The translations under genes were made by a program, and so were the position numbers. This document shows, one piece after another, positions 1 to 64,000 of a stretch of DNA of 64,000 nucleotides. The first letter of the stretch is position 1. Each line of letters starts with the position of its first letter. A model generated the notes under the pieces. It saw only the letters and a list, made by a program, of their open reading frames with translations. It ran no database searches and had not been told where the DNA came from. Origin of the DNA: a virus; the IMG/VR virus record IMGVR_UViG_3300047476_000792, positions 26,403 through 90,402 of that record; one strand, given 5' to 3'.

Positions 1-1
1 A

Positions 2-940
2 CTCTTTTTAGAGATGGAAAATCAGAACTTTAGAAATATTAAGGTTCTGTTCGTTGGAGATCCGCACCAAATCAATCCAGTGAACCATACTATGGCAATT
101 CCGATGCTAGAGACCCGCCGAGTAGAGTATAATATAGAACATGTAAAACTTGATAAGATTGTTCGACAAGCCGAAGGAAATCCTATTATTGCTCTTTCAC
201 AAAAGGTCATTAAAGATAGTTTTGAATATCTTCCCGGAACTAAAGAAATTCAAGGTGATTCAGGAGTAGTAATTATATCAAATAGTCAAACAAAAATTCT
301 TGCAGATCTTATAAAATATTATTTCGGATCGACTGCATTCGATTATGACCAGAATTTTTGCAAAATAATCGCATGGAGAAATTCTACTGTAGATTACTAT
401 AACAAATTTGTTCGGGCATTTAAATATGGCAATAAAGCCGCAAAGATTGTTCTCGATGAAAAATTAATAGTTGGACGACCTATTTGGTCTGATGATGGAA
501 CGGAAACTCGATTTGTCACTAATGAAGATTTAGTTGTTAAACAGATTGAAGTTAAAGAGAAAACGACTATAGGTGGATATAAATGGAAATATTATGACTG
601 CCTTGTTCAAGGATTTGAGAATGTTGATAATATTCATATTTTACATGAATCCGAAGAAGTTGCCTTTGCAAAGACTCTGAAGAATATGGCAGATAATGCC
701 TCATCAGAAGCAGATATCTCTAAGAGAATTAAGAAATGGAAAGATTTCTATAATTTTAAAGAGAACTTTGCAGAAGTTAAGTATGCATATTCAAATACTA
801 TTCATAATGCACAAGGAAGTACTTATGATAATACATTTGTAATGTATAGTGATATTATGCTTAATAAGAATGAGGAGGAGCGCAAAAGAATATTATATAC
901 TGCAATGACTCGGCCTAAAAAAATGTTATATATCGTTTAA
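2..940 (+). CDS. dda: Dda-like SF1 DNA helicase, C-terminal part (start outside window)
   Basis: The reading frame is open to the first bases of the window, so the gene begins upstream; the ATG at 14 is internal. Visible are helicase superfamily 1 motifs: motif III (VGDPHQINPV, about 15 residues after that ATG), motif V near the end (TIHNAQGSTYDNTF) and motif VI (YTAMTRPKKMLYIV) at the C-terminus. This matches the RecD/Dda group; T4 Dda remodels replication forks and displaces proteins ahead of the polymerase. The Walker A half of the protein is not in the window. Confident as to SF1 helicase, slightly less that it is the Dda orthologue. Confidence 0.85.
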   Translation, partial: LFLEMENQNFRNIKVLFVGDPHQINPVNHTMAIPMLETRRVEYNIEHVKLDKIVRQAEGNPIIALSQKVIKDSFEYLPGTKEIQGDSGVVIISNSQTKILADLIKYYFGSTAFDYDQNFCKIIAWRNSTVDYYNKFVRAFKYGNKAAKIVLDEKLIVGRPIWSDDGTETRFVTNEDLVVKQIEVKEKTTIGGYKWKYYDCLVQGFENVDNIHILHESEEVAFAKTLKNMADNASSEADISKRIKKWKDFYNFKENFAEVKYAYSNTIHNAQGSTYDNTFVMYSDIMLNKNEEERKRILYTAMTRPKKMLYIV

Positions 941-945
941 TTCTG

Positions 946-974
946 TTGAATATATGATAGCCATGTACTAAAAT
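946..974 (+). promoter_or_regulatory. sigma70-like promoter, predicted leaderless
   Basis: TTGAAT (946-951), 17-base spacer, TAAAAT (969-974), then 7 bases to the ATG at 982. Same geometry as the other early promoters in this window; transcription is expected to begin at or one base before the start codon. Confidence 0.6.
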
Positions 975-981
975 AGTGTAT

Positions 982-1149
982 ATGCAAGTTAAAGACTATT
1001 ATATAGGGTTTTTTCGATATGATGACTCTAAGATTTGGAATAAAACAAATCTAAATGAAGATGAGAAAGTACTTAGGGAGTATTTAGAAAACCTCACCTA
1101 TGTCGATAAACTTTCTATTAATATCCGAAAAATACAGTTACCAGAATAA
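982..1149 (+). CDS. small hypothetical protein, 55 aa
   Basis: A 55-codon frame beginning MQVKDYYIGF and ending with TAA at 1147-1149. It fills the gap between the helicase and the next gene and is preceded at the expected distance by a sigma70-like promoter, the main reason to believe it is real. It is rich in charged and aromatic residues, has no signal peptide or membrane segment, and I do not recognise the family. The next gene starts 8 bases downstream, so the two are probably co-transcribed. Confidence 0.55.
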   Translation: MQVKDYYIGFFRYDDSKIWNKTNLNEDEKVLREYLENLTYVDKLSINIRKIQLPE

Positions 1150-1157
1150 TATAATAT

Positions 1158-1799
1158 ATGAAACCACAATTTAACAAAGAATACTGGACTAACCAGTTAA
1201 AAATAGAAGCAGGTGTGTCTCATGTACCTGATGAGGATTTGCATAAACATTTTATTTTGTTTGGGACATTTTCTAATGACGATGGAAATAAAGTATCTGC
1301 AAAAGAATATATTGAGAATCAGCTTAAATATCTTGAAGAACAGTATAATTCTGTAGATGCTAACTTGGAAAGTGATATAGCATCATTAATAGCAGATGTT
1401 CCTGAGAAATTTAAAAGTGAATGGGTAGGAGGAGAATCTACAAGTATAGCAAATACAGAGATTAGGCTGTTACCAACCGTTCAACAAACTATAAACCGTT
1501 CAGATATACACTACTATGACGTTGTTGTGGATGGTAATGCATTTACTGTTGCAATAAACGATCATGGCGATGATTTTAGAATCAAGGACCAGATAAATCA
1601 TGTAAAGCATACAACATTCTTCATTGAAGAACGTAATCCGATGAATATCACAGGTTTTGAGAATATTATTTCTTACTATCAATTTGCGAATATGGTGCAA
1701 TCAGTTGTTAAGAAAAACTCAACAGACCTATCTGCATACGAAAAAATATCACAGAATATAGATACCGTTTTTGATGGTATTAAATTGGAAGGATTTTAA
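1158..1799 (+). CDS. hypothetical protein, 213 aa
   Basis: Soluble acidic protein with no motif I recognise. The N-terminal half looks helical (many E/K/Q around residues 35-75), followed by a more beta-like stretch with DVVVDGNAF and NHGDDFRIKDQ, which could be a small ligand-binding or beta-sheet domain. It lies in a run of short early-region genes and its stop is directly followed by the start of the next gene at 1801, so both are probably expressed together. Function unknown. Confidence 0.7.
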   Translation: MKPQFNKEYWTNQLKIEAGVSHVPDEDLHKHFILFGTFSNDDGNKVSAKEYIENQLKYLEEQYNSVDANLESDIASLIADVPEKFKSEWVGGESTSIANTEIRLLPTVQQTINRSDIHYYDVVVDGNAFTVAINDHGDDFRIKDQINHVKHTTFFIEERNPMNITGFENIISYYQFANMVQSVVKKNSTDLSAYEKISQNIDTVFDGIKLEGF

Positions 1800-1800
1800 T

Positions 1801-2028
1801 ATGATTCAAAGATTTAAAAATAAATTAGCATCTCTCATACTAACATGGGCACTTGATCATAATTTCAGAGTAGATAAATCTGAACCATTATACAAGACAC
1901 ATAACCTATATCAAATAGGTGATGCGAAGTTTGTTGGTCGTTCAGAATACTCTGCAATCGTATTCTCTGTTTTAGAGGGTGATGGAAGCCAACCGAAGTT
2001 TATTGAAGAGGTGGTATTTTATAAATAA
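1801..2028 (+). CDS. hypothetical protein, 75 aa
   Basis: The ATG at 1801 is chosen over an upstream in-frame ATG at 1771 because it lies one base after the previous stop and has GGAAGG about 10 bases before it. The protein (MIQRFKNKLA...) has a basic amphipathic N-terminal helix and then a small beta-rich part ending VVFYK. No family recognised. Confidence 0.6.
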   Translation: MIQRFKNKLASLILTWALDHNFRVDKSEPLYKTHNLYQIGDAKFVGRSEYSAIVFSVLEGDGSQPKFIEEVVFYK

Positions 2029-2065
2029 AACTTGAAAAATAGATATATTTTTATAAGTGTGTTGA

Positions 2066-2860
2066 ATGATTAAATCGTTTCAATTCTTATCTGGATTCGC
2101 TACTGGATTCCCTCATCTTAAAGATCGCAAGTTTCAGTTTAATGATAATCTGAATATTTTATTTGGAAATGTCGGTAGTTGTAAATCGACTATATTGAAA
2201 ACTATGGCTGCATATTGCGGTATCCAAGTAGGAGGATGGAGTACGATCTCCGATCCTCCAAAACTTGCATACGATAAGCCTGAACACTTCCCATTATGTT
2301 ATAGGAATTATTCCCCTGGACAGTGTGATGCCCGCGTTGAGTGGGATGGAACCCCGTCATTTTATAATGATTCAGAGGCAATGGGTAAGAACGATAATAC
2401 ATGGTTTTTTAGCAATGCTAGCCAGTCAGCAGATGGAATCACATCAGAAGCAGAACAGATGGATATTCTTGCATCTAAACCATCATCAGGACAATATAGA
2501 ATTCATAAGATAAACAAGATTATGAAGGTGATTCAATATCCTCCTAATCTTGAAGTGATTCCTCCTAATATTCTTGATCCAAGGATGCGCGAATTGGCAA
2601 AGCTGGAAGTGGCTTATATTCAATCTCTTCCTAGAGATGGAAAAATAACATTGTTATTGGACGAACCAGAAAAGGCATTATCTATTCCTAAACAGATAGA
2701 ATTGTTCGACGTTTTGGTTAAGTTATCGGAACATTTTCAACTTATAGTTGCCACCCACAGTCCTTTTATATTAGAATATAAAAAGGTTAATATCCTAGAT
2801 GTCAGCCCTGGTTATGTAAAGGACTGCCGAAACTTGATAAAAGGACTTTCTAAAAAGTAA
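2066..2860 (+). CDS. ABC/SMC-type ATPase
   Basis: A 264-residue ATPase of the AAA_21/ABC class. Visible: Walker A region near residues 32-42 (FGNVGSCKST), Walker B with catalytic Glu (TLLLDEPEKAL) and the H-loop (IVATHSPFIL) near the C-terminus. The last G of the usual GxxxxGK is Cys here, which is unusual. There is no long coiled coil, so it is a compact form, as in many phage and OLD-like ATPases. It is followed after 9 bases by a zinc peptidase gene, which suggests the two act together. Role unknown; ATP-driven remodelling or a counter-defence role are guesses. Confidence 0.75.
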   Translation: MIKSFQFLSGFATGFPHLKDRKFQFNDNLNILFGNVGSCKSTILKTMAAYCGIQVGGWSTISDPPKLAYDKPEHFPLCYRNYSPGQCDARVEWDGTPSFYNDSEAMGKNDNTWFFSNASQSADGITSEAEQMDILASKPSSGQYRIHKINKIMKVIQYPPNLEVIPPNILDPRMRELAKLEVAYIQSLPRDGKITLLLDEPEKALSIPKQIELFDVLVKLSEHFQLIVATHSPFILEYKKVNILDVSPGYVKDCRNLIKGLSKK

Positions 2861-2869
2861 GTAGGTTCT

Positions 2870-3478
2870 ATGAAAATGGAAACTTTTATCGGAAACGCAA
2901 TAAGCAGAATGATTTCCGAAGGAGTATCAGTTGAGTTTACTAAAAGGAAGCGAGTAGGAAAATTCGGTTATAATTTTTTTTATGATGGAACCCATAAAGA
3001 TTATGGACCTATTCCGCTTTTCAAGATTCATTTTTATAATGACTCATTAGAGGAGAATTATGGAATATTCGTCCACGAATATTCCCATTTTTTACAATGG
3101 CAAGAAAAGATTCCTCTATGGAAAATAGCACAGAAATCCAATAAGAGATTTGATGATTGGTTACAACAAAAGACCAATGAAATAGATATAGAGGATATTC
3201 GAAATATCCAGAGGCTTGAATTAGATTGTGATAAAAGAGCTATTCAATGTATAAAAGACAACAATCTCCTTATTGATATACCGTCATATATAAAGGAATC
3301 CAATGGATACATTATGTCACATAATATAATGGTTAAATCTAGGACATTCTTCGTATCAGCATCATATAGTGATCCAGAAGTTGTACAATATATTCCTGAA
3401 GAACACTTAACTGAGGATCAATTAGACTACTGCCCTGTAGAGTTTTCGGAGGCATTTCTTAAAAAGTCTCTAGAATAA
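2870..3478 (+). CDS. HExxH zinc metallopeptidase-like protein (gluzincin type)
   Basis: Contains VHEYSHFLQ with the zinc-binding HExxH pattern (H69, E70, H73) and, about 45 residues later, LELDCDKRA, where Glu117 fits the third zinc ligand of the gluzincin pattern (compare EL-x-AD in HEYGHH-type peptidases and the ImmA/IrrE M78 group). No signal peptide, so it should act in the cytoplasm. ATG codons at 2870 and 2876 are both possible starts. It sits directly downstream of an ABC-type ATPase. The substrate is unknown; cleavage of a host or phage regulator is inference. Confidence 0.6.
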   Translation: MKMETFIGNAISRMISEGVSVEFTKRKRVGKFGYNFFYDGTHKDYGPIPLFKIHFYNDSLEENYGIFVHEYSHFLQWQEKIPLWKIAQKSNKRFDDWLQQKTNEIDIEDIRNIQRLELDCDKRAIQCIKDNNLLIDIPSYIKESNGYIMSHNIMVKSRTFFVSASYSDPEVVQYIPEEHLTEDQLDYCPVEFSEAFLKKSLE

Positions 3479-3479
3479 G

Positions 3480-3959
3480 TTAATAAAGTTTTTTAGAAAG
3501 ATTTGAGAACATATCTCCTAAATTATTATCATGAAGAAATTCTTTAAGCTTTCTGGGATCGATAGATTCAGAATAATCGGATAATATTAATTCATCAGCA
3601 ATACATCCATCCAAGCCATCTATGGAAGATTTAGAAGGAACCTTAATATTATTTTTTATAAAAAACAATTTACCCGTGAGTTTCTTTAGCTTCTGGCATA
3701 TTTTATTAATATGCTTATCCAATTTATCCCGGTCATAATATTTTAACAATTCATGAGAATCGGATAAAACATGGGAGTGGTAGAATCGAACAGAAGAATC
3801 TTTTATACGGTTATTAAATTCGTGTATAAAAAAATACATGATTATTTTTTTAACATCAGGAGTGAATTTATTCAATAAATGGTAATCATAGAGAAGATTT
3901 ACCACATCTGTTTCTATATTAAAGAGAACTTCATCAATAGATATTAAGGTATATGTCAT
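3480..3959 (-). CDS. hypothetical protein, 159 aa, last gene of late cassette
   Basis: Mostly helical, Lys/Ile-rich protein (MTYTLISIDEV...). No motif recognised. It follows the terminase-like gene with an 11-base gap and has no late hexamer of its own, so it is probably transcribed from the promoter of that gene. It does not contain the nuclease domain missing from its upstream neighbour. It converges with the peptidase gene on the other strand, with a single base between the two stop codons. Confidence 0.65.
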   Translation of the reverse strand: MTYTLISIDEVLFNIETDVVNLLYDYHLLNKFTPDVKKIIMYFFIHEFNNRIKDSSVRFYHSHVLSDSHELLKYYDRDKLDKHINKICQKLKKLTGKLFFIKNNIKVPSKSSIDGLDGCIADELILSDYSESIDPRKLKEFLHDNNLGDMFSNLSKKLY

Positions 3960-3970
3960 ACCCTAATATA

Positions 3971-4714
3971 CTACTCACCACAGTTGAATTCATACTTAAA
4001 AATCTCTTCTTTGTCCGCACCTAAACCTTGTAACATTCGCTCTTTCCATTTTTCGTCACGATCAGGAACTTGATTCCAAAAGAATTTTTCAACAGTATAA
4101 TTGTAATGGTATTTACCTTCTACGGAATTTTCATACAACCGTAAAATTCCGTAATCATTATCATCCATTTTAGGATTTGGACAACTTGCTATTACAATAG
4201 AGGAATTAGAAGCCTTAGAAGAAATGAGAGGCATTATTGCGCTTAAAACATCTTTATGTGATATATATGATGCATAGTCATAATCCATTAGATATATGCG
4301 ATTCAGCGAACGACCACATACTCCGCGTGTATAATATTCGAAAAATATTATCTCTGAACCATTTAAAAATGCTATTCTATTTTTAGTTTTATGGCATAAA
4401 ATTTCTTTTAAGTTTGCAATGTCTATGATTCTTTCTATATTATAATCTGATATTGCTTCTTTAGTGGACACTATACATATACTACAGCCAGAAAAATTAA
4501 GTGCATGATAAATCGCATCAATCAATATCATGGTGGTTGTTCCGACTTGTCTGCTTGCTACCAGTATATTTATTTTATTAGAATTCCAACTAGTTAGTAT
4601 CTCTTTTTGACGTGTGTATAGTTTTATAGGTGCCGATTCTTCATAAAAAGTAGAAACCCTTATATTTTCTTCTGCCCAACGAATTACATCATGATATACT
4701 ATTTCTTCTGACAT
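3971..4714 (-). CDS. terminase-large-subunit-like ATPase domain, probably catalytically dead
   Basis: The 247 residues follow the ATPase half of T4 gp17-type terminases: adenine-binding YTRQKEIL, a Walker A-like ASRQVGTTT (53-61), a Walker B-like YLMDYDYA (141-148), a coupling motif IVIASCPNP (173-181) and the linker W-x-QVPDRDEKW. The invariant Walker A Lys is Thr, and the catalytic Glu after the Walker B Asp is Tyr. The protein stops where the nuclease domain would begin and lacks the gp17 N-terminal extension. It has a late hexamer 5 bases before its ATG. A full terminase presumably lies elsewhere. A packaging accessory or decoy role is inference. Confidence 0.75.
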   Translation of the reverse strand: MSEEIVYHDVIRWAEENIRVSTFYEESAPIKLYTRQKEILTSWNSNKINILVASRQVGTTTMILIDAIYHALNFSGCSICIVSTKEAISDYNIERIIDIANLKEILCHKTKNRIAFLNGSEIIFFEYYTRGVCGRSLNRIYLMDYDYASYISHKDVLSAIMPLISSKASNSSIVIASCPNPKMDDNDYGILRLYENSVEGKYHYNYTVEKFFWNQVPDRDEKWKERMLQGLGADKEEIFKYEFNCGE

Positions 4715-4719
4715 ATGGG

Positions 4720-4725
4720 TATTTA
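4720..4725 (-). promoter_or_regulatory. late promoter hexamer TAAATA
   Basis: On the minus strand TAAATA, 5 bases before the ATG of the terminase-like gene. Its first three bases are the TAA stop codon (4723-4725) of the upstream nuclease gene. Confidence 0.7.
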
Positions 4726-5190
4726 TTTTATATCTTTGAAGATCTCTTGGGATATTTTCTTATATTTTTCCCGCAAATCCTTTGGACAATTACCAATACG
4801 GAAGTGGATTATACCATTAAAGAAACTATCATCGAATAAGACTCCGTGGCGCATTTGTTCCAAGGTTTCCATATACGACATCGTCCATTTAGTTTCACAA
4901 CAATGTAAAATTGTACGTTTAAATATGTCTGGACCGTATTTTTTAAGAATCTCTTTCAAATCGTTTGAACTACCATAGTATTTTTTCCAATCAGATTCTT
5001 TCATTACTCGACGACTACGAGTTTTACCTTTAAGGGGTTTTAACTTAGTATTACTCCAGAATATTTTCTTTCCTAAGTATTTTGTCGGTTTATCTTTAGG
5101 ATAATCCTCGGGAATATTTACTATCTCTATAAGATATACAAATCCTAAATAATCATCTATATTTTCTGGAATATTTTCCCATTCGTTCAT
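4723..5190 (-). CDS. SegE-like GIY-YIG nuclease
   Basis: A 155-residue protein matching the GIY-YIG pattern: GFVYLIEI near the start, KYLGKK as the YIG-like strand, then a basic stretch (KGKTRSRRV), YYGSSNDL, and a helix with MSYMETLEQ that can supply the metal-binding Glu. This is the arrangement in phage SegE-like homing endonucleases. Here it is a late gene in a packed cassette beside a terminase-like ATPase, so besides homing it could supply a DNA-cutting function to that neighbour; this is inference. Its TAA stop forms part of the next late promoter. Confidence 0.7.
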   Translation of the reverse strand: MNEWENIPENIDDYLGFVYLIEIVNIPEDYPKDKPTKYLGKKIFWSNTKLKPLKGKTRSRRVMKESDWKKYYGSSNDLKEILKKYGPDIFKRTILHCCETKWTMSYMETLEQMRHGVLFDDSFFNGIIHFRIGNCPKDLREKYKKISQEIFKDIK

Positions 5191-5208
5191 AAACTTTATT
5201 TATGAACG
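5184..5208. repeat. perfect 10-bp inverted repeat around a late promoter and start codon
   Basis: CGTTCATAAA (5184-5193) and TTTATGAACG (5199-5208) with a 5-base loop. On the minus strand it spans the upstream stop codon, the TAAATA hexamer and the ATG at 5190, so it could act as an operator or an mRNA hairpin. Confidence 0.55.
5197..5202 (-). promoter_or_regulatory. late promoter hexamer TAAATA
   Basis: Minus-strand TAAATA, 6 bases before the ATG at 5190. The TAA at 5200-5202 is also the stop codon of the upstream 206-residue gene. Confidence 0.7.
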
Positions 5209-5820
5209 TTTTTTGCGTTTTCTACGTCTTTTTCCTATAATATAAGGAACCCGTGCATCGGATGTATCATAGAGACCGTCATTTCCCAGAACAGATGCAA
5301 CAGATATATCTTCTTTTATGTTCTTCTTTTTCTTAGGTTTCCTCTGAGGTTTAGCTGGATTGTCGAATTCCGCACCTATTGCGGCAAATAGTTGATCATA
5401 ATTGGCATCCCGTGAAAACTTCTCAGGAACTACAGAAATGTCATATAACATTTCTAAATCCCCCAATGCATTTTTCTGTTTATCGGTTAAACTTTGTGAT
5501 GCAGTATATTTTAGTTGTGGTGTATATTGTGTCACATCTTTATTAATCTTAATCCAACCCCTATTAAGGAGATAACCAATCGCTAGAATCATTTCAGAAG
5601 AATGATCTGTCTTGTCTGATATATTCTTTTCATAGAAATCTGTAGTATAATTAACTATGCTTTTTATTATTCTTATTGCATCAGAGCCGTGCTGTTGCCA
5701 GCGAACAGGCCGAACAATGCCAGAAGGACTTACCCAAAATCCATAAGGGCATTCATCAGGAAGTTCAGCAAACGACTCTGCAAGTATTTTTCTTATGAAT
5801 CTATCGAAATTTTCTGTCAT
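5200..5820 (-). CDS. hypothetical late protein, 206 aa, basic C-terminus
   Basis: The start at 5820 (MTENFDRFIRKILAES) is preferred over an upstream in-frame ATG at 5853 because a TAAATA hexamer lies 7 bases before it. The N-terminus belongs to a short motif shared with the late proteins starting at 57144 and 59721. The middle is globular; the C-terminus is very basic (GKRRRKRKKRS) and could bind nucleic acid. First gene of the late cassette with the GIY-YIG and terminase-like genes. Function unknown. Confidence 0.65.
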   Translation of the reverse strand: MTENFDRFIRKILAESFAELPDECPYGFWVSPSGIVRPVRWQQHGSDAIRIIKSIVNYTTDFYEKNISDKTDHSSEMILAIGYLLNRGWIKINKDVTQYTPQLKYTASQSLTDKQKNALGDLEMLYDISVVPEKFSRDANYDQLFAAIGAEFDNPAKPQRKPKKKKNIKEDISVASVLGNDGLYDTSDARVPYIIGKRRRKRKKRS

Positions 5821-5827
5821 ACTATAA

Positions 5828-5833
5828 TATTTA
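5828..5833 (-). promoter_or_regulatory. late promoter hexamer TAAATA
   Basis: Minus-strand AAGTAAATA, hexamer 7 bases before the ATG at 5820. It lies directly beside the -35 box of the divergent uvsY early promoter. Confidence 0.7.
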
Positions 5834-5834
5834 C

Positions 5835-5863
5835 TTGAAATCATATATAACATATGATATTTT
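5835..5863 (+). promoter_or_regulatory. sigma70-like promoter of uvsY operon, predicted leaderless
   Basis: TTGAAA (5835-5840), 17-base spacer, TATTTT (5858-5863), exactly 6 bases, then the uvsY ATG at 5870. Confidence 0.65.
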
Positions 5864-5869
5864 TGATAA

Positions 5870-6271
5870 ATGAAAAGTGCAGCAGAAATTCAAGAAGAAT
5901 TTGTAAAAGAATTGGAGATGGATACACAGATGGACTCTACCAATGTGATGGATAAAATGCTATCATCTGCGAATATTAAACAAAAATGGCTTATACGAAA
6001 AATACGAGCACAGAGAAGATTATATGATTTGGTAGCGGTAAAGGACGGATTTGTAAATGATAAACTTAATAATGACAATCCTTTGAAATTGTCAAAGGCG
6101 GTTATGGCAGCAAAAGCAGGAAGCGATCCTACTTATAGAGAGTTACAAAAGGAGATCCAAGATCAAGAACTTCTTGTAGAATATTTAGATGGAACAGTTA
6201 ATAAAGTCTTAACTCAGATGAGTTATGAATTTAGAGCGATTGTTGATTTGATGAAGTTGGAACAACTGTAA
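5870..6271 (+). CDS. uvsY: UvsY-like recombination mediator
   Basis: A 133-residue protein, close to T4 UvsY (137). The order of features agrees with UvsY: an early DST segment, a basic helix with KQKWLIRKIRAQRRL, and a C-terminal helical part (LVEYLDGTVNKVL ... FRAIVDLMKL) resembling the hexamer-forming end of UvsY. UvsY loads the UvsX recombinase onto gp32-coated single strands; uvsX and gp32 are both in this window. It heads an early operon that continues to uvsW. Sequence identity to T4 is low, so the call rests on length, pattern and context. Confidence 0.75.
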   Translation: MKSAAEIQEEFVKELEMDTQMDSTNVMDKMLSSANIKQKWLIRKIRAQRRLYDLVAVKDGFVNDKLNNDNPLKLSKAVMAAKAGSDPTYRELQKEIQDQELLVEYLDGTVNKVLTQMSYEFRAIVDLMKLEQL

Positions 6272-6272
6272 T

Positions 6273-6845
6273 ATGAGTGGTAGATGTCGGCCTAATATAA
6301 TTTCTCCATCTCCACCGAAAAGGAGATATAGCAACACCAATGATTCGTATTATATAGATGTTGTCAGGAATATGTATAATCACCCACCATCACTAAGTGC
6401 TTGTTATAATACTGAAAATTTGATAGTATCTGGTATATGCGGAGTAGATCAGCTTCTTAATCACTACGAATCTTCTAGTAATTCATCTAATAGATTTAAT
6501 ATTTATTACCGTAAATGTGAATATTGTTCCACGATAAACAATATTTCCTATGAAATCGATAATTGTGAATCGTGTGGAGCACAGTTTGGATTGCTCGATT
6601 TTCTTGATAATGCACGAATAGCGGAATTGTTACAACCTCACTACACCTCACAAGATACTTCATCATATAAAAGACTTGCACTTGAAATAATAGAAAATGC
6701 ATTCAAGAAGCATATTGATTTTCATAAGAATGTTGATGATATTGTTAATTGTTTAATTGGTCTGCCTGAAGAGAAGATTGCTTCTCTTATAGGATATTTA
6801 ATAGGTTTTATTAAGCCTGATAAGATGTTCAAAACTAATGAGTGA
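6273..6845 (+). CDS. hypothetical protein with Cys4 zinc-ribbon, 190 aa
   Basis: Starts one base after the uvsY stop. A four-cysteine zinc-ribbon-like segment (CEYC ... CESCGAQ, about residues 76-96) sits between a disordered N-terminus rich in Ser, Pro and Asn and a helical C-terminal domain. Its TGA overlaps the GTG start of uvsW by four bases, implying translational coupling. The position inside a recombination operon suggests a DNA- or protein-binding accessory role, but I do not recognise the family. Confidence 0.65.
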   Translation: MSGRCRPNIISPSPPKRRYSNTNDSYYIDVVRNMYNHPPSLSACYNTENLIVSGICGVDQLLNHYESSSNSSNRFNIYYRKCEYCSTINNISYEIDNCESCGAQFGLLDFLDNARIAELLQPHYTSQDTSSYKRLALEIIENAFKKHIDFHKNVDDIVNCLIGLPEEKIASLIGYLIGFIKPDKMFKTNE

Positions 6846-8269
6846 CTGAAAAGATAAAGGTTGATGTAAAAAATAAGAATAGCACATTACAGTGCTCTCC
6901 AACTATTTTAAAACTTATTAGAGAAAAATTCTCTATAAAAAACCCTAACTATCAATCGCGCAAGTTTGCCGATAGAATATATGCAATAACCCCTTCTGGC
7001 GCATTCCAGACGGGGATTTGGTATGAAATTGAAGGATTTATTCGTGGTTTAAAAATCCCTGTCGAAGTTGAGATATCCGATGAATTCAGGAAACAGTTTA
7101 CACCTTCTACTGGCATAACCGAAATATCAAAAATTCCAGGGTTTACTTATTATGATTACCAAGAAGATACTTTAAAAGAGTTTTTAACCACTGGAAGGGG
7201 TATATCTATACTCGCTACAGGGGCAGGAAAATCGGTTTTAATTGGAGGACTGTGTAAAACTTTCCTAGATCATCGACCTGATTATAAAATATTAATCAGT
7301 GTCCCTAATACGTATCTATTAAATCAGTTATATGATTCGTTCATATATGAATTCGGAATTGCCTCTGTTACTAAATGGGGTGATAAAAATGTTCCAGATC
7401 TTTCCAAGAATATCATCATTGCCAATAATCAGATACTGGTATCTGATATAAAGGCAACACTTTCAATTGTTCAAGATTTTGATGTGGTGGTGGTGGATGA
7501 GGTTCATCGTATAGGCGATAAAAAAACTCAAATAGGAAAAGTCATACATAATATTCAGACACCGCATAAGTTTGGATTAACGGGAACGCTTCCAGATGAC
7601 ATCATGACGATATGGAATGTTCTAGGAAAGATCGGACCTATAGTATATGAGAAAAATTCTTATGATATTCGTAAGAAGGGAGCAATCACTGATATCGAGG
7701 TAAATGTCATCATCTGTAATCACCAAACAAAACCGGTGTTTTCACGAATAACTAACGAACCAACGGAGAAATATAATCAGGAATTAGATTATATTATGAA
7801 TCTTTCTTCGCGAAATGAAGTTGTTAAAAAAATAGTTCATAGCCTCTCGGGTAATATACTCGTAATGGTTGATCGTATTGATTACGGCAATACCTTGCTA
7901 GATATTCTTAAAAAAGAAGGAAAGAAAGTGTTCTTCATACAAGGTGACACTCCTATAGAAGAGCGTAATAGAATAACAAATCTCATGGAAAATGAGACTG
8001 GTATTATCTGTATCGCAATGAGTACCATATTCTCCACAGGTGTATCGGTCAAGAATCTACATTATGCCGTGTTTACATATATAGGAAAATCTACAGTGAA
8101 AATAGTACAATCAATCGGACGAACAGTTCGAAAACACGAAACAAAAAATAAGGCTATTATCTTCGATATAGCCGATAATTTACCATATTCCTTCAAACAT
8201 CTTAAAGAGAGATTAGGAATATATAAAGATCAAAGAATAGAATATAAAACAACAACAATAAAAATATGA
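6842..8269 (+). CDS. uvsW: UvsW-like SF2 DNA helicase
   Basis: A 475-residue superfamily 2 helicase (T4 UvsW has 503). Walker A ATGAGKS at 125-131, DEVH box at 219-222, motif III LTGTLP shortly after, and motif VI QSIGRTVRKH near the C-terminus. UvsW unwinds R-loops and Holliday junctions and promotes the switch from origin- to recombination-dependent replication. The start is GTG at 6842, overlapping the previous TGA; its own TGA overlaps the next ATG (ATGA), so three genes are coupled. Confidence 0.9.
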   Translation: MTEKIKVDVKNKNSTLQCSPTILKLIREKFSIKNPNYQSRKFADRIYAITPSGAFQTGIWYEIEGFIRGLKIPVEVEISDEFRKQFTPSTGITEISKIPGFTYYDYQEDTLKEFLTTGRGISILATGAGKSVLIGGLCKTFLDHRPDYKILISVPNTYLLNQLYDSFIYEFGIASVTKWGDKNVPDLSKNIIIANNQILVSDIKATLSIVQDFDVVVVDEVHRIGDKKTQIGKVIHNIQTPHKFGLTGTLPDDIMTIWNVLGKIGPIVYEKNSYDIRKKGAITDIEVNVIICNHQTKPVFSRITNEPTEKYNQELDYIMNLSSRNEVVKKIVHSLSGNILVMVDRIDYGNTLLDILKKEGKKVFFIQGDTPIEERNRITNLMENETGIICIAMSTIFSTGVSVKNLHYAVFTYIGKSTVKIVQSIGRTVRKHETKNKAIIFDIADNLPYSFKHLKERLGIYKDQRIEYKTTTIKI

Positions 8270-8838
8270 ACAACAATAATTCAACAGAATGTTTCTATAT
8301 TACAGGAATGTGCCCAGTATCATCGCTAAATTATTCGGATGATAATTGGACGATCACGACATCTGGTAAAAAATATGAATATGATAATCCTATTTCAGAA
8401 GAACCCCCTGAAAAAGAGTTAAGTAAAAGTAAACTTCCACAATCCTTTGATGCACGGGATTGGGTTAATGAATGGCGAGAAACATTAAAAACTGCTCCTA
8501 CAATATCCTGGGATAATGATACTATGTTGACATGGTTTAGTAATGCATTAATGGCTGGATTTGATGAAGCTCATAGACGAGAACAAGGCAAAGAAAAATA
8601 TGTTTATATTCTGCGGTCATCACAACATTCTGGAGTTATTGCGACATATTCTGAACTACCTTCGAAAGAGGTGTGTGATAGAGATTATTCTTTATACCTG
8701 GGAAAAGATTTGTCATGTATCGGAGGCTCAGATATACCAATCGCAGGTCAAGGATCAGATTGGAACTGTGTTTTAGAAAAATGGAAATTGGATTCTACAA
8801 ATAGAATACATGAAAATGTGAAGATTGAGTACAAATAA
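8266..8838 (+). CDS. hypothetical protein, 190 aa
   Basis: Overlaps the uvsW stop by four bases (ATGA). The N-terminal 70 residues are acidic and Asn/Ser-rich, probably flexible; a helical segment follows (DWVNEWRETL ... WFSNALMAGFDEAHRR). The C-terminal part has several Cys (CDRDY, CIGGSD, NCVLE). No family recognised. Placed between uvsW and the late sigma factor gene. Confidence 0.65.
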   Translation: MNNNNSTECFYITGMCPVSSLNYSDDNWTITTSGKKYEYDNPISEEPPEKELSKSKLPQSFDARDWVNEWRETLKTAPTISWDNDTMLTWFSNALMAGFDEAHRREQGKEKYVYILRSSQHSGVIATYSELPSKEVCDRDYSLYLGKDLSCIGGSDIPIAGQGSDWNCVLEKWKLDSTNRIHENVKIEYK

Positions 8839-8841
8839 TTT

Positions 8842-9576
8842 ATGTGGGACGAAATTGAAGAAGATGGAATAATATTAGATGAGCGTGAGGAACTTGAAAT
8901 AGTTCTTGATGATATTCCTAAAAAACGTACTCGCCGTAAGAAGAATGAAGGTTCTCCTAACGAAGATTATGTTAATAAAGATGAGATGTGGCAGGAGTTG
9001 TACAATTATTACAAATCTTTAGGATCTTCGTATGATTGGGATCTACAAAAGATTAATGATAGACATAGCTTTCCTAAAATATCAGATAGATTAACTACTA
9101 TTATAAATGATATTGCAACAAAAATGGGATATCGTGCTAATTTTTGTAGGTATTCTTGGTTGGATGAGATGATTGGCGATGCGATATTAAAAATGATCAA
9201 AGCTGTTCGAGATTGCTCATTTAAATGTTATACTACAGCAGAAGTTATTGCAGTTGATAATTTCAACAACACTGTGACCTTTTATGATAAAAAGGGACAA
9301 GTTCAGAATAAACCATTCGAAGATACTGATACTTATTTCAAGGGAGATGATCATAAGGATTATATAAAGTTCAAAGCCAATCCTTTTGGATATTTTTCAC
9401 GAATAACGAGTCATTCTTATCTTAATCGAATAAAGAAAGAGAAGGATGCAGAGAAGACCAAGCGGGCGTTTCAAGAAGAAACGTGGGAACGTCTATATTC
9501 TAATGAGAATTTTAGAAATGTCCGTAGGCAGAAAATCATTGATTCTGATGAGAATGAGGCTATATTTGATGAATGA
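8842..9576 (+). CDS. 55: gp55-like late-transcription sigma factor
   Basis: 244 residues. The C-terminal half matches T4 gp55: SWLDEMIGDAILKMIKAV corresponds to the core-binding sigma region 2, and NPFGYFSRITSHSYLNRIKKEK to the helix that recognises the late promoter. gp55 directs host polymerase to TATAAATA-type promoters, and such hexamers precede many genes here. Unlike T4 gp55 (185 aa) there is an insertion of about 50 residues between those segments (from CYTTAEV to DYIKFKAN) and a charged N-terminal extension. The usual C-terminal clamp-binding SLDFLY is not obvious; the protein ends EAIFDE. Confidence 0.85.
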   Translation: MWDEIEEDGIILDEREELEIVLDDIPKKRTRRKKNEGSPNEDYVNKDEMWQELYNYYKSLGSSYDWDLQKINDRHSFPKISDRLTTIINDIATKMGYRANFCRYSWLDEMIGDAILKMIKAVRDCSFKCYTTAEVIAVDNFNNTVTFYDKKGQVQNKPFEDTDTYFKGDDHKDYIKFKANPFGYFSRITSHSYLNRIKKEKDAEKTKRAFQEETWERLYSNENFRNVRRQKIIDSDENEAIFDE

Positions 9577-9860
9577 GAAAATGGTTAGCAGATGAGATAT
9601 TCTCTTGGTATTATGGCGATACAAAGCTATGCGAGGAAAGACTGAACGTCTTTACCAGACATCTTCCTTCGTGGTATTTAAGATTCTTAGTGTGGAGTTT
9701 ACGAGATATTAGGTTTGATCCTAATTACGGATTTTTATATTATTGGTCCAAGAATGTCAAACAAACGTATCCTGAATTGCTCCCTCATGAAATTGTTGGG
9801 GTTGAACCGCTGAGTGGCCCAGTAGGTATTGTATTTGCCCTTAAATATTATTATGAATAA
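9573..9860 (+). CDS. hypothetical protein, 95 aa
   Basis: ATGA overlap with gp55 and an 8-base overlap with gp47, so it is translated as part of the same operon. Trp/Tyr-rich (SWYYGD, PSWYLRFLVWSLRDI), with a compact, probably helical fold. I do not recognise it. The conserved setting between gp55 and gp47 suggests an early protein, possibly modulating either neighbour. Confidence 0.65.
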   Translation: MRKWLADEIFSWYYGDTKLCEERLNVFTRHLPSWYLRFLVWSLRDIRFDPNYGFLYYWSKNVKQTYPELLPHEIVGVEPLSGPVGIVFALKYYYE

Positions 9861-10848
9861 GAAAGTTATGGTCCTTGGCGACCTACACTTAGGCGTTTCT
9901 AAATCTGATGCAAAGTTTTTTGATACTGCATTGAAATATGCAGAATGGGTTAAAAAACTTTGCAATGAACAAGGTATCACTCAAATAATTCATTTAGGTG
10001 ATATTTTTCATCATCAGTATGTTCTTTGTGTCGGAACATTAAATGCTGCATATAAATTCTTTGATATTCTTAAAGAATTTGATATTCATATAGTCCTAGG
10101 GAATCACGATGTTCCAACTAAGCACTCTGTGGAAAACCATTCTCTTAAACTTTTATCAGAGTGGCCTAATATAACAGTTCATGATAAAGTTACGACTATT
10201 GATGATATAACTTTTTGTGGATGGGGGACGAAGCTTGAAGATATTCCTGAGAAGCAAAAGATTATATTTGGACACTTTGATATTAAAGGGTTTGATATGA
10301 GCGCAAGTAAAGTAGCAGAACATGGATTTACTGCGAGTGAACTGATGGAACGTTGTGAAATGTTGATGTCGGGGCATTATCACAAACCCCAGAGAAGATT
10401 TTATAAAAATAAATTGCTCACTTATGCAGGTTCTTGTTACCAATTGAATTGGGGAGAATCTGGTGAAGAAAAATATGCCTATGTTTTAGACACCGAAACT
10501 CTTTCATATGAGGCGATTCCCAATAATATATCCCCAAGATTTGAATATATTAGAAGCGAAAAAGACTACCATAAAATAGCAAATAATTTTGTTGCTATCG
10601 AAGTTTCTATGGAGGAACATGCAGAAAAGGTGATGCAGATGTTAGCCAATAATGCATTAGATGTCAAGACTATCAATAGAACGACTAAAGTAATAGAAGT
10701 GGGTGATTTGAAAAGTGTCGAAGAATTTAAAGGAGTTAGCATATCAGATATCATACAAGAATATACTGAGTTAATTGAAGATGTTACGGAAGAAGAGAAA
10801 ATTTACCTTGCAAAGAAAGCCAATCAACTCTATAATGAGTGTATATGA
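9853..10848 (+). CDS. 47: gp47-like SbcD/Mre11 recombination nuclease subunit
   Basis: 331 residues from the ATG at 9853 (T4 gp47 has 339). Metallophosphoesterase motifs are clear: GDLHLG (9-14), HLGDIFHHQY, LGNHDVP and MSGHYHKP, which bind the two catalytic metals. It forms the Mre11-Rad50-like complex with gp46 that resects DNA ends for recombination-dependent replication. In T4 genes 47 and 46 are neighbours; here gp46 lies about 15 kb downstream (25835), the space being filled by CoA and sugar genes. Its stop overlaps the next start (ATGA). Confidence 0.92.
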   Translation: MNKKVMVLGDLHLGVSKSDAKFFDTALKYAEWVKKLCNEQGITQIIHLGDIFHHQYVLCVGTLNAAYKFFDILKEFDIHIVLGNHDVPTKHSVENHSLKLLSEWPNITVHDKVTTIDDITFCGWGTKLEDIPEKQKIIFGHFDIKGFDMSASKVAEHGFTASELMERCEMLMSGHYHKPQRRFYKNKLLTYAGSCYQLNWGESGEEKYAYVLDTETLSYEAIPNNISPRFEYIRSEKDYHKIANNFVAIEVSMEEHAEKVMQMLANNALDVKTINRTTKVIEVGDLKSVEEFKGVSISDIIQEYTELIEDVTEEEKIYLAKKANQLYNECI

Positions 10849-11162
10849 GTGAAGAGAGGGATTTTTCTAAAGTTACACGATATGATTGGGTTACTAGAAC
10901 TTGGTTCGAAGAAACCTATGAATGTATTGGTGAAGATACTACTGGTAACTATGTCTTATTCAAAGATTATAAAGATCTTCTAGATGCCAAAACGCCTAAG
11001 AGACAAGCATCTTTCTCTGAATTAAAAGATCTAATTAAAAAAGAGATTTTTGAAAAGAAAGATAGTATAAATTATGGGGTAGCTGTTCATAGATATGATG
11101 AAGCAAGGCAGTTACAAAAAGCACTTTATAAAATTGAACAATTAACAGATGGAACTATATGA
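10845..11162 (+). CDS. hypothetical protein, 105 aa
   Basis: Start at 10845 overlaps the gp47 stop as ATGA, better than an upstream GTG at 10839. Charged, alpha/beta-looking protein (MSEERDFSKVTRYDWVTRTW...). Coupled to the next gene by another ATGA overlap. Function unknown. Confidence 0.65.
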   Translation: MSEERDFSKVTRYDWVTRTWFEETYECIGEDTTGNYVLFKDYKDLLDAKTPKRQASFSELKDLIKKEIFEKKDSINYGVAVHRYDEARQLQKALYKIEQLTDGTI

Positions 11163-11731
11163 GTCTAGAAGGAAGTATACCAAAAATATATAGATGGTTT
11201 CCTATAAATCTTGAAAAATTTAGAGGATTGCCGATCAACACACATCCAGGTGCATTTGGTGTTGCACGTAAATATAACTTTCATGAAGGGGTTGATCTTT
11301 ATGGGAATCCGGGCGATTGGGTATTTGCGATTAGAGATGGCGAAGTAATTTCGAATGCACGGTTTACGGGCGCATCAGAAGGTCATCCTTGGTGGCTAGA
11401 AACCGATGCATTACTCATACGCGATGATGAAGGTTACTATGTGTATGGAGAGCTTAAATCTGATTTAAAAGCCGGAGATAAAGTCACATATGGTCAGAAA
11501 ATAGGAGAGCTTACACCTGTATTGACCCCTAATAAATTCCGTCCAGATATTCCGGGACACGGCGTTACCATGCTTCATTTAGAACGATGGGACAATTCTT
11601 ACGATCCTAATACCGGTTGGTCCGCATGGCAAACCCGTGAATCCCGTCCTAGTTATTTAAAAGACCCCACTGCTGAACTTGTTCGTATTTTAAACCATCG
11701 AAAAGTTCCGATCAAATTTTTAACAATGTAA
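11159..11731 (+). CDS. M23 (LytM)-like peptidase domain, possibly inactive
   Basis: 190 residues. The fold signature of M23 metallopeptidases is visible: FHEGVDLYG supplies the HxxxD zinc ligands (H42, D46), followed by WVFAIRDGEVI, a typical beta-strand turn, GDKVTYGQKIGEL, and MLHLERW at 138-144 in place of the usual HLHFE. The first His of that HxH, normally catalytic, is Met138; the second (H140) remains, and another His (H134) is near. There is no signal peptide. M23 enzymes cut peptidoglycan cross-links; without the catalytic His this may be a structural or regulatory relative. Located with early genes, not beside the endolysin. Confidence 0.7.
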   Translation: MSLEGSIPKIYRWFPINLEKFRGLPINTHPGAFGVARKYNFHEGVDLYGNPGDWVFAIRDGEVISNARFTGASEGHPWWLETDALLIRDDEGYYVYGELKSDLKAGDKVTYGQKIGELTPVLTPNKFRPDIPGHGVTMLHLERWDNSYDPNTGWSAWQTRESRPSYLKDPTAELVRILNHRKVPIKFLTM

Positions 11732-11734
11732 TCT

Positions 11735-12421
11735 ATGAACACAGAACAAATTCCCGTTTTTCAGCCCCCGGAAACCAAAATACCAATCGAGTACAGATGG
11801 TGGAGTTGGAATGAGACTAATACTAAATGGTGCCAGAGTTGTTGGAAGGCTGATAATATACTTGATGCTATTAAAAAGTTTTATACTCCTAATGCATGTG
11901 AGATATCGCATTATCATTCTAAATTGATAAAGTATGATGGTGAAACATATGAAGATATTCTAACCATTCCGAAAAATGACTTAAAAAGTTATACAGAATA
12001 CCGATTGACGGAGGAATTGACGAGACGAAAAAATATCAGAGATGCGGAAGAATTGAAGAAATTTACTAAAACATGTGATAAATGTAAGACACATAATCAT
12101 CTATCTGAATGGTTTAAATTAAGAACATATACTTTCACAGATGATGTATATACTCAGAACTATACTATAAACGATGATTTTGCTGTAGTATGTCCGAGTT
12201 GCTCCCTTCACCATTGGGCTAAAAAAGAGTATAAATATGACTCCCCTTCTGAAGAAACCCAAAGAGATTTAGATTTATATAAATTCTGTAAGGATTTTGA
12301 AAGGTTTGGTAAATTTAAGCAAGAATATCACAGGCATGATAAGAATGGGTGGGAATTTAAATATACTATTAAAAATGACACGGGTAAAGAAATCCAAGTA
12401 AAAGATCCTTTTAAAAAATGA
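11735..12421 (+). CDS. hypothetical protein with Cys zinc-binding pairs, 228 aa
   Basis: Contains WCQSCW near residue 33, and further on TCDKCKTHNH and VVCPSCSLHHW, which can form a split Cys4 zinc ribbon. The rest is charged and helical. Overlaps coaB by four bases (ATGA). No function can be assigned; a nucleic-acid or protein-binding role is likely only by the presence of the ribbon. Confidence 0.65.
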   Translation: MNTEQIPVFQPPETKIPIEYRWWSWNETNTKWCQSCWKADNILDAIKKFYTPNACEISHYHSKLIKYDGETYEDILTIPKNDLKSYTEYRLTEELTRRKNIRDAEELKKFTKTCDKCKTHNHLSEWFKLRTYTFTDDVYTQNYTINDDFAVVCPSCSLHHWAKKEYKYDSPSEETQRDLDLYKFCKDFERFGKFKQEYHRHDKNGWEFKYTIKNDTGKEIQVKDPFKK

Positions 12422-13083
12422 AAATATTAATAACAAGTGGCGGAACAGATGTTCCCATAGACAGTGTGAGAAAAATCACCAATATGTCAACTGGACGTTT
12501 TGGTTCAGAAATTGCTGAAGAGTTTGATAAGTTGGACCATGATGTGATTTTTTGGCACAGTAAGGGAAGTTCTATTCCACAAGGATTGCAGACGGCGGTA
12601 TACAATGGTCGCATTGATTCTAGTATAATGGCGTACAGAGATTATTATGCATACTTAGATATCATCGGAATCGCTGGAATGACCGCACCTGATATCATTA
12701 TCAGTGCGGCGGCTGTTTCAGATTATATTCTCGATAAAACCGAAGGAAAGATTTCAAGTTCAGAAGATGAGTTGGTTATTCGTCTTAAAAAAGCCAAGAA
12801 GGTTCTACCAGAATTTAGGAAAGTATCGCCAAAGTCCATGGTGGTAGGTTTCAAGTTGTTGGTAAGCCCGACCTATCAAGAAGTATATAACGCCGTTCAG
12901 AAGGTTTTAAATAATGGTTCGGATTATGTTGTTTATAATGATCTGACAGAAATTCGTAATGGAAATTCATCTCGTCTCGTATTTAATAAAAATATGAACT
13001 TTCGAGAAGTTAAAGATGCAAAAGAACTAGTAGATTATATTATAAATGAGTACACAAATTCAGAAAATAGCAATGGGTTGTAA
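12418..13083 (+). CDS. coaB: phosphopantothenoylcysteine synthetase (CoaB domain)
   Basis: 221 residues corresponding to the C-terminal half of bacterial CoaBC (Dfp). ILITSGGTDVPIDSVRKITN at the N-terminus and MSTGRFG match the nucleotide-binding and dimer strands; LKKAKKV matches the flexible Lys-rich lid; VVGFKL and DYVVYNDL match later strands. The enzyme joins cysteine to 4'-phosphopantothenate with a nucleotide triphosphate, in coenzyme A synthesis. The partner decarboxylase is encoded one gene downstream. Both are separate genes, in the reverse order to the host fusion. Confidence 0.85.
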   Translation: MKILITSGGTDVPIDSVRKITNMSTGRFGSEIAEEFDKLDHDVIFWHSKGSSIPQGLQTAVYNGRIDSSIMAYRDYYAYLDIIGIAGMTAPDIIISAAAVSDYILDKTEGKISSSEDELVIRLKKAKKVLPEFRKVSPKSMVVGFKLLVSPTYQEVYNAVQKVLNNGSDYVVYNDLTEIRNGNSSRLVFNKNMNFREVKDAKELVDYIINEYTNSENSNGL

Positions 13084-13333
13084 ACCCGATCCATATAAAT
13101 TCACAATTTTAGAGAGATATGTGATAAACACACATACTATAATTTTAGCTCGATATGATGGATGTCTATCTTTTGGAGGTAATAAGCTTATGTTGTGTAG
13201 GGGTATTATTCCGTCTGATATTGAAACCCTTGATCCGCATTTTATAGAGGGACACCATGTTATAGCACGTTTTGAACCCACGCCAGGAGGAATGAGATTA
13301 GCGCGAATTTGTGCAGCTTGTTTATTATCATGA
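13046..13333 (+). CDS. hypothetical protein between coaB and coaC, 95 aa
   Basis: Overlaps the end of coaB by 38 bases if the ATG at 13046 is used; an in-frame ATG at 13073 (MGCKPDPYKF) would reduce this to 11 bases. The protein looks beta-rich (YVINTHTIILARYDGCLSFGGNKL) with a GMRLARICAACL end. Its TGA overlaps the coaC start. I do not recognise it; the position suggests a link to the CoA genes but may only reflect operon packing. Confidence 0.55.
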   Translation: MSTQIQKIAMGCKPDPYKFTILERYVINTHTIILARYDGCLSFGGNKLMLCRGIIPSDIETLDPHFIEGHHVIARFEPTPGGMRLARICAACLLS

Positions 13334-13890
13334 ATATATTACATGGCCTGACAGGTAGTGTGGCATCTACCATCGTATGTAAATTCCAAAAGCACTATGA
13401 AGAGGATTCTGTTAAATTTGTATTAACAGAATCCTCTAAAAAGTTCAACCCGCCATATTATATGGTATCGTCCTTTGATCTAAAATTAGAAGGACAATTA
13501 AGATATGGACAGTTTGATGACGATGATGAATGGGTTATGTATGAAAAAGGGAGTAAGGTTCTTCATATTGAACTAGTAAAATGGGCAGATGTTTTTGTTA
13601 TCGCACCATGTTCGGCAAACACTATTGCAAAGATTGCTAATGGTGTTTGTGATAATTTACTGACATGTGTTGCCCGTGCATGGGATTTCGAAAAGAAATT
13701 CATTATTGCACCTTCGATGAATGTGAAAATGTGGGAGCATCCGATAACTAAGGAACATATAGATAAGATAAAATCTTGGGGAATAACCGTTGTTGATCCT
13801 ATTGAAAAGAAATTATTTTGTGGCGATTATGGAATGGGTGCAATGGCGAATATAGAAGATATTGTTAAACAGATTAAAAATGAGGAATAA
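13330..13890 (+). CDS. coaC: phosphopantothenoylcysteine decarboxylase (CoaC flavoprotein)
   Basis: 186 residues from the ATG at 13330. All HFCD-flavoprotein marks are present: LHGLTGSVA (FMN binding), LHIELVKWAD with the catalytic His, APCSANTIAKIANG (the PASANT motif), APSMNVKMW (PxMNxxMW) and FCGDYGMGAMA with the active-site Cys. It decarboxylates 4'-phosphopantothenoylcysteine to the precursor of phosphopantetheine, after CoaB. Catalytic residues are intact, so activity is expected. A perfect 15-bp inverted repeat lies inside the gene. Confidence 0.88.
   Translation: MNILHGLTGSVASTIVCKFQKHYEEDSVKFVLTESSKKFNPPYYMVSSFDLKLEGQLRYGQFDDDDEWVMYEKGSKVLHIELVKWADVFVIAPCSANTIAKIANGVCDNLLTCVARAWDFEKKFIIAPSMNVKMWEHPITKEHIDKIKSWGITVVDPIEKKLFCGDYGMGAMANIEDIVKQIKNEE
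13401..13437. repeat. perfect 15-bp inverted repeat inside coaC
   Basis: AGAGGATTCTGTTAA (13401-13415), 7-base loop, TTAACAGAATCCTCT (13423-13437). There is no T-run after it. It lies about 70 bases into the coaC frame, so as RNA it would form a stable hairpin early in the message. Confidence 0.7.
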
Positions 13891-14176
13891 ACAATTACTA
13901 CAGGAATGGGTAGAAAAATCAGCATCAGCAGATTATAAAAATGCACAAAGATTGCGATTAACTACTAAAAATAGATGGGAAGAAGGAATAGATCACCATC
14001 CTATATCGGAAAGACTTATGAAATTTCTATGTGATCATGATTTTATAGATTATGATGATTATTTTTGTTGGAAGATAGGCGGTGATGGTGATAATGGCGA
14101 AACCTTAATGTATCAGATGGATGCATTTTTTGAATTGTTAGAGTATGAAAAAGCTATCAACACAGCAAGGTCATAA
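13880..14176 (+). CDS. hypothetical protein, 98 aa
   Basis: Start ATG 13880 lies inside the last codons of coaC. Helical, with an acidic DYDDYF middle and His/Cys residues (LCDHDF, YFCWK). No family recognised. Overlaps the next gene by about 30 bases. Confidence 0.6.
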   Translation: MRNKQLLQEWVEKSASADYKNAQRLRLTTKNRWEEGIDHHPISERLMKFLCDHDFIDYDDYFCWKIGGDGDNGETLMYQMDAFFELLEYEKAINTARS

Positions 14177-14573
14177 AGGTGGACAAGACTACCGTCCAAA
14201 CTATTACTGTCCAACATGTCATGCATATAATAGGATTCCCCATGAAAAGGGGTGTGTGGATGTGAAAGTGAGTATATGTGGAACCGCTCGACTCCCCTCT
14301 AAAAATGCAGATAAAAAAGTATGGCAAGATTTCTATGAGAAGTTTGTATTAAAAAACGATATAAAATATATACAGACCTTGAAAAAATCAAAAAAATCTA
14401 AATCATATAGGGAATCTAGTAGGTACGAGATTCTTCAAGAAGATGAAAGATACTTGAAAATGTCTTTGGACGAATTACTTAAAAGAGAAAAATTCTTGAA
14501 AATGACTAAGCAAACTGATAAATTAAAGAAATGTCAGAAATTCTTAACCGCTTTAAAGAGAAAACAGCATTAG
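14145..14573 (+). CDS. hypothetical protein with CxxC zinc site, 142 aa
   Basis: YYCPTCHAYNRIPHEKGC near the N-terminus can bind one zinc (C, C, H, C). The remainder is strongly basic and helical (KKSKKSKSYRESSRY ... KREKFLKMTKQTDKLKKCQKFL), suggesting nucleic-acid or ribosome contact. Overlaps the following glycosyltransferase gene by 43 bases. Function unknown. Confidence 0.6.
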   Translation: MKKLSTQQGHKGGQDYRPNYYCPTCHAYNRIPHEKGCVDVKVSICGTARLPSKNADKKVWQDFYEKFVLKNDIKYIQTLKKSKKSKSYRESSRYEILQEDERYLKMSLDELLKREKFLKMTKQTDKLKKCQKFLTALKRKQH

Positions 14574-15376
14574 CAATAATAACCTGCAACAGAGAACATG
14601 TATTTAAAAAATGTATCGACAGCATTGACCGTAATGCTGTCGGACAGATTTATGTCATTAATGCTGGGGATAGATATAAGGAATATCCTAAGGATGTAAT
14701 AGTCATTCAGCCTAAAAGAAATCCATCGCCAGTCGGAATTAATAAAAACATAGCCCTTCGTGAAATGAAGAATGCGGGTTATGAATTTTTATTTTTGATG
14801 GAGGACGATGTAAAGATTAAAGATAATAAAGCCTTTGAAGTATATATCGAAACTGCAATGGATTCTGGTATATGGGGAGGACAACTGGCATTTGGATTAC
14901 ATGGGGGATTTGCTGCGGGTAATATAAACGAAGATGGAACACCTAAGAAAAAGCTTACGGCCCAATATACTAAACATAAGGTAGATTTTTATAAACACGG
15001 TCCACATGCATTTGCAATATATCATGCAAATGTGTTGGCACATATTGGATATTTCGATGAACGATATATCAATTCTGCTGAACATTTGGATCAATATCTT
15101 ATGACATATTATAAGAATCTTGGTATGCCGTTTTGGTGGTTCCCGGATGTTTATGATTCATTCAATTATCTAGAAGATGTCGATGAAAATTTGAATGAAA
15201 GTGTTATCCGTAAACAGGAAGACTTCCCGAAGAATTTCTCGTATAGTTGGGGACTATTCAAAGAAAAGCATAGATTCTTCCCACACGAAGTTCCTTCATC
15301 CAGTCCTGAAGAGGCACATGAACGGATGGAATTCTTAGAAAAGAACTATTCGCAAAAACATTTACTAAATTCATAG
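14531..15376 (+). CDS. family 2-like glycosyltransferase (GT-A fold)
   Basis: 281 residues. LAIITCNREHVFKKCIDSI is the nucleotide-sugar-binding start of GT2 enzymes, NPSPVGINKNIAL follows the typical N-(x)G-x-xxxxN pattern, and FLMEDDVKI gives the DxD-type metal site. C-terminal part has HGPHAFAIYHANV and an HLDQYLM acidic/His region. It is a paralogue of the gene at 16972. First gene of the sugar module; donor and acceptor cannot be told from sequence. Confidence 0.8.
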   Translation: MSEILNRFKEKTALAIITCNREHVFKKCIDSIDRNAVGQIYVINAGDRYKEYPKDVIVIQPKRNPSPVGINKNIALREMKNAGYEFLFLMEDDVKIKDNKAFEVYIETAMDSGIWGGQLAFGLHGGFAAGNINEDGTPKKKLTAQYTKHKVDFYKHGPHAFAIYHANVLAHIGYFDERYINSAEHLDQYLMTYYKNLGMPFWWFPDVYDSFNYLEDVDENLNESVIRKQEDFPKNFSYSWGLFKEKHRFFPHEVPSSSPEEAHERMEFLEKNYSQKHLLNS

Positions 15377-15404
15377 TTGCATATTACTCTTAGCTGCTTA
15401 TATT
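15377..15404 (+). promoter_or_regulatory. sigma70-like promoter, predicted leaderless
   Basis: TTGCAT (15377-15382), 16-base spacer, TATATT (15399-15404), exactly 6 bases, then ATG at 15411. Confidence 0.6.
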
Positions 15405-15410
15405 AAGTGT

Positions 15411-16580
15411 ATGAGTTTTATTGATAATATCAAAGAATTAGAATTCGAGGTTGATACGTCCCTCTTAGCAGAGGACTATATTAAACAGTTTGTTCCCCAA
15501 AAGGATATGGGGTCGTATATAGATTATTGCTATGTTATAAAATATAATAGACTTCCATCAAGAGCAAGTATGGACTATAAGGTTTCGGATTTCATAAACA
15601 TCCTGAAAGTCCTTAAAGATAAAGGATTTAAACTATTAAGTATTAATTCCTCTTTTATGAGAAATATATCCCATGGATATGTATTTTCTCATTCATCAGG
15701 AACGTTTGTAGAAATAGGTAATTTTGGAAATATACCGACTGCAATTTCAGCAGATGATGGATCGCTCACATCCGTTCCAAAGGTAAAAGCAAGTACTCTT
15801 GTAGTATATTATGATATTGCTAAATCGTATGATTTAATAGATACTCTTAAAGATAATTTTTCGTATGTAGAAGAATTGGATTCTAAGGGTAAAATTCTTC
15901 TTTTTGAAAAGAATGAATATAATGAAATGGTATTGACACCGTACCCTATTAAGGGATACGACTTAGATATTAATGATAATTATAACGATGATTTTGCGCA
16001 AGTACATGAGCGTCTCCAAAACTGGATTCCTGATTTTAAATCACAGAACAATAAATTAGTATTGTTTAATGGGCAACCAGGAACAGGAAAGACTAATTAT
16101 CTTAAGTATCTCTTAAACAATACCCCTGATGTAAAGAAGATTTATATTCCCCCATATTTTGTTCAGTCTATTTCAGATCCTGCATTCTTTCCCATTATTC
16201 GTAGAGAAAAAGAATCCCTTCTTATCATTGAGGATGCAGAAAAGATTCTAGTTAATCGTGAAGATCAAGCAGATAACAGCACCATTTCAATACTCTTGAA
16301 TCTCTGTGATGGTATCATGGCCGATGTTCTCAATTTCAAGATTATTGCAACGTTTAATACTGATGAAAGTAAGATTGATGAAGCATTGAAACGCAAAGGT
16401 AGAATGTTTATGCATTATAAGTTTGACAAACTTGTGAACCATAAGGCTGCAAATCTTTATAAAAAGGTACATGGTATCGAACTTGATAGTGATGACGATA
16501 TGACTCTTGCTGACATTTATAATGATGAAAATCAATTCGGTAAGAAAAAGGCAGAGAGAAAGATAGGATTTGGGGTATGA
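15411..16580 (+). CDS. AAA+ ATPase
   Basis: 389 residues with a poorly conserved N-terminal 200 residues and a C-terminal AAA+ domain: Walker A GQPGTGKT (221-228), Walker B LLIIEDAEKIL (about 270-280), sensor 1 IIATFNTD and arginine-rich LKRKGRMFMHYKF as in BCS1/FtsH-like AAA proteins. Probably a hexameric remodeller of a specific protein substrate chosen by the N-terminal domain. It starts a transcription unit with its own promoter and overlaps the YopX gene. Confidence 0.8.
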   Translation: MSFIDNIKELEFEVDTSLLAEDYIKQFVPQKDMGSYIDYCYVIKYNRLPSRASMDYKVSDFINILKVLKDKGFKLLSINSSFMRNISHGYVFSHSSGTFVEIGNFGNIPTAISADDGSLTSVPKVKASTLVVYYDIAKSYDLIDTLKDNFSYVEELDSKGKILLFEKNEYNEMVLTPYPIKGYDLDINDNYNDDFAQVHERLQNWIPDFKSQNNKLVLFNGQPGTGKTNYLKYLLNNTPDVKKIYIPPYFVQSISDPAFFPIIRREKESLLIIEDAEKILVNREDQADNSTISILLNLCDGIMADVLNFKIIATFNTDESKIDEALKRKGRMFMHYKFDKLVNHKAANLYKKVHGIELDSDDDMTLADIYNDENQFGKKKAERKIGFGV

Positions 16581-16975
16581 AAAATCGAATATCTAAGTTC
16601 AGAGGGTGGGATATATCCCAAAAAGAGTGGATAAATCCTGCGAGGATAGAGATATATTCTTCCGATGGCATCCTTCAGGATTTATACGATCCCGAAGGAA
16701 CAGATGTAATAATACAACAATTTACAGGGCTTACTGATTTGACTAATAAGGAAATTTTTGAGGGAGATATATGTAATCTCTACATATATAGTCGGCGTAT
16801 AAGCGGTGTTCGACCTGTAATAGAATTGGGTGATATTAGGTTTCATAAACACGGATTTTGTTTTTTCAGCAAAGAAACCGATGGTGAATATATTGGTTCC
16901 CTTATTAGTGGTGTTCGTGACGGTTTTGAAATAGTGGGTAATATCCTAGAAAATCCAGAATTATTAAAGAAATGA
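16577..16975 (+). CDS. YopX-family protein
   Basis: 132 residues with the YopX signature: ISKFRGWDISQKEWI at the start, QQFTGLTDLTNKEIFEGDIC in the middle and FEIVGNILENPELL at the end. YopX proteins are common in phages and prophages, form oligomers, and have no established function. Coupled by ATGA overlaps to the AAA ATPase before it and the glycosyltransferase after it. Confidence 0.85.
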   Translation: MKNRISKFRGWDISQKEWINPARIEIYSSDGILQDLYDPEGTDVIIQQFTGLTDLTNKEIFEGDICNLYIYSRRISGVRPVIELGDIRFHKHGFCFFSKETDGEYIGSLISGVRDGFEIVGNILENPELLKK

Positions 16976-17733
16976 TTGGAGTTGGTATAGTAACATATAA
17001 TCGTCCAGAGCGATTTAAGGAGGCGTTTGATGCAATTCAGAACCCCCTCATAGATAGATATTATCATGTCAAGGATGGTGGAAGCCCAAAATATAATAAT
17101 TATAAAGATTTGCACCAACTACCTGAAAATAAAGGAGTCGGAGTTTGTAAAAATATAATTATAGACAATCTTATAAACCAAGGATGTGAACATATTTTTG
17201 TGTTAGAAGATGATTGCCTTATAACTAATGAGGGGGTTTGGCGGTATTGTATAGATTTTTCCAAACACACAGGTTTATTACATTTTAATTGGAATAATTA
17301 TCGAGAAGAAGATAAAAACCATGTAAAAGTGATGTTTCCCGAGTTTGAGGCATTGATTTCATATAATGTAGAAGCTAACTTCTCATATTTTCACCGAGAT
17401 TTTCTAAAAGAGATTCGATTTGATGAAACCTATGTTAATGCATGGGAGCATGTTGATTTAGAATACCAAGGTGTTTTAAAGGGGTTTTCTCCCGCCTTTC
17501 GTATGTTCGTATCCCCGTTTCATTTAAGTCAGTTTATGAGGGTTAACGATGCTGGTAAATCGTCTATCGTAGGGTATCCTCTGCATAAAGAACGCATAGT
17601 AGAGGGATATAACTATTGGCTGACTAAATGGGGAAATCGAGTCACTGATATAGGACCGATTCCAATAGATAAATTTAAAGGCAAGATGCAAGAGATTACA
17701 AAAAAATATGCAAAACGAAATAACCCCTATTGA
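16972..17733 (+). CDS. family 2-like glycosyltransferase
   Basis: 253 residues. GVGIVTYNRPERFKEAFDAI at the start, ENKGVGVCKNIIIDN, and FVLEDDCLI as metal site; same architecture as the gene at 14531 (paralogue). The EAFDAI start is typical GT-A. Member of the sugar module between YopX and a small unknown gene. Confidence 0.78.
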   Translation: MIGVGIVTYNRPERFKEAFDAIQNPLIDRYYHVKDGGSPKYNNYKDLHQLPENKGVGVCKNIIIDNLINQGCEHIFVLEDDCLITNEGVWRYCIDFSKHTGLLHFNWNNYREEDKNHVKVMFPEFEALISYNVEANFSYFHRDFLKEIRFDETYVNAWEHVDLEYQGVLKGFSPAFRMFVSPFHLSQFMRVNDAGKSSIVGYPLHKERIVEGYNYWLTKWGNRVTDIGPIPIDKFKGKMQEITKKYAKRNNPY

Positions 17734-18091
17734 TATAAAAATGATCATTAAAAATACTGTCAGGAATAATGGTATGATCGTTTCGTGGAACGATATGTCC
17801 CATCCTGTTTGTCTATATCTTGATCATAATTTTAAAATGACAGTAGGAGAGGCGGAGTGCTTCCTTTGGAAAGTCAGGGACCAATCAATTCCCACACAAT
17901 ATCATCTATTAGAATGCGACCATGTATCTGAATTTATAGATAATTTAGATGTTATAGTTAAACGTAAATTATCAGAGGGGTATACTACATTTAAATATTA
18001 TTCATATGCTGATAATATGATCAGGGGATGTTTTTTTAAAGAACCTGAAATTCCAAAACAAATTATACAAGATATTAAAGCGTTCTACTAA
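17708..18091 (+). CDS. hypothetical protein, 127 aa
   Basis: Overlaps the end of the glycosyltransferase gene by 26 bases. Alpha/beta-looking with CLYLDHNFKM and VTVGEAECFLW-type strands. The first bases (AAAATATGCAAAACGA) are identical to those at the start of the following gene. Unknown function. Confidence 0.6.
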   Translation: MQNEITPIDIKMIIKNTVRNNGMIVSWNDMSHPVCLYLDHNFKMTVGEAECFLWKVRDQSIPTQYHLLECDHVSEFIDNLDVIVKRKLSEGYTTFKYYSYADNMIRGCFFKEPEIPKQIIQDIKAFY

Positions 18092-18101
18092 TATAGAAAA
18101 T

Positions 18102-18983
18102 ATGCAAAACGATAACACTCGTATCGAACTTGTTACAAATACCTTCGGAAAATATCATCGCCAAGATATTGCTGTGGATTCTTGGCGTCATTTAAAGAAG
18201 TTATTTCCTGGTAATATTAATTTAAACAACTTCCAATTTGAGGATGAACGCAATACCTTTGTAGATCACTATGATGATGTGGATACATCGTTTAGATTAA
18301 AGAATTCTAGTAAATCTTTGGTGAAGGGTTCCACTAAAAAGTTGCCACTAGTATCAGAAATAATATTTTCTGGTTTTAAATACGATCCTGATTATGTGTT
18401 ATTTACAAATAGCGATGTTATTTTAATGCCACATCTTATTGAATATATTTTAAAGGAACAACCCGATTGTATGGCAATATCTCGAATGGATATTGAACAT
18501 ATTGAATCGTTTGATAATATTTTACGTCAAGATGTTAAACCTGTGAGATATGAGATTGGCGGTTATGACGTTTTCGTTATGAAGAGGGGGTGGTTCCAAC
18601 TTAATAAAAAATATTTCTGGAGTAACTTCTTGTTAGGTGCCCCTGCATTTGATCCTGTTTTTGCTGGACTGATGGTGATGTTTGGAGATAAGTTTGAAAT
18701 GGGTAATGGGTTCCCACCATACGCTTTCCATATCTGGCACGGAACCGCATCAGTCGATACTCCTTCCCCTGAACGAGACTATAATTACAAGGTCTTTAAT
18801 AAAAATCCTCTATTTAAGATAGCGAATAATATAATATTTCATAATATCCAGTATAATTTATGTAAGAGAAAACCGTGGGGTAGATTCCTTATTCCCGATG
18901 AACAGGAACAGAACAGACAGAAGAAGTTCTTTAATGAGATGAATCTAAAGGACATGAATCAAATAAGATATATCACTGACTGA
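18102..18983 (+). CDS. glycosyltransferase-like protein (GT-A type) with invaded 3' end
   Basis: 293 residues. IELVTNTFGKYHRQDIAVDSW and DYVLFTNSDVILMPHL (a DxD-like SDV site) suggest a GT-A fold; IGGYDVFVMKRGWF and AFHIWHGT are typical of the acceptor half. The last 23 codons are repeated in diverged form 1 kb downstream, beyond the antisense homing endonuclease, showing that the 3' end was replaced or duplicated during its insertion. The stop codons of the two convergent genes abut as TGATCA (18981-18986). Confidence 0.6.
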   Translation: MQNDNTRIELVTNTFGKYHRQDIAVDSWRHLKKLFPGNINLNNFQFEDERNTFVDHYDDVDTSFRLKNSSKSLVKGSTKKLPLVSEIIFSGFKYDPDYVLFTNSDVILMPHLIEYILKEQPDCMAISRMDIEHIESFDNILRQDVKPVRYEIGGYDVFVMKRGWFQLNKKYFWSNFLLGAPAFDPVFAGLMVMFGDKFEMGNGFPPYAFHIWHGTASVDTPSPERDYNYKVFNKNPLFKIANNIIFHNIQYNLCKRKPWGRFLIPDEQEQNRQKKFFNEMNLKDMNQIRYITD

Positions 18984-19907
18984 TCACAATTCATTGAAAG
19001 AATATTTGGATTCTTTAATGGATTGGTGGTATCGTGATACTTTAGATTTGTATTGATTGTGTTTTCTTGTAAAACCTATAGACCTATTGTGTTGATATAT
19101 GTAGTCGTATAATGCCGTGACATGACCATTTTTATTTATTTCTATAACGGATGAATGACTATTATCTCTGTCTTTATTTTTATGTGTTCGATTAAATATT
19201 CTATATGATATTTTCAAAGAACCGAATAATTTTTCCACAGAAGACCAATCTTGATTTATATTAGAGCTTATTGAGAATTTACTTTTTCCACAGTGCGCAT
19301 CTCCGTCGAAGTATCCTCTCCAAAACATATAATGCAAATTTTCTGGTATATGGTTTAATATTTTTGATTGAGGCGCAGTAGATTTAATATGGTAATCATT
19401 TTCTTTTAAGAAGTTAATAATATCTATATTAGAGGTTCTTATAGTTAAGAGCTGTTTTCGACTACGAGCAGTCATAGGTGTTTTAGTCACAGACCAATCG
19501 CCAATACTCATAAAAACTGGAACAACTTCTTTAAGATCGTCCTCCGCCACTGATACAGATACTGTCCACCTATTTATAGTACCGTCGGCATATATCAGCC
19601 CTAGTATATATGCAACATTTTCATTTACATTTTTTATGTTTTCTATAGGAACTTTTATACCACCTCTCCCATTCATCATGGTATCTCTTGCCCTCTTTGC
19701 CTTTATGATGGGGCTTATAGACAATCCGAGATTTGCAGCATACCATGACACTAATTTTTGTGATATACCTAGAGCATCGGCACAGGGTCTAATTCCTAGC
19801 GATATATAATTATTTTTTAAAAATTCTCTAATTTCGTTTCTTCTTATTTTTGTATTTCTTTTTCGTATATTAGGTTCACTATTTATGTGCATAGCACTAC
19901 TTATCAT
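18984..19907 (-). CDS. LAGLIDADG homing endonuclease with N-terminal HTH
   Basis: 307 residues (an ATG at codon 6 is also possible). N-terminal part resembles a helix-turn-helix (ADALGISQKLVSWYAANLGL). Two LAGLIDADG motifs follow: ILGLIYADG (101-109) and FWRGYFDGD (about 195-203), so it can act as a monomer. It lies antisense within a sense-strand operon, flanked by two versions of the end of a glycosyltransferase gene. Free-standing homing endonucleases copy themselves into alleles that lack them. Confidence 0.88.
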   Translation of the reverse strand: MISSAMHINSEPNIRKRNTKIRRNEIREFLKNNYISLGIRPCADALGISQKLVSWYAANLGLSISPIIKAKRARDTMMNGRGGIKVPIENIKNVNENVAYILGLIYADGTINRWTVSVSVAEDDLKEVVPVFMSIGDWSVTKTPMTARSRKQLLTIRTSNIDIINFLKENDYHIKSTAPQSKILNHIPENLHYMFWRGYFDGDAHCGKSKFSISSNINQDWSSVEKLFGSLKISYRIFNRTHKNKDRDNSHSSVIEINKNGHVTALYDYIYQHNRSIGFTRKHNQYKSKVSRYHQSIKESKYSFNEL

Positions 19908-19911
19908 TTTT

Positions 19912-19983
19912 TCGAAGATTCAAGAAGATTTCTTTAGAGAAATGAATATATGTGAGTTAAATAAGATTCAATATGTCGAATAA
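19912..19983 (+). pseudogene. orphaned 3' end of a glycosyltransferase gene
   Basis: In frame this encodes SKIQEDFFREMNICELNKIQ and then YVE stop, clearly related to the end of the gene at 18102 (RQKKFFNEMN.L..MNQIRY). It has no start of its own. Its TAA overlaps the next gene (ATG 19973) in the manner usual in this operon, so it is most likely the original end of the gene that preceded 19973 before the homing endonuclease arrived. Confidence 0.75.
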
Positions 19984-20209
19984 TACAGAAGAATTATCCA
20001 CAATCGATTTATCGTTGGTCGAGTATTTTCTTAAAAAATTTACTTTAAATTGTAAAAAGGGATTTTCAAGAGAAATATTAGAAAAAGATATTAAACAATT
20101 ACAGATGATTATAGATTCATTTATAATATATAATTTAATTCGAAATGGACAGATACAGGAGTTAAATGATCAAAATTCGGATGAAATATTGAAATATTTC
20201 GGTGATTGA
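19973..20209 (+). CDS. hypothetical protein, 78 aa
   Basis: Small, mostly helical acidic/Leu-rich protein (MSNNTEELSTIDLSLVEYFL...). Start overlaps the orphaned gene tail. No family recognised; likely co-transcribed with the GT9-like gene that follows. Confidence 0.55.
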   Translation: MSNNTEELSTIDLSLVEYFLKKFTLNCKKGFSREILEKDIKQLQMIIDSFIIYNLIRNGQIQELNDQNSDEILKYFGD

Positions 20210-20214
20210 TTGAC

Positions 20215-20934
20215 ATGAAGAGATTAGGAATAATTCAACCAGGAAAGATAGGAGACATAATCATATGTCTCCCCATTGCTAAATGGTATTATGATCGTGG
20301 TTATGAAATTATATGGCCCGTTGATCGGAATATTATAGATAATTTTGTCGATTATATAGAATATGTTACATTCATACCCATCGATTTCGACTGTAGAGTG
20401 GCTAATCAAGTATGCTTTAATAACATGTGTAATAAAATACTTGATTTATCATTTACCATACCCGGAGCCAGCACATACAATTCTGATAATTATTTAAAAC
20501 AGGACATCTATTCATTTGACGAATATAAATATTTTCTTGCAGATGTTCCTTTTGAGGAAAAATGGAATCTAAATCTTAAAAGGAATATGGATAAAGAACT
20601 TTCATTGCAAAAAAAGTTGAATATTCGAGAGCAGTATGTGATCATTCAGGAAAATTCTTCAGATTACGTTAGAAAAGTACAGTGGGAAAATGATCAGTTC
20701 AGAAGAATCGATTTCTCTATTCTGTCTACTAGTGTTTTTGATTGGCTTTCGGTATTAGAGAAAGCCTCCCAGCATATCTTAATTGAAAGCTGTCTAGTTA
20801 ATTTGGTTGACCAATTGAATATTACAGTCGATAAACATACTCTGTTGCTAAAACATGGGTATTACGGAAGACCATTAGTTGATGAAAGACTTAGAGGTAT
20901 ACCAGTTTTTAGAAAAGAGTGGGTAAGAATATGA
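20215..20934 (+). CDS. GT9/heptosyltransferase-like protein
   Basis: 239 residues from ATG 20215. The N-terminus LGIIQPGKIGDIIICLPIAKW matches the ADP-heptose:LPS heptosyltransferase family (GxIGD...LP.A), a GT-B fold. VIIQENSSDY and ILIESCLVNL agree with the nucleotide-binding half, though the protein is shorter than usual (about 300-350) and conserved motifs are weak. Possible role in adding or altering sugars within the sugar module. Confidence 0.6.
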   Translation: MKRLGIIQPGKIGDIIICLPIAKWYYDRGYEIIWPVDRNIIDNFVDYIEYVTFIPIDFDCRVANQVCFNNMCNKILDLSFTIPGASTYNSDNYLKQDIYSFDEYKYFLADVPFEEKWNLNLKRNMDKELSLQKKLNIREQYVIIQENSSDYVRKVQWENDQFRRIDFSILSTSVFDWLSVLEKASQHILIESCLVNLVDQLNITVDKHTLLLKHGYYGRPLVDERLRGIPVFRKEWVRI

Positions 20935-21734
20935 AAAAAATAGCATTTACGATTGTTCTGAATGGTATGCCGTTTATTCCGCTACAAGGGGATATAATAC
21001 CCGAGATATTTGATGAATGGCATATTATTGAAGGTGTAGTTCTCCCTATAAAAGATACTAAATGGTGTAAATTAGTAGATCCGAAATTCTTTGTTAATCA
21101 GGATGGTGATTATTTTGGCTGTTCTATTGACGGAACGTCGGGTGTAATAGATAATCTAAAAGCTAGATATCCAGAAAAAATATTTGTTCATAGAAAGAAG
21201 ACTTTTTGGAATGGAAAATTGGACATGTGCCAATGTATAGAGGATAGATTGCAAGATGCTATTCTGATGCAGATAGATGTTGATGAGATATGGAATAAAG
21301 ATAAACTTCGTGAGGTTCTTGAATTTGCTGAAAATAATGAAGGATTTGACGGTATGATTTTTAAATGTAACTTTTATGTTGGGCCTAAACTTGTTATATT
21401 TGATGAAGATACCCATCCGAATAAAACTGATACATGGACGAGGTTGTGGGTAATCAGAGATAGATCAAAATGGGTATCACATGAACCCCCCGTTCTGGAA
21501 AATTTAAAAACAGATAGTTTTTTGAATAAAGAATTCACATCACAAAAAGGTTGGATCTTTGACCATTTTGCATATTTATTTGAATCTCAATTAGAGTTTA
21601 AAGAGAATTTTTATGGATACGAAGGTGCTAAACGATCATGGCAAATAATGCAAAAATGTCCAGATAAAAAGTTCAGGCTGAATAGATTTTTTACTTGGGT
21701 TGATAATTATGATATGGTAAGTAGGATTAAATGA
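20931..21734 (+). CDS. glycosyltransferase-like protein (GT-A type)
   Basis: 267 residues; ATG 20931 overlaps the previous TGA. FTIVLNGMPFI at the N-terminus, an ILMQIDVDEIW DxD-like metal site, and DHFAYLFESQLEFKENFYGY are consistent with family 2-like transferases acting on carbohydrate. Coupled by ATGA to the next gene. Confidence 0.6.
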   Translation: MKKIAFTIVLNGMPFIPLQGDIIPEIFDEWHIIEGVVLPIKDTKWCKLVDPKFFVNQDGDYFGCSIDGTSGVIDNLKARYPEKIFVHRKKTFWNGKLDMCQCIEDRLQDAILMQIDVDEIWNKDKLREVLEFAENNEGFDGMIFKCNFYVGPKLVIFDEDTHPNKTDTWTRLWVIRDRSKWVSHEPPVLENLKTDSFLNKEFTSQKGWIFDHFAYLFESQLEFKENFYGYEGAKRSWQIMQKCPDKKFRLNRFFTWVDNYDMVSRIK

Positions 21735-22396
21735 GTGAAAATTTTATATATACTGGATTTGTAAAGGATGTTGATCCTGGAAAATATGCAAATCTAAATG
21801 CCGAAGATTTTTTCTCTATATGGATCGCGAATACACAGAGATTTGCACCTAATACACAAATTCGTATATTAGGTCCAGATGTTCCAAATAATATAGCCAA
21901 GTATGATAATGTAAAGAGTATCGCAGAATATCCTAATCTAGGACATGTGCATGATTATTTAGACGGGAAAAGAGATGGAATATGGTGTGGTTGGACAGCA
22001 GGAATCGTTCTAGGAATGGTAGATGCATATGTCAATGGAAAGGATTTCATATATAAAGAACAGGATTGTTTAGCATTTGGTGATTTTGTGAGCCGTATGA
22101 AGAAAGAAAATGATAATTATGATATTACATACGGCTCATGTAGACTTATGGGACCGGCACAATCGTTGTTCATTGTCAGAAATTATATTATTCCTGTTGT
22201 TATTGGATGTTTAGCACAATATAAAGATAAAGATATGTTACCAGAATACAAATTTAAAAATTTACAAGTTCGTCAAAATCGATTATCATTTGGATATGAC
22301 CGAGATCGCCCATTCAATATGAAGGATGAAGTCTTTTACATTCAACAACTATCAGATAATGATATGAATATACTGATTAATAACAATTTAATATAA
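21731..22396 (+). CDS. sugar-module protein, possible glycosyltransferase
   Basis: 221 residues. FIYKEQDCLAFGDFV resembles the acidic metal site of GT-A enzymes, and the FSIWIANTQRFAPNTQIRIL start resembles their N-terminal strand and helix. Evidence is thin; context (between a transferase and a radical SAM enzyme, both coupled by overlaps) supports a role in the same pathway. Confidence 0.4.
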   Translation: MSENFIYTGFVKDVDPGKYANLNAEDFFSIWIANTQRFAPNTQIRILGPDVPNNIAKYDNVKSIAEYPNLGHVHDYLDGKRDGIWCGWTAGIVLGMVDAYVNGKDFIYKEQDCLAFGDFVSRMKKENDNYDITYGSCRLMGPAQSLFIVRNYIIPVVIGCLAQYKDKDMLPEYKFKNLQVRQNRLSFGYDRDRPFNMKDEVFYIQQLSDNDMNILINNNLI

Positions 22397-23163
22397 TGCA
22401 CGGCCATCTAGAAATAACAACTCGTATAGGATGCAGATTGGCATGTGCCTTCTGTCCACAGAAAACTTTGAATACTGCTTATGAGGATAAAAAACATGTT
22501 TCAATGACATTATCCGATTTCGAGAAGATAATAGAAACTGTCCCTACGTCCATTGATATACATTTTTCAGGTTTTGCCGAGCCTTTCCTCAATAAGGAGG
22601 CTCCTTTTATGTTAAAATATGCTGTCGAAAAAGGACATAAAGTTCATGTATATAGTACTTTAATAGGATTAATGCCTGAGGGGGCGGAGATATTAAAAAG
22701 TTATAAACCAGCATTTTTCAGAATACATGTAGCGGATCAAAAGGCTATGAAGGTTCAAGATGATAAATGGATAGAAGCGCATGAGTTATTCTTAACTACT
22801 AGAATAGTCGGCTCGTATATGGCAATGGGTAATGTGACTGATCAGATAGATAAATATCTACGTTCTAAACATATTTCATACGAGATTCCTACTATGTTAA
22901 GTAGGGGAGGAAATTTAGATATAGGGGTGCATTACTTGGAAGGTAATATCGCATGTGGAATGAATAGGTGGCATCAAAATGTCGTTCTTCCGAACGGGGA
23001 TGTTTACATATGTTGTATGGATTATGGTTTAACTATGCCTAGTGGAAATTTACTAAAAGACCCCTATACTGTTATATGGGATAAAGCAGAAAAATATAAA
23101 AATAATATAAACCCTCCTAAAGATTCTATTTGTCGGAGGTGCGAGTGGGCTGTAAGAATATAA
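22396..23163 (+). CDS. radical SAM enzyme with SPASM-like C-terminus
   Basis: 255 residues. CRLACAFCPQ near the N-terminus is the CxxxCxxC cluster motif, followed by IHFSGFAEPFLN (the GGEP-like strand). C-terminal CGMNRWHQN, VVLPNGDVYICCMDYG, SGNLL and ICRRCEWA match a SPASM/twitch auxiliary cluster domain. Such enzymes modify sugars, peptides or small molecules by radical chemistry. In the sugar module it may dehydrate or epimerise a sugar or modify a glycosylated target; substrate unknown. The gene begins inside the previous stop (TAATG). Confidence 0.85.
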   Translation: MHGHLEITTRIGCRLACAFCPQKTLNTAYEDKKHVSMTLSDFEKIIETVPTSIDIHFSGFAEPFLNKEAPFMLKYAVEKGHKVHVYSTLIGLMPEGAEILKSYKPAFFRIHVADQKAMKVQDDKWIEAHELFLTTRIVGSYMAMGNVTDQIDKYLRSKHISYEIPTMLSRGGNLDIGVHYLEGNIACGMNRWHQNVVLPNGDVYICCMDYGLTMPSGNLLKDPYTVIWDKAEKYKNNINPPKDSICRRCEWAVRI

Positions 23164-23167
23164 AAAT

Positions 23168-23680
23168 ATGAGACGAGTACAATTTGGTTGTGGTGGTAAT
23201 AGAATTCCCGGATGGGAAAATTATGATTGGGAAGTAGATATAACAAAGCCTCTACCCTTTGTTAACAATTCTGTAGATCAAATTCTTGCAGAACATGTTG
23301 TAGAACATGTTTCTATTCATGATGCATGGAATTTCTTCGAAGAGTGTTACCGAATTCTCAATAAAAATGGAATTTTGCGAATAGCTGTTCCGTGCGTGAG
23401 TCGCATTTTCACATTAGCTGATCAAGATTATTTCGACTTTATAGCTAAACATGGGTGGGGTTCGGCGACTAGAAAAGACGCTGTGAAATCTATAATTTTT
23501 AATCATGGGCATTTAACTATTTGGGAAAAAGACTCTCTATCAGCTATTTTACAATGTATGGGGTTTGCTATACTGACCGATCCCCCAGAGGCATGTACTA
23601 ATATATTAAATCATCACCATGTTATTGGCGAGAAAATAAATAATATAGAAACAATTTTCGTGGATTGTGTAAAATTATGA
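23168..23680 (+). CDS. class I SAM-dependent methyltransferase
   Basis: 170 residues: VQFGCGGNRIPGWENYD is the SAM-binding motif I, ITKPLPFVNNSVDQILAEHVVEHV matches the acidic loop and motif IV of the predicted sugar/GlcNAc methyltransferase family, and CYRILNKNGILRIAVP is the following strand. Probably methylates a sugar or a related product of the module. It starts 4 bases after the radical SAM gene. Confidence 0.8.
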   Translation: MRRVQFGCGGNRIPGWENYDWEVDITKPLPFVNNSVDQILAEHVVEHVSIHDAWNFFEECYRILNKNGILRIAVPCVSRIFTLADQDYFDFIAKHGWGSATRKDAVKSIIFNHGHLTIWEKDSLSAILQCMGFAILTDPPEACTNILNHHHVIGEKINNIETIFVDCVKL

Positions 23681-24372
23681 GAACTGCTTTTTGTTTTTCA
23701 GGAGAACTTCGTAGTTTAGATAAAACTTTCCCTTCCATAGATAAAAACATAGTGTCTAAATTTTCAAATGTAGATTTTTTTGTATATACATGGGCCGATG
23801 ATCCTGATCTTCATAAGATGTCAATTTTCGAAAAAGACAAAAGAACTAAACATATTCTTACTGAGGATCGCATAACGTACGATGAAAAAATGTATAATGC
23901 TAGAAAAAGACCCGAAGTTTTTATACAAGGTATGCTTCGGCAGTTACATTGTTTGAAAAGGTGCAATGACATTAAAAAAGAATACGAGAATAATAATAAT
24001 TTTAAGTATGATTGCGTAGTTAGAATTCGTCCAGATATATTACCCATAAACAGTTCCTCTCTGGAAAATAGTGTCGAGGAATGGGATATGAAAAATTATA
24101 TGTATACCAGCGACCATGATGATTGGTTTGGTTACAATGACAGACTCTATTTTTCAAATTCTTCAAATATGGATTATATATGTTCGCGTATAGAATATAT
24201 AGATGATTATTTTAACTACGGAGGATTGATGCATTATGAGACATATCTAAAACATTGTATCGAACAATTGAATATAAAAGTATGTAGAAGTCGTTTGGAA
24301 TTTGTATTATTACGAAATGATGGAACGTATGCATCAGAACTGACAATGGGTTATAATATCGAAAACCGTTAA
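23677..24372 (+). CDS. sugar-module protein, glycosyltransferase-like
   Basis: 231 residues from ATG 23677 (ATGA overlap). FCFSGELRSLDKTFPSI and VDFFVYTWADD are seen in capsular-polysaccharide and exostosin-like transferases; YDCVVRIRPDILP gives a possible acidic site. The assignment rests on these patterns and on context. Confidence 0.5.
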   Translation: MRTAFCFSGELRSLDKTFPSIDKNIVSKFSNVDFFVYTWADDPDLHKMSIFEKDKRTKHILTEDRITYDEKMYNARKRPEVFIQGMLRQLHCLKRCNDIKKEYENNNNFKYDCVVRIRPDILPINSSSLENSVEEWDMKNYMYTSDHDDWFGYNDRLYFSNSSNMDYICSRIEYIDDYFNYGGLMHYETYLKHCIEQLNIKVCRSRLEFVLLRNDGTYASELTMGYNIENR

Positions 24373-24379
24373 TAAAAAT

Positions 24380-24577
24380 ATGTATCCTAAAAATTACGAA
24401 AAAGAACTGTATAGTGATTATTATGATCAATGTCCTTACACATCCTCGAAGAAATATAGACATATAAACTCTTCGTTTGAATCTGAAAATAACGATACTA
24501 AATATGAAAATGAACAAACAAAAGACGGCATTGGTGTTGGGGGCTGGCGGCTTCATCGGAAATCATCTAGTAAATAG
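24380..24577 (+). CDS. possible small protein, 65 aa
   Basis: A frame beginning at the first ATG after the previous stop, hydrophilic and Tyr/Ser/Asn-rich (MYPKNYEKELYSDYYDQC...). It overlaps the start of the epimerase gene by about 70 bases, and its last 20 codons are simply the shifted frame of the Rossmann motif. Only the first 40 codons are independent. Could be a leader peptide, a degraded gene or nothing. Confidence 0.25.
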   Translation: MYPKNYEKELYSDYYDQCPYTSSKKYRHINSSFESENNDTKYENEQTKDGIGVGGWRLHRKSSSK

Positions 24578-25568
24578 GCTTAAAGATGAAGGATATTGGG
24601 TTCGTGGAGTAGATTTGAAATATCCTGAATATCAAGAAAAATCAAGAGCAGATGATTTTAAAATAGCCGATCTATCAAAAGATCAATATAAATATACATA
24701 TCATATCGGTGCTTATAATTGGGTAGAAGATCAAGTATCTCCAATACATGAATATATACCATTTGATGAAGTATATCAATTAGCGGCAGACATGGGAGGA
24801 GCTGGCTACATATTTTCTGGTAACAATGATGCAAATGTGATGACAAATTCCGCAAAAATCAATCTTAATTGTTGCAAAATAGTCTTAGATTTAATAGAGC
24901 AACATAAAAAAGGTATAGTTAGAAGTGTAGACACTCCAAACACCAAAGTCTTCTATTCATCTTCCGCATGTATGTATCCCGCACATAACCAAGAAGACCC
25001 TGATAATCCTAATTGTAGCGAGGATTCGGCGTACCCGGCAGCGCCCGATAGCGAGTATGGGTGGGAGAAGCTTTTCAGTGAGAGATTGTACCTTGCATAT
25101 CATCGTAACTACGGTTTAGATGTTCGTATTGCACGTTTCCATAATATCTTCGGGCCTTTAGGAACTTGGACAGGTGGAAAAGAGAAGGCACCAGCAGCAA
25201 TATGTCGAAAGGTTCTCGAATCTAATGGTGAAATCGAGATTTGGGGAGATGGTGAACAGACAAGAAGCTTTTTATATATTGATGAATGCATTGAAGGTAT
25301 TCGTAGATTGATGGAGTCTGATTTTACCGGTCCTGTTAATATCGGATCATCAGAAATGGTCACTATAAATGAGTTGGTAGATTTGGCATGTTCTTTTGAA
25401 AAGAAGAAACTAACTAAAAAACACATTCCTGGACCTCTAGGAGTTCGTGGAAGAAATTCAGACAATACTCTAATTGAGGAAAAACTTGGTTGGTCCCCTG
25501 ATTATCCTCTTATATATGGATTAGAGAAAACTTATTTCTGGATTAAGAAGCAATTAGAAAGTAAATAA
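24504..25568 (+). CDS. NAD-dependent sugar epimerase (GDP-mannose 3,5-epimerase-like)
   Basis: About 354 residues from ATG 24504 (24510 also possible). LVLGAGGFIGNHLVNRL is the Rossmann NAD site; FYSSSACMYP and YGWEK give the SDR Ser-Tyr-xxx-Lys active site; the overall order (AADMGGAGYIF, RFHNIFGPLGTW, WGDGEQTRSFLYIDE) closely follows GDP-mannose 3,5-epimerases. It would supply an unusual nucleotide sugar, such as a galactose or gulose form, to the transferases in this module. Its stop overlaps a late promoter hexamer. Confidence 0.88.
   Translation: MKMNKQKTALVLGAGGFIGNHLVNRLKDEGYWVRGVDLKYPEYQEKSRADDFKIADLSKDQYKYTYHIGAYNWVEDQVSPIHEYIPFDEVYQLAADMGGAGYIFSGNNDANVMTNSAKINLNCCKIVLDLIEQHKKGIVRSVDTPNTKVFYSSSACMYPAHNQEDPDNPNCSEDSAYPAAPDSEYGWEKLFSERLYLAYHRNYGLDVRIARFHNIFGPLGTWTGGKEKAPAAICRKVLESNGEIEIWGDGEQTRSFLYIDECIEGIRRLMESDFTGPVNIGSSEMVTINELVDLACSFEKKKLTKKHIPGPLGVRGRNSDNTLIEEKLGWSPDYPLIYGLEKTYFWIKKQLESK
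25562..25567 (+). promoter_or_regulatory. late promoter hexamer TAAATA
   Basis: Seven bases before the ATG at 25575; its last two bases are part of the TAA stop codon of the epimerase gene (25566-25568). Confidence 0.6.
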
Positions 25569-25574
25569 TTGTCT

Positions 25575-25808
25575 ATGATGACCACAGGTAAAGTATTCGG
25601 TAACAGTAACATTGCAAATCGCCCAGAATTCGGCGGGATAGATCCGAGGATTGAAGTTCAACAAGAAGCGGTTGCACAAAATCTTGCAGATGAACAATTG
25701 AGACTAGAACAAAATAAATCAAAACTTCTTCAGGATGCTATTACGAAGTTTCTTGCAAAAGAAATTACTAGAGCAGAACTAGAAGTAGTTCAAGAATCGT
25801 TGAAATAG
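25575..25808 (+). CDS. hypothetical late protein, 77 aa
   Basis: Starts MMTTGKVFGNSNIANRPEFG, then an acidic coiled-coil-like helix (EVQQEAVAQNLADEQLRLEQ). The late hexamer in front suggests late expression, in contrast to the surrounding early genes, so it may be a small virion or scaffold component. Its last codons contain the -35 box of the gp46 promoter. Confidence 0.6.
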   Translation: MMTTGKVFGNSNIANRPEFGGIDPRIEVQQEAVAQNLADEQLRLEQNKSKLLQDAITKFLAKEITRAELEVVQESLK

Positions 25809-25828
25809 TATTCAGTATGATGTAAAGT
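25800..25828 (+). promoter_or_regulatory. sigma70-like promoter of gp46, predicted leaderless
   Basis: TTGAAA (25800-25805), 17-base spacer, TAAAGT (25823-25828), exactly 6 bases, then ATG 25835. The -35 box overlaps the end of the preceding gene. Confidence 0.6.
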
Positions 25829-25834
25829 ATTCTA

Positions 25835-27586
25835 ATGCATCATCGGAATGTCGAATTTCAAAAAATAAGAATACAAAATTTTCTATCATATGGGAACACT
25901 CCCATAGAAGTAGAGTTCAAAAATGGTATCACGTTCGTAACGGGATACAATAAGGATGAAGATGATACAAATGGAGTGGGTAAGACCTCTCTAATAGTTG
26001 ATTCTTTATCCTTTTTGATTTTTGGGGAGACCTATAGAAAGATAAATCTAAATCTAATCCCAAATAAAAGAACTAGAGGAACTTGTTTCGTTGAAGGATG
26101 GTTGAAGGTTAACGGCGTTCAATATCATATAACCCGTTCTATCGGGCCTAGTCGTCTTATATTAGAGATAGATGGGGAATGGGAGAAATATACCAAATCT
26201 ATTGCCGAAACAACCAAGGATATTATTGCTGCATTGGGAATATCAAAGACAGTGTTCACTAATACGGTTGTAATGACTAATAAAGATTCTCTATCATTCT
26301 TGAATCAGGGGAAAGACCCTAAAGTTAAGTTCATTGAAGGTATATTAGGCTTGGAGGCATTTGCAGAATTTTTTAAAAAGGCGAAGGATGAATATAAAAC
26401 CGTTGCAGATGAACGCGGGAAGGTGGAATTTCAAGTTAATCAATTGGTAAAAACCTTGGAATCTGATAAACAGTATCTCAATCAGGCAGAAGAGAAGAAT
26501 AAAAAAGATATTCAGCAATTAGAACAGAAGATTCAAGATTGTCGAGATATCCAACCTATTGATAATTCAGCCAAGATTGATGAACTCAATAATCAGAAAG
26601 AAGAGTTGTTGACCGCCATACAAGCTAAGGATGGAAAAATAGGCATTGCACAATCCAAGAGATATGAGCTTAAATTCGCATTAGATGAATTCCAGAAAAA
26701 GCTCAACGATTTTGATAATATAAAATTAGAGTGCCCAACTTGCAAACGTCCATTTGACGAACATAATCCGAAAGTATTAGATGAAGAGAAACAAACGCTG
26801 AAGAAGACTATTACAGAAAAACGTGATTTCATAAATAAACTCGATAAAGGTATAGAATTTGTTAAAAAGGAGAAAGATCTTCTACAGAAGACGTATTCTG
26901 ATATAGTAAATTCTATCAACACTTTGACTAAAGAACAATTAAAATTCTCCGAAAGTCAGCGAGAGATTGATAAATTAAATGGTCAATTAGATTCGGTCAA
27001 AGATTTCCAGAATCCGTTCATGAATAAAGTGGTCGAGACATCTGAACAATTAACAAATAAACAGACCGAACTGTTGAAGTGGAATAAGGATGTTCGCCTT
27101 GCTGATATAGTGAAACAGATGGCATCTCCTACTGGTATAAAATCACTTATGGTTAAGAAGGTTATAGAATCCTTCAACGAAAGAATCAACCAATATATGG
27201 TTCGACTAGGTTCCCCTTATCGAGTTCACTTTGATGAATATTTTGAAGAAACTATTACGCATAAAGACGGAGAAGCCTTTTCCTATGGTTCTTTGAGTGG
27301 TGGTGAAGCTAAACGAGTCGATTTCTCTATGTTATTCGCATTTAGAGATATTCGTAGACTTCAGAGTAATATATCAGTTAATTTGACGGTGATGGACGAA
27401 TTGTTCGACTCCGCATTATCTGAAAAAGGAATGTTCAATATTATAGAATTGTTGAAAGAATCTTCTGATGAGTGTTATTTTATTGTAACACACAGGAAGG
27501 AAAATGTTGATGAATCGGGATGCGATGTTATACATCTTATCAAAGAAAACGGAATAACAAGAATAGAAGATAAGAATAATTCTTGA
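25835..27586 (+). CDS. 46: gp46-like SbcC/Rad50 recombination ATPase
   Basis: 583 residues (T4 gp46 560). IRIQNFLSYGN is the typical N-terminal strand; Walker A NGVGKTSL (about 46-53); a zinc hook CPTCKRPF lies in the middle of a long coiled coil (about 200-410); SLSGGEAKR is the ABC signature and LTVMDELFDSAL the Walker B/D-loop. Works with gp47 to process double-strand ends. It has its own promoter, in keeping with its separation from gp47. Confidence 0.93.
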   Translation: MHHRNVEFQKIRIQNFLSYGNTPIEVEFKNGITFVTGYNKDEDDTNGVGKTSLIVDSLSFLIFGETYRKINLNLIPNKRTRGTCFVEGWLKVNGVQYHITRSIGPSRLILEIDGEWEKYTKSIAETTKDIIAALGISKTVFTNTVVMTNKDSLSFLNQGKDPKVKFIEGILGLEAFAEFFKKAKDEYKTVADERGKVEFQVNQLVKTLESDKQYLNQAEEKNKKDIQQLEQKIQDCRDIQPIDNSAKIDELNNQKEELLTAIQAKDGKIGIAQSKRYELKFALDEFQKKLNDFDNIKLECPTCKRPFDEHNPKVLDEEKQTLKKTITEKRDFINKLDKGIEFVKKEKDLLQKTYSDIVNSINTLTKEQLKFSESQREIDKLNGQLDSVKDFQNPFMNKVVETSEQLTNKQTELLKWNKDVRLADIVKQMASPTGIKSLMVKKVIESFNERINQYMVRLGSPYRVHFDEYFEETITHKDGEAFSYGSLSGGEAKRVDFSMLFAFRDIRRLQSNISVNLTVMDELFDSALSEKGMFNIIELLKESSDECYFIVTHRKENVDESGCDVIHLIKENGITRIEDKNNS

Positions 27587-27611
27587 TAGTGATAAAAGGC
27601 ATGTTTAAATA
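27583..27611 (+). promoter_or_regulatory. possible promoter of the GT-B gene
   Basis: TTGATA (27583-27588), 17-base spacer, TAAATA (27606-27611), 9 bases to the ATG at 27621. The -10 could equally be read as a late hexamer with longer than usual spacing. It overlaps a perfect inverted repeat. Confidence 0.4.
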
Positions 27612-27625
27612 AAATTAAACATGCC
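27598..27625. repeat. perfect 11-bp inverted repeat covering a start codon
   Basis: GGCATGTTTAA (27598-27608), 6-base loop ATAAAA, TTAAACATGCC (27615-27625). The ATG at 27621 lies in the right arm, so in RNA the start codon would be base-paired; in DNA it could be an operator over the promoter. Confidence 0.7.
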
Positions 27626-28961
27626 TACTATTGTTAAAGAACCTCTTAAACAAGTACCTAATTTAACTCCGTTAGTTAGGAACCCTTCTCAGAATTCGCA
27701 AGAACTTTCTAATTTAAAAAGCCCTTTCCGAGGATATGGGCCTAAGATGTTTGGAGAACTTAATGTAAAACTTCAAGATAGGTCTGAGATAAAACTTCCG
27801 ACTCCGGGAGAAGGATTACCAAGGGTTATACATTACTGTGCAGATCAATCAGGTTGTGCATTTTGGCGGCTTCTTTGGCCTTCTGAAGAGCTTCTTGCAC
27901 ATAACAAGGCTGTCGTAATGACCTTGTATCAAATGGTCACTATAGGGCAGTTCTATGGCGGTATTGATGCTGTAAGATTACAGAGACAATGTACAGAACC
28001 ACAGATCGAATTCATCAAATTCCTTCGCAAGGTTTCTGATGATCTAAAATCTCAAACTGGTAAAGGTTTTAGAATTATATGGGAATGCGATGATATTGTA
28101 TGTCCTGCCGCTGATATACCTGATTATAATGTATGTAAATCTGCATTTACCGACGACTCTATTCTTAGAAATGTTACTGAGGCGATGAAATATGTTGATG
28201 AGATGACAGTACCATCAGAACATATGCGCCAACATTATAAGAAGCATCTAAATTTCGATAAAATTTCTGTTATTCCAAACTATGCTCCTAAAAACTGGAT
28301 AGATCGTGGCTATGATAAGGAACGAGTCCTCGAAACGTACCGTAAACATAAAGCTAAACCTCGTATCTTATATGCAGGAAGTGGAACTCACTTCGATGTT
28401 GCCAATAAAGTTAATCAGCAAGATGATTTTGGCGGAGTCGTCGATGCAATTGCCCGCGATATTATGGTTGATAAAAAGTATGAATGGGTATTTCTTGGTG
28501 CAATCCCGTTAAAACTTAAACAATTTGTAGGAAAAGGAATAGAATTTCATAACTGGTGTCCGATTACGGAATATCCTGAGATGATTAAGAAATTGAAGGT
28601 CAATGCAAGTATTGCACCCCTTCAAAATAATGCATTTTCTCGTTCCAAAGCAAATATCAAGCTTACTGAAGCAGGTATGCAAGGCATTCCGTGTGTTGCA
28701 CAGAATATAGATTGTTATAATTTTGATGGATGGAAATATCTTTTCGATACCAGTGATCAGATGTTTAATATTTTAGATGACATTCTATCATCAGAATTAA
28801 AATACGAAGAAGCTAGTGACTTTGCAAAGAAATATTCTGATGGTTATCTTCTTCAAGATCACTTAGATGAATATGTATTGCTCTACACAACTCCTTATGG
28901 AGATGATAAACGTAAAGAATGTCAGTCATTCTTGAAGAATAATCCTCAACAATTCAGATAA
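27621..28961 (+). CDS. GT-B (family 4-like) glycosyltransferase
   Basis: 446 residues. N-terminal half: VIHYCADQSGCAFWRLLWPSEEL and IIWECDDIV. C-terminal half: RILYAGSGTHFD, then YEWVFLGAIPL, ASIAPLQNNAFSRSKANIKLTEAGMQGIP, which is the family 4 ExxxxG acceptor/nucleotide-binding pattern. It may transfer a sugar to DNA, protein or a surface glycan. Ends just before a strong bidirectional terminator. Confidence 0.8.
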   Translation: MPTIVKEPLKQVPNLTPLVRNPSQNSQELSNLKSPFRGYGPKMFGELNVKLQDRSEIKLPTPGEGLPRVIHYCADQSGCAFWRLLWPSEELLAHNKAVVMTLYQMVTIGQFYGGIDAVRLQRQCTEPQIEFIKFLRKVSDDLKSQTGKGFRIIWECDDIVCPAADIPDYNVCKSAFTDDSILRNVTEAMKYVDEMTVPSEHMRQHYKKHLNFDKISVIPNYAPKNWIDRGYDKERVLETYRKHKAKPRILYAGSGTHFDVANKVNQQDDFGGVVDAIARDIMVDKKYEWVFLGAIPLKLKQFVGKGIEFHNWCPITEYPEMIKKLKVNASIAPLQNNAFSRSKANIKLTEAGMQGIPCVAQNIDCYNFDGWKYLFDTSDQMFNILDDILSSELKYEEASDFAKKYSDGYLLQDHLDEYVLLYTTPYGDDKRKECQSFLKNNPQQFR

Positions 28962-28964
28962 AAT

Positions 28965-28996
28965 AAAAAACCCGCTAATTTCTTAGCGGGTTTTTT
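28965..28996. terminator. bidirectional rho-independent terminator
   Basis: A6, CCCGCTAA (28971-28978), 4-base loop, TTAGCGGG (28983-28990), T6. The symmetry serves both convergent operons (ending at 28961 and 29012). Confidence 0.9.
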
Positions 28997-29011
28997 ATTA
29001 GTCGTTTATCT

Positions 29012-29422
29012 TTATGCGGTAGCTTCTTTTAGACCTTTATAATAGAGTTTTTCAACTTCTCCTACGTCTTGAATCTTATTAAAGAGTTCTTCAGCAGCTT
29101 TAATAAACTCTTCTTTCTTCTGTTTTTCCAGCTTTGCCAGTTCTTGTTTCTTTGCTTCAAGAGCCTTTGTCATTTCTGCAAATTGCTTCAGAAGGTTGCG
29201 AAGTTTTTCTTTCGTATCCTTCAATACCACATCCCGCTCCTCGCTGAAAAGTTCCGAGATGACACTTCCTAATTGATCTTTTGGAACCTTATTAGGTATC
29301 TTTAGGTTTTCTTTACCACCTACCACAGCCACTAAACGGTCCAGTGCTTGTGTGAATTTCTTTTCGACTTTTCCAGTCTGTTCCTGTTCGTTGGGTACTT
29401 CTTCTGTATTTTGGTTACTCAT
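29012..29422 (-). CDS. coiled-coil hypothetical protein, 136 aa
   Basis: Begins acidic and flexible (MSNQNTEEVPNEQEQTGKVE), then a long Lys/Glu-rich coiled coil (about residues 75-125). Ends KLYYKGLKEATA, without the peptide shared by its three upstream neighbours. Similar small charged coiled-coil proteins occur in T4-like phages as scaffold or host-interaction proteins; no specific match is claimed. Confidence 0.65.
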   Translation of the reverse strand: MSNQNTEEVPNEQEQTGKVEKKFTQALDRLVAVVGGKENLKIPNKVPKDQLGSVISELFSEERDVVLKDTKEKLRNLLKQFAEMTKALEAKKQELAKLEKQKKEEFIKAAEELFNKIQDVGEVEKLYYKGLKEATA

Positions 29423-29449
29423 AGTATTTTATAATGTTTACAAATTCGG

Positions 29450-29911
29450 TTAGAATTTGATCGACTCAATATCACCTAGATCTAGAGGAATGTCAAGAGG
29501 CTGTGCGATAATCTTCGCATTTTTTTCTTTAAGAATAGTACGCAGTCTTTCGTTTTCTATATATTCTGCATCTATCTCCGATTTTAAATCTTCTATCTCC
29601 GATTTTAAATCTTCTATCTCTCCTCTTAAATAACGCATTTCTCTTTCAAGAGTGTTATACGCCATTTCATACCCTTCTATCTTTTTATTACGTTCGTTTT
29701 GAAGTTCTTTCTTATGTTGTTTTTCTAAGGCATTTACCACATTTTTTAATTTTTCAGTATGGTCGTTATCAATATCATTTAGTATTTGTTTGAGACGTAG
29801 GTCTACGTGTTTAAAAAGTCTAGTTCCTACATCATCTATTGCAACATGATCCCATGCACTTAATATATGCATTTCATCAAAAATATTCTTAAATTCTTCC
29901 TGGGTTATCAT
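29450..29911 (-). CDS. coiled-coil protein with C-terminal DIESIKF tag, 153 aa
   Basis: A long coiled coil includes two exact 7-residue repeats (EDLKSEI twice, about residues 100-113). The last residues, DIESIKF, match those of the two genes upstream (SIENIKFKI and DIENIKF) but use different codons, so the peptide seems kept by selection. The start overlaps the preceding stop. Confidence 0.7.
   Translation of the reverse strand: MITQEEFKNIFDEMHILSAWDHVAIDDVGTRLFKHVDLRLKQILNDIDNDHTEKLKNVVNALEKQHKKELQNERNKKIEGYEMAYNTLEREMRYLRGEIEDLKSEIEDLKSEIDAEYIENERLRTILKEKNAKIIAQPLDIPLDLGDIESIKF
29571..29621 (-). repeat. tandem 21-bp repeat in coding sequence
   Basis: Two exact 21-base copies (29571-29591 and 29592-29612) and a partial third encode heptads of the coiled coil. 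Likely expanded by slippage; copy number may vary between relatives. Confidence 0.8.
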
Positions 29912-30099
29912 ATTTTAAATTTTATATTTTCTATACTTCTAAGATTAAAAGTATCTTCTGTCGGATATTCGCCCAGATATTCTTTCAACATTAATTCGCC
30001 ATGATAATTTTCGCATAAATTAATCAATGCATCAATATAATCAGTTCCTTGATATGGGAATTCATTTTGAATTTTTTGTATCTCTTTTCGCAAATCCAT
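29908..30099 (-). CDS. small protein with C-terminal SIENIKFKI tag, 63 aa
   Basis: Helical small protein (MDLRKEIQKIQNEFPYQG...). The end shares the SIENIKF peptide with its neighbours. About 25 bases around its stop are nearly identical to the end of the gene upstream (ATAGAAAATATAAAATTT), pointing to recent duplication of this junction. Confidence 0.65.
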   Translation of the reverse strand: MDLRKEIQKIQNEFPYQGTDYIDALINLCENYHGELMLKEYLGEYPTEDTFNLRSIENIKFKI

Positions 30100-30102
30100 A
30101 TT

Positions 30103-30468
30103 TTAAAATTTTATATTTTCTATATCAGAGAAATCCAACTCAGGCATGTTGATAAATTGTCTATAATTAAGATTGCTTAGAATTTCATTCAATGCCGTAA
30201 TCCTAGTTTCATTCGGAACCCCCAAATCATCGAATTGTAATTTAGAAATATAATCTCCGAACGGTGAAGCCGATAGAGATATAATCGGCTTCATTTTATT
30301 AGTATAACGAAATACACTATTACTTCCAAAAAAGTCTCCAAATATATACTTGGCATCAAATCCACGAATAGCACTCATACATACGATTTCTGCCCGTAAT
30401 TCCTTGGATGTGGGAGATTTTAAGTTTAATTTTGAATTTATAAATTTTATAAGATATGGTAAATCCAT
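30103..30468 (-). CDS. hypothetical protein with C-terminal DIENIKF tag, 121 aa
   Basis: Globular protein (MDLPYLIKFINSKLNLKSP...) ending FSDIENIKF. First gene of a four-gene minus-strand operon divergent from the DNA polymerase gene and expressed from a promoter sharing its -35 box. Similarity of its end to the polymerase C-terminus (SLDDLFG) suggests sliding-clamp binding, an inference. A gp33-like role can be considered but is not supported by the rest of the sequence. Confidence 0.65.
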   Translation of the reverse strand: MDLPYLIKFINSKLNLKSPTSKELRAEIVCMSAIRGFDAKYIFGDFFGSNSVFRYTNKMKPIISLSASPFGDYISKLQFDDLGVPNETRITALNEILSNLNYRQFINMPELDFSDIENIKF

Positions 30469-30473
30469 GACAC

Positions 30474-30501
30474 ACTATATACTCGATCTTTGTTCTTGCA
30501 A
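30474..30501 (-). promoter_or_regulatory. sigma70-like promoter sharing its -35 box with the gp43 promoter
   Basis: Minus strand: TTGCAA (30501-30496), 16-base spacer, TATAGT (30479-30474), 5 bases, ATG 30468. TTGCAA is its own reverse complement, so it serves both directions. Confidence 0.6.
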
Positions 30502-30524
30502 GGTCTTTCTTTCACCGCTATCTT
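30496..30524 (+). promoter_or_regulatory. sigma70-like promoter of gp43, predicted leaderless
   Basis: TTGCAA (30496-30501), 17-base spacer, TATCTT (30519-30524), exactly 6 bases, then the gp43 ATG at 30531. Confidence 0.6.
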
Positions 30525-30530
30525 AGTACG

Positions 30531-33113
30531 ATGCTAAGAAATACTTTCTATGACAGAAGACGATCAGTTATTCATCACTGGTTATATGACGAAACCGGAG
30601 AACCTGTATATCGTAAAGAACAATTTAAACCATTTTTATATATTCCATCGGTTGATCCTAAAAAGATCGATGCCTATGGTATTGATGACAAGCCGTTGAC
30701 TAGAAGAGAATTCATCTCTGAATGGGAACGTAATGATTTCCTCAAAACCTATAAAGGTGTTCCGTATTTTAATCTCCCTCCAACACAACAATATCTTTTA
30801 GAAAAATATTATACAAAAGATATTCAGGAATTAACCAGTCAACCTCTAAGAACCTTCTTTTTTGACATCGAGGTTATTGCTGATGAATTTCCCGATCCGA
30901 AAGATGCCAAGTTCCCATTAACATCTATTACAATATATGATACTAAAACCAAAAAGTATTATGTATGGGGAACTAAGCGATATGATCATTATTCATGTAA
31001 AGATCACCTAGAAGGAATAGAACCCGAAGAAATCGTATATACATATTGTATTTCAGAAACCGATCTATTAAAGAAACTTATTAAATTTTGGAGAGCAAAT
31101 TTTCCAGATTTAATAGTTGGGTACAATTCTTATAGTTTCGATATTCCTTACATCATTCATAGAATAGACCAAGTTTTTGAACCAGGAAAAGGTTCGGTAT
31201 TATCGCCCGTGGATTATTTGTATGGTCAAGAGAAAGAGAATAAATTCTCGCAAGTTTATACAGAATATACCATAGGCGGAATTTCTCACCTTGATTATAT
31301 GGTTTTGTACAAAACATTTACTCCGGGTGAACGCGAAAGTGATTCTTTAGATTATGTTGCAAAAGAAGAAGATATTGGTGGTAAACTTGATTATGGTTCC
31401 ATGTCTTTAAACGAATTATGTAACAAAGATTGGAATAAATTCATCAATTATAACATATGGGACGTAAAGATTCTTATGCTCATTGATGAAAAGAGGAAAT
31501 ATCTTGATGTTGCACGATTCTCTGCATTCAGCGGATTCTGTAACGTTGATAAAGCACTAGGGAAGGTTGCTATTATCGGTGGTATTATTGCAAAGCAAGG
31601 TTTAATGAATAATCAAATCATAACCACCCAAAGTGGGGGTGAGCAACAGACTATTCCTGGTGGATATGTGAAAGATCCCGAGCCTGGAATGTATGAAAAT
31701 ATTGTAGTTATGGATTTAAATTCACTTTATCCGAATACAATTATCACTCTTAATATTTCACCTGAAACAAAGGTAGGACGTGTTATAAAACAGGATGATT
31801 CTATTGTTAAAGTTGATTTTGTAAAAGCTCGCAAAATTATAGATATACCAAAAGATAAGTTCTTACCTCTTATCGAAGAGAAGGGATGGGCATTATCTGC
31901 CGCTGGAATTCTATTCAGTCAGGATAAGAAAGGGTTATGTGCAGAATTCGCAGACGGTCTTTACCAGAAGCGCAAAAAGGTTAAAAAGGAAATGTTTAAA
32001 TGGGAGAATAAATTATCTACTATAGAAAAGGGTAGCGATGAGTATAAATCCATAAAAAAATTGATTTCTCAATTAGATACTGAGCAGTATCTTTATAAGA
32101 TTTTGTTAAATTCTACTTATGGTGTTCTTGCAAATCGATTCTTTCCTCTGTACGACCTAGATTGTGCAAAAAGTATCACGCTCACGGGTCAAGCCCTTAT
32201 TAAGCAATCTGATAAAATAGCCAACGAATATGTTCAGAAGGAGTGGAATTTAGAGAAGAAGGACCGTGTGATTGCCGAAGATACCGACTCTGCGATTATT
32301 TGTATTGATGATATTTTGAAGTTATCAAACTCTACAATCGTCGATAGTAACGGAGATTTAACTCCTGAATTTATTGAAATTGAAAATAAAATAACTGAAA
32401 ACCTCAATAAAGGTGTAGTAAAATGGGCAGAAGAAACCCTCAATACTAAGGATTGTAGATTTGAATTTAAACGCGAATCTGCATGTCCAAAAGCTATTTG
32501 GGTAGCTAAAAAGCATTATGTTATGGATATTCGTAATTCCGAAGGTGTGAAAATGAATAAATTCAAATATAAAGGGCTTTCTGTAGTTAAGTCGTCCTTT
32601 TCAGAAAAAACTCGTAATATCACCAAATCTATCGTGAAGGGTATTTTCGATGCACCTGATAAGAAGGTGGCAGATGACCATTTTTTCAAATCCTATGATG
32701 ACTTTTTTACTATGCCCCAGAATGATGTGTCAACCCGCTCATCTATTAAGGTTTTAGATAAATGGGAAGCATCTTCTAATGGTCTTGATACTGGCTCTGG
32801 TTGCCCACAACATGTTAAATTCTCTTTATATTACAATCATTTGGTGAAATTGCTAAATCTTGATAATAAATATCCTTTAATTGAAGGTGGTAAAAAAATA
32901 AAATTAGCATATGTTAAACCTAATAAATATAATATTGCAGGAATTGCATATCTGGACGAGCTTCCCGAAGAATTTGAATTGGAAATTGACAGAGAGGCTA
33001 TGTTTGATAAATGTGTGGTTAAATGTTTAGAACCTATATTTGATGCTCTTAAATGGAATGTACCAAACCCTAAAAAACAACTTGAGTATTCGTTGGACGA
33101 CCTTTTCGGTTGA
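30531..33113 (+). CDS. 43: family B DNA polymerase (gp43)
   Basis: 860 residues (T4 gp43 898). Exo I motif FFFDIEVIADEF with D112 and E114; further exonuclease strands at 195-205 (VGYNSYSFDIPY); polymerase motif A DLNSLYPN (395-402), motif B KILLNSTYG (523-531), motif C DTDS (584-587). All catalytic residues are present, so it should polymerise and proofread. The C-terminal SLDDLFG is a likely clamp-binding peptide for gp45. Confidence 0.97.
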   Translation: MLRNTFYDRRRSVIHHWLYDETGEPVYRKEQFKPFLYIPSVDPKKIDAYGIDDKPLTRREFISEWERNDFLKTYKGVPYFNLPPTQQYLLEKYYTKDIQELTSQPLRTFFFDIEVIADEFPDPKDAKFPLTSITIYDTKTKKYYVWGTKRYDHYSCKDHLEGIEPEEIVYTYCISETDLLKKLIKFWRANFPDLIVGYNSYSFDIPYIIHRIDQVFEPGKGSVLSPVDYLYGQEKENKFSQVYTEYTIGGISHLDYMVLYKTFTPGERESDSLDYVAKEEDIGGKLDYGSMSLNELCNKDWNKFINYNIWDVKILMLIDEKRKYLDVARFSAFSGFCNVDKALGKVAIIGGIIAKQGLMNNQIITTQSGGEQQTIPGGYVKDPEPGMYENIVVMDLNSLYPNTIITLNISPETKVGRVIKQDDSIVKVDFVKARKIIDIPKDKFLPLIEEKGWALSAAGILFSQDKKGLCAEFADGLYQKRKKVKKEMFKWENKLSTIEKGSDEYKSIKKLISQLDTEQYLYKILLNSTYGVLANRFFPLYDLDCAKSITLTGQALIKQSDKIANEYVQKEWNLEKKDRVIAEDTDSAIICIDDILKLSNSTIVDSNGDLTPEFIEIENKITENLNKGVVKWAEETLNTKDCRFEFKRESACPKAIWVAKKHYVMDIRNSEGVKMNKFKYKGLSVVKSSFSEKTRNITKSIVKGIFDAPDKKVADDHFFKSYDDFFTMPQNDVSTRSSIKVLDKWEASSNGLDTGSGCPQHVKFSLYYNHLVKLLNLDNKYPLIEGGKKIKLAYVKPNKYNIAGIAYLDELPEEFELEIDREAMFDKCVVKCLEPIFDALKWNVPNPKKQLEYSLDDLFG

Positions 33114-33357
33114 ATTTAAACGTAGATGGAATATAATTTTTGAAGAACGATCTATAGAAGATATTCGAAATGATTATTTAAGAGGGTTGTGGATTTCCAA
33201 AGAAGAACTTATGAGATTGAAAGAATGGGAAACGCAAGAGTTTATAAAAGAATATCAACTCTTGCGTGGACAATATCTCGATCTTTTATCAGGATTCAAT
33301 ATGAATGCACTTTCAAATTATCATTTATTAGAAAGAAAAAATCAGGGAAAAATGTAA
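33058..33357 (+). CDS. hypothetical protein overlapping the end of gp43, about 99 aa
   Basis: The frame overlaps the end of gp43. ATG 33058 gives about 99 residues with a 56-base overlap; TTG 33040 and ATG 33043 are also possible, or an unidentified later start. The unique part is a helical, Arg/Trp/Glu-rich protein (IFEERSIEDIRNDYLRGLW). In T4 regA follows 43, but I see no RegA similarity. Confidence 0.5.
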   Translation: MYQTLKNNLSIRWTTFSVEFKRRWNIIFEERSIEDIRNDYLRGLWISKEELMRLKEWETQEFIKEYQLLRGQYLDLLSGFNMNALSNYHLLERKNQGKM

Positions 33358-33364
33358 AATTTTG

Positions 33365-33393
33365 TTGATTTTTATACAGTCTTTCCATTAATA
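33365..33393 (+). promoter_or_regulatory. sigma70-like promoter, predicted leaderless
   Basis: TTGATT (33365-33370), 17-base spacer, TTAATA (33388-33393), 5 bases, ATG 33399. The -10 is weak. Confidence 0.45.
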
Positions 33394-33398
33394 TTAAT

Positions 33399-33776
33399 AT
33401 GGAAGAAAAAATCATAGGAATTCTCAAGAGTGTTAGCGAACTATTTGTTGCTACTCTCGTAAACGAAACAGAAACAGAAATTACAGTAAAAGATGCTGCA
33501 TTTTTGGGTATAAGTGGACAAAACGGGCAAGTTAATATTAACTTTATCCCCATTGAAATGCTAAGTCTCAATCCACCAGTCAACATCCGCAATTTACTTG
33601 CAGATCCGACCCAAGACCTAACATGGACTTTTGATAAAAAATCATTACTTAAATATGATTTAGTGTTATCCGATAACGTTCTCACTAATTATAAGCAATT
33701 GGTTAATAGATCGCCTATTATCACTCCTGATAAAAGTATAGTACGTCCTGATGATAATATCGTAAAACTATTTTAA
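33399..33776 (+). CDS. hypothetical protein, 125 aa
   Basis: Beta-rich (LFVATLVNETETEITVKDAAFLG, INFIPIEML), suggesting a small OB- or Sm-like barrel; the C-terminus (PIITPDKSIVRPDDNIVKLF) is extended. Heads a three-gene early unit that ends at a terminator. Function unknown; a role in RNA or translation control would fit an Sm-like barrel but is unproven. Confidence 0.65.
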   Translation: MEEKIIGILKSVSELFVATLVNETETEITVKDAAFLGISGQNGQVNINFIPIEMLSLNPPVNIRNLLADPTQDLTWTFDKKSLLKYDLVLSDNVLTNYKQLVNRSPIITPDKSIVRPDDNIVKLF

Positions 33777-33780
33777 TAAT

Positions 33781-34032
33781 ATGGAACATAATACACAACT
33801 AGAAATACTATCTGATATTGAAAAAGAGAGTGTTGAGCTATTTAAATCATACCTCAAAGACCTTCTAAAGTTCAGAACAAAAGGAACAGCATCCGCTGCT
33901 GCCCGAGCACGCAAAAAACTTTCAGAATTATCTCATCTTGCAAAACCTGTAAGAAAAGGAATTCAGAAAGATAAGGTAGCAAAGGTCGCCGAACGCAGAG
34001 CAGCAAAACAGGTAAAAATTACATCTTTATAA
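33781..34032 (+). CDS. small basic histone H1-like (Hc1-like) protein, 83 aa
   Basis: The segment LLKFRTKGTASAAARARKKLSELSHLAKPVRKG resembles the helical core of Hc1-type histone H1-like proteins (KGN-AAA-R-R...KL). Strongly basic C-terminal half. A DNA-binding role is likely. Match made by eye, so family membership is tentative. Confidence 0.5.
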   Translation: MEHNTQLEILSDIEKESVELFKSYLKDLLKFRTKGTASAAARARKKLSELSHLAKPVRKGIQKDKVAKVAERRAAKQVKITSL

Positions 34033-34034
34033 TT

Positions 34035-34253
34035 ATGCAACACATGCCTCCACATCAACAGAGAGTTATCAACGAGCTTTTCGAGCTAGAAGAAAAGCTC
34101 AATAACCTCCGCACCTTTATACAAAGTAACCCCATATTTAACACATTGGATGCAACAGAGCAAGGACGTTTAATACAGCAATCAGAGGTAATGGCAAAAT
34201 ATTCTCAAATTCTGGACGAGCGTATCAATGCCTTTGTAGCAGATATAATCTAA
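34035..34253 (+). CDS. conserved small phage protein, 72 aa
   Basis: Helical hairpin-like protein (MQHMPPHQQRVINELFELEE ... MAKYSQILDERINAFVADII). The PHQQRV...EL..K...L..FI pattern with a terminal M..YS.IL..RI is familiar from many phages, without an established function. Last gene before a terminator. Confidence 0.6.
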   Translation: MQHMPPHQQRVINELFELEEKLNNLRTFIQSNPIFNTLDATEQGRLIQQSEVMAKYSQILDERINAFVADII

Positions 34254-34272
34254 TATTAGTATACCTGCACGG

Positions 34273-34306
34273 AAAATGCGAAAGATTGATTTCTTTCGCA
34301 TTTTTT
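34273..34306 (+). terminator. rho-independent terminator
   Basis: AAAATGCGAAAGA (34273-34285), 6-base loop, TCTTTCGCATTTT, continuing as a T-run. It separates the three small genes from the uvsX operon. Confidence 0.75.
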
Positions 34307-34307
34307 A

Positions 34308-34336
34308 TTGAATTGAATGTTCCTATAAGGTATAAT
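34308..34336 (+). promoter_or_regulatory. strong sigma70-like promoter of uvsX
   Basis: TTGAAT (34308-34313), 17-base spacer, consensus TATAAT (34331-34336), 10 bases to ATG 34347; a leader of about 4 bases is predicted. Confidence 0.75.
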
Positions 34337-34344
34337 ATAGGAAC
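34319..34344. repeat. 9-bp inverted repeat over the uvsX -10 box (possible operator)
   Basis: GTTCCTATA (34319-34327) and TATAGGAAC (34336-34344) flank 8 bases that contain most of the -10 element. A repressor or activator dimer here would control uvsX; a stem-loop is less likely as most lies upstream of the expected transcript start. Confidence 0.55.
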
Positions 34345-34346
34345 TT

Positions 34347-35420
34347 ATGGCTGATATTAAAAACGCATTACTTGCGAAATTCAAACAGAACTCAACTATT
34401 AAAGAATCATCAATTCTTTCAAATTCTAAATTTTTCAAAGAGAAAAAGTATATCGATACCGGAATCCCCGCACTAAATGTTGCGCTATCTGGCAGATTAG
34501 ATGGTGGTATGAGTTCAGGGCTTACTATGTGGGCAGCACCTTCTCGACACTTTAAAACGGCATTTACCCTAGTTATGACTAGGGCATACTTGGATCACTT
34601 TAAAGATTCTATTTCTCTGTTCTATGATTCAGAATTTGGAACACCTGAATCTTATTTTGATGCATTTGGCATTGATAAAGAACGTGTGTTACATACCCCG
34701 ATCACTAATATCGAAGAATTAAAATTTGATATTATGAAACAATTGGAGGCTATTCAACGTGGTGAGAAGGTTATTGGTGTTATCGACTCTGTTGGAAATC
34801 TTGCAAGTAAAAAAGAAGTAGAAGATGCCCTAGAAGGGAACTCTGCTGCGGACATGACCCGTGCAAAACAATTAAAATCTCTCTGGAGAATGGTAACTCC
34901 ACATCTAACTCTTAAAGATATTCCACTGATAGTTGTAAATCATGTTTATGATGAACAAAAACTTCACGGAAGACAAATCATGGGTGGTGGACAAGGTGGT
35001 ATGTTATCATCTGATAACGTGTTCTTCGTTTCTCGTTCACAAGAAAAGGATGGTGATGAATTGATTGGTTACAACTTCAACATCATAGTCGAAAAAAGCC
35101 GATCTGTCAAGGAAAGATCACGAATTCCTATTACTGTCACCTTTGATGGTGGTATTAGTAAATGGAGCGGTTTACTAGATATGGCATTAGAGTCTAAGCA
35201 CGTCGTTAAACCAAAAATGGGATGGTATAGTCGTGTTATAAATGGTGTCACCGAAGAAAAGCTCTATCGTATGAAAAATACTTTTTCAGAAGAATTTTGG
35301 GGAGATATTCTGAAAGAAGAATCATTCAAGGAATGGGTAAAAGATACCTATTCTATTAGTCAGGTTGATATGTTATCCGTGGACCGTGATACAGACGAGG
35401 AGGAAGAAACAGAAGATTAA
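34347..35420 (+). CDS. uvsX: UvsX RecA-like recombinase
   Basis: 357 residues. The match to T4 UvsX is clear along the protein: SNSKFFKEK, IPALNVALSG, Walker A APSRHFKT (64-71), SLFYDSEFGTP, RGEKVIGVIDSVGNLASKKE, DMTRAKQLKSLWRMVTP, VVNHVYDE, MGGGQGGM, VVKPKMGWYSR. The protein coats single strands and carries out strand exchange in recombination-dependent replication. The end is acidic (DTDEEEETED), as in T4. The Walker A carries RHFKT where T4 has KSFKS. Confidence 0.95.
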   Translation: MADIKNALLAKFKQNSTIKESSILSNSKFFKEKKYIDTGIPALNVALSGRLDGGMSSGLTMWAAPSRHFKTAFTLVMTRAYLDHFKDSISLFYDSEFGTPESYFDAFGIDKERVLHTPITNIEELKFDIMKQLEAIQRGEKVIGVIDSVGNLASKKEVEDALEGNSAADMTRAKQLKSLWRMVTPHLTLKDIPLIVVNHVYDEQKLHGRQIMGGGQGGMLSSDNVFFVSRSQEKDGDELIGYNFNIIVEKSRSVKERSRIPITVTFDGGISKWSGLLDMALESKHVVKPKMGWYSRVINGVTEEKLYRMKNTFSEEFWGDILKEESFKEWVKDTYSISQVDMLSVDRDTDEEEETED

Positions 35421-35421
35421 T

Positions 35422-35853
35422 ATGAGTAAATTATTAGAAGAAAATCCGATATTAGAATTATTGTCAAAATACCCTTGGTTAGGAGAAATCCAGCACAATA
35501 TAAGTGATTTCAATGCCCATCTCGAAGGTCTGAATAAGAAATTCAATCAACAATTATATAAACAAATGATATGCTCTGGAGTGTTTTTCAAACTAGATAT
35601 ATTAGATAAATATAAAGATAAGTTTCTGAAAGCGATTCCATTTTCCATAGGTGGAAATGTTGCACAAAATTATATATTTCAGATTGAAAATAATCTTATT
35701 GTATGTTTTATGATGGGAAAATTGAATGATATTGGTCTAGCAGTAGTTCCAGATTTCCACTCAACGTGTATGTCGATTCCATACAACTTTATCCTTGACA
35801 ATACAGAGTTTATAGTCGAACCTAATAAGAAGCCACTAGGCTTTGGAGGATAA
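35422..35853 (+). CDS. hypothetical protein, 143 aa
   Basis: ATG 35422 follows the uvsX stop by one base. Globular alpha/beta protein (FSIGGNVAQNYIFQIENNLIVCFMMG). No family recognised. Probably co-transcribed with uvsX. Confidence 0.65.
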   Translation: MSKLLEENPILELLSKYPWLGEIQHNISDFNAHLEGLNKKFNQQLYKQMICSGVFFKLDILDKYKDKFLKAIPFSIGGNVAQNYIFQIENNLIVCFMMGKLNDIGLAVVPDFHSTCMSIPYNFILDNTEFIVEPNKKPLGFGG

Positions 35854-35857
35854 AAAT

Positions 35858-36046
35858 ATGAATAAACATGAATTAGAAATTATAGTTGATGAATGGAGTA
35901 ATGTTGCAAAAGGATCGAAAACAGTACCATTGGTTTCTTTAGGGACTAATGATAATGCCATTAAACAAGAACGTAAAGTTTTTGAATATTGTGCAAAGGT
36001 TCTTAAAGGTATCATAAATAAAAAAGATGATACGAGCAACAGTTAA
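35858..36046 (+). CDS. small hypothetical protein, 62 aa
   Basis: Starts MNKHELEIIVDEWSNVAKGS; helical with a conserved-looking KQERKVFEYCAKVLKG segment. Overlaps the next gene by 20 bases. Unknown. Confidence 0.55.
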   Translation: MNKHELEIIVDEWSNVAKGSKTVPLVSLGTNDNAIKQERKVFEYCAKVLKGIINKKDDTSNS

Positions 36047-36332
36047 GACTGTCGGTGCATTAGTGAATCGTCCTCGAATATCTTTTATAGATGTCGAGGA
36101 CGAATCGCATATTGCAATACGACGAAAAAATGAAGATACTAATAAGGTCGAACAATTCACTATTTCTGAATTGTTCGATGTTTATAGTAAAAATTCTTCT
36201 TATGAACAGCGCATGGGAGATAATGAAAATCCTATAACTACTGATCTATGGGAGACATGGTTTATGAACAAATATATACGAGGAACGGGAATAGAAACTC
36301 GATTAATTTCAATAAGTTATGAGCGTATTTAA
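36027..36332 (+). CDS. hypothetical protein, 101 aa
   Basis: A beta-containing start (TVKTVGALVNRPRISFIDVE) and a helical C-terminal half with an acidic/aromatic segment (ITTDLWETWFMNKYI). Overlaps neighbours at both ends. Unknown. Confidence 0.55.
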   Translation: MIRATVKTVGALVNRPRISFIDVEDESHIAIRRKNEDTNKVEQFTISELFDVYSKNSSYEQRMGDNENPITTDLWETWFMNKYIRGTGIETRLISISYERI

Positions 36333-36783
36333 CGAAAATAGATCGAAATGTAGATATTGTGATAAGATTAAAATCAGGCACCATGAGCGCAGACTAGACC
36401 AACACGACAGACAGCCATCGAATGGTTGCCTGCATTTTTCTTGTTCGGCTGTTGAGGAACTTCGAGAGGGGTTTCGTCAATTGGAACTTCGAGCAAAAGA
36501 GCAAGGCGATGATCTCGCTGCCGTGGTAGCCTCGTCACATCATAGGCTTGCAGACAAACTAGTCGTCCGATTGGGTGGCTTGTCGGTGCGTCAGCCGAAC
36601 TATGTAAATCATTGGGATTGGGCTGATAATGAATTACATGATTCAGGAAAGTGTGTTTTGGAGATGGCAGAACTTCTTGAGAGATATAACTCTTATATTG
36701 AGTGGCTGAACAACTACGAGAAAACAACCAACGGTATTTATGACTATCTTCTTGATTTAGACCACACCCTAGCCGACATTTAA
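36319..36783 (+). CDS. zinc-site protein with unusually G+C-rich centre, 154 aa
   Basis: CRYCDKIKIRHHERRLDQHD and the following C..HFSC offer Cys/His zinc ligands. The middle is helical (LREGFRQLELRAKEQGDDLA). The bases 36421-36600 are about 52% G+C (94 of 180 by my count), far above the surroundings, and use codons rare in the neighbours, which suggests recent acquisition. The end returns to typical composition. Placed between uvsX-linked genes and gp41. Confidence 0.6.
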   Translation: MSVFNENRSKCRYCDKIKIRHHERRLDQHDRQPSNGCLHFSCSAVEELREGFRQLELRAKEQGDDLAAVVASSHHRLADKLVVRLGGLSVRQPNYVNHWDWADNELHDSGKCVLEMAELLERYNSYIEWLNNYEKTTNGIYDYLLDLDHTLADI

Positions 36784-36785
36784 AG

Positions 36786-38141
36786 ATGGCAAAACTAGAC
36801 CTAGACCTGTTCGAAAAAATTATAATTCAACAATGCCTTAAAAAAGATTCCAATTATGTAGCGAATATTATAGATTATTTAGATAAAGACCTCTTCAAGA
36901 ACAATGATATTGCAAATATTATCAATATTATAAAAGATTTCTATATAGAACGATCATCAATTCCCACATTAACAGAACTTGCAGCAAGAATCACAACAAG
37001 CTCTCTTAAAGAATCCTTACAGACTGTCGTAGGCTTTATTAAGAAATTGGATAGTGAATATAACGAAGATGAATTAATCGCGAATACTGAAACATTTATC
37101 AAACAGAGAAAGTTTGGTAAGCTTATGGAAACTACTATTGATAAGAAAGTTTCTGAGAAGGAGTACTCTATTGAAGAGTTTCAGGCGGAATCGGAAAAAA
37201 TTCATTCTATATGTTTGATCGATGACTTAGGATTAGATTATTTCGAAGATCAACATAGAATTAAAGAATACCTCCAGAAGAAAGATAACTTATTATCTAC
37301 TGGATATAAAGGATTGGATGAAGCCTTTGGTGGAGGATTCCAAGCAGAAGGAAAGGCTATTTATGATATTGGAGGAGAAACCAATGTAGGAAAATCCATT
37401 TTCCTTGCTAACATTGTGGTCAATGTTCTTATGCAGAATAAGAAAGTTGTCATTATATCTCCTGAGATGTCGGAAATGCGATATGCAAAGCGTATTTCTG
37501 GTATTTTAACAGGAATTGCTATCAACACACTCGCAGATAATATAGAAAATTTTGATGAAAAGGTCGATGAATTTGTAAAAAAATATGAATCTCGTCTTAT
37601 TATTAAAGAAGTCCCTACTAAAGGGGTATCTGCAAAGAATATCTTAGGATATCTACTTAAATTGAAGAATCGTAAAGGATTTATTCCCAACCTTATATGT
37701 ATTGATGGACATGCATTGTTGAAACCTAGTATAAATCAAGGGAGTACACATGCTAATATTCAATATATTGTTCAAGAGTGTCGGGGTATAAGTTATGTAT
37801 TTCCCGCACCAGTATTGACAGTTGCCCAATTGAATAGAACTGCCCATAAAACAAATAATCCTGGATTGGATAGTTTAAGTGGTAGCTGGGACTCAATTGC
37901 GGATCTTGACGGACATGTTAATATCTGGCAAACAGACGAAGATCGGGAAGCGAATATCATTCGCTTTGGTGGTAAGAAAGCTAGAGACGGTGCAAAAGGA
38001 GCAGAAGGATTTCTTACTATTGATTATGACACCCTAAAACTGACTGAGGAAGATGATATGATGGCTTATGCAGACAATAATAATGATCAGAGAAGTATAA
38101 ATAACATTTTAAACTTTGATAAGTTAGTGGGAGATAGTTAA
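36786..38141 (+). CDS. 41: gp41-like DnaB-type replicative helicase
   Basis: 451 residues (T4 gp41 475). N-terminal helical domain, then the RecA-like domain: STGYKGLDEAFGGGF, Walker A GETNVGKS (197-204), VVIISPEMSEM, Walker B-like LICIDGHALL, then QLNRTA and GSWDSIADLDG. It unwinds the fork on the lagging strand and works with gp61 and gp59, both in this window. Its TAA stop is built into a late promoter for the next gene. Confidence 0.93.
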   Translation: MAKLDLDLFEKIIIQQCLKKDSNYVANIIDYLDKDLFKNNDIANIINIIKDFYIERSSIPTLTELAARITTSSLKESLQTVVGFIKKLDSEYNEDELIANTETFIKQRKFGKLMETTIDKKVSEKEYSIEEFQAESEKIHSICLIDDLGLDYFEDQHRIKEYLQKKDNLLSTGYKGLDEAFGGGFQAEGKAIYDIGGETNVGKSIFLANIVVNVLMQNKKVVIISPEMSEMRYAKRISGILTGIAINTLADNIENFDEKVDEFVKKYESRLIIKEVPTKGVSAKNILGYLLKLKNRKGFIPNLICIDGHALLKPSINQGSTHANIQYIVQECRGISYVFPAPVLTVAQLNRTAHKTNNPGLDSLSGSWDSIADLDGHVNIWQTDEDREANIIRFGGKKARDGAKGAEGFLTIDYDTLKLTEEDDMMAYADNNNDQRSINNILNFDKLVGDS

Positions 38142-38144
38142 ATA
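38139..38144 (+). promoter_or_regulatory. late promoter hexamer TAAATA
   Basis: Six bases before ATG 38151; the first three bases are the gp41 stop codon. Confidence 0.6.
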
Positions 38145-38150
38145 TTATGA

Positions 38151-38414
38151 ATGATTCCCGAAGATTTTGTTGCCCCTTGTGCAAATACCCAAATTAGTAG
38201 AGAAGAGTTAGAAGAAACTATTAACAAGTTCGGTTCATTCATAACTCTTCTCACCAATAAACCTGTTTCTTGCGTAACTATGTTTATGATTATCCAAAAA
38301 AGTCCAGAACTTCGACAGATTTTGATTGATCTGACTGATGCATCGTGGTATTCTATTGTTGAATACATGGCATATCGATATCCTGTATTGAATAAATCTA
38401 AAAAGATAAAGTAA
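38151..38414 (+). CDS. hypothetical late protein, 87 aa
   Basis: Helical small protein (MIPEDFVAPCANTQISREEL...). The late hexamer suggests that it is made late although it lies among replication genes. In T4 the late co-activator gene 33 lies near 59 and 32; this protein lacks the gp33 C-terminal LDFLL, so I do not assign it. Confidence 0.6.
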   Translation: MIPEDFVAPCANTQISREELEETINKFGSFITLLTNKPVSCVTMFMIIQKSPELRQILIDLTDASWYSIVEYMAYRYPVLNKSKKIK

Positions 38415-38415
38415 T

Positions 38416-38847
38416 ATGGCTCCCGACTATATAAAAATAATTGCAGAACGATGGGTTTTTGACTTAATAGATTTTGCAGAAAATGTCCTAATGGAAGAGG
38501 ATACGACCCATATACATAATGCAGTTTTCTCTATAATTAATAGTGACTGTCATTGTGCTCTACAAGACGTTGCGGAATCGACGGTTGCATTAGGTTGGAT
38601 ACGAGAATTTCAGAAATTTAAATATTCATATGCATTATATCCGAATAAATTGAACAATCTCCTCATCATTGCCGTATATATGCATTGCCGAAATATCGAA
38701 ACTGCTGAATATATTATCAGGGCTCATCTATATAGAAACGGACATAGTATATATTCAGATATCCTAAGAAAGAATATACTCATTGATAGAAAATTTATTG
38801 AGAGGGTGAATGAATTCTACCAAAGATGGAATGATGTTGAACGATAA
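38416..38847 (+). CDS. hypothetical protein, 143 aa
   Basis: Alpha-helical throughout (IIAERWVFDLIDFAENVLME ... YIIRAHLYRNGHSIYSDIL), perhaps a repeat-helix fold. Overlaps the gp59-like gene by 38 bases. No family recognised. Confidence 0.6.
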   Translation: MAPDYIKIIAERWVFDLIDFAENVLMEEDTTHIHNAVFSIINSDCHCALQDVAESTVALGWIREFQKFKYSYALYPNKLNNLLIIAVYMHCRNIETAEYIIRAHLYRNGHSIYSDILRKNILIDRKFIERVNEFYQRWNDVER

Positions 38848-39508
38848 TCAGAAAAGAATATATAATCTTTACCTACGAGCATATCGCACAAATAACGGTC
38901 AACCTTTTCGTGCGAAAAAGAACTTCAAAGACGTAGAATCTGATGAGGAGATACTTTTGTATCTTAAAAAATTAGAGAATGTGTTCTGTAAATATCCTGC
39001 ATTTTTTAACGATACCTACTTCAATGCTCCTTATATCATCTATCCTGATGATAAGAAATACTTCTCTCTAAAATTTTTCTCATCTCAGAAGGGTATAGGC
39101 ACTTGTATTGCATATTATAAGATTCTTCTTAAATCCGACCCCGAGAAGCAGTTTGAATTTTTTAAAGCGTCTTATAAGTTTATTGCAGAATTTTGTATAG
39201 AAAAAGGGCTTGAATTGAGAGAGTACACAGGTTACTGTTCAATAGCTCAAAACGACTGCCTAAAGCACCTGAAGGAGCATAAGATTTCTTGGTATGTTGT
39301 ATTCACAATACCTCAATTTTATGACCTATTATTTAATATGCCAAAGGATGAATTTGAGTTGTATTATGGTTCGGATATAGATTTAGTAGAACTTTATACG
39401 AATTTTAAAAATAGTACAAAAACGCAGAATTTACTAGCAGAAATGCATAAAAAAGTTTCACTTTTTGTTCAAAAAACTCTTCAAAATAAGAGAATTTTGG
39501 ATAAGTAG
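38810..39508 (+). CDS. 59: gp59-like helicase loader
   Basis: 232 residues (T4 gp59 217). Start at 38810; ATG 38831 is an alternative. IYNLYLRAYRTNNGQPF resembles the N-terminal VYKLYL...NG of gp59, and LKEHKISWYVVFTIPQFYDLLF resembles the C-terminal ISFETFILLDSFLNII segment. It lies directly upstream of gp32, as expected for the 59-32 neighbourhood. gp59 places gp41 on gp32-coated forks. Overall identity is low, so context carries much of the call. Confidence 0.65.
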   Translation: MNSTKDGMMLNDNQKRIYNLYLRAYRTNNGQPFRAKKNFKDVESDEEILLYLKKLENVFCKYPAFFNDTYFNAPYIIYPDDKKYFSLKFFSSQKGIGTCIAYYKILLKSDPEKQFEFFKASYKFIAEFCIEKGLELREYTGYCSIAQNDCLKHLKEHKISWYVVFTIPQFYDLLFNMPKDEFELYYGSDIDLVELYTNFKNSTKTQNLLAEMHKKVSLFVQKTLQNKRILDK

Positions 39509-39529
39509 TAGAAGAACGTAGAAATACGT

Positions 39530-39558
39530 TTGTTAGAATAATTAGAATAAAATATAAA
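39530..39558 (+). promoter_or_regulatory. possible promoter of gp32
   Basis: TTGTTA (39530-39535), 17-base spacer, TATAAA (39553-39558), only 3 bases to ATG 39562. Just upstream is a 6-bp inverted repeat with GAAA loop (39515-39530). Spacing to ATG is shorter than for the other promoters, so this is uncertain. Confidence 0.35.
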
Positions 39559-39561
39559 AAT

Positions 39562-40491
39562 ATGGAAACAGTAGACGATATACTAGGATTAGTAAAAGAC
39601 ACAGAAGAAACAAGAATTAAACAAGAGCGTGGTGGATTTACACCAGACCCTCGAATTCTTAAATTTAAGGTTGGTGGAACATATGTTCTACGATTGCTTT
39701 TTAATCTAAAAGCAGAAGGTGGCGATAAGTTATTTGTAACTTACAAATCTATCGGGTTTACTAGCAGAGTAACTGGTAAATATGTGTTTGGGGGACGTGC
39801 GCCTTCGGACGCAGGAATGAAAACCGATCTCTTCAAAGATACGCAATGGGATCATTATTCCAAAGCTGTTGCAAATAATGATGAAGCAGAAAAGAAATGG
39901 TCTTATAAACTATTCCCTCAAGCAAATCAACTTGTTAATGCATATCTTGTAAGTGTTACTGGTGATGACGATGCTAAAAAACTCGAAGGAACCGTAGTGG
40001 TTGTTAAATACGCCGCACAAACTGATAAAGATGGAAATCCTACATCTGATCTTTATAAGAAGATCAAACAAGCAGTTATCGGAGATAAGGCTGCGAAGAT
40101 TGGTAAAAGAGCTTTTCTTCTAGATGAAAAGGGTAAACTTATTACTAACGGTAAAGAACTTATCGTAAAAGTTGTAAAGAATAATGGTGGTTGGGCTGAC
40201 TATTCAGATAGTGAATGGGATGATGCATCAGAAATTAAACTTTCTGCTGAACAGATCAAAACTATTTCTGAGAGTGTTCACGATCTTCGTGAATTCGTCC
40301 CAGAAGTTAAAACTAATGATGAAATCAAGAAATTCCTTGACGATCATTGGTACGGAAAGTCCTCAAATCTTGAGGATGAACTAGAAGACGACGAAAAACC
40401 ATCTAATATCCTGAAAGATGAAGATGATACTGATATCCCTATGGATTCAGGTGAAGACGCTCTAGATAAAATGCTAGCAAGCATTAAATAA
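39562..40491 (+). CDS. 32: gp32-like single-stranded DNA-binding protein
   Basis: 309 residues (T4 gp32 301). The OB-fold core is recognisable: ILKFKVGGTYVLRLLFN, then LVNAYLVSVTGD, EGTVVVVKYAAQ, LYKKIKQAVIGD, ELIVKVVKNNGGWADYSDSEW. The C-terminus is an acidic tail ending EDALDKMLASIK, the usual protein-interaction site. No Cys is present, so the zinc-binding ligands of T4 gp32 are absent. It coats single strands and organises gp59, gp41 and UvsX/UvsY. Confidence 0.85.
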   Translation: METVDDILGLVKDTEETRIKQERGGFTPDPRILKFKVGGTYVLRLLFNLKAEGGDKLFVTYKSIGFTSRVTGKYVFGGRAPSDAGMKTDLFKDTQWDHYSKAVANNDEAEKKWSYKLFPQANQLVNAYLVSVTGDDDAKKLEGTVVVVKYAAQTDKDGNPTSDLYKKIKQAVIGDKAAKIGKRAFLLDEKGKLITNGKELIVKVVKNNGGWADYSDSEWDDASEIKLSAEQIKTISESVHDLREFVPEVKTNDEIKKFLDDHWYGKSSNLEDELEDDEKPSNILKDEDDTDIPMDSGEDALDKMLASIK

Positions 40492-40510
40492 TATTTGATA
40501 AAAATCGCAA

Positions 40511-40569
40511 AAGCGGCTAAATATTGCAATATATGGATGATAACACCGATATTGCAATATTAGCCGCTT
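40511..40569. repeat. long inverted repeat with the start codon in its loop
   Basis: Left arm 40511-40532 and right arm 40549-40569 pair over 21 bp with one bulged A. Each arm contains the palindrome ATATTGCAATAT (40521-40532 and 40549-40560). The 16-base loop begins exactly with the ATG at 40533. The left arm also holds a TAAATA hexamer (40518-40523). Confidence 0.8.
40518..40523 (+). promoter_or_regulatory. possible late promoter hexamer TAAATA inside inverted repeat
   Basis: TAAATA 9 bases before ATG 40533; spacing is longer than the 5-7 seen elsewhere, so the assignment is weaker. Confidence 0.4.
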
Positions 40570-41168
40570 CTGTTGAAAGAGAGATGCGCCAAGGTCTGGC
40601 AGGAAGCCAAGGTCTGCGATATAATCGCACAGATTTTAGAAATTTTTTAAATGGGCATCCTAATGTCCAACAGCCACAACCGATGCACCCTGCGCATCAA
40701 TATCATGGGCAGTATAATCATAATTACGGTCCTCCTCCGCAACAATATTATCCGCAACAGGGATTACCGCCCCCACAAGGAGGAGATGATTTGGTTATTC
40801 CTGAGGGAACTTTGAATGGACCTATAAAGCAATACGTCGTTCCTGCGCATTTACAACTCCCAAATCAAGGTGGACCACAAGTAGCACCTATGATGGAACC
40901 CTCTGGAGGATTTGTGATGCCTAATTACAATGCCTCATCTCAAAAAGTGTACCTCGAAGATGAACAAGAATTTCGCGATGCTCTTATTAAAGAAATTAAA
41001 TCACAGAAAAAGTCATTAAATAAGTTGATTAAGACTAATGAGCAACTTATACTAACAGTAGACACTCTCACTGCTAAGATCAAAGAGATGGCCGAAAAGC
41101 TTAAAATAGAATTAGAACCTGAACCCATACCTGAAAATATAATAGATGAAGTTAAAGATAAATCCTAA
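40533..41168 (+). CDS. Pro/Gln-rich hypothetical protein, 211 aa
   Basis: Starts at ATG 40533 (an upstream TTG at 40524 is less likely). Residues about 45-85 are Pro/Gln/Tyr/His-rich (QPQPMHPAHQYHG, PPPQQYYPQQGLPPPQGG), surely disordered; the last third is a coiled coil (LIKEIKSQKKSLNKLIK ... LTAKIKEMAEKLK). The start codon is presented in the loop of a long hairpin. Such layouts occur in scaffold or linker proteins; no homologue recognised. Overlaps the sliding clamp gene. Confidence 0.6.
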   Translation: MDDNTDIAILAASVEREMRQGLAGSQGLRYNRTDFRNFLNGHPNVQQPQPMHPAHQYHGQYNHNYGPPPQQYYPQQGLPPPQGGDDLVIPEGTLNGPIKQYVVPAHLQLPNQGGPQVAPMMEPSGGFVMPNYNASSQKVYLEDEQEFRDALIKEIKSQKKSLNKLIKTNEQLILTVDTLTAKIKEMAEKLKIELEPEPIPENIIDEVKDKS

Positions 41169-41892
41169 GACGTTTATAACAGAGTTTATAAATCCAGTTG
41201 TTGAAATAAATAAAGAAGGGAGGATGGCGGTATTTTACGATGAAAATCGTAAAGAAATTTATTCTGTATCAGGAACAAAAACAGAATCGATAAGATTGTA
41301 TAATACATATAAATGTTTTGATGTGATTGATCCGTGTAATAGAATTTCGCTGAATGTCTTACGCCTTGTAAAAGGTTTGCAATGTGTTGGCGCTAGCGAG
41401 CAAGTAATAGATTTGGACATAAATAATTCGAATAAATCTTGCTCCTTTACTTCAAAAGATATAAAGTTCAACATTAGGCTTATTGATGATAAAATGGTAA
41501 CAGTGCCAAAGTTTAATGTTGAGGTTTTTAGGAAATTTTCCGTAGATCATACTATCGCAGTAGATGCTGAATCTGTAATTAACATTAAACGTGCATTAGA
41601 TTTCTCATCCGAAACTGAGAAGTTTTATATTGAACAAGAGGGAACCGATGTTTACCTATTCTTCGGAGATAAGAGTACTACTTCTAATCACACGGACTCT
41701 ATTAGGGTTTTAATCTCTGAGGGTATCAGCAATAATATCCCATCTCATATTTATGATATAGATATTCTTAAATTGATTCTGAAAACAAAAAACGATTTTT
41801 CTATAAACTTAAACAATAATGGTATTATGTTTATAGAGATACAAAATAATAACTCAAACTTAGCATACATAACAACTCCACTTAAAAAATAA
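41146..41892 (+). CDS. 45: gp45-like sliding clamp
   Basis: 248 residues (T4 gp45 228). Pattern of two beta-clamp domains: FITEFINPVVEINKEGRMAV, LYNTYKCFDVIDP, SLNVLRLVKGL..., then the second domain from IAVDAESVINIKRALDFSS to IYDIDILKLILK and MFIEIQN. As a trimer it would tether gp43 and, as in T4, activate late transcription with gp55. Based on fold pattern and its place among replication genes; gp44 is not in the window and gp62 lies at 60882. Confidence 0.7.
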   Translation: MKLKINPKTFITEFINPVVEINKEGRMAVFYDENRKEIYSVSGTKTESIRLYNTYKCFDVIDPCNRISLNVLRLVKGLQCVGASEQVIDLDINNSNKSCSFTSKDIKFNIRLIDDKMVTVPKFNVEVFRKFSVDHTIAVDAESVINIKRALDFSSETEKFYIEQEGTDVYLFFGDKSTTSNHTDSIRVLISEGISNNIPSHIYDIDILKLILKTKNDFSINLNNNGIMFIEIQNNNSNLAYITTPLKK

Positions 41893-42194
41893 TGGAATAT
41901 ATAGACTACCAAACATTTGCCAGTAGAATGAAATCTAACGGGCATACTGTACATAAGATGGACATCAGTTATCCCCTAGCAGATACCAGATGTTGGACAG
42001 CACAGATTAACCCAGGAACAGATAATATCTTAATAACATTAAATGTTAATAGATATCAGGTCGGAAATCAATATTTCGATATTCTCTCTGATACAAAAAA
42101 CATAACCGATGTGTATATAGATGATATTTACGATACTGTAAATCTTCTCGTAAGAGAACCTTTAGAAACAACATACTTCAGCGACAATGTCTAA
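41892..42194 (+). CDS. hypothetical protein, 100 aa, paralogue of next gene
   Basis: Small alpha/beta protein with RMKSNGHTVHKMD and CWTAQINPGTDNILITLN. The next gene has the same pattern (RLRDCGYYVDKID, KWTAIIDPGGMSIFLTCN), so the two are tandem duplicates. Starts within the last base of gp45. Function unknown. Confidence 0.65.
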   Translation: MEYIDYQTFASRMKSNGHTVHKMDISYPLADTRCWTAQINPGTDNILITLNVNRYQVGNQYFDILSDTKNITDVYIDDIYDTVNLLVREPLETTYFSDNV

Positions 42195-42507
42195 TAAAAT
42201 AACTTCAAAATCATACTGTATTAAACGTCTCCGTGATTGCGGATACTATGTGGATAAAATCGACTCAATTGAGTACTCCGAAGATGATTCACGTAAGTGG
42301 ACTGCTATTATTGATCCAGGTGGCATGTCTATTTTCCTTACATGCAACAAGGACGAAACTATCAGTCTCTATGACGGAGGCAGATACATAAACACCAAAG
42401 AAAAATTGAATACCGATAGCGTGGAAGTTCTGATAGATTTTCTAAACGAAAGAGGTTTGATTTATAAACATTATCTCTACGGAAAACCAAGGAATATTCC
42501 AGCATAG
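42187..42507 (+). CDS. hypothetical protein, 106 aa, paralogue of previous gene
   Basis: Same fold pattern as the preceding gene, with an 8-base overlap. C-terminal helix (VEVLIDFLNERGL) aligned with VNLLVREPL. No known family. Its stop TAG is directly followed by a late promoter. Confidence 0.65.
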   Translation: MSNKITSKSYCIKRLRDCGYYVDKIDSIEYSEDDSRKWTAIIDPGGMSIFLTCNKDETISLYDGGRYINTKEKLNTDSVEVLIDFLNERGLIYKHYLYGKPRNIPA

Positions 42508-42515
42508 TATAAATA
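42508..42515 (+). promoter_or_regulatory. late promoter TATAAATA (full T4 consensus)
   Basis: TATAAATA with 5 bases to ATG 42521. Begins just after the TAG of the preceding gene. Confidence 0.8.
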
Positions 42516-42520
42516 CTTAT

Positions 42521-42859
42521 ATGGAAGAAAATTCTATGCCGTCCGATTCGGATAATAAAGAAATTGATAAGTTACGAAAAGTAACAGGTAAGTTAAACCC
42601 TAAAATTCGACGCAAAGGTAAGAATAAAACAGTAACAGAACAAGTAAAACTGAGCACTGCCATTGCTAATAGATTATCGGAATATTGTGATTGTTATATG
42701 TTGTTCGGGTTCGATACAAATGGTAATCCTATTCTCCTAATCAATTCAGCAAACAATCTTGAATATAGAGCATTATCAGATCTTTTAATGGAATTCGTCA
42801 ATGAGTCTATTTTAATAGATACGCCCGATCCATTCGGAGAAGATGAAGATTTAGAATAA
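42521..42859 (+). CDS. hypothetical late protein, 112 aa
   Basis: Basic N-terminal half (LNPKIRRKGKNKTVTEQVKL) followed by a small alpha/beta domain (CDCYMLFGFDTNGNPILLIN) and an acidic end (PDPFGEDEDLE). Expressed from a consensus late promoter and closed by a perfect terminator, so it is a single-gene late unit. Function unknown. Confidence 0.7.
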   Translation: MEENSMPSDSDNKEIDKLRKVTGKLNPKIRRKGKNKTVTEQVKLSTAIANRLSEYCDCYMLFGFDTNGNPILLINSANNLEYRALSDLLMEFVNESILIDTPDPFGEDEDLE

Positions 42860-42860
42860 T

Positions 42861-42890
42861 AAAAAACCCCAGCATATGCTGGGGTTTTTT
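42861..42890. terminator. perfect 30-bp palindromic terminator
   Basis: AAAAAACCCCAGCAT followed by its exact reverse complement ATGCTGGGGTTTTTT. A stable stem with T6, functional in either direction. Confidence 0.9.
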
Positions 42891-42891
42891 G

Positions 42892-42897
42892 TAAGTA
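42892..42897 (+). promoter_or_regulatory. late promoter hexamer TAAGTA of the endolysin gene
   Basis: TAAGTA, 6 bases before ATG 42904, directly after the terminator; the G variant also occurs before 54851, 56698 and 57144. Confidence 0.55.
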
Positions 42898-42903
42898 TCG
42901 TAT

Positions 42904-43674
42904 ATGTCATTCTCTAATTTAAATAAAGTTTGGACTCCTGATACACTTTCTTTATATCTATCTAAAATAAAAGCACCCGAATGGGCAACAAAAATATGTA
43001 TACATCACACTGCAAGCCCATCACTGGCACAACGTCCTAAGGGATTTACTATGCAGCACATAGAGAATATTAAAAGTTTTTATGAGAATGATCTGAAATG
43101 GAATAGGGGACCGCATCTATTTGTTGATGAAGATCAATTATTCGGTATGACACCATTTACAGAAAAAGGCATTCATGCACCATCCTTCAACTCAAATGCT
43201 ATAGGTATTGAAGTTTTAGGTGATTATGACTCCGAAGATCCTAAAAGCGGTAGAGGTTTGCAATGCTGGGAAAATACAGCGGCATCTGTTCGAGTATTAA
43301 TAAAATGGTTAAATATTCCTATAAATGACGAAACTATTGTATTCCATAGGGAATGTGCAGTGACAAAACGAACAACAAAAAAATCATGTCCAGGAACAAA
43401 AATCTCCAAAGACTGGTTCTTATCTCTAGTCAATAAATCAACCAATATAGATATTAAACAATCAGTTGTTAAAGATGATAAAGTCTTCGTACCTGTTGTG
43501 AAATATCTAACAGAAGAAAAACAAGTTCCTTATAAAGAGGCAATTACAAAACTTAAAAAATCTGGTAATGTATTTTTATATGACGGACATTTACTAGAGT
43601 TTGCGCATTTTGATACTGTAACACAGTCAACAGTAGCACCTAAATCTGAAATAGACGACATATTCACTTGCTAG
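42904..43674 (+). CDS. N-acetylmuramoyl-L-alanine amidase endolysin
   Basis: 256 residues. Amidase_2/PGRP zinc motifs: ICIHHTASP (first His ligands), GIHAPSFNSNAIGIEVLG, and VFHRECAVTKRTTKKSCPGTKI (second His and Cys ligands). A C-terminal segment of about 80 residues (KYLTEEKQVPYKEAITKLKK) may be a small wall-binding or repeat part. No signal peptide, so a holin would be needed; none was recognised in this window. Its own late promoter fits a lysis role. Confidence 0.88.
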   Translation: MSFSNLNKVWTPDTLSLYLSKIKAPEWATKICIHHTASPSLAQRPKGFTMQHIENIKSFYENDLKWNRGPHLFVDEDQLFGMTPFTEKGIHAPSFNSNAIGIEVLGDYDSEDPKSGRGLQCWENTAASVRVLIKWLNIPINDETIVFHRECAVTKRTTKKSCPGTKISKDWFLSLVNKSTNIDIKQSVVKDDKVFVPVVKYLTEEKQVPYKEAITKLKKSGNVFLYDGHLLEFAHFDTVTQSTVAPKSEIDDIFTC

Positions 43675-43687
43675 TAATTCATCTGCT

Positions 43688-45724
43688 CTAGGCTATATTC
43701 CCTATTTGTTCTTTAAGTTTGGACAAATCTGCTAATGCTGCTTGAATTTCTTTATACTTAGATTCCAATTCCGTCTCTAATTGTTGCATTTTCTGTTTCA
43801 AGGACTCATCTGTATAATTCGATGTCCTCACACCTTCTCCAGAAGGACGAGTATCATCCACAGAACTTGCATCAGCCCAATCAGTTTTATTGATTGCCAT
43901 TTGTTCAGAAGTTCCGCCGAACTTTTCAACGACTGTTAGTTCTGTTTTAGAGTTTTTTACAGGGAGAGCCATAACTGGCATTGCCCAATTGTTTCTTGAT
44001 CCTACGGCACGGATAACATCATGCGGATTTGCACTAGTAGAGCCTCCGATAGATCCAGACTGCGAAGTTAGTTTAGTATCAGATTCGACTAATTTACTAG
44101 CAATAGCTTTGAAAGGATGAACATGTGGATCAACAACAGCAAAATTTGGAGAATTTTCAGAATAAACATCCAAGCATAATGGATTTCCTTGTGAATCACG
44201 TCCAACAGCTTTACCCAAATATGCACCAGCTAATAAAGTCGCATATGTAGGAATTTTTGGAGGAGTCGTAGTCGGACTAGGTTCCATAATATTACTAATT
44301 CCATTGATTCCATATGAGCACAACTCTGGATCAGGATTTGGTAACTTCTGTGGTTCTTGTGCCATTCCCCAAGAAAAATTGGTCTCGGTTATATGATATT
44401 CACAAGGGGCCGTAATATGATGCACCGATAACTCCCCTTCGATATGAGCACCACCTCGTATTATTGCATTAAGTCCAACATTTAAATTACCGTCTACTAA
44501 AACCTGTTGCTCTTCTTCAGTTTTTCCGCCAGTATCCAAGTCTCTGGCTACTTTTTTAGGACGTAGTGATATGACTTCGCCAGATATATCAACTCTCTCA
44601 CCACCTATAGAAGTTTCACCCCGAGAATTTATAGTTACTTGCTCACCTAGAAGATTTACGATTGTTCCATATATATTCAATGGACCCGTCGTCTTAAAAT
44701 TTATTCCATTTGAACCTACTGTAACATTCCAGCCATCACAGATATTCAATTCATAAGATCCTCCTGGAAACTTCTCAACATCAACATTTTCGATAAGAGA
44801 AGATTCTCTATATTGTGTATAAATGGTTGTTCCTAATGGGTCTATTTTAACTCCGTATGGAACTAATTTACCCTTGGGGTCTTTTCTAAATGATTCAAAA
44901 TCATTAAACACAAGACCTATATTATCTATAAAATTCTTTGCGATTGTTCTTATATGCGATCCACCCTCAGGATGCTTATTTTGTCCTAATTGTTTCTCAT
45001 ATTCATAGATAGTTTTTTGTATTTGCTCTCTCTTCTGAACTATTTGATCTTTTGTTATTTCCCTGACAAAATTACCGTCTTGTGATGAAGGACTTAGTAG
45101 CTTACCCCAGCAAGTAAGGCACGTCTTACCCGCACTACCTACAGTTTTATAAGAGTCTTTACCATCTGTTATTTCGACAACAGTGCCGCTGTTTTTCTTT
45201 ATCTTTTTTACTTTCGATGTACTTGTAGAAATAATTACTTTCGAAGATATACCATCATACCTTTTATTCGTTCCCGATTTTACTTGGTCTGGTGCTTGAT
45301 CTATAGAATTGTATCTATTCGTTCTTCGAACTTCGAATTTTCGTTTAATATCATGCAATTCTCTCTGGGATTTTTTAATATCTTCCATAGGCTTTTGCCA
45401 TTTATCAATATCTCCGACCTTTTCGATTATATCTCCTAATGTGATTTCTTCTTTATTTTCGTCAATTATTTCTAGATGAGTTCCGCCTATATTCAAAAGA
45501 GAATCACCCATGATATTCTCCCTTTTATCACGGGTGATTAAGATATCCTGTCCATTTTTATCGAACTTTTCAAAGGTTCCGTTTTTATGAGTGATAGTTA
45601 CACTCTCTTGATCTTTGGTATTAATAAACTCTATATTTCCCGCTGGTTGATTGAGAACGACTTTATCTTTGAATATTTCATCATTATTTTCGTTGTCGTT
45701 ATTATATTTTCCTGGATAATTCAT
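43688..45724 (-). CDS. baseplate central-spike-like protein (beta-helical)
   Basis: 678 residues. Short beta-strand repeats rich in Gly/Asn (INTKDQESVTITHKNGTFEK; VNLLGEQVTINSRGETSIGG; LVDGNLNVGLNAIIRGGAHIEG) indicate a triple-stranded beta-helix as in the gp5 C-terminal needle. A cysteine-bearing segment (GKTCLTCWGKLL) and a C-terminal coiled coil (LKQKMQQLETELESKYKE) are extra. It follows an OB-fold spike gene, and the two may together replace T4 gp5, though there is no lysozyme domain. Confidence 0.65.
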   Translation of the reverse strand: MNYPGKYNNDNENNDEIFKDKVVLNQPAGNIEFINTKDQESVTITHKNGTFEKFDKNGQDILITRDKRENIMGDSLLNIGGTHLEIIDENKEEITLGDIIEKVGDIDKWQKPMEDIKKSQRELHDIKRKFEVRRTNRYNSIDQAPDQVKSGTNKRYDGISSKVIISTSTSKVKKIKKNSGTVVEITDGKDSYKTVGSAGKTCLTCWGKLLSPSSQDGNFVREITKDQIVQKREQIQKTIYEYEKQLGQNKHPEGGSHIRTIAKNFIDNIGLVFNDFESFRKDPKGKLVPYGVKIDPLGTTIYTQYRESSLIENVDVEKFPGGSYELNICDGWNVTVGSNGINFKTTGPLNIYGTIVNLLGEQVTINSRGETSIGGERVDISGEVISLRPKKVARDLDTGGKTEEEQQVLVDGNLNVGLNAIIRGGAHIEGELSVHHITAPCEYHITETNFSWGMAQEPQKLPNPDPELCSYGINGISNIMEPSPTTTPPKIPTYATLLAGAYLGKAVGRDSQGNPLCLDVYSENSPNFAVVDPHVHPFKAIASKLVESDTKLTSQSGSIGGSTSANPHDVIRAVGSRNNWAMPVMALPVKNSKTELTVVEKFGGTSEQMAINKTDWADASSVDDTRPSGEGVRTSNYTDESLKQKMQQLETELESKYKEIQAALADLSKLKEQIGNIA

Positions 45725-45730
45725 ATATAA

Positions 45731-45736
45731 TATTTA
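45731..45736 (-). promoter_or_regulatory. late promoter hexamer TAAATA
   Basis: Minus strand, 6 bases before ATG 45724, a few bases after the stop of the upstream gene. Confidence 0.7.
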
Positions 45737-45740
45737 GATG

Positions 45741-47189
45741 TTACTTCAGCTCGAATATACCTTTATAATCAGCACGGGACGCAAAAGTTCCTATGATAAT
45801 AGGATATAACGGATCTCCATTTTCGAACCGAACCCACACATGTGAACCTACACCAGGAATAGATATTATTCCCTTCCAATCATTGTTGTAATCAGGCGCT
45901 CTGGCTGGTCCTCTATATATTTGTGTTGCATTAGTTTGAATGTTAGAACCTTTGGTATTATTAGGATCGTTTAAGGATTTTCGGCCATGGTTGGTCGTAT
46001 ACTTAGATTGATTGTTTGCTCCACCGATATGACTATTTCTGCGCTGTTGCTCATCTAGTAGACCTGTTGTGACATTGTTATATATCTCACCTCCACCTCC
46101 TCCCCTAGAAAGCATAGTACTCCCCCTAGACATAGGCGCTCTTGGCATAATAATTCCCCCTATGATACTGGTAACTATAGGAACTAATGCTAATATCTTT
46201 GAGATGTCGAAATTATTATTCTTCCCTTTTATTTTTACATAGTTGATATTACTTATAGGAACCACTACTCTCACATTGTCAGACTTATATGTTATACTAG
46301 TTTCATCGCTGGTTTCTAATTTAAATTTCTTATTCAAGGTATCTTTGCCATTTATAAGTATGTTAACAGGGAAAGATTCTAACGAACCAGAAACAGATGT
46401 ATTAGAATTCTCAAATAAAATAGGTGGAGAGTAAGATAGTTTGTCAGACGATAGTGTTGGCTCCTCACATGTATTATATAAAGGGCTTGTGTTATTTACG
46501 AGAACGTCATTTATTAGAATATTTGGTGAAGTAACGTCGATTTGGATACTCTCTATAGTATTGTTCGTTTCATTCGTATCATCTATAATTTCTAAAGAAG
46601 ATAGAGGCTTGACATCATAAACACTAGGTAATGAATTTTTAAGATTTGTTAAACATGTATTTCCGTATGAATTGGCCCAGAATGCAGGAATATTAGTATT
46701 TCCGTCACATCCTGTATTAAAACAGAATTTTCTACCCCCTACCTTAAAATTTAGTAAAATAGAGGTTCTAGGAGGAACAGAAATACTATTAAATGTTATA
46801 GGTTGATCCCTTCGTTTTTCAGCATCCGATTCATCTTTTTTGAAAAATGATACTGTTTTGTTATCGCCTTGGAATATGAAATCAGAATCATTTCCTATAT
46901 AATATACATCGGAAGATGCATGATAAAATCCAGGTGCAGACATACCTATAGAAGGAAGCATAACTTCTGCCCAAAACAATTTATCTTTCTGATTTTGTAA
47001 TATATCTACGGTCAAGGACGATTTTGTATTCTGTCCCATAACCTTAAACATCTTATCTTCTTCTCTTTTCTGGTTCCAATTCTTTAATTGTTGAAGATTT
47101 ATTCCTGGCACAAACACTTTGACCCGTCCTTCTTGCTTTGGGTCATTATTTTGAATAACTATCCCTCTATATGTTTCGGTATATTTCAT
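45741..47189 (-). CDS. 5: baseplate spike/hub OB-fold protein (gp5 N-terminal-like)
   Basis: 482 residues. The start YRGIVIQNNDPKQEGRVKVFVPGI and the end ISIPGVGSHVWVRFENGDPLYPIIIG are the two halves of the OB-fold found in gp5/VgrG-type spikes, separated by long insertions (including a low-complexity GRGGGGGE-type linker). No lysozyme motif. Expected to sit between the gp27-like hub and the needle. The symbol marks the relationship to the gp5 OB domain only. Confidence 0.65.
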   Translation of the reverse strand: MKYTETYRGIVIQNNDPKQEGRVKVFVPGINLQQLKNWNQKREEDKMFKVMGQNTKSSLTVDILQNQKDKLFWAEVMLPSIGMSAPGFYHASSDVYYIGNDSDFIFQGDNKTVSFFKKDESDAEKRRDQPITFNSISVPPRTSILLNFKVGGRKFCFNTGCDGNTNIPAFWANSYGNTCLTNLKNSLPSVYDVKPLSSLEIIDDTNETNNTIESIQIDVTSPNILINDVLVNNTSPLYNTCEEPTLSSDKLSYSPPILFENSNTSVSGSLESFPVNILINGKDTLNKKFKLETSDETSITYKSDNVRVVVPISNINYVKIKGKNNNFDISKILALVPIVTSIIGGIIMPRAPMSRGSTMLSRGGGGGEIYNNVTTGLLDEQQRRNSHIGGANNQSKYTTNHGRKSLNDPNNTKGSNIQTNATQIYRGPARAPDYNNDWKGIISIPGVGSHVWVRFENGDPLYPIIIGTFASRADYKGIFELK

Positions 47190-47192
47190 ATA

Positions 47193-48233
47193 TTATTGTT
47201 TTTCCTTTTTATATTCTACTTTAGATCCGACGATTTTATCGTTAGTAGGATCGTTGATATCATTTGTAGTTTCTCCATCTAATAATGGGCGACCTGATTG
47301 ATCGACGATATATGTTATCGGTTCACCATTTGGTCCTTCATTCATAGATATTTGAAACCCTTCCACCTCATACCTTGCCAACTCTTTAATGCAAAAGAAT
47401 TTGTTGATGAGCCTCAGGGCATCTTGTGCAAGATTTATCACCGCTGCTGTACATGGTGCTACAGCATTGCGTTTTCTTTGTGCATTATGAACATCCATCG
47501 TAAAATTATGTCCATGAGATATAGGCGTTTCTGATGAATAATTAGGATGTAATTTACTCATAGTATTATCAGTAGGAAGTGCTCTAACGAATAAACTATT
47601 TGTCAAATTCTGCGCACCATCCATTAGTGCAAACATTTCAGGAAACATTTTAAGGAATATATTTTTATTCATCCTGCTATTAGTAGTTAGACAGTTTACA
47701 CCATCATTCCCCATCCATTTCATCGGATCGATTTCGGTAGATTGCATCACAATACTGGAATATTGTCCAATATCTTCGCTAACTTGTTGATAATATGGAA
47801 ATGTTCCTATGTGCATTTGGATATACATGTTTATTGCAGGATGTATTTTTTGGGAACGATTTATGAACTCCCGTAGAAGAGGTGTAGGCATTATTGCAAA
47901 TGTTCTAGGATCTTGTTTATTAACAGAGGATTTAGGTAATAGAGATATTGCTTGGGTTATACTACACGCCGAAGTCCCCTTCTGTATTGCGAGATTTTTC
48001 AACCCACTAGAATTTGTTGCAGATGCAAGAAATGCGGTAAAATCGGTTAATTGCTGAGAACTTCCGTTCCAAGGACCGTGAAATTCTGATATAAGTTGAA
48101 CTATCCTATCCAAAGGCTTATCAGACGTTTCTAATGAACCGTATAGTTCATCAAAAATTGTTCCTGATTTACGTTTTCCTGTTGGACTTGATTTTAGGGA
48201 TTTATGAAAATCCTCTGTTACGACTTCTGGCAT
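47193..48233 (-). CDS. baseplate-region structural protein, 346 aa
   Basis: No recognised domain. Late promoter and position between the gp27-like hub and the spike OB gene make it a tail or baseplate component, or a tail-associated lysis or assembly factor. Contains MYIQMHIGTFPYYQQ and HGHNFTMDVHNAQRKRN segments and a charged C-terminus (VGSKVEYKKEKQ). Confidence 0.6.
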   Translation of the reverse strand: MPEVVTEDFHKSLKSSPTGKRKSGTIFDELYGSLETSDKPLDRIVQLISEFHGPWNGSSQQLTDFTAFLASATNSSGLKNLAIQKGTSACSITQAISLLPKSSVNKQDPRTFAIMPTPLLREFINRSQKIHPAINMYIQMHIGTFPYYQQVSEDIGQYSSIVMQSTEIDPMKWMGNDGVNCLTTNSRMNKNIFLKMFPEMFALMDGAQNLTNSLFVRALPTDNTMSKLHPNYSSETPISHGHNFTMDVHNAQRKRNAVAPCTAAVINLAQDALRLINKFFCIKELARYEVEGFQISMNEGPNGEPITYIVDQSGRPLLDGETTNDINDPTNDKIVGSKVEYKKEKQ

Positions 48234-48239
48234 ATATGG

Positions 48240-49790
48240 TTATTTACTGCTAATTATATCCACGTCACTTGGTTCAAATGTGGTCATCTCTTTATAGGTA
48301 TGAGTTTTTATTCCTGTAATTTGTGTTTGATATGTCTTTGTAGTATTATTAAAATGATGTATTATATTCGTAACAAAGTATTGACCTTCTAACTTTGAGT
48401 CGTATTCTTTATCATTTCCAGTTAGCTTGGATAATCCGAAAAATCTTCCAGGTTGTCTGATAGTTAAACCTTGTATAGTAAATGCAATACCCAGATTTGA
48501 AAATAGATAATATTTTAATAGGCGATTTCTTCCATCAGCTAACCGACCTAAATCATCACTTCGCAAGGAATAAACAGTTCTCGTATTTAATCCGTCCCTA
48601 ATATATGGTGTTAGATTAAGCCGATCTTGTGTATTATTAGTCAATATATTTTTGGATATACTATTATTGTAAAACTTTCTATATTCCTCTGCTTTATGAG
48701 TCATTCCCTCTTCATTAAATTGGCCACCAGATGAATTATAAGACACTACTCGATAATTAGCCAGATTTTGAGAATATGTCAGTCCACTCATATCAATTAG
48801 TTGATATTCTTTGATGGTGTTGTATTGATCGGCCTTAACTTCTAATATAGGACTATCATTGATCGGTGCTTTTTTAATATAAGGACTTTGATTATTCTCT
48901 GAATGTTCCTCTATAAAGAAATGCTCTATTTGAAAGTCTTTTGCCGTATCCTTTCCGGCCTTTTCGAAGTATTTCTTAATTGATTTTAACGAAAACTGTT
49001 TAGGTTTCATTTTTTCCTGTGATCTCTCAAGTTTGAAAATACATGGTTGATAATCATTCTCTTCCGATGATGTCGTATAGTTTAAAAGATATTCTAGATC
49101 ATCTATAAACTTAGCATGAACGGGCGACGAATAAAATATCATATTATCGTCACTACCCGCGTCCCATTCTGCAATTTTCCCTACATTTTTAGTATATTTT
49201 GTAAATTCAGGGGCTGATTTTAGAAGCTCTCCCACAGAATCACCAGTTTTTAAACTTTTTTCAGAATTATCTAACTGACTTAGATTTCCCTTTCCTTTAT
49301 TTTTACCAGTGTTTGCAGTTGAAAACTCCGAATCCCGTTCAATCATTAATTGATATACCTTCTCCCAGAAGAAAACCTTTTTCATTTTATTAGAAAAGTC
49401 TGCACCTGATAAATCTTCGGTATCATATATAACACCTTCAAATTCGATCAACCATTTACTATCTTCAAATAGTATATCATCAACCAATCCAGGAACAGAA
49501 GATGTTTTAGGTTTTATACTTATGAAAATAGTGTCCCTGCCGTCATTTCGGAATTTATATATATCGTTCTCTTTTTTGTTTAATGAGGTATCACTATCCC
49601 GCTCGAAAGATTCATAGGGAGTCTTTATAACTAAACTACCCTTGATTTTCCAATCAAAAATATCTTCCTCAATTACTAAATCTTCCCATGATTCGTTTGT
49701 GAGATATACGTTATTGTAACCATTATATATCCTAACAGTCATTTCATAATCCTGTTGATTAAAATTATATTGATTATCTTGTTCGTTCAC
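48240..49790 (-). CDS. 27: gp27-like baseplate hub protein
   Basis: 516 residues, GTG start at 49790 with AAGG just before and a late hexamer 5 bases upstream. The N-terminal half resembles a phage hub domain (LVIEEDIFDWKIKGSLVIK; WLIEFEGVIYDTED), and the C-terminal LGIAFTIQGLTIRQPGRFFG ... YFVTNIIHHFNNTTKTYQTQI is the barrel typical of gp27/gpD-like hubs. Forms the trimeric platform carrying the spike. Assignment by pattern and neighbours. Confidence 0.65.
   Translation of the reverse strand: MNEQDNQYNFNQQDYEMTVRIYNGYNNVYLTNESWEDLVIEEDIFDWKIKGSLVIKTPYESFERDSDTSLNKKENDIYKFRNDGRDTIFISIKPKTSSVPGLVDDILFEDSKWLIEFEGVIYDTEDLSGADFSNKMKKVFFWEKVYQLMIERDSEFSTANTGKNKGKGNLSQLDNSEKSLKTGDSVGELLKSAPEFTKYTKNVGKIAEWDAGSDDNMIFYSSPVHAKFIDDLEYLLNYTTSSEENDYQPCIFKLERSQEKMKPKQFSLKSIKKYFEKAGKDTAKDFQIEHFFIEEHSENNQSPYIKKAPINDSPILEVKADQYNTIKEYQLIDMSGLTYSQNLANYRVVSYNSSGGQFNEEGMTHKAEEYRKFYNNSISKNILTNNTQDRLNLTPYIRDGLNTRTVYSLRSDDLGRLADGRNRLLKYYLFSNLGIAFTIQGLTIRQPGRFFGLSKLTGNDKEYDSKLEGQYFVTNIIHHFNNTTKTYQTQITGIKTHTYKEMTTFEPSDVDIISSK
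48241..48246 (-). promoter_or_regulatory. late promoter hexamer TAAATA
   Basis: Minus strand, 7 bases before ATG 48233; the last two bases overlap the TAA stop (48240-48242) of the upstream gene. Confidence 0.65.
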
Positions 49791-49795
49791 CCTTA

Positions 49796-49801
49796 TATTT
49801 A
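49796..49801 (-). promoter_or_regulatory. late promoter hexamer TAAATA
   Basis: Minus strand, 5 bases before the GTG start at 49790; its TAA is the stop codon (49799-49801) of the gp53-like gene. Confidence 0.7.
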
Positions 49802-50125
49802 CTTGGTGTTATTTATTTGACTAAGAACTTCTGATACTATCTCTTTTTTTAGAATTTTAACACGCTGTCCTTCGATTACATCAAACGGATTTGAAATATT
49901 ATTTGCAACTAATATAATCCACCACAAACGAGTAGTTCCATAATGCTTAAATGATAAAGAATACCAATCCGAAAAGGAATAGATAGTATCATATGTTACC
50001 AAACCTTCATCTATATCACCAGAAATGTTAATTGCATTTGAAAGATTATAAAATTCGTATCCATCCTCATCTGTATAAGTTGAGAATATATTTGCATAGT
50101 CGTAAGGATGTAAATTGTTTGCCAT
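49799..50125 (-). CDS. 53: gp53-like baseplate wedge protein with LysM-like end
   Basis: 108 residues (T4 gp53 196). DWYSLSFKHYGTTRLWWIILVANNISNPFDVIEGQRVKIL is the LysM-like segment found in gp53 and related wedge proteins (quoted in pieces: SFKHYGTTRLWW, NNISNPFDVIEGQ). It is coupled to the upstream gene with no late hexamer of its own. Confidence 0.75.
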   Translation of the reverse strand: MANNLHPYDYANIFSTYTDEDGYEFYNLSNAINISGDIDEGLVTYDTIYSFSDWYSLSFKHYGTTRLWWIILVANNISNPFDVIEGQRVKILKKEIVSEVLSQINNTK

Positions 50126-50126
50126 A

Positions 50127-51242
50127 TCAATTATTCAGTCTAAAAACCTCATTTAAATTACCCTCGGCAGCAGTTAACCTATCCCGAGAGTTTATATTCA
50201 TAACGTTTACAGGAGTTCCGTCCGAGTTTCTTTTCAAATTCTCGAAATTAACTAATTCGTTCGCATAATTTCTTATCGCAGGTTCAAATGGAGTAATATC
50301 ACTAATAGCTTCTACACTTACTCCTTTATCAAGCGCAAGAAGTATATTTCTAGAAGGCATCAGTAATGATGTAAATTCCATAGTTATTCTATATGCTTCA
50401 GGAATAGTTCTTGGGACACTAGTACTTCCGTCCGAAGATGCTAGATATTTTACTCTGGTATTTCCTAAGTTTGTAATTTCTAAATTTGACATCCAACACG
50501 CAGGCATATGAACTACATCAGGAATGGTCAGTGAATATATAACAGGTGGGTCAATAATCGCAAAATTTCTACGAGATGGCGAGTTCTGATAAGATAATAA
50601 ATGGCATAGATTTCTATTATTCTCTACATCTTCGAGAGTTCCAGTATTAAAAAGATCAAATGTAACAGTGTATGATTCTGTTGTAGTATCTGTCCAAGAT
50701 TTAGGCATTTCAAAGCCTACTCTTCCTGGAAGAATCACATTAGCAATGCCAGTCATTAAATCTCTGGCGGATTTTATTTTTGAAATACCTTCTGTATATG
50801 CATTAAAGCCTCTCTCCACACCAGGGAAAGACCTCATAGCGGCACCCATACCCGCAAGATCATTAATAGGATTTGCGGAAACATCATCAAATGTATTTTG
50901 ACGAGATATTTTTTTTGTGTTAAAGTATGGAAACTTATATGTAAATCCAGTAGGCTCCGCAAAATATTTGTATTTATAGACATCGAATGGATCACGGTCT
51001 GCCTGTGCAACAGATGTTACTCCATTATTAACTAATCTTGCTGCAACACGTCCATAATAAACAATAGATGCAATAAGTTGTCCTGTTGTTTGTTGATATT
51101 CCGTAAGTCTAACGTATGGCACTTCCTTTCTCGCAGCTTTAGGAGAAAGAGTCCATGCCATATCCAATACGTCAATAATCCCATCTCCTACAGGTTGTAG
51201 AAATCTAGAATCTTTATCAGATTGTTTGTATTGGATTTTCAT
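50127..51242 (-). CDS. baseplate/tail-tube junction protein (gp48/gp54-like)
   Basis: 371 residues. The C-terminal half has the tail-tube-like beta pattern: YTVTFDLFNTGTLEDVENNR, PPVIYSLTIPDVVHMPACWM, LEITNLGNTRVKYL, AYRITMEFTSLLMPSRN. Lies directly downstream of the tape measure gene, as gp48/gp54 lie near gp29 in T4. It would cap the hub and start the tail tube. Which of the two T4 proteins it corresponds to is not clear. Confidence 0.55.
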   Translation of the reverse strand: MKIQYKQSDKDSRFLQPVGDGIIDVLDMAWTLSPKAARKEVPYVRLTEYQQTTGQLIASIVYYGRVAARLVNNGVTSVAQADRDPFDVYKYKYFAEPTGFTYKFPYFNTKKISRQNTFDDVSANPINDLAGMGAAMRSFPGVERGFNAYTEGISKIKSARDLMTGIANVILPGRVGFEMPKSWTDTTTESYTVTFDLFNTGTLEDVENNRNLCHLLSYQNSPSRRNFAIIDPPVIYSLTIPDVVHMPACWMSNLEITNLGNTRVKYLASSDGSTSVPRTIPEAYRITMEFTSLLMPSRNILLALDKGVSVEAISDITPFEPAIRNYANELVNFENLKRNSDGTPVNVMNINSRDRLTAAEGNLNEVFRLNN

Positions 51243-51248
51243 TTATAA

Positions 51249-51254
51249 TATTTA
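51249..51254 (-). promoter_or_regulatory. late promoter hexamer TAAATA
   Basis: Minus strand, 6 bases before ATG 51242; its TAA is the stop codon (51252-51254) of the tape measure gene. Confidence 0.7.
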
Positions 51255-53243
51255 TTGACCGAACTCAATATGTCGCCCAGTATTAATTCTATGACGTTGG
51301 ATAGGGTTACTTCCTCCAATGATGGTAGGATGAGGTTGCTTAGAGGCTCCTGCGCTCGCAATAACCGCTTGTGCGACGTTTCCGCTACTCTGAGCAGTCA
51401 CAGCCGCCAAACCGCTGAAACCATTGCTTAAAACGGCTACAATCGTGTCTATTTTTTTATTAACATCTTTAAGAGCTTGGTCGAATGGTCCACCACCTTT
51501 TGCAAAGATATGTGCATCCTTTTTATTCGGTATAATAATTTCAGCATCTTGGACCTTAGTCTTATTTGCATTGGTTAAAATATTAATAGCTTTTGCGGTT
51601 GATATTTCCCTATCCTGTAATTCTTTTAATCTTTGATCGCGAAGTTTTTGACTAGGATTACCTATAATACTCCCAAGAAATCCTTGATCGCCAGAACGTT
51701 TGTTGATAACTGAACGCTCGTTGTTTATATTTGATATATCTTTCTTATATCTTGCAATAGCTAACTCATTTTCTTCTTTCCAAGACAGTCCAACATTTCT
51801 CTTCTTCTCTTCGAGATTCTTAATAATTTCGTCTTGAGTAGATATAGATTTTTTAATAGCATTAGACATGCTTGCATTATTTTTAGCGAGCATCTCCTTT
51901 GATGTAGTGAATAAATCTATTACATCATTCATCATAAGAGGAAATTCTTTTAATATACCCGGAATTTTATATAAAGTATATGCGATACCAGATATGATTC
52001 CTCCAATTATAGAAAATCTTCCTACGGCCAATCCAAAAGTCTTTATTCCTTGAACGAATGATGCAGCGGTTCCTAGTGGTAATTTACCTAAAATACTGAA
52101 TAGTCCTGATAATATCTTCCACGATCCTTTAAAAATAGTTGATATTCCTCTGAGAGCGAGTCCAATACCTGGAACAAATTTCAATAGAGATAAAATTCCT
52201 GCCGACCCTAGTATCTTAACCCCTAACGAACCATATTCTCCTTTTTCAAAATCCTTTTTCATAGATTCGCCAATACTAGTAAATATAGGCTCTAATATAT
52301 TCTTCGAGACCCATATTACTTTATCACCCATATAATTAGCAACCTTGCCCCAATCAGTGGTTTTCACTTTATCAGCAATAGGCTCTACGACATATTTGAA
52401 TATATTATCAGATATAGCCTTGATACCATCAATTATAAATAATGCAGAACGTCCAAAGGTCTTCCAAGTTTCTTCGGATTTTACAAAGTCTGTTATAGAA
52501 GTTAAAATAGATTGAAATGTTCCTGATAAGATGCTTTGTATTGCTCTTCCAGTCGCGGTTTCGTCTAAGTATTTCTTAAATTTTCCTAATAGATAAACAC
52601 CCGTTCCGAGCATTGCATATTTAAACATCTTCCCGAATATACCGGATTTCTTATCATCTCCCAGGTTGTTTGCAGAATTATTAGTATTGTTGGAAAATAA
52701 ATTAAGAACCATTTTTTTATTAATTTGGCTGGGTTGGGTTGAATTGCTCTGCAAGGCTTTTTCTTGCAACGAATCTCTTAATAATCTTTCAATATTCCTT
52801 AGAAGTTTATTGGTCATCAGTAAACCATTCGTATTAATACGAATTTTATTAACATTATCCAATAAAGTCTTAGGAATAGTAGGTGTTCTGTTTCTTGTAC
52901 CTGCGCCAACTTTGGGAAATTTTAATACATAATTATTCAACCTTTTTGTCAAATCTTCCGCAGCAGTATTCAATTTATTGAATGTACTAGGTTTTATTGC
53001 TGCCATCAATATTCTGACCTTTGTATTGAAACTACCTACGGACAAGGTCAAATCATCTACCTTTTTTCCTAATTTATTAAATTTATCTGAAACTAATTTC
53101 ATTGGCCCATCAACCACATTAAGTGGAGAATTTTTGCTTTCGAATAGATCTATAAATTTTTTTGCAAGATATGACTGTCCCTTACCATTCTTAGACATGT
53201 AATCATCTATTGCAGAAAGTGCATCATTTATCGTAGTAGCCAT
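51252..53243 (-). CDS. 29: tail tape measure protein (gp29-like)
   Basis: 663 residues. Long helical protein with a central hydrophobic region (GKMFKYAMLGTGVYLLGKF; SLLKFVPGIGLALRGI; FSIIGGIISGIAYTLYKI), the usual mark of tape measures, and charged coiled-coil parts on both sides. Late promoter TATAAATA. It sets tail length and is ejected with the DNA. Length 663 is near T4 gp29 (590), implying a tail of similar length. Confidence 0.75.
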   Translation of the reverse strand: MATTINDALSAIDDYMSKNGKGQSYLAKKFIDLFESKNSPLNVVDGPMKLVSDKFNKLGKKVDDLTLSVGSFNTKVRILMAAIKPSTFNKLNTAAEDLTKRLNNYVLKFPKVGAGTRNRTPTIPKTLLDNVNKIRINTNGLLMTNKLLRNIERLLRDSLQEKALQSNSTQPSQINKKMVLNLFSNNTNNSANNLGDDKKSGIFGKMFKYAMLGTGVYLLGKFKKYLDETATGRAIQSILSGTFQSILTSITDFVKSEETWKTFGRSALFIIDGIKAISDNIFKYVVEPIADKVKTTDWGKVANYMGDKVIWVSKNILEPIFTSIGESMKKDFEKGEYGSLGVKILGSAGILSLLKFVPGIGLALRGISTIFKGSWKILSGLFSILGKLPLGTAASFVQGIKTFGLAVGRFSIIGGIISGIAYTLYKIPGILKEFPLMMNDVIDLFTTSKEMLAKNNASMSNAIKKSISTQDEIIKNLEEKKRNVGLSWKEENELAIARYKKDISNINNERSVINKRSGDQGFLGSIIGNPSQKLRDQRLKELQDREISTAKAINILTNANKTKVQDAEIIIPNKKDAHIFAKGGGPFDQALKDVNKKIDTIVAVLSNGFSGLAAVTAQSSGNVAQAVIASAGASKQPHPTIIGGSNPIQRHRINTGRHIEFGQ

Positions 53244-53249
53244 TATTTA

Positions 53250-53257
53250 TATTTATA
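53250..53257 (-). promoter_or_regulatory. late promoter TATAAATA of the tape measure gene
   Basis: Minus strand full T4 consensus TATAAATA, 6 bases before ATG 53243. It is back to back with the hexamer of the divergent gene at 53274. Confidence 0.8.
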
Positions 53258-53260
53258 CGG

Positions 53261-53266
53261 TAAATA
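53261..53266 (+). promoter_or_regulatory. late promoter hexamer TAAATA
   Basis: TAAATA, 7 bases before ATG 53274. Only three bases separate it from the opposite promoter, so 30 bases serve two divergent late genes. Confidence 0.75.
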
Positions 53267-53273
53267 ATACAAT

Positions 53274-54002
53274 ATGACTATTTACGAACAAGAGCAGCTT
53301 GAACATTTTCAAAGACAATTACTTTCTGGTGTGTATTCTGAAGAAACACTAATACATCTTTACGAATCTAACCAACTGAGTGATGGTCAGATTAGAATAA
53401 TCCAAGAACTTGCTCCTGTGTTAGGTGGACTCAAAAACGTTGCATCTAAGATAGGTAGTAACATAGGAGGTGCATTTAAACAAGCCAGAACACAAGGACT
53501 AGACAAGGCTGGTAAAGATTGGATGGGTCGTGCTAAAAATGCATATCAACAAGGTAGACAGGAGACCCAATATAATAATCATGCAAATAATATAGGTAAA
53601 CAGTGGCAGAAAATAGATCGAACCGTCACCAACAGTCGCTTATTCGAACAAATGGAAGCTTTTAGAAAGGGTTTCAATGGACAGGATAAATATGTAGATC
53701 AAGCACTTGCTTATATTAATTCGACATTCTTAGATCTTCAACATTACCTCTCTGTTAAATATCCACAACTCAACGTTGAAACCGATCCATCATACACACC
53801 TGAATGGAAAAAACAGGAAATGGCTAAACAGGCCGAACGCCAGAAGAGTTTGGACGCACAAGTAGGTGCAGAAGATGTCGCTAATCCGGCCTCTCGCGCA
53901 AGTCACCGTAGCACACAGAGAAGACGGGATTATGCACAGAGAAAGGCCCAAGGCTTAGTCAAACCAAGAAACACCTTAGCGAACAAGATAAGAAATGCTT
54001 AA
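53274..54002 (+). CDS. hypothetical late protein, 242 aa
   Basis: Helical N-terminus (EQEQLEHFQRQLLSGVYSEE), then Gly/Lys/Gln-rich (SKIGSNIGGAFKQARTQG), ending strongly basic (STQRRRDYAQRKAQGLVKP). Single-gene late unit with its own terminator. Could be a DNA-associated or internal virion protein; no homologue recognised. Confidence 0.65.
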   Translation: MTIYEQEQLEHFQRQLLSGVYSEETLIHLYESNQLSDGQIRIIQELAPVLGGLKNVASKIGSNIGGAFKQARTQGLDKAGKDWMGRAKNAYQQGRQETQYNNHANNIGKQWQKIDRTVTNSRLFEQMEAFRKGFNGQDKYVDQALAYINSTFLDLQHYLSVKYPQLNVETDPSYTPEWKKQEMAKQAERQKSLDAQVGAEDVANPASRASHRSTQRRRDYAQRKAQGLVKPRNTLANKIRNA

Positions 54003-54005
54003 AAT

Positions 54006-54037
54006 AAAAAACCCTCAGATAATCTGAGGGTTTTTTT
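54006..54037. terminator. bidirectional rho-independent terminator
   Basis: A6, CCCTCAGA (54012-54019), TAA, TCTGAGGG (54023-54030), T7. Serves the convergent genes ending at 54002 and 54039. Confidence 0.9.
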
Positions 54038-54038
54038 A

Positions 54039-54851
54039 TTAGGAGAACAGTGCAGGAGATATTTCTATTACTCCTCTATGAGACACATCATCTATCATCT
54101 CTTCGACAGTTAATACTTCTGTTATTCTTTTTCCAAATTCAGAATCGATTTTTTCTATAATTTTATTAATCAGATTGCTAGGAAGATTCTCAACAATCGT
54201 CAACCTATCCTGGACATTTTTTGCAACTAGATTTATATTCGTCTCTCCAATTTTTATATATTTTATAAATTGTGACAGGTAGTACATAAACATAACACCT
54301 GGAATATCTTTCATAGAATCCTTATTCCTTTCATCAATCTTTTTAATTTTTGTTTGTTCAAAATCTCTATCAAAAATAAACTCCTGATCTAAAGACGGAA
54401 AGTTCAGAGTAGCTTCATAGGTTCCATCTTTCACTGTTTGATCTGAGAAAGATTTCTTAGACTTTTTAATAGAACGCAATATACGGTCGATATCTACTTG
54501 GATAATCTTTCCAGTTTCTGCAAAAACTTCCACATCTATTGTGGATTTGACATTCTTTTTTCGCAAGTCCAACAGAATTGAAATTTTATCGAATATATTT
54601 ATATTTGAAGTAGGTATAGACGGATCGAGTATGTCTTTTAGAATAACAAACATAGTTTGGTTAAACTGATTGTCTACAAACGAGCCTGCGAGAGCAGTTT
54701 TAATAATACTCTTCAAATGCAATGCATTCATAGGCTTAATATGAACCTCTTTATTTAAAGAAGGAATGTATGTGTTAGATTCAAATTGTTTATTTGATTC
54801 TTTTAAGAGTGCTAGAATTTCTTGTTGATTTAGGGGAATTTCGGGTTCCAT
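54039..54851 (-). CDS. baseplate assembly protein (gp26/gp51 family-like)
   Basis: 270 residues. The segment YIPSLNKEVHIKPMNALHLKSIIKTAL matches the start of the T4 baseplate protein family (gp26-type; quoted pieces: SLNKEVHIKPM, LKSIIKTAL). The rest is helical with charged C-terminus. Such proteins act in hub assembly. Uses the TAAGTA form of the late hexamer. Confidence 0.55.
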   Translation of the reverse strand: MEPEIPLNQQEILALLKESNKQFESNTYIPSLNKEVHIKPMNALHLKSIIKTALAGSFVDNQFNQTMFVILKDILDPSIPTSNINIFDKISILLDLRKKNVKSTIDVEVFAETGKIIQVDIDRILRSIKKSKKSFSDQTVKDGTYEATLNFPSLDQEFIFDRDFEQTKIKKIDERNKDSMKDIPGVMFMYYLSQFIKYIKIGETNINLVAKNVQDRLTIVENLPSNLINKIIEKIDSEFGKRITEVLTVEEMIDDVSHRGVIEISPALFS

Positions 54852-54858
54852 AATATAA

Positions 54859-54864
54859 TACTTA
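54859..54864 (-). promoter_or_regulatory. late promoter hexamer TAAGTA
   Basis: Minus strand, 7 bases before ATG 54851, two bases after the stop of the upstream gene. Confidence 0.5.
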
Positions 54865-54866
54865 AC

Positions 54867-55829
54867 TTACATGAATTCTGATGGCTGTTCAACCATTCCT
54901 TTTGTTTCAGAGCGATACTGATCAAATAAATCAGTTGTTTGATTCTCTTGTATTGATTCTTTAGGTGATTCGGATTGATGTGCTTTTATCAATTTAGCAA
55001 ATATAATATCTAATTCAAGAGGTGTTATATTTTCATAAAATTTATAATCTAAATGATAATTGGCGGACACATCGGCTATAACCGATAAAATATTATCCAG
55101 ACTATCGTCATTATATAATATTTTTATTATATCCGTTATATTACCTGTGCTAAAGTTTAACTTAAATATTTCCGATTTACATTTATCGTTGGAGCAGTGC
55201 ATCTCCATTAATGATAAATCAGTGAAACTCTTATACAACGGATCGATGAACTTATCCTTAATACTTAAAATATCTGCCATTTGTATATGCGGAAGAACTA
55301 TTTTCATATCCTCTTGAGTATTTGTATGAAACGTATTACCATTTATTATTATACCTCGTATGTGACTAAAAAGATAATCATCTAATTGATCATTAATATC
55401 CTCTATATCTCGAATGTATGAGTCCGCACATAGTATATTCGGTATATCACATATTATTTGATAATTCTTAAATGAAAATATATGTTTAAATGATCTATCT
55501 ATAACGGGTGCAATTGTATCCAACATATTATTCAAGTCAAAGGACTTGCTAGTTTCAGTCTTACATTTATCGCATATTCGGGTGAATGGAAGGTCTTTTC
55601 CACACGAATATATCTTTAAATACAAGAATATAACAAACCGATCTATAATAGTTAAGGAGTCTGTATTAAATCGCCAAGGACCATTTGCTGCTAGTAATGA
55701 ATTGAGCATATTAATAAAGTCCTCTTTGTCACTCATTTGCTTGTGTAGGTCTTTATACTGGATTACTGTTAATTCTTTGAATAATATGAATTCTTGGATA
55801 GAAGGTATCCAAATTTTTTTAGATGTCAT
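54867..55829 (-). CDS. baseplate hub assembly protein with zinc site (gp26/gp28-like)
   Basis: 320 residues. N-terminus IWIPSIQEFILFKELTVIQYKDL resembles the T4 baseplate family seen in the next gene. Cys pairs RICDKCKTETSK and MHCSNDKCKSEIF form a probable zinc site. No late hexamer at the standard distance; may be read from the promoter of the upstream gene. Function by analogy only. Confidence 0.5.
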   Translation of the reverse strand: MTSKKIWIPSIQEFILFKELTVIQYKDLHKQMSDKEDFINMLNSLLAANGPWRFNTDSLTIIDRFVIFLYLKIYSCGKDLPFTRICDKCKTETSKSFDLNNMLDTIAPVIDRSFKHIFSFKNYQIICDIPNILCADSYIRDIEDINDQLDDYLFSHIRGIIINGNTFHTNTQEDMKIVLPHIQMADILSIKDKFIDPLYKSFTDLSLMEMHCSNDKCKSEIFKLNFSTGNITDIIKILYNDDSLDNILSVIADVSANYHLDYKFYENITPLELDIIFAKLIKAHQSESPKESIQENQTTDLFDQYRSETKGMVEQPSEFM

Positions 55830-55843
55830 GTATTAATCTACAC

Positions 55844-56698
55844 TTATGCCAAACCTTGCACAAGTTTATTTTGTTGATTTATGAATTGTTGACTCATAGC
55901 GATTTCCCCTTGAAGTGTAGAATTGGTGATGGTAGACTTCGTTGCTGCCGAAGATTGACCAACAAATCCATCAATCGAATAACTATTATATACAAAATTG
56001 GCCTGCATTTTAGGAAAATCTGAACTTGAGGTATAATCCATTTCTTCTCTAGGAATATTAACAGGTACACAATCTTTAAAAATATATGCCTTCCTAATGA
56101 TATTAGGAGAACATTCACCATTTCGTGCAAGCTGATATATAAAAATATCAGCTTTTATACTCCTATCTCTAGGAGTTGCTATTAATCCCTCATGTGCAGC
56201 TAGAATAGCCCAAGGACGTATTACACCGTCTACGAAAGATTTATTAGTTTCTAAGAAACCAGTAGTAAGTTGTTCAAAATTAGACCTACCATTTATAATG
56301 GGCGCATTAATGAATCCATTGTTAGAACCTTCTGTTATTCCTGCATAATCAACATTTATATTTTCTCCAGGAATTCCAACTGCATGTGCAAAAATACAAC
56401 CTACGACATCTTGAGTTGCAGTTGTCCAAGTTGCATCAGTCATTGATGCTATATTCCATCCCGGAGGTTCGTAGTTAGGTACAACGTTCTTAATTTTATT
56501 AATTAAATAATTCCTGTTATGAGCATTTATAATCATGACCCACGAAAATCGCATAGGAACATTATATGCCCATTGACATAACATTTTATTGAAATATGGA
56601 ATATGGTTGTGAGTTACGGCAGGTAGACCCCCGAAATCACATGTCTGAAATACTTGAGGTGTTATAATTCCACAGTTACTAACAATTCCATTTATCAT
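55844..56698 (-). CDS. tail-tube-like baseplate protein (gp54/gp48-like)
   Basis: 284 residues. C-terminal RKAYIFKDCVPVNIPREEMDY and MQANFVYNSYSID resemble the tail-tube fold shared by gp19, gp48 and gp54. The first half contains FSWVMIINAHNRNYL and VGCIFAHAVGI. Position beside the gp26-like genes supports a role at the tube-baseplate junction. Not assigned to a single T4 gene. Confidence 0.5.
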   Translation of the reverse strand: MINGIVSNCGIITPQVFQTCDFGGLPAVTHNHIPYFNKMLCQWAYNVPMRFSWVMIINAHNRNYLINKIKNVVPNYEPPGWNIASMTDATWTTATQDVVGCIFAHAVGIPGENINVDYAGITEGSNNGFINAPIINGRSNFEQLTTGFLETNKSFVDGVIRPWAILAAHEGLIATPRDRSIKADIFIYQLARNGECSPNIIRKAYIFKDCVPVNIPREEMDYTSSSDFPKMQANFVYNSYSIDGFVGQSSAATKSTITNSTLQGEIAMSQQFINQQNKLVQGLA

Positions 56699-56703
56699 TC
56701 AAT

Positions 56704-56709
56704 TACTTA
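56704..56709 (-). promoter_or_regulatory. late promoter hexamer TAAGTA
   Basis: Minus strand, 5 bases before ATG 56698; its TAA is the stop codon (56707-56709) of the upstream gene. Confidence 0.55.
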
Positions 56710-57144
56710 CTTGTAATGTTTAGGTTCGAGGAATTGAAAATCTGTTTTACCTACGGAGCCTATTTTAGAAACACCATTCTTTAATGTATATTTAACCTCC
56801 ATATTTCCTTGTTTAGAGTTTACTCTTGCTCCTGGCTTTTTAGGGTTCACACCTTTTATTCTTAAATGACCTCCTAGACCTTTTGCAATACCTGCCTGTG
56901 CATGATCTTTTTGGGATTTATTCTGTCCCCTAGCACCTTTTCCATCCCAATAATTTCCTATATATTGTTGATTTCCTAACTTGGTTTTTTGCGAGTCTGA
57001 ATGATTATTTAGGGAGCGTACCTGTCTAACACCCGACTTGGGAAACATGGTATCTGCCCAATAGCGCGACTCTCTACGTTTGGATTTCGCAGTTGTATAT
57101 TCACGAATAAGAGATTCACAAAATTGATCAAATTCAGGGGTCAT
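56707..57144 (-). CDS. hypothetical late protein, 145 aa
   Basis: N-terminus TPEFDQFCESLIREY fits the short motif shared with the late proteins at 5820 and 59721. The rest is basic and Gly/Lys/Gln-rich (YWDGKGARGQNKSQKDHAQ), with a beta-like end (MEVKYTLKNGVSKIG). Its ATG overlaps the opposite-strand ATG of gp61 as CATG (57142-57145). Function unknown; late virion protein likely. Confidence 0.6.
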   Translation of the reverse strand: MTPEFDQFCESLIREYTTAKSKRRESRYWADTMFPKSGVRQVRSLNNHSDSQKTKLGNQQYIGNYWDGKGARGQNKSQKDHAQAGIAKGLGGHLRIKGVNPKKPGARVNSKQGNMEVKYTLKNGVSKIGSVGKTDFQFLEPKHYK

Positions 57145-59065
57145 GTATTTACTTATTGAAAAATGTGGGCTTACTCGCTATATTGTATGGATGGAATTAC
57201 CCCAAGCATATTTGATAAATAAATTCAATTACTACTCTGCTTCGATAAGAGAAACTTCTTCTTATTTGAATGGTAGTTGCCCTATTTGCAAAGAGGGGGA
57301 TAGTTGGGGTAAAAAGAGGCGGCTTTTTTATTTTAAAAATGATGATTATTTATACTGCCATAACTGTTTCTCTGGAGATGTTAAAATATTAACACTGGAG
57401 TATGGCCCTATAGAATTTAGAAAAATAAAAGATTTATTGGTTACTATAAGATGTAAGGATGGTGTTTGGAGAAAAAGAAAGATATTAAGCTATGGACACC
57501 AAAACGTGTTCGAATATCAATTTGGTAATCTAGGATTTTCAAATAAAAGATATACTATAAAAGCTACAGAGAATCATAAATGGTTTATAAAAAGAGATAA
57601 TAAAAGAAGAAAGTATGATACTACTACTGAATTAAAACTAGGCGATAGATTAGATACTACACCAACTGTTGAAGAGAGAGATATTATGGGTATTGTTCAT
57701 GGTATTATTTTTGGTGATGGAACTTATAGAAAATATAAAGGAGAAAAACGATATGCTATTATCAGAGTATGTAAGCAAGATAGCCGAAAAGACACAATAT
57801 TAGAAATATTGCGAATGGCGGGGTATAAAGTAACTTATCCTAAAAACTTAAAAGGGGATGCGTATGTTAATATAGGTCGTGTCGAACATTTAAAAGATAT
57901 TCCAAATACAATAAATCCAAGTTATATTTCCGGGTTCATTTATGGATTATGGTTGACAGATGGATACGCTAATAATCTATATGAAATAGCTACAGTTCGG
58001 TCAGATTTAGTCGAATGGATAACTACATTTGCAGCAATGGGGGGATATAGAATAGTAAATAATATATATCCCCGCACAAGAAAAAACTGTTATGCTAATG
58101 CTAAACCTATATATCGTATCAAATTGAAAACAAATTCAGATGTTATTCTTAGAAGTAAGAAGTTTATAGGTTCTGAAGAAGTTTTTTGTTTAGAAGAGCC
58201 GATTACTGGTGGGTTTTATTTGGATGATAATATTCTTACAGGAAATTGCGCCCGTTCATGGACTCCGTATTTTTGGATAAAGGAAGTTACGGGATTAACT
58301 TTTAAAGAAATATTCACAGAGTTAAAGGATTATGACTATGATTCTAAATATAAACTAATTATAGATAAAGCTGAAGAACGTGTTTTTGATTTGCCAACTC
58401 TTCCAGGAGAATGTGTAAACTTAAAAGATTCATTACAAATAGAATATTTTAAGAATTATCCAGTTGTTAATATTGCATTGGAGGTTTGTAACGAGAGACG
58501 TTTATTTTCTGCACTGAACGCTCCAAAGACTTATTATGTATGTCTAAATGATAAGTTTCATGGAAATAGATTAATCATTCCTTTTTATAATAATCATGGA
58601 AAAATAGAAAGTTATATTTCCCGAAAACTTTTAGATTCAGATAGTAAAGCGAAGTATTTGATAAAATTTGGATCAAATAAACCCATCTTTAATTTAGACA
58701 AAATTGATGAAAATTTCCCATATATATTCTTATTTGAGGGACAGATAGATTGTATGTTTGTTAGAAATGGCGTATCTGTAGCGGGGACACGACTGACTGA
58801 ATCACAAGAAGAGACATTGTTACGATTATTTCCATTTCATCAACTGATATGGGTATTAGATAATTATACACTAGAAGGTGATGAAGTTAGGAAAATAATC
58901 GAAGATAAATTAAAAAACAATCAGACTGTCTTTTTATTTGAGAATGAATTCAGTGAATTTAAAGATTTTAATGATTATTGTGTAGAAAAAAAGCAGGACC
59001 AGATAGACCCTGCTTTAGTTTTGCAACATTCTTATAAAGGCTCTGCGGGCCTTGTGAGACTATAA
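57143..59065 (+). CDS. 61: gp61-like DNA primase interrupted by an intein
   Basis: 640 codons; removal of a 294-residue intein leaves 346, matching T4 gp61 (342). Zinc finger CPIC (46-49) and YCHNC, the last Cys of which is the residue after the intein. Primase/TOPRIM part: RLIIPFYNNHGKIESYISR, FLFEGQIDCMFVRNGVSVAG, LIWVLDNY. It makes RNA primers with gp41. ATG 57191 is an alternative start. In T4 61 lies beside 41; here it is 20 kb away among tail genes on the opposite strand. Confidence 0.9.
   Translation: MYLLIEKCGLTRYIVWMELPQAYLINKFNYYSASIRETSSYLNGSCPICKEGDSWGKKRRLFYFKNDDYLYCHNCFSGDVKILTLEYGPIEFRKIKDLLVTIRCKDGVWRKRKILSYGHQNVFEYQFGNLGFSNKRYTIKATENHKWFIKRDNKRRKYDTTTELKLGDRLDTTPTVEERDIMGIVHGIIFGDGTYRKYKGEKRYAIIRVCKQDSRKDTILEILRMAGYKVTYPKNLKGDAYVNIGRVEHLKDIPNTINPSYISGFIYGLWLTDGYANNLYEIATVRSDLVEWITTFAAMGGYRIVNNIYPRTRKNCYANAKPIYRIKLKTNSDVILRSKKFIGSEEVFCLEEPITGGFYLDDNILTGNCARSWTPYFWIKEVTGLTFKEIFTELKDYDYDSKYKLIIDKAEERVFDLPTLPGECVNLKDSLQIEYFKNYPVVNIALEVCNERRLFSALNAPKTYYVCLNDKFHGNRLIIPFYNNHGKIESYISRKLLDSDSKAKYLIKFGSNKPIFNLDKIDENFPYIFLFEGQIDCMFVRNGVSVAGTRLTESQEETLLRLFPFHQLIWVLDNYTLEGDEVRKIIEDKLKNNQTVFLFENEFSEFKDFNDYCVEKKQDQIDPALVLQHSYKGSAGLVRL
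57150..57155 (-). promoter_or_regulatory. late promoter hexamer TAAGTA
   Basis: Minus strand AATAAGTAAATACATG: TAAGTA is 5 bases before ATG 57144; an overlapping TAAATA is only 1 base away and less likely. It lies inside the divergent gp61 frame. Confidence 0.5.
57365..58246 (+). mobile_element. intein with LAGLIDADG homing endonuclease
   Basis: Residues 75-368 of the frame. Begins at Cys1 in CFSGDVKILT, has the block B TENHKWF, two LAGLIDADG motifs (GIVHGIIFGDG about 183-193; ISGFIYGLWLTDG about 262-274) and ends EVFCLEEP ... NILTGN, followed by Cys. The residue before the terminal Asn is Gly instead of the common His. It interrupts a zinc-ligand position of the primase, a conserved and costly site to lose. 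Confidence 0.9.
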
Positions 59066-59067
59066 AT

Positions 59068-59721
59068 TTATCTAAGAGGAGATGCTGGTGGTTTTCCTAA
59101 GGAACTATCGCCCGTTTCTGGTGAATCGTTTAATCCTTGTTCTTGATCTGGGATGAGATCTTCCAACTCTTCATCACTCATAGGTTTTTGCAGGGTTTTA
59201 ATAAACACACCGAATTTAGTACTAACATTATTAATGGCAACCTCAAGTTCTGAGATAGATGCATTAAATTCTGTTAAAATGTTAGTAAGATCGTTGAATG
59301 CGGTTTCTTTATCAGCATTACGGGTTATATCATTGGCAATAACTGCCGAGCGTTTATATTCTTCTCCTGGTTTAGGTTTGAAATGGTTCTGAATAGATCC
59401 GAGAGCGGATGTTGCATTATCAGAGATACGTCTAAGTTCTCCAAGATTCATGTCTGATAACTTCTCAGGTGAGAAAGCTTCCGCCATTCGTGCGACCTCC
59501 TGTTCAAATCCGTTACGAATTTCTTCGATCTTTTCTTTCAACCCACCATCATCTGTAGAAAATTCAGCGGGATTGGTGTCGTCATCCAGAAAAGAATCGA
59601 TTGCACCAGAGGGAGTATCGTAACGAGGTCTAGAAGTTTTAGGGGTTCCTGCTGGAGTGGTGCTTGATGGTGTCTGTGCAAGTTCCAGAAGTACAGATCG
59701 AAATAATTCATTATAGTTCAT
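59068..59721 (-). CDS. hypothetical late protein, 217 aa
   Basis: N-terminus NYNELFRSVLLELAQ belongs to the shared late motif. Then a Thr/Pro/Ser-rich disordered region (PSSTTPAGTPKTSRPRYDTP), a helical core and an acidic/Pro-rich end. Late hexamer 5 bases upstream. Probably a virion component; no homologue recognised. Convergent with gp61, two bases between stops. Confidence 0.65.
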   Translation of the reverse strand: MNYNELFRSVLLELAQTPSSTTPAGTPKTSRPRYDTPSGAIDSFLDDDTNPAEFSTDDGGLKEKIEEIRNGFEQEVARMAEAFSPEKLSDMNLGELRRISDNATSALGSIQNHFKPKPGEEYKRSAVIANDITRNADKETAFNDLTNILTEFNASISELEVAINNVSTKFGVFIKTLQKPMSDEELEDLIPDQEQGLNDSPETGDSSLGKPPASPLR

Positions 59722-59726
59722 ATGTA

Positions 59727-59732
59727 TATTTA
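59727..59732 (-). promoter_or_regulatory. late promoter hexamer TAAATA
   Basis: Minus strand AAGTAAATA, 5 bases before ATG 59721. Confidence 0.7.
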
Positions 59733-59740
59733 CTTATTTC

Positions 59741-59768
59741 TTGCGTATTTTTCTACAATGTGTTAAAT
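59741..59768 (+). promoter_or_regulatory. possible sigma70-like promoter
   Basis: TTGCGT (59741-59746), 16-base spacer, TTAAAT (59763-59768), 6 bases to ATG 59775. The -10 is weak, but the geometry matches other early promoters. Confidence 0.4.
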
Positions 59769-59774
59769 TGCTAT

Positions 59775-60518
59775 ATGCGATTTAAAATAGTAGTCCCTAC
59801 AATGAAGACCGTTGAGGAATATAGAAATAGTCACTTTTTCGAATGTATCGATAAGCTCGAAAATGACAACTCCGAACAATATGATGTATCTATAGAATTA
59901 TTCTGTGAGAATAAAACGAGTTTATCCGAGTTATATCAAAACTGTTTAAATAAAAGTTCAAAATATGATTATGTCATTTTCATGCACGACGACCTAGAAA
60001 TACATGATCAATTCTTTTTCGAGAAGCTTATAAAAGCTCATGAACAATATGATATAGTAGGTCTTGCGGGGGCGACCAGTCAAGACTATTCTACTATTAT
60101 CATGCCTAGTGGACAAGAACTTCCCTTAGTCTGGCATCTACGGAAAACGAAACCTGAGCACGGACGGGGTATCGTTTCACATACGATACCTAAAGGATTT
60201 AATGGATGCGAATTCAGCCACATCAATTCAGCCTACTTCGGGCCAACTCCTTGTAGGGTGGCTGTTATAGATGGCCTGTTCATGTCTTTTAAAATGGAAT
60301 CGTTGAAAGAAAAAGATGAAGTTTTTGACAGAGATTTTACGTTTCACCACTATGATATGGGAATGGCTGTGCGTGCTAACATAATGAGCCTAACTATGGG
60401 AGTATATCCTATATTCTGTATACACCATGGACTAGGAGAATATGCTAATGATAAAACGTGGCATCTCATGGCAGAAAAATTTAAACAAAAATATAGTAAT
60501 TACAAAACAGAAGTATGA
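59775..60518 (+). CDS. family 2-like glycosyltransferase
   Basis: 247 residues from ATG 59775. KIVVPTMKTVEEYRNSHFF at the start, YDYVIFMHDDLEIHDQFFF with a DxD-type site, IVGLAGATSQDYS, and a C-terminal HHYDMGMAVRANI. Same GT-A class as the module genes but 34 kb away. Could modify DNA or virion proteins; acceptor unknown. Coupled by ATGA to the next gene. Confidence 0.7.
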   Translation: MRFKIVVPTMKTVEEYRNSHFFECIDKLENDNSEQYDVSIELFCENKTSLSELYQNCLNKSSKYDYVIFMHDDLEIHDQFFFEKLIKAHEQYDIVGLAGATSQDYSTIIMPSGQELPLVWHLRKTKPEHGRGIVSHTIPKGFNGCEFSHINSAYFGPTPCRVAVIDGLFMSFKMESLKEKDEVFDRDFTFHHYDMGMAVRANIMSLTMGVYPIFCIHHGLGEYANDKTWHLMAEKFKQKYSNYKTEV

Positions 60519-60898
60519 GTATATCTTTACTAGATAATAGCATTAGCACTATTGATGAACAGTTCTGGAAACATCGAAATATAAATCGAAAAACTTTCGG
60601 ATATTGGCGACGTTCATTGAGGATCGATCATAGCGATTTACCGTTCCCCACAGATTTTATAGATACTTCCTGGGATATTTCTTTCAGAAATAAGTTGCTG
60701 AACATTTTGAAGACTGCTAATGTGGATGAATACTGGCTTGGATGGTCTAATTGCCGTATATGTGGTATAATGAATGGGTCTAAATGTATGGAGATAAATG
60801 GCTTAGTATTTCCTGAAGGTCTGTCCCATTATATAAAAGATCATGGCCTTAGACCTCCTGATGAAATTTTAAAAATTATATATGAAAAATCCACTTGA
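60515..60898 (+). CDS. conserved phage protein with WSNCRxCG motif, 127 aa
   Basis: The C-terminal GWSNCRICGIMNGSKCMEI with LVFPEGLSHYIKDHGLRPP is familiar from many tailed phages without an assigned function; Cys residues may bind metal. Overlaps the gp62-like gene by 17 bases. Confidence 0.6.
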   Translation: MSISLLDNSISTIDEQFWKHRNINRKTFGYWRRSLRIDHSDLPFPTDFIDTSWDISFRNKLLNILKTANVDEYWLGWSNCRICGIMNGSKCMEINGLVFPEGLSHYIKDHGLRPPDEILKIIYEKST

Positions 60899-61289
60899 AT
60901 TCGCAAGAGAAATTTTAACCGAAAAAGAACAGCATCCAATTCTTCCATGTGATTCTTTTGTTAAATTTCTGATCCAAAGATATTTATCAACCGCATCAAT
61001 GACACACTGTAATCTAATAAACAGTACGTTGAATATGAAATTGAAGGGGTGGGACGATGATCAAGAGATTTATAACTTTTTAAAATGCTTAATCCCTAAA
61101 GTTAAGAGTGCCTATATGCCTTATATCTGGCAGAAGAAAGAATATAAAGATCCTCCATTTGATATCGGATTAGTAGCAGAAAATCTGGAAATATCTAAGA
61201 GAGAATTAGAGGATTTAATTGATATTTTTCCTGATTTGGTTGATAATTATACAGAAACTTCTGAAAAAATCTTGCAAGAACAAAAGTAG
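60882..61289 (+). CDS. 62: gp62-like clamp-loader small subunit
   Basis: 135 residues (T4 gp62 187). The pattern SFVKFLIQRYLSTASMTHCNLIN, then YNFLKCLIPKVKSAYMPYIWQ, follows the T4-type small subunit (S..P....N.. ...Y.FL...IPK.KR). It helps the gp44 ATPase open the gp45 clamp; gp44 is not in the window. Low identity, call by pattern. Confidence 0.55.
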   Translation: MKNPLEFAREILTEKEQHPILPCDSFVKFLIQRYLSTASMTHCNLINSTLNMKLKGWDDDQEIYNFLKCLIPKVKSAYMPYIWQKKEYKDPPFDIGLVAENLEISKRELEDLIDIFPDLVDNYTETSEKILQEQK

Positions 61290-61293
61290 TGCC

Positions 61294-61299
61294 TAAATA
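61294..61299 (+). promoter_or_regulatory. late promoter hexamer TAAATA
   Basis: CCTAAATA, 6 bases before ATG 61306. Confidence 0.7.
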
Positions 61300-61305
61300 A
61301 AATAA

Positions 61306-61749
61306 ATGTCAGAAGAACTTACTAAATTAACTCAGCACACTATATCACATGCTATTCAAAAGCACTTTAGAACGGAAAAGATTGTAAATTATGATCTAGA
61401 CTTTTCTAGATGGAATATTAAAAAATTATATAAAGATACGCTCTGGGTACAAATGATTGATGATCCTGATGCGGATACTATCATACGCAACGGCATCAGC
61501 ATCCCAATTAGTCAATCAAAGGGTCTTTATCGTCTAGGAAAAATTCTTATGGCTGGACCCGATGTTAAACATGCCCAAATAGGAGAATACATCAGATTTG
61601 CTAATGGACTTGGCTCCCCATTTGAACAAAAAGTTGGTGGTTATAAAACCATGTTAATCCGCGAAGAACAAGTTATGATGGTTGTGGAATTTGATGGTTC
61701 TGAAGATGAAATTAAGAGAAGTATAGAGGATAACGTTTTATTACAGTAA
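61306..61749 (+). CDS. 31: GroES-like co-chaperonin (gp31-like)
   Basis: 147 residues. LWVQMIDDPDADTIIRNGISIP, YRLGKILMAGPDVKHAQIGEYI and GGYKTMLIREEQVMMVVE reproduce the GroES barrel pattern (mobile loop after NGI, GPD turn, roof strand). T4 gp31 replaces GroES so GroEL can fold the capsid protein. Expressed from a late promoter. Confidence 0.65.
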   Translation: MSEELTKLTQHTISHAIQKHFRTEKIVNYDLDFSRWNIKKLYKDTLWVQMIDDPDADTIIRNGISIPISQSKGLYRLGKILMAGPDVKHAQIGEYIRFANGLGSPFEQKVGGYKTMLIREEQVMMVVEFDGSEDEIKRSIEDNVLLQ

Positions 61750-61750
61750 T

Positions 61751-61978
61751 ATGAACGAGTTACAATTTTGTTATTGGCTGCAAGGTTTTTTTGAACTTAG
61801 TAATCCAAAAACTTTGGATGAAAATCAAGTACAAGAGATTAAGAATCATCTCAATTTGGTGTTTAAAAAGGTTACACCCGTTCTAGAACCTTCTTATTGT
61901 TCTCCCGATCATTCCAACTTAGGGTATCATAAATTATTTACAGGACATACAGGAGTGAGTGCAACACCACTCTGTTGA
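61751..61978 (+). CDS. conserved small phage protein, 75 aa
   Basis: MNELQFCYWLQGFFEL and NQVQEIKNHLNLVFKKVTP are a pattern seen in many phages; no function known. Follows the GroES-like gene by one base. Its TGA directly precedes the next late hexamer. Confidence 0.65.
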   Translation: MNELQFCYWLQGFFELSNPKTLDENQVQEIKNHLNLVFKKVTPVLEPSYCSPDHSNLGYHKLFTGHTGVSATPLC

Positions 61979-61984
61979 TAAATA
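61979..61984 (+). promoter_or_regulatory. late promoter hexamer TAAATA
   Basis: Directly after the TGA of the previous gene, 5 bases before ATG 61990. The spacing favours 61990 over the in-phase-shifted ATG at 61986. Confidence 0.65.
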
Positions 61985-61989
61985 TATGA

Positions 61990-62502
61990 ATGAACAACAG
62001 TCAACTTCAATCTATCTTAGGAACTAATGTAGTAGAATTGACATTTGTTAGAAGACACCCAAAATTGGGATGGTCAGATATAAGGGGGATGTTCGGAACC
62101 ACGAACTTCCCCCTTCTTAATGGGGATTTTGGTTCACAGGTTTTACACTTCCACCCTCCTAAAGGTGTTGGAATGGGATATAATTATAAAGCATATAATC
62201 TATGCGTTGTGTGGGATATGTTTCGACAAGAATACCGGGTATTTGGTGCAGAGCAAGTGGAAATTAGAAAACAATTTCCACTTAACACTCCTGAAGAACA
62301 AGAGCAATTCATGCAGTATTTTTATGATTATATAATAGGTATGTCTAATCAACAAAAGATTGATTTTATGGGATACGTCGGAAATATGATCATTCCTGGG
62401 CAAGTTGCACAAAACACACCCGATAAAATTCCAAACAAGCTATCAAATATATACGATAAATTTAAATCAGGTATTTCGCAATTTTTTAACAAAAAACCTT
62501 GA
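61990..62502 (+). CDS. WYL_2 (DUF2693)-like SH3-barrel protein, 170 aa
   Basis: NVVELTFVRRHPKLGWSDIRGMFGTTN followed by LCVVWDMFRQEYRVFGAEQVEI resembles the Sm-like SH3 barrel of the WYL_2/DUF2693 family in phages (pieces: VVELTFVRR, VVWDMFRQEYRVF). The C-terminal 80 residues are helical. A ligand- or nucleic-acid-binding role would suit the fold. Late hexamer in front. Confidence 0.55.
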   Translation: MNNSQLQSILGTNVVELTFVRRHPKLGWSDIRGMFGTTNFPLLNGDFGSQVLHFHPPKGVGMGYNYKAYNLCVVWDMFRQEYRVFGAEQVEIRKQFPLNTPEEQEQFMQYFYDYIIGMSNQQKIDFMGYVGNMIIPGQVAQNTPDKIPNKLSNIYDKFKSGISQFFNKKP

Positions 62503-62520
62503 AATACTTGTTTTGTATTT

Positions 62521-62526
62521 TAAATA
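62521..62526 (+). promoter_or_regulatory. late promoter hexamer TAAATA
   Basis: TTTTAAATA, 6 bases before ATG 62533. Confidence 0.65.
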
Positions 62527-62532
62527 GTTTTT

Positions 62533-62907
62533 ATGTTTCCCGATTCTTCTTCTGAAAAAATTGAAAATATCTTTGAGAAATATTTTCAAAAATATTTAGA
62601 GATTTATATTAAAGATGTGCTATTTAAACAAGGACGTTTTATCCTAGTAGATAATAAAATAACAGGTAATAATTACTATTATGAATTACTTCTAGAAAGA
62701 ACTAAAAAGATAGATGTTATAAAAATTCCATTTCCTTTCCATGTAGAAGAACATTCGTCAGAAGGAATAATGTATTTTGATTATAGGATAGACACCCTTA
62801 TAAAATACTCGAATATAAAAAGATCAGCAATAGACGGAATTATTACCAATTATAATAATATTCCATCAAAATTATTTGATAATATATTAGAATTTAAGTT
62901 TAAATGA
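62533..62907 (+). CDS. hypothetical late protein, 124 aa
   Basis: Starts with a helix (SSEKIENIFEKYFQKYLEIY), then an alpha/beta part (YYELLLERTKKIDVIKIPF). Unknown family. Overlaps the next gene by ATGA. Confidence 0.6.
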   Translation: MFPDSSSEKIENIFEKYFQKYLEIYIKDVLFKQGRFILVDNKITGNNYYYELLLERTKKIDVIKIPFPFHVEEHSSEGIMYFDYRIDTLIKYSNIKRSAIDGIITNYNNIPSKLFDNILEFKFK

Positions 62908-63143
62908 ATACGAAATTATTATATTTTTCTATTTTTAGCGGAGACATATATGAAATTATGCCCGAAGACGAGAAAGCATTAGACAGCTTTCAAATACCTT
63001 TAAAAATGAGACCCAAAGGGTGTCGAAAATGTAAGGGTTGTTTCTATATTCATTACGATCTAACTAATAAAAAGTTTGATATATGCCCTAGGTGTGCAAA
63101 AAAATATATAGATTATAATAAATTATTAAATGAAAAACCCTGA
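62904..63143 (+). CDS. conserved phage zinc-ribbon protein, 79 aa
   Basis: LLYFSIFSGDIYEIMPEDEK and SFQIPLKMRPKGCRKCKGC...ICPRCAKKYID form a pattern common in T4-like marine and soil phages, with two CxxC pairs that bind zinc. Function unknown. Confidence 0.65.
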   Translation: MNTKLLYFSIFSGDIYEIMPEDEKALDSFQIPLKMRPKGCRKCKGCFYIHYDLTNKKFDICPRCAKKYIDYNKLLNEKP

Positions 63144-63432
63144 TAAGATAATAAATGGATTTTTATATATCCAGGACGAGGATACCGTAGTGTTTATATC
63201 TTTATACACTGAACAGAAACAGTATTATGAGTCCATATTATTCAATAAGTTTCTAAAGGATTATAAGATAAATAAAAAACATATAATCCTTGCTCATGAA
63301 GAGCATGGAAACGTGACACCGCTATATACTACACGACATAAGGGTGGATGTGATGTTGCTGAATTAGATTTTGATAAATTAATTCAGGAAGTATATTCTA
63401 TTTGTATAGAAGTCACTAAGTATAATTTTTAA
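63130..63432 (+). CDS. hypothetical protein, 100 aa
   Basis: Alpha/beta protein (IINGFLYIQDEDTVVFISLY...). Overlaps the previous gene by 14 bases; ends two bases before the convergent fibre-like gene. No family recognised. Confidence 0.6.
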   Translation: MKNPDKIINGFLYIQDEDTVVFISLYTEQKQYYESILFNKFLKDYKINKKHIILAHEEHGNVTPLYTTRHKGGCDVAELDFDKLIQEVYSICIEVTKYNF

Positions 63433-63434
63433 TA

Positions 63435-64000
63435 CTAATACAGTACTGTTCCCGTAGGTTCTAGAACTGTGTAATTCGTTTTAGCTATATTATTGACTTT
63501 ATCAAATTTTCCTCCCAAAGTTATATGCCCAGTTGAATTTATAGTCATATCTTGGATAATAGGGTATACAGTTGGGCTTGTGTATTCTATACTTATATAT
63601 CCCGATGGAGAATTAAACGCTGTATTAAGTGTCCCGCCAGATGTATAATTATACAAGGTTCCGTATTTCGTCGAAGATACTATTGGCGACACATAATAGT
63701 ATATGAATATATTTTCTCCCTTTCCTCTAATTTTCAGACCTTCGAAATTCGAAGAAGTTGTTGCTATAGTATGGGACCATATTGTGGCTCCTGTATAACT
63801 TATTCTTAGAAGCTTTAAATGTTTTTTGTTCGTTGCAGTTCCGACTACGATGATGGAATCATCTGGGAGAATGTATAAATCCGAAACGGAGTCCATACCT
63901 GAAACTGAAGTATTTGCATTAAAAGTAAGATCAACTGCACCAGTATCTTTCCTAACTCTGGCGATAAACTTCCTGGCAACACTTCTTATCGATGTAAAAT
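63435..64000 (-). CDS. tail-fibre-like protein with delta-60-type repeats (start outside window)
   Basis: The frame remains open to the window edge. Repeats of the kind TGAVDLTFNANTSVSGM ... YILPDDSIIVVGT and GTLNTAFNSPSG ... MTINSTGHITLGGKFDKVN match the delta-60 beta-propeller-like repeat found in phage tail fibres and some secreted proteins. The C-terminus is complete. Likely part of a receptor-binding fibre or a virion surface protein. Confidence 0.65.
   Translation of the reverse strand, partial: FTSIRSVARKFIARVRKDTGAVDLTFNANTSVSGMDSVSDLYILPDDSIIVVGTATNKKHLKLLRISYTGATIWSHTIATTSSNFEGLKIRGKGENIFIYYYVSPIVSSTKYGTLYNYTSGGTLNTAFNSPSGYISIEYTSPTVYPIIQDMTINSTGHITLGGKFDKVNNIAKTNYTVLEPTGTVLY

Follow-up and report, generated by a model that had tools for sequence, protein, structure and literature searches.

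Beside uvsY in a T4-like myovirus, a 247-residue protein retains the ATPase fold of the large terminase gp17 and has lost its catalytic residues. Sequence comparison indicates that this pseudo-ATPase is real and that both it and the gene block around it are conserved; its function we infer. The best explanation, to which we assign a probability of about 0.4, is that the protein is a binding mimic of the gp17 ATPase domain that paces the packaging motor.

The stretch analyzed here (the window, 64,000 bases) runs from base 26403 to base 90402 of a virus record. That record is 90,402 bases long and represents an incomplete fragment of the phage genome. The record encodes UvsX, UvsY, UvsW-like and replicative helicases, and a family B DNA polymerase, together with SbcC-like (gp46-type) and baseplate/tail proteins. 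A search of all 90,402 bp found no portal family, and gp23 is present only as a 33-residue piece (Pfam Gp23 match above the cut-off), so the head module, a frequent location of gp17, does not seem to lie within the record. No full gp17 and no gp17 nuclease domain was found in this incomplete 90,402-bp fragment. The gp23 piece presumably overlaps Gol, the region of T4 gp23 that Lit senses, and makes a second virion gene of which this genome holds a partial copy. A Shine-Dalgarno match precedes the start codon of about 1 of the 88 tested genes and the bases upstream of start codons are A-rich, a pattern that we take to fit a Bacteroidota-type host. Megablast of window positions 1-20000 against phage records returned no matches. 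Contig L002 is identical to the window (100% over 12,714 bases) and does not count as independent evidence.

The ATPase-like gene belongs to a unit of four tightly packed minus-strand genes, separated by gaps of 9, 8, and 11 bp, between uvsY and a gene for a 202-aa protein (Table 1). The unit thus includes the 159-aa gene, one gene more than the trio described in the initial annotation, and lies on the same strand as the tail/baseplate and endolysin-like genes. The 202-aa neighbor, a possible metallopeptidase, contains an HExxH motif (HEYSH) that is retained in two related contigs, L010 and L011. The late promoter previously assigned to the ATPase-like gene is not supported: the window contains 13 copies of TATAAATA, where 15.6 would be expected, and none of these copies is at this gene. 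The element NATAAATA is found at -13/-14 before genes of both strands; given this distribution and the near absence of Shine-Dalgarno matches, it looks like a general start context.

Table 1. Coordinates of the four-gene block and its flanking genes in the window
Feature	Position	Strand	Basis or remark
uvsY	5870-6271	+	
Gene 1, basic-tail protein, 206 aa	5200..5820	-	Start favored at 5820, within an ORF that opens at 5853
Capsid-targeting-like leader MTENFDRFIRKILAE with LxE site (prohead-protease-type motif)	5776..5820	-	
Gene 2, SegE-type GIY-YIG nuclease, 155 aa	4723..5190	-	Pfam PF19835, 2.2e-28
Gene 3, predicted gp17 ATPase-domain-only pseudoenzyme, 247 aa	3971..4714	-	Homology, fold, selection, clade
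Walker A relic SRQVGTTT in gene 3	4532..4555	-	Alignment to T4 SRQLGKTT
Walker B relic RIYLMDY in gene 3	4280..4300	-	Alignment to T4 MIYIDEC
Gene 4, 159-aa protein	3480..3959	-	Conserved in L010 and L011, weakly in L019
202-aa neighbor gene	2870-3478	+	

The assignment of the 247-residue protein to the gp17 ATPase fold, proposed from the sequence at the outset, is borne out by sequence, profile, and predicted-structure matches. As a single sequence it matches T4 gp17 (PDB 2o0h) with an E value of 2.8e-6 in phmmer, and a family profile raises the match to 1.7e-28. It also matches phrog_5989 and phrog_2, both 'terminase large subunit' (3e-10 and 2e-8, respectively), and tblastn with the protein produced gp17-type matches in 506 phage records, with one gp17-like place per record. 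The AlphaFold2 model (pLDDT 83) aligns with 2o0j in Foldseek at a TM score of 0.81, and a VIA superposition places model residues 8-247 on T4 residues 115-356 (Z 22.3, rmsd 2.1 Å). The C terminus corresponds to T4 residue 356, where the ATPase domain of T4 gp17 ends, which agrees with the earlier statement that the protein stops where the nuclease would start. Compared with T4 gp17 (PDB 2o0h/3cpe), the protein shares the fold over T4 115-356, the Q motif, the Arg and Gln of the SRQ sequence, and motif III, but lacks T4 residues 1-114 and the C-terminal RNase H-fold nuclease, and its locus lies beside uvsY.

The differences extend to the catalytic motifs. The replacement of the Walker A lysine by threonine is confirmed by alignment (Lys166 to Thr59; SRQVGTTT against SRQLGKTT in T4). 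The tyrosine previously read in place of the catalytic glutamate reflects a register error: from the conserved Gly134, T4 GNSFAMIYIDEC aligns without gaps to GRSLNRIYLMDY, which pairs Tyr145 with T4 Cys257 and Asp144 with the catalytic Glu256. The same alignment pairs the Walker B Asp255 with Met143. A lambda-type shifted Walker A lysine does not rescue the site, as this position is Ala53 in the window and Ser in L010. Some phage gp17 proteins (G012 and LR756508) have isoleucine for the Walker A lysine, but carry a lysine at the front of the loop. Even conservative Asp/Glu exchanges at the T4 catalytic sites abolish packaging (PMC9958956). Because the catalytic residues are changed and neither a canonical nor a shifted lysine is present, the window protein is predicted to be unable to hydrolyze ATP.

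Relatives of this locus are few. Two further viral contigs, both diverged, have the block next to uvsY, so that the gene co-occurrence anticipated for related phages is seen in three (the window, L010, and L011). L010 (7 kb) carries the same four genes, and its ATPase-like protein, 50% identical to that of the window, shares the Met-Asp pair and has leucine for the Walker A lysine. In L011 (8.6 kb), the GIY-YIG (74% identity), ATPase-like (28%), and 159-aa (36%) genes are arranged as in the window; the L011 ATPase-like protein has an intact P-loop, CRQSGKTT, and a DE pair. All three ATPase-like proteins form one clade (support 100/98), for which the simplest reading, not a proof, is an intact ancestor followed by loss of the catalytic residues. 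No closer relatives were present in the bacterial and archaeal genome contigs searched, and further viral scans added no carriers of the ATPase-like gene, leaving three phages in total.

Between the window and L010, the ATPase-like gene shows a dN of 0.42 and a dS of about 2.6, which is near saturation, for a dN/dS of about 0.16; dN for the neighboring genes ranges from 0.07 to 0.55. Since this divergence bears the mark of purifying selection, the predicted pseudo-ATPase is a maintained protein and not debris. Indeed, the intact frame of 247 codons, the selection against change relative to L010, and the synteny in two more phages sustain the initial view that it is not a random fragment. A pseudogene is rejected on the same frame, synteny, and dN/dS.

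The gene directly upstream, 8 bp from the ATPase-like gene, is a GIY-YIG nuclease as originally described (Pfam SegE_GIY-YIG, 2.2e-28). It has the domain and active-site residues of SegE-type nucleases (PF19835, phrog_447), and GxVY, YxG, E108, and N125 are conserved in 47 or 48 of 48 homologs. We fetched 57 GIY-YIG loci; in 13 of them, the window counted, uvsY lies no more than 3 kb away. The gene may be stably settled at this site, which would set it apart from a free-standing homing gene that varies between close relatives. Of these 13 loci, just three (the window, L010, and L011) carry the ATPase-like gene. In the remaining ten contigs, several of them short, GIY-YIG lies beside uvsY with no ATPase-like gene in the fetched DNA. 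Further, in L019 the GIY-YIG gene is followed by a weak 159-like gene, and the 100-kb record of this contig (G006) has a full gp17 in a 589-codon frame and no ATPase-only copy. The nuclease gene therefore does not depend on the ATPase copy; it probably settled in the locus earlier and independently.

The gene before GIY-YIG does encode the strongly basic tail noted earlier, with 18 Lys/Arg against 5 Asp/Glu in its last 50 residues. Its start is probably at 5820 rather than 5853, judging from the L010 homolog, which begins at the equivalent methionine. The N terminus reads MTENFDRFIRKILAES, and the L011 version, 51 aa long, reads MTKKFDNFIKENMG...DDARTPKILG...KRKKFKKKRHK. In T4, internal proteins use a short capsid-targeting sequence at the N terminus, and their N-terminal peptides are removed by the prohead protease (PMC9958956). 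The basic-tail protein has a leader-like N terminus that resembles the short leader, ending in LxE, of T4 IPI-IPIII and Alt, but no homology to the T4 internal proteins was detected and searches returned no phage matches. Four other proteins of the record, each encoded on the minus strand, show a similar leader pattern, and beside uvsY in L018, L023, and L026 there is a comparable leader combined with a basic end. By analogy, the product is probably an internal head protein.

The 159-aa protein is conserved in L010 (57% identity), in L011, and weakly in L019. Its AlphaFold2 model is unreliable (pLDDT 44). It was rejected as the nuclease half of gp17 (hhalign probability 0.1%), and comparison with the gp16 small terminase gave an hhalign probability of 0.

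ATPase-only relatives of gp17 also occur elsewhere. The 484-kb huge phage LR756508.1 has such an ORF near position 185 kb (L122 1363-2229) besides a full 540-aa gp17. In an unrelated phage contig, L003, a 260-aa gp17-ATPase-like ORF (6190-6972) lies just upstream of genes that by eye are gp59-like and gp32-like, and a second ORF of this type (12020-12469, 149 aa) lacks the P-loop. Like the window protein, the LR756508.1 (288 aa) and L003 (260 aa) products consist of a gp17 ATPase domain with no nuclease, but they largely keep the catalytic residues (KSRQLGITT/FDE and CRQSGKTT/DD, respectively). A single clade of all ATPase-only proteins is neither supported nor rejected (AU p 0.33 and 0.20). 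In Campylobacter phage CJLB-10 the gp17 ATPase part is likewise encoded apart; in contrast to the window protein, this gp17 is broken inside Walker B, has intein-like ends and an intact motif, and is probably a working motor in pieces. Its parts (L117 2833-3549 and L121 1174-2502) lie about 24 kb apart, which suggests a split intein. On a 236-kb contig (L106, G005:C1:130500-135900), gp17 appears to be interrupted by several intein-like insertions, including two that map to Walker B and to the junction between ATPase and nuclease. Separately, L004 (2255-3289, +) encodes a 344-aa protein with an HNH-like N terminus joined to an RNA-ligase-like part. The literature searched, whose coverage is incomplete, describes no terminase paralog of the window type.

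How might an apparently dead ATPase domain serve the phage? In the reading that we favor, a nuclease-less gp17-type ATPase domain would have inserted beside uvsY, between the resident SegE-type GIY-YIG gene and the 159-aa gene. The L011 lineage would then have retained the canonical P-loop and DE pair, and the window/L010 lineage would have lost the Walker A lysine, the Walker B aspartate, and the catalytic glutamate while keeping fold and frame under selection. The protein would act by binding and not by hydrolysis, occupying surfaces used by gp17 on neighboring gp17 subunits, the portal, the small terminase, or DNA, and the packaging motor could in this way be held back, paced, or redirected. 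T4 motors accept inactive subunits and still package, with less DNA engagement, lower speed, and more pauses (PMC8589836); a dead subunit could therefore act in a graded manner and govern packaging. Against this, the protein has neither T4 residues 1-114 nor the nuclease domain, parts on which entry into a motor ring may depend. Co-expression with the phage's own gp17 is assumed, since that gp17 is not seen in the record.

The main rival, which we consider unlikely, is an immune decoy: the dead, nuclease-less copy would bind terminase sensors of the Avs1-3 type without triggering them and shield the real gp17. Avs sensors recognize the large terminase (PMC12931631), the ATPase-like model superposes on an Avs3-bound terminase (8dgc_E, Z 17.9), the gene is fast-evolving, and the gp23 piece gives the same genome another partial virion-gene copy. 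Any gp17 homolog would, however, be expected to match terminases in fold, and L011 retains catalytic residues that would be superfluous for a decoy. As for the fast divergence (28% identity between the window and L011), a decoy or some other partner would account for it just as well.

Three other explanations are less likely than the binding mimic or the decoy. The ATPase-like protein could guide or anchor the GIY-YIG nuclease in a two-part DNA-cutting device, as an active motor in L011 and a passive DNA clamp in the window. The two genes are 4-8 bp apart in all three phages and the nuclease active site is conserved, but the initial proposal of such a unit is not supported by the ten contigs with GIY-YIG beside uvsY and no ATPase gene in the fetched DNA, and window-L010 identities of 87% for GIY-YIG against 50% for the ATPase-like protein do not suggest tight co-evolution; we regard the device as quite improbable. 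Still harder to defend is a homing by-product, in which the GIY-YIG gene moved a gp17 piece here that is itself functionless. Homing endonuclease genes are frequent near terminases (PMC10448857), cyanophage S-H9-1 has a 'putative endonuclease' gene about 570 bp upstream of gp17, and intein-like insertions do target gp17 (in G005 and CJLB-10), yet the intact frame, the purifying selection, and the same order in three diverged phages point the other way, and selection already disfavors this account. A split terminase, with the nuclease half encoded elsewhere and assembled in trans into a real motor, has a precedent in CJLB-10 and would suit the canonical P-loops of the L011 and L003 proteins. 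It is very improbable for the window and L010, where the catalytic residues are gone; moreover, no gp17 nuclease domain was found in the fragmentary record and the 159-aa neighbor does not match one. An intron-interrupted terminase was rejected, with no Rfam match in window positions 1-12000 and no nuclease half.

The usual picture of a packaging motor is a ring in which every TerL subunit is active and the same as the next. If the binding mimic is real, the conservation of a TerL ATPase domain without activity would parallel, in nature, the experiments in which T4 motors are doped with inactive subunits. A wider idea is that phages keep a dead terminase ATPase copy to serve as decoy or governor, whether toward the motor or toward terminase-sensing immunity, and that such copies arose more than once; it is tentative and in our judgment rather doubtful. 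The L011 protein offers an apparently intact sister for comparison with the window and L010 proteins, which are predicted to be dead, and such a pseudo-subunit would make it possible to ask directly whether phages use it to adjust packaging or to conceal their terminase from immune sensors.

Follow-up and report, generated by a model that had tools for sequence, protein, structure and literature searches.

Free-standing homing endonuclease genes (HEGs) of phages are usually described as intergenic, or as residents of introns and inteins, thus avoiding damage. A third way to avoid damage, namely a replacement gene end, is known in fungal mitochondria. In Allomyces (atp6) and in Glomus sp. 229456 (atp6, atp9, cox2 and nad3), an ORF of the LAGLIDADG or GIY-YIG type brings a foreign C-terminus to the gene and the native one is left behind, the two ends of the fungal atp6 gene sharing 63.5% nucleotide identity (PMC3630166). 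For T4-type phages, the available part of a review of mobile elements (PMC2988022) indicates that some free-standing HEGs overlap the upstream ORF. It also gives the established homing pathway, in which the HEG-free allele is cleaved and repaired from the HEG-carrying genome, with co-conversion of the flanks. The words 'LAGLIDADG' and 'duplicat' do not occur in the review, and no substitute gene end is mentioned in the same part of it. In the available part of a study of ICP1 and other phages, HEGs border exchanged genes, and no doubled gene ends are seen at these exchange units (PMC10448857). A targeted literature search, which cannot prove novelty, returned no phage precedent for a HEG with a substitute gene end.

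The window analysed here, a stretch of 64,000 nucleotides, is part of a 90.4-kb IMG/VR virus record of an uncultured T4-like phage, and encodes a UvsX-like recombinase at 34347 (phrog_97, 5.6e-87). An antisense gene block contains a SegE-like GIY-YIG endonuclease gene (4723-5190, minus strand; Pfam SegE_GIY-YIG, 2.5e-28), and a Toprim protein (57143-59065; Toprim_2) harbours an intein-like insertion of about 270 aa, which begins with CFSGDVKILT and ends with LDDNILTGNC. The region from 14 to 24 kb is a tightly packed plus-strand gene cluster with overlapping gene ends, several of its genes being glycosyltransferase-like. The features of the locus of interest are as follows:

18102..18911, plus strand: body of the host gene, a predicted GT-A-fold glycosyltransferase of 293 aa in all, with 51-60% identity to endonuclease-free orthologues
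18912..18983, plus strand: putative substitute 3' end (tail 1), NRQKKFFNEMNLKDMNQIRYITD and stop, which completes the host gene
18984..19907, minus strand: LAGLIDADG homing endonuclease gene, 307 aa, with LAGLIDADG_3 and phrog_4645 matches
19915..19983, plus strand: orphan segment, which probably represents the native host-gene 3' end, displaced, KIQEDFFREMNICELNKIQYVE and stop, with 9/9 invariant columns
18912..19914, no strand assigned: putative inserted element of 1003 nt (substitute end plus HEG), removal of which leaves an uninterrupted 292-aa ORF
19973..20209, plus strand: 78-aa gene of unknown function, the start of which overlaps the end of the orphan
20206..20934, plus strand: g20206, the next conserved gene, downstream of the 78-aa gene

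No convincing family match was found for the host gene in Pfam or PHROG, and searches of named phages and of bacterial genomes gave no relatives. An AlphaFold2 model of the protein (pLDDT 92.8), built on 17 relatives, has GT-A glycosyltransferases as Foldseek matches (GalNAc-T2, TarS and B4GalT1), which points to the GT-A fold. In this model, the helix 269-280 is partly derived from the putative substitute end, and confidence is low for the final 13 residues. At the other extremity of the gene, a 31-nt direct repeat (81%) at 17703-17733 and 18097-18127 corresponds to the starts of genes 17708 and 18102. The relative L101 is devoid of gene 17708, and there the same words mark the start of the host gene, within the end of the upstream gene. 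An insertion of gene 17708 between duplicated 31-nt starts was considered and dropped, since a gene of weak similarity occupies this position in L136.

The host gene (18102-18983) terminates with RQKKFFNEMNLKDMNQIRYITD, and its stop codon directly adjoins that of the minus-strand LAGLIDADG ORF (TGA/TCA). The orphan is the open segment just beyond the start of this ORF, and overlaps the ATG of the next gene (19973) by 11 nt. That two versions of one gene end flank an antisense LAGLIDADG gene had been noticed in a sequence-only reading of the window, and its coordinates and peptides proved correct. With a profile built from seven endonuclease-free relatives, the orphan scores 51.3 and the host gene's own end 51.0, compared with 23.0 for the next best stretch of the 64 kb in six frames; this score is not attained when the orphan is shuffled 100,000 times. 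Direct comparison of tail 1 with the orphan gives a BLOSUM62 score of 52, versus 37 for the best other stretch in the six frames of the 64 kb, and the flanking-end test gives 58 versus a maximum of 54 in 40 shuffles. The source is a metagenomic contig, and an assembly chimera might thus be invoked. However, 10.9 kb of sequence, whole arrangement included, recur at 100% identity in another IMG/VR record (3300043429_000521), which makes a single-assembly artefact an unlikely source of the doubled end. The gene order is otherwise the same as in relatives, and a chimera can be given next to no weight.

The intact ORF lying between the two ends displays the domain and the two motifs of a monomeric LAGLIDADG homing endonuclease, and is predicted to encode a cleaving enzyme. 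It matches Pfam LAGLIDADG_3 (PF14528; 5.6e-7, 30.2 bits against a cut-off of 22.5) as well as the phrog_4645 endonuclease (3.4e-20), and its two LAGLIDADG motifs, ILGLIYADG and FWRGYFDGD, contain acidic residues. A low-confidence structural model (mean pLDDT 50) comprises three predicted N-terminal helices and two helix/strand repeats. Endonucleases of phrog_4645 are confined to this phage among 40 related virus records. No relative was detected at 1e-5 in annotated phages, with distant ones only at E up to 1, and a profile search of viral contigs returned no phage beyond the window's own. Several of the distant relatives sit between split polymerase exons, and LAGLIDADG HEGs are often borne by introns or inteins. 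One may thus ask whether the HEG is held in a group I intron or an intein, the upstream 'end' being a readthrough into the intron. This looks most improbable, since the HEG is antisense to the host gene and does not qualify as intron- or intein-borne, a search of 17600-20700 for intron RNA found nothing in Rfam, even at E up to 1, and readthrough into an intron would not code for a homologous C-terminus.

A second LAGLIDADG endonuclease of the same phage, encoded outside the window (G000:C1:3561-4445, locus L127), is 34% identical to the window enzyme and has a C-terminal AP2 domain. The window enzyme is devoid of this domain and stops where it would begin (SKYRGVSF / SKYSFNEL). At this second locus, there is no doubled end, and no relative shows an empty site. 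The same locus encodes a protein (L127:2255-3289, G000, also outside the window) that combines an RNA ligase with an N-terminal HNH domain (RNA_ligase 1.6e-33, HNH 7.3e-6).

Endonuclease-free orthologues of the host gene were located through the next gene, orthologue alignment and a DNA pattern; no such relative exceeds 60% amino acid identity to the window in the data. A comparison across these relatives, suggested along with the sequence-only reading, gives a consistent picture: all nine close orthologues (L100-L106, L131 and L136) are single copy, with one such end and no HEG. Most of their ends resemble IQKTFFDIMNIHTSNQIKYVE and stop, that of L106 being shorter and more diverged. When 18102-18911 is joined to 19915-19983, an in-frame 292-aa ORF is obtained, which aligns to the relatives without a gap and thus looks like the empty site; the left boundary of tail 1 (18912..18983) is deduced from this gap-free join. 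The host-gene orthologue is overlapped directly by g20206 (ATGA) in four endonuclease-free relatives and closely followed by it in L106, another gene coming next in others. The overlap of the orphan stop with the next gene had been called normal for this operon. This holds for the overlap as such, but in relatives the partner in the ATGA overlap is g20206 or another gene, and no relative of the 78-aa gene (19973-20209) was detected in any other phage.

The same relatives bear on the other origin that had been proposed, in which one of two tandem paralogues was consumed. The HEG would have entered between the two copies, the downstream one being deleted save its last 22 codons, and the end of the intact gene would be native. 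Such a tandem pair does exist right before g20206 in L111, and glycosyltransferase clusters in these phages undergo gene shuffling. However, the L111 copies are 32% identical and hence ancient, and agreement of their tails with the orphan is limited to 5/21 and 4/21 positions, whereas single-copy orthologues whose tail is full length reach 9-12/21; the L111 copies are thus not the source of the window tails. Moreover, all nine close orthologues are single copy, no second copy of the host gene is present in the whole phage record, and the deletion would have to spare just the end, beginning a few nucleotides from the HEG start codon. This origin is thus considered unlikely.

The two ends of the window share 9/21 residues and 37/63 nt (59% nucleotide identity), and each of them shares 9-12/21 residues and 34-42/63 nt with the close relatives. 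Tail 1 and the orphan are thus no closer to each other than to these relatives, which speaks against a recent local duplication and argues for an imported end. A local duplication of the last ~70 nt, followed by entry of the HEG between the copies and by their divergence, would be the simplest source of two homologous ends. It is nevertheless disfavoured, and its probability appears very low, because the tails are as distant mutually as from other phages, and because the supposedly free orphan retained all nine constrained residues along with its open frame, which would demand complete divergence with no decay. Of the nine columns invariant in seven endonuclease-free relatives, tail 1 keeps eight and the orphan all, which suggests that both were probably working gene ends until recently. 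Further insight into their polarity comes from eight relatives. The identity of the orphan to them tracks that of the gene body (rho 0.96, a value reached by 0.8% of body stretches), whereas that of tail 1 does not (rho -0.12, with 10% of body stretches that low), these fractions being descriptive since the stretches overlap and the sequences are related. The two tails have equal profile scores, and maximum-likelihood placement, with 21 residues for each, gives neither of them a definite position. On the basis of the two rho values, the orphan is likely but not proven to be the native end, and tail 1 the imported one, a conclusion that rests on 21 residues.

A total of 22 LAGLIDADG loci were scanned for homologous protein ends on both flanks. 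Two of them gave a signal above control, namely the window locus and that of Streptomyces phage Jada (MZ820094.1; flanking-end score of 93 versus a shuffle maximum of 55), with no doubled ends at the other 20. The Jada locus, at gene 203/204 of this cultured phage, has its HEG on the host-gene strand. Its left flank corresponds to gene 204 of the HEG-free phage Gilson, a NADAR-family gene (Pfam 1.2e-25), the 26 nt that lead to the junction being identical. Ahead of the HEG comes an end that matches the native one at 15/17 residues but at only 35/54 nt: ten of the 12 degenerate shared codons are changed, and the stop codon too. Behind the HEG lies an end that agrees with the native one of Gilson at 54/54 nt and likewise shows the ATGA overlap with the next gene. 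The substitute end is an outlier to all relatives examined (35-36/54 nt), which share 45-54/54 nt among themselves. The native and imported ends of Jada can thus be identified from the nucleotide sequence, and this phage shows the arrangement much more clearly than the window does. A later deletion across a 10-nt repeat, AAGCTCGGTG, removed the body of the Jada NADAR gene and fused the end to a neighbour gene. In Forrest (L150, Jada being L147), neither the NADAR gene nor the HEG is present, and much of the neighbouring sequence is missing.

Jada also weighs against tandem paralogues as the source of the window ends, since the same architecture demonstrably has another origin there. The proposal that a replacement 3' end was delivered with the endonuclease, the native one being displaced, which had been the first alternative of the sequence-only reading, is thus the best supported, in view of the single-copy endonuclease-free relatives, the Jada architecture and the fungal precedent (PMC3630166). 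It had also been suggested that some organelle homing elements are comparable, and the fungal mitochondrial cases provide this precedent. As in Allomyces and Glomus, the endonuclease gene lies towards the 3' end of a coding sequence, which would be completed by the inserted C-terminus, the native C-terminus being displaced downstream but still recognisable. Two homologous C-termini surround the endonuclease ORF, and element-free relatives have a single uninterrupted gene. The ends have diverged to a similar extent in nucleotides (63.5% identity for atp6, 59% in the window and 65% in Jada), and in Jada the downstream end is native by nucleotide identity (54/54 versus 35/54).

The differences are that the present cases are found in phages and not in organelles, that the window HEG is antisense, some Glomus inserts being fused in frame or co-transcribed with the gene, and that the host genes encode a putative glycosyltransferase (window) and a NADAR protein (Jada) instead of respiratory components. 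The two phage loci share a substitute gene end, a LAGLIDADG HEG and a native end that overlaps the next gene, the substitute and native ends of the window being putative. Jada differs from the window by its same-strand HEG, by a protein end that is almost unchanged but recoded, and by the later deletion of the gene body. The window HEG resembles the seg and mob genes, as far as they are covered in the available part of PMC2988022, in that it stands alone between genes of a T4-like phage. In contrast to these GIY-YIG and HNH enzymes, it belongs to the LAGLIDADG type, and is thus not a seg or mob element. It also recalls, within the part of PMC10448857 available, the exchange units of ICP1 and other phages, in which HEGs stand at the borders of exchanged genes.

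Taken together, it is quite probable that a free-standing LAGLIDADG HEG invaded the 3' end of the single-copy glycosyltransferase gene, carrying a substitute end from a diverged homologue. The HEG would have arrived with a copy of the last ~22 codons from this homologue. The host gene would be restored as the body 18102-18911 followed by the new end 18912-18983, with the HEG antisense right behind, and the native end 19915-19983 would stay as a remnant behind the HEG. The enzyme would cut the uninterrupted 3' region of endonuclease-free phages, and repair of the break off the endonuclease-carrying genome would copy in both the substitute end and the HEG. That the native 3' end is cleaved, that the element is transferred and that the carrier is immune are deduced here from the established homing pathway, as given in the available part of PMC2988022. 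With a new end of different nucleotide sequence, and a native end deprived of its left neighbour, neither flank would have the full target; the substitution would thus have destroyed the target site, and the carrier would be immune, with an intact host protein. Such an element may be viewed as a natural 'home-and-rescue' element, a likening of our own; a replacement gene end also resembles engineered recoded gene drives.

Beyond the window, it seems reasonably likely that phages carry a class of such 'home-and-rescue' HEGs, in which a recoded substitute end lets the HEG hit coding sequence yet spares the host gene, with at least two origins (the window phage and Jada) that differ in enzymes, strands and host genes. 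Since isolates exist of Jada and of HEG-free relatives, Gilson among them, cleavage, homing and immunity become directly testable. The presence of such elements in phages would mean that HEGs can directly target conserved coding ends. They may also spread foreign C-termini between phages, giving rise to hybrid genes, while the short orphan ends left behind would be missed by annotation.

Follow-up and report, generated by a model that had tools for sequence, protein, structure and literature searches.

A C-terminal peptide shared by small, unrelated phage proteins accompanies a conserved coiled-coil gene in two phage lineages

Introduction

The clamp-binding tails of phage T4 are short hydrophobic/acidic C-terminal motifs that are carried by unrelated proteins, are interchangeable, and dock to one ring (PMC2988020, PMC7892883). 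The cassette of small genes described here resembles them (gp43, gp55 and gp33; PIP-box type) in placing a short hydrophobic/acidic motif at the C-termini of unrelated proteins of one phage, but its consensus is different, extends over about 11 residues, belongs to small accessory proteins encoded beside a further gene (D), and also occurs in a phage where no homologue of the clamp encoded at 41146 was detected (Table 1). The T4-type pattern SLDFL[FYL] is absent from the cassette, whose tails agree with SLDFLFG, SLDFLYEAND and TLDFLL only in how hydrophobic and acidic residues are spaced.

Three other systems offer partial parallels. Encapsulin cargo-loading and microcompartment encapsulation peptides are short terminal tags shared by unrelated proteins encoded beside the receptor gene. 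The cassette likewise has a short terminal tag common to unrelated proteins and a putative receptor encoded beside them, but D is a small coiled coil rather than a shell, the module has no capsid-like receptor, and no sequence likeness is claimed. Bacterial SSB proteins carry acidic tips (e.g. DDDIPF), in which a free terminal F is needed. The cassette tails are also acidic with an I/L-x-F ending, but they extend past the F in half of the cases, and the penultimate position is basic or Q. Finally, phage morons have their own promoter-like site and terminator, are inserted between core genes and are patchily present, as is this unit, but here the protein set is tied together by a common tail. 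A literature search on such a shared tail found nothing relevant.

Results

The window analysed here is the whole 64-kb stretch spanning positions 26403-90402 of a virus record of 90,402 bases. It contains three adjacent minus-strand genes, A, B and C, whose tails are alike over 11 residues (Table 1; gene ends PELDFSDIENIKF for A, DTFNLRSIENIKFKI for B and DIPLDLGDIESIKF for C). An initial annotation had reported consecutive small genes ending in a common peptide: the ORFs and their endings are as it described, and the similarity is longer, at about 11 residues. It had also called the three proteins unrelated, and as far as tested by alignments to a profile of the A family their bodies indeed look unrelated, the aligned part being limited to the last 15 residues of B and the last ~33 residues of C.

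Table 1. Features of the A-D unit, its flank and the candidate clamp, in window coordinates.
Feature	Position	Strand	Description
Gene A	30103..30468	-	121 aa; homologue in L144 (132 aa); C-terminal similarity to L150 tailed protein (126 aa)
Tail of A	30106..30138	-	LDFSDIENIKF, up to stop codon
Gene B	29908..30099	-	63 aa, ending in FNLRSIENIKFKI; no counterpart in L144
Tail of B	29917..29949	-	FNLRSIENIKF, then KI
Gene C	29450..29911	-	153 aa coiled coil; 4 nt overlap with end of B
Tail of C	29453..29485	-	LDLGDIESIKF, up to stop codon
Gene D	29012..29422	-	136 aa coiled coil, conserved partner gene, 3' of C
D segment QDVGEVEKLYY	29039..29071	-	Near D C-terminus, weakly tail-like
Promoter-like TTGCAA-N16-TATAGT	30474..30501	-	Upstream of A; predicted from sequence
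Terminator-like hairpin	28962..28999	.	17-bp symmetric; between glycosyltransferase (+) and D (-)
DNA polymerase, T4-like family B	30531..33113	+	Flank, outside module; ends SLDDLFG
gp45/PCNA-fold sliding clamp	41146..41892	+	Candidate partner, judged unlikely

Pair scores among the three tails were 28, 30 and 41, the highest being that of A and C. When 106,720 other 11-mers drawn from four phage records were compared with a tail, no more than 2 equalled the weakest of these pairs, and the A-C score was never reached. Random sets of tails gave a top score for adjacent pairs of at most 31 (95th percentile 26), and in a similarity ranking of 521 tails those of A, B and C stood far above all other C-termini.

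The initial annotation had further argued from synonymous codons that selection acts on the peptide. The argument holds for A and C, where different codons encode 5 of the 8 common residues (those in common being GAT, twice, and AAA), and fails for A and B, where all 6 common residues use identical ones. The codons of the latter pair sit within a repeated gene junction, ATAGAAAATATAAAATTT(T)AAAATATG, which runs into the next start codon, so that A and B alone could reflect a DNA duplication and are weak evidence. Elsewhere, none of 4 tail codons is identical between the A homologue of L144 (see below) and C of the window.

A-D are predicted to form one transcription unit, sited between a glycosyltransferase gene and the DNA polymerase gene. 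Searches of A, B, C and D against Pfam, PHROG, NCBIfam and PADLOC returned no full-protein match above cut-off and only weak, mostly coiled-coil matches. The structure of A predicted on its own, without relatives, was useless (pLDDT 37). The 64-kb window shows no enrichment of the exact T4 late promoter, TATAAATA. Across the window (1-64000), the leaders at gene starts are AT-rich, and most lack a Shine-Dalgarno sequence.

In relatives whose polymerase is 60-71% identical (L005, L006-L009, L141, L142, L143, L145 and L146), the glycosyltransferase gene is followed by the polymerase gene after a gap of 5-70 bases, with no gene between. The site is thus empty in most relatives, which indicates that the A-D unit is an accessory insertion. 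One relative, L144 (polymerase 69% identical), has a minus-strand unit at the same place. Its A homologue (full-length BLASTP E 3e-17) is 31% identical in the body and 6/11 in the tail (IDFSTIEKMQF+KV). A 67-aa protein is C-like at both ends, lacks the coiled coil and ends LDLCEIAKIRF+D (body 25%, tail 6/11); it is probably a homologue of C. B is missing, and D is 61% identical to that of the window. The predicted TTGCAA-N16-TATAGT site precedes A with the same hexamers and spacing, and D is followed by a comparable hairpin whose sequence differs, so that both phages have a unit with its own predicted signals between two core genes that other relatives keep side by side.

When viral contigs were scanned with I-E-N-I-K-F-stop as the sole query, 21 stretches were returned, among them L150, where the tailed protein ends INFKTIENIKF. 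One base downstream of its gene lies a homologue of D over the full length (36% identity across 136 aa, E 1e-21), which weakly matches phrog_11752 (E 0.0012), a match not seen for the other D proteins. The major capsid protein encoded in the 94-kb L150 record is crAss-like (Crass_capsid in Pfam, E 8e-127). A polymerase profile search found no match in this record, and a narrow 3-sequence profile of the clamp of the window's clade found no homologue of the 41146 clamp. The pair of tailed gene and D is absent beside the corresponding resolvase gene of the cultured crAss-like phage cr4_1.

Together, six proteins from three phages carry the motif phi-[DN]-[FL]-x-x-I-[EA]-x-[IM]-[KRQ]-F plus 0-2 residues, every carrier gene lying directly upstream of D. 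These are at least three independent instances of the module (window phage, L144 and L150), all metagenomic, and on sequence grounds the peptide is conserved in both lineages of phage within a module of tail and D. The view that selection acts on the peptide is strengthened by L144 and the crAss-like L150, where tails were kept while the bodies of homologues diverged. Because codons often differ, and because the tail outlasts both the bodies and the coiled coil of C, the peptide appears to be what selection keeps.

D is present in every record with a cassette tail. It was not found in the related records G003, G004 and G005, nor in G006 and G007, which have single DIExIKF endings only. None was found in the cultured phages of the collection, and about 790 Bacteroidota genomes gave only partial coiled-coil matches. 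The strict ending DIExIKF-stop, searched in 257 Gb of genomes as well as in viral contigs, gave scattered single matches, and two in one stretch only in this virus. The initial annotation had counted a lack of the peptide in related phages as evidence against its reading; the outcome favours the peptide, as most relatives are without the whole module but the ones that have D also have the tail. The tails of L032 and L028 were judged to be chance, their records being without D. Searches of viral contigs with the A, B and C proteins retrieved, apart from chance matches (L014 and L015), nothing but fragments of this same virus at 100% identity.

Discussion

Judged from its conservation on unrelated proteins, the shared tail probably serves as a tag for docking on one common partner. 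D is the best receptor candidate because it is the only constant companion of the tails. We accordingly propose that small, fast-evolving proteins each carry the same C-terminal linear motif, that the motif would dock on one shared partner, and that D, encoded directly downstream, may act as a multivalent coiled-coil hub for different small effectors, candidate roles of such a complex being host takeover, anti-defence or replication support. That A-D are an accessory module whose tails dock on a shared partner, most likely D in this role, seems to us an even call. A broader version, in which a mobile module of T4-like and crAss-like phages uses the D hub to recruit changing, unrelated effectors through one tail motif, new effectors joining by gaining the tail, is more tentative, and we put it somewhat short of even. 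Co-occurrence in one operon is no proof of contact between tail and D, and a weakly tail-like segment of D itself would also fit docking to a third partner.

Such a third partner would be a host or phage protein outside the module, onto which all four proteins dock, the tails and VGEVEKLYY of D being variants of one motif. This segment lies 8 residues before the end of D and has conserved counterparts in D homologues (VGEIEKVYY, INQLETEYY), and the movement of the module between unrelated phages would favour a partner that is common to their hosts or carried along. Nevertheless, the segment ranks only 9th of 521 tails in similarity to the cassette tails, within chance expectation, and we consider this possibility unlikely, if a serious one.

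A more familiar candidate is the sliding clamp, which the initial annotation had suggested, together with the alternative of another common partner. The protein at 41146 has no PDB sequence match, and profile comparison with T4 gp45 was unsuccessful at the sequence level, so its identity was settled by fold search. In a model built with three relatives the first half is poor and residues 123-248 match sliding clamps, the best matches being T4 and RB69 gp45 in peptide complexes (Z 10.9; 6drt, 1b77); its identification as a gp45/PCNA-fold clamp was therefore correct. The polymerase that flanks the unit (PHROG E 3e-190; PDB matches to RB69 and T4 polymerases) is accompanied in the window by genes for UvsX, UvsY, SbcC/D-like proteins, a helicase and a gp32-like protein (below Pfam cut-off). 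If the tails bound the 41146 clamp as those of T4 gp43, gp55 and gp33 do, one could point to the conserved polymerase tail SL[DE]DLFG, to the register S/D-[IL]-[DE]-x-[IL] from the end that it has in common with the cassette tails, to RB69 gp43, which ends FDMFDF with the same spacing as IENIKF, and to the tolerance of T4 proteins for tail swaps (PMC2988020). However, the module occurs in the crAss-like L150, in which homologues of the window clamp and polymerase were not detected by the profiles described above; the conserved stretch reaches four residues upstream of the clamp-like part; the tails have K, R or Q where T4 has F, Y or L, position 10 being basic or Q; and clamp-bearing relatives mostly lack the tails, which track D instead. 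The pattern is also non-specific: an unrelated endolysin-like protein (42904-43674) ends SEIDDIFTC, which fits the T4 clamp-binding pattern as well as the polymerase tail does. The pattern is therefore cheap, and a warning against calling tails by it. The common partner is thus probably not the phage sliding clamp, a role for which we see little prospect. The other half of the suggestion, another common partner, has fared better, as the tails track D and are kept in diverged homologues.

Neutral spread would explain the likeness by DNA rather than peptide, gene ends or joints having been duplicated. The identical codons of A and B, together with their common repeat that reaches into the following start codon, speak for it, as does the tail DNA of L150 and B, alike at 28/33 nt. 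Nevertheless, the peptide is kept with different codons in C and in the A and C homologues of L144, and the L144 tails are kept while their bodies are down to 25-31%. Neutral spread seems already largely excluded by these comparisons, and we hold it to be very improbable. Mimicry of the SSB acidic tip, by which the tails would recruit host repair proteins, is hardly credible: A, C and the L150 protein (3/6 tails) do end in acidic residues followed by I-x-F with a free terminal Phe, but 1-2 residues follow the F in B and in the A and C homologues of L144, and position 10 is basic or Q.

Most unrelated small phage proteins lack annotation, and a shared tail with a conserved neighbour provides a handle for finding and grouping them. 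The tail has already worked as a search key, having led from the window phage to a crAss-like phage that carries the same module. Tail and D neighbour together predict a physical partner, and the arrangement suggests that phages assemble effector sets on a common hub through tail acquisition.

Several other features of these genomes were observed along the way. The C-termini of the helicase (36786-38141 in the window; also L005, L006 and L144) are conserved as ILNFDKL, ILDFDSL, ILDIDSL and ILDFDSL, and could dock to the clamp. The DnaB-like helicase of L006 (8587-10977) has 796 aa and that of the window 451 aa, which suggests that the former contains an intein of about 345 aa. In L145 (1056-5188), the T4-like polymerase gene is split by ~1 kb of extra coding sequence, with a 359-aa ORF between the two polymerase parts, which looks like an intein or an intron with a homing gene. 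To the left of the window (L010, positions 5112-8126 of the virus record), consecutive minus-strand genes start MKLDELYKIIEE, MKLQELLQSLIRL and MKLQELFDLINIP, and in a fourth gene of the run MKFNELYNIL lies a few residues from the start; this common N-terminal peptide is reminiscent of the capsid-targeting sequences of T4.
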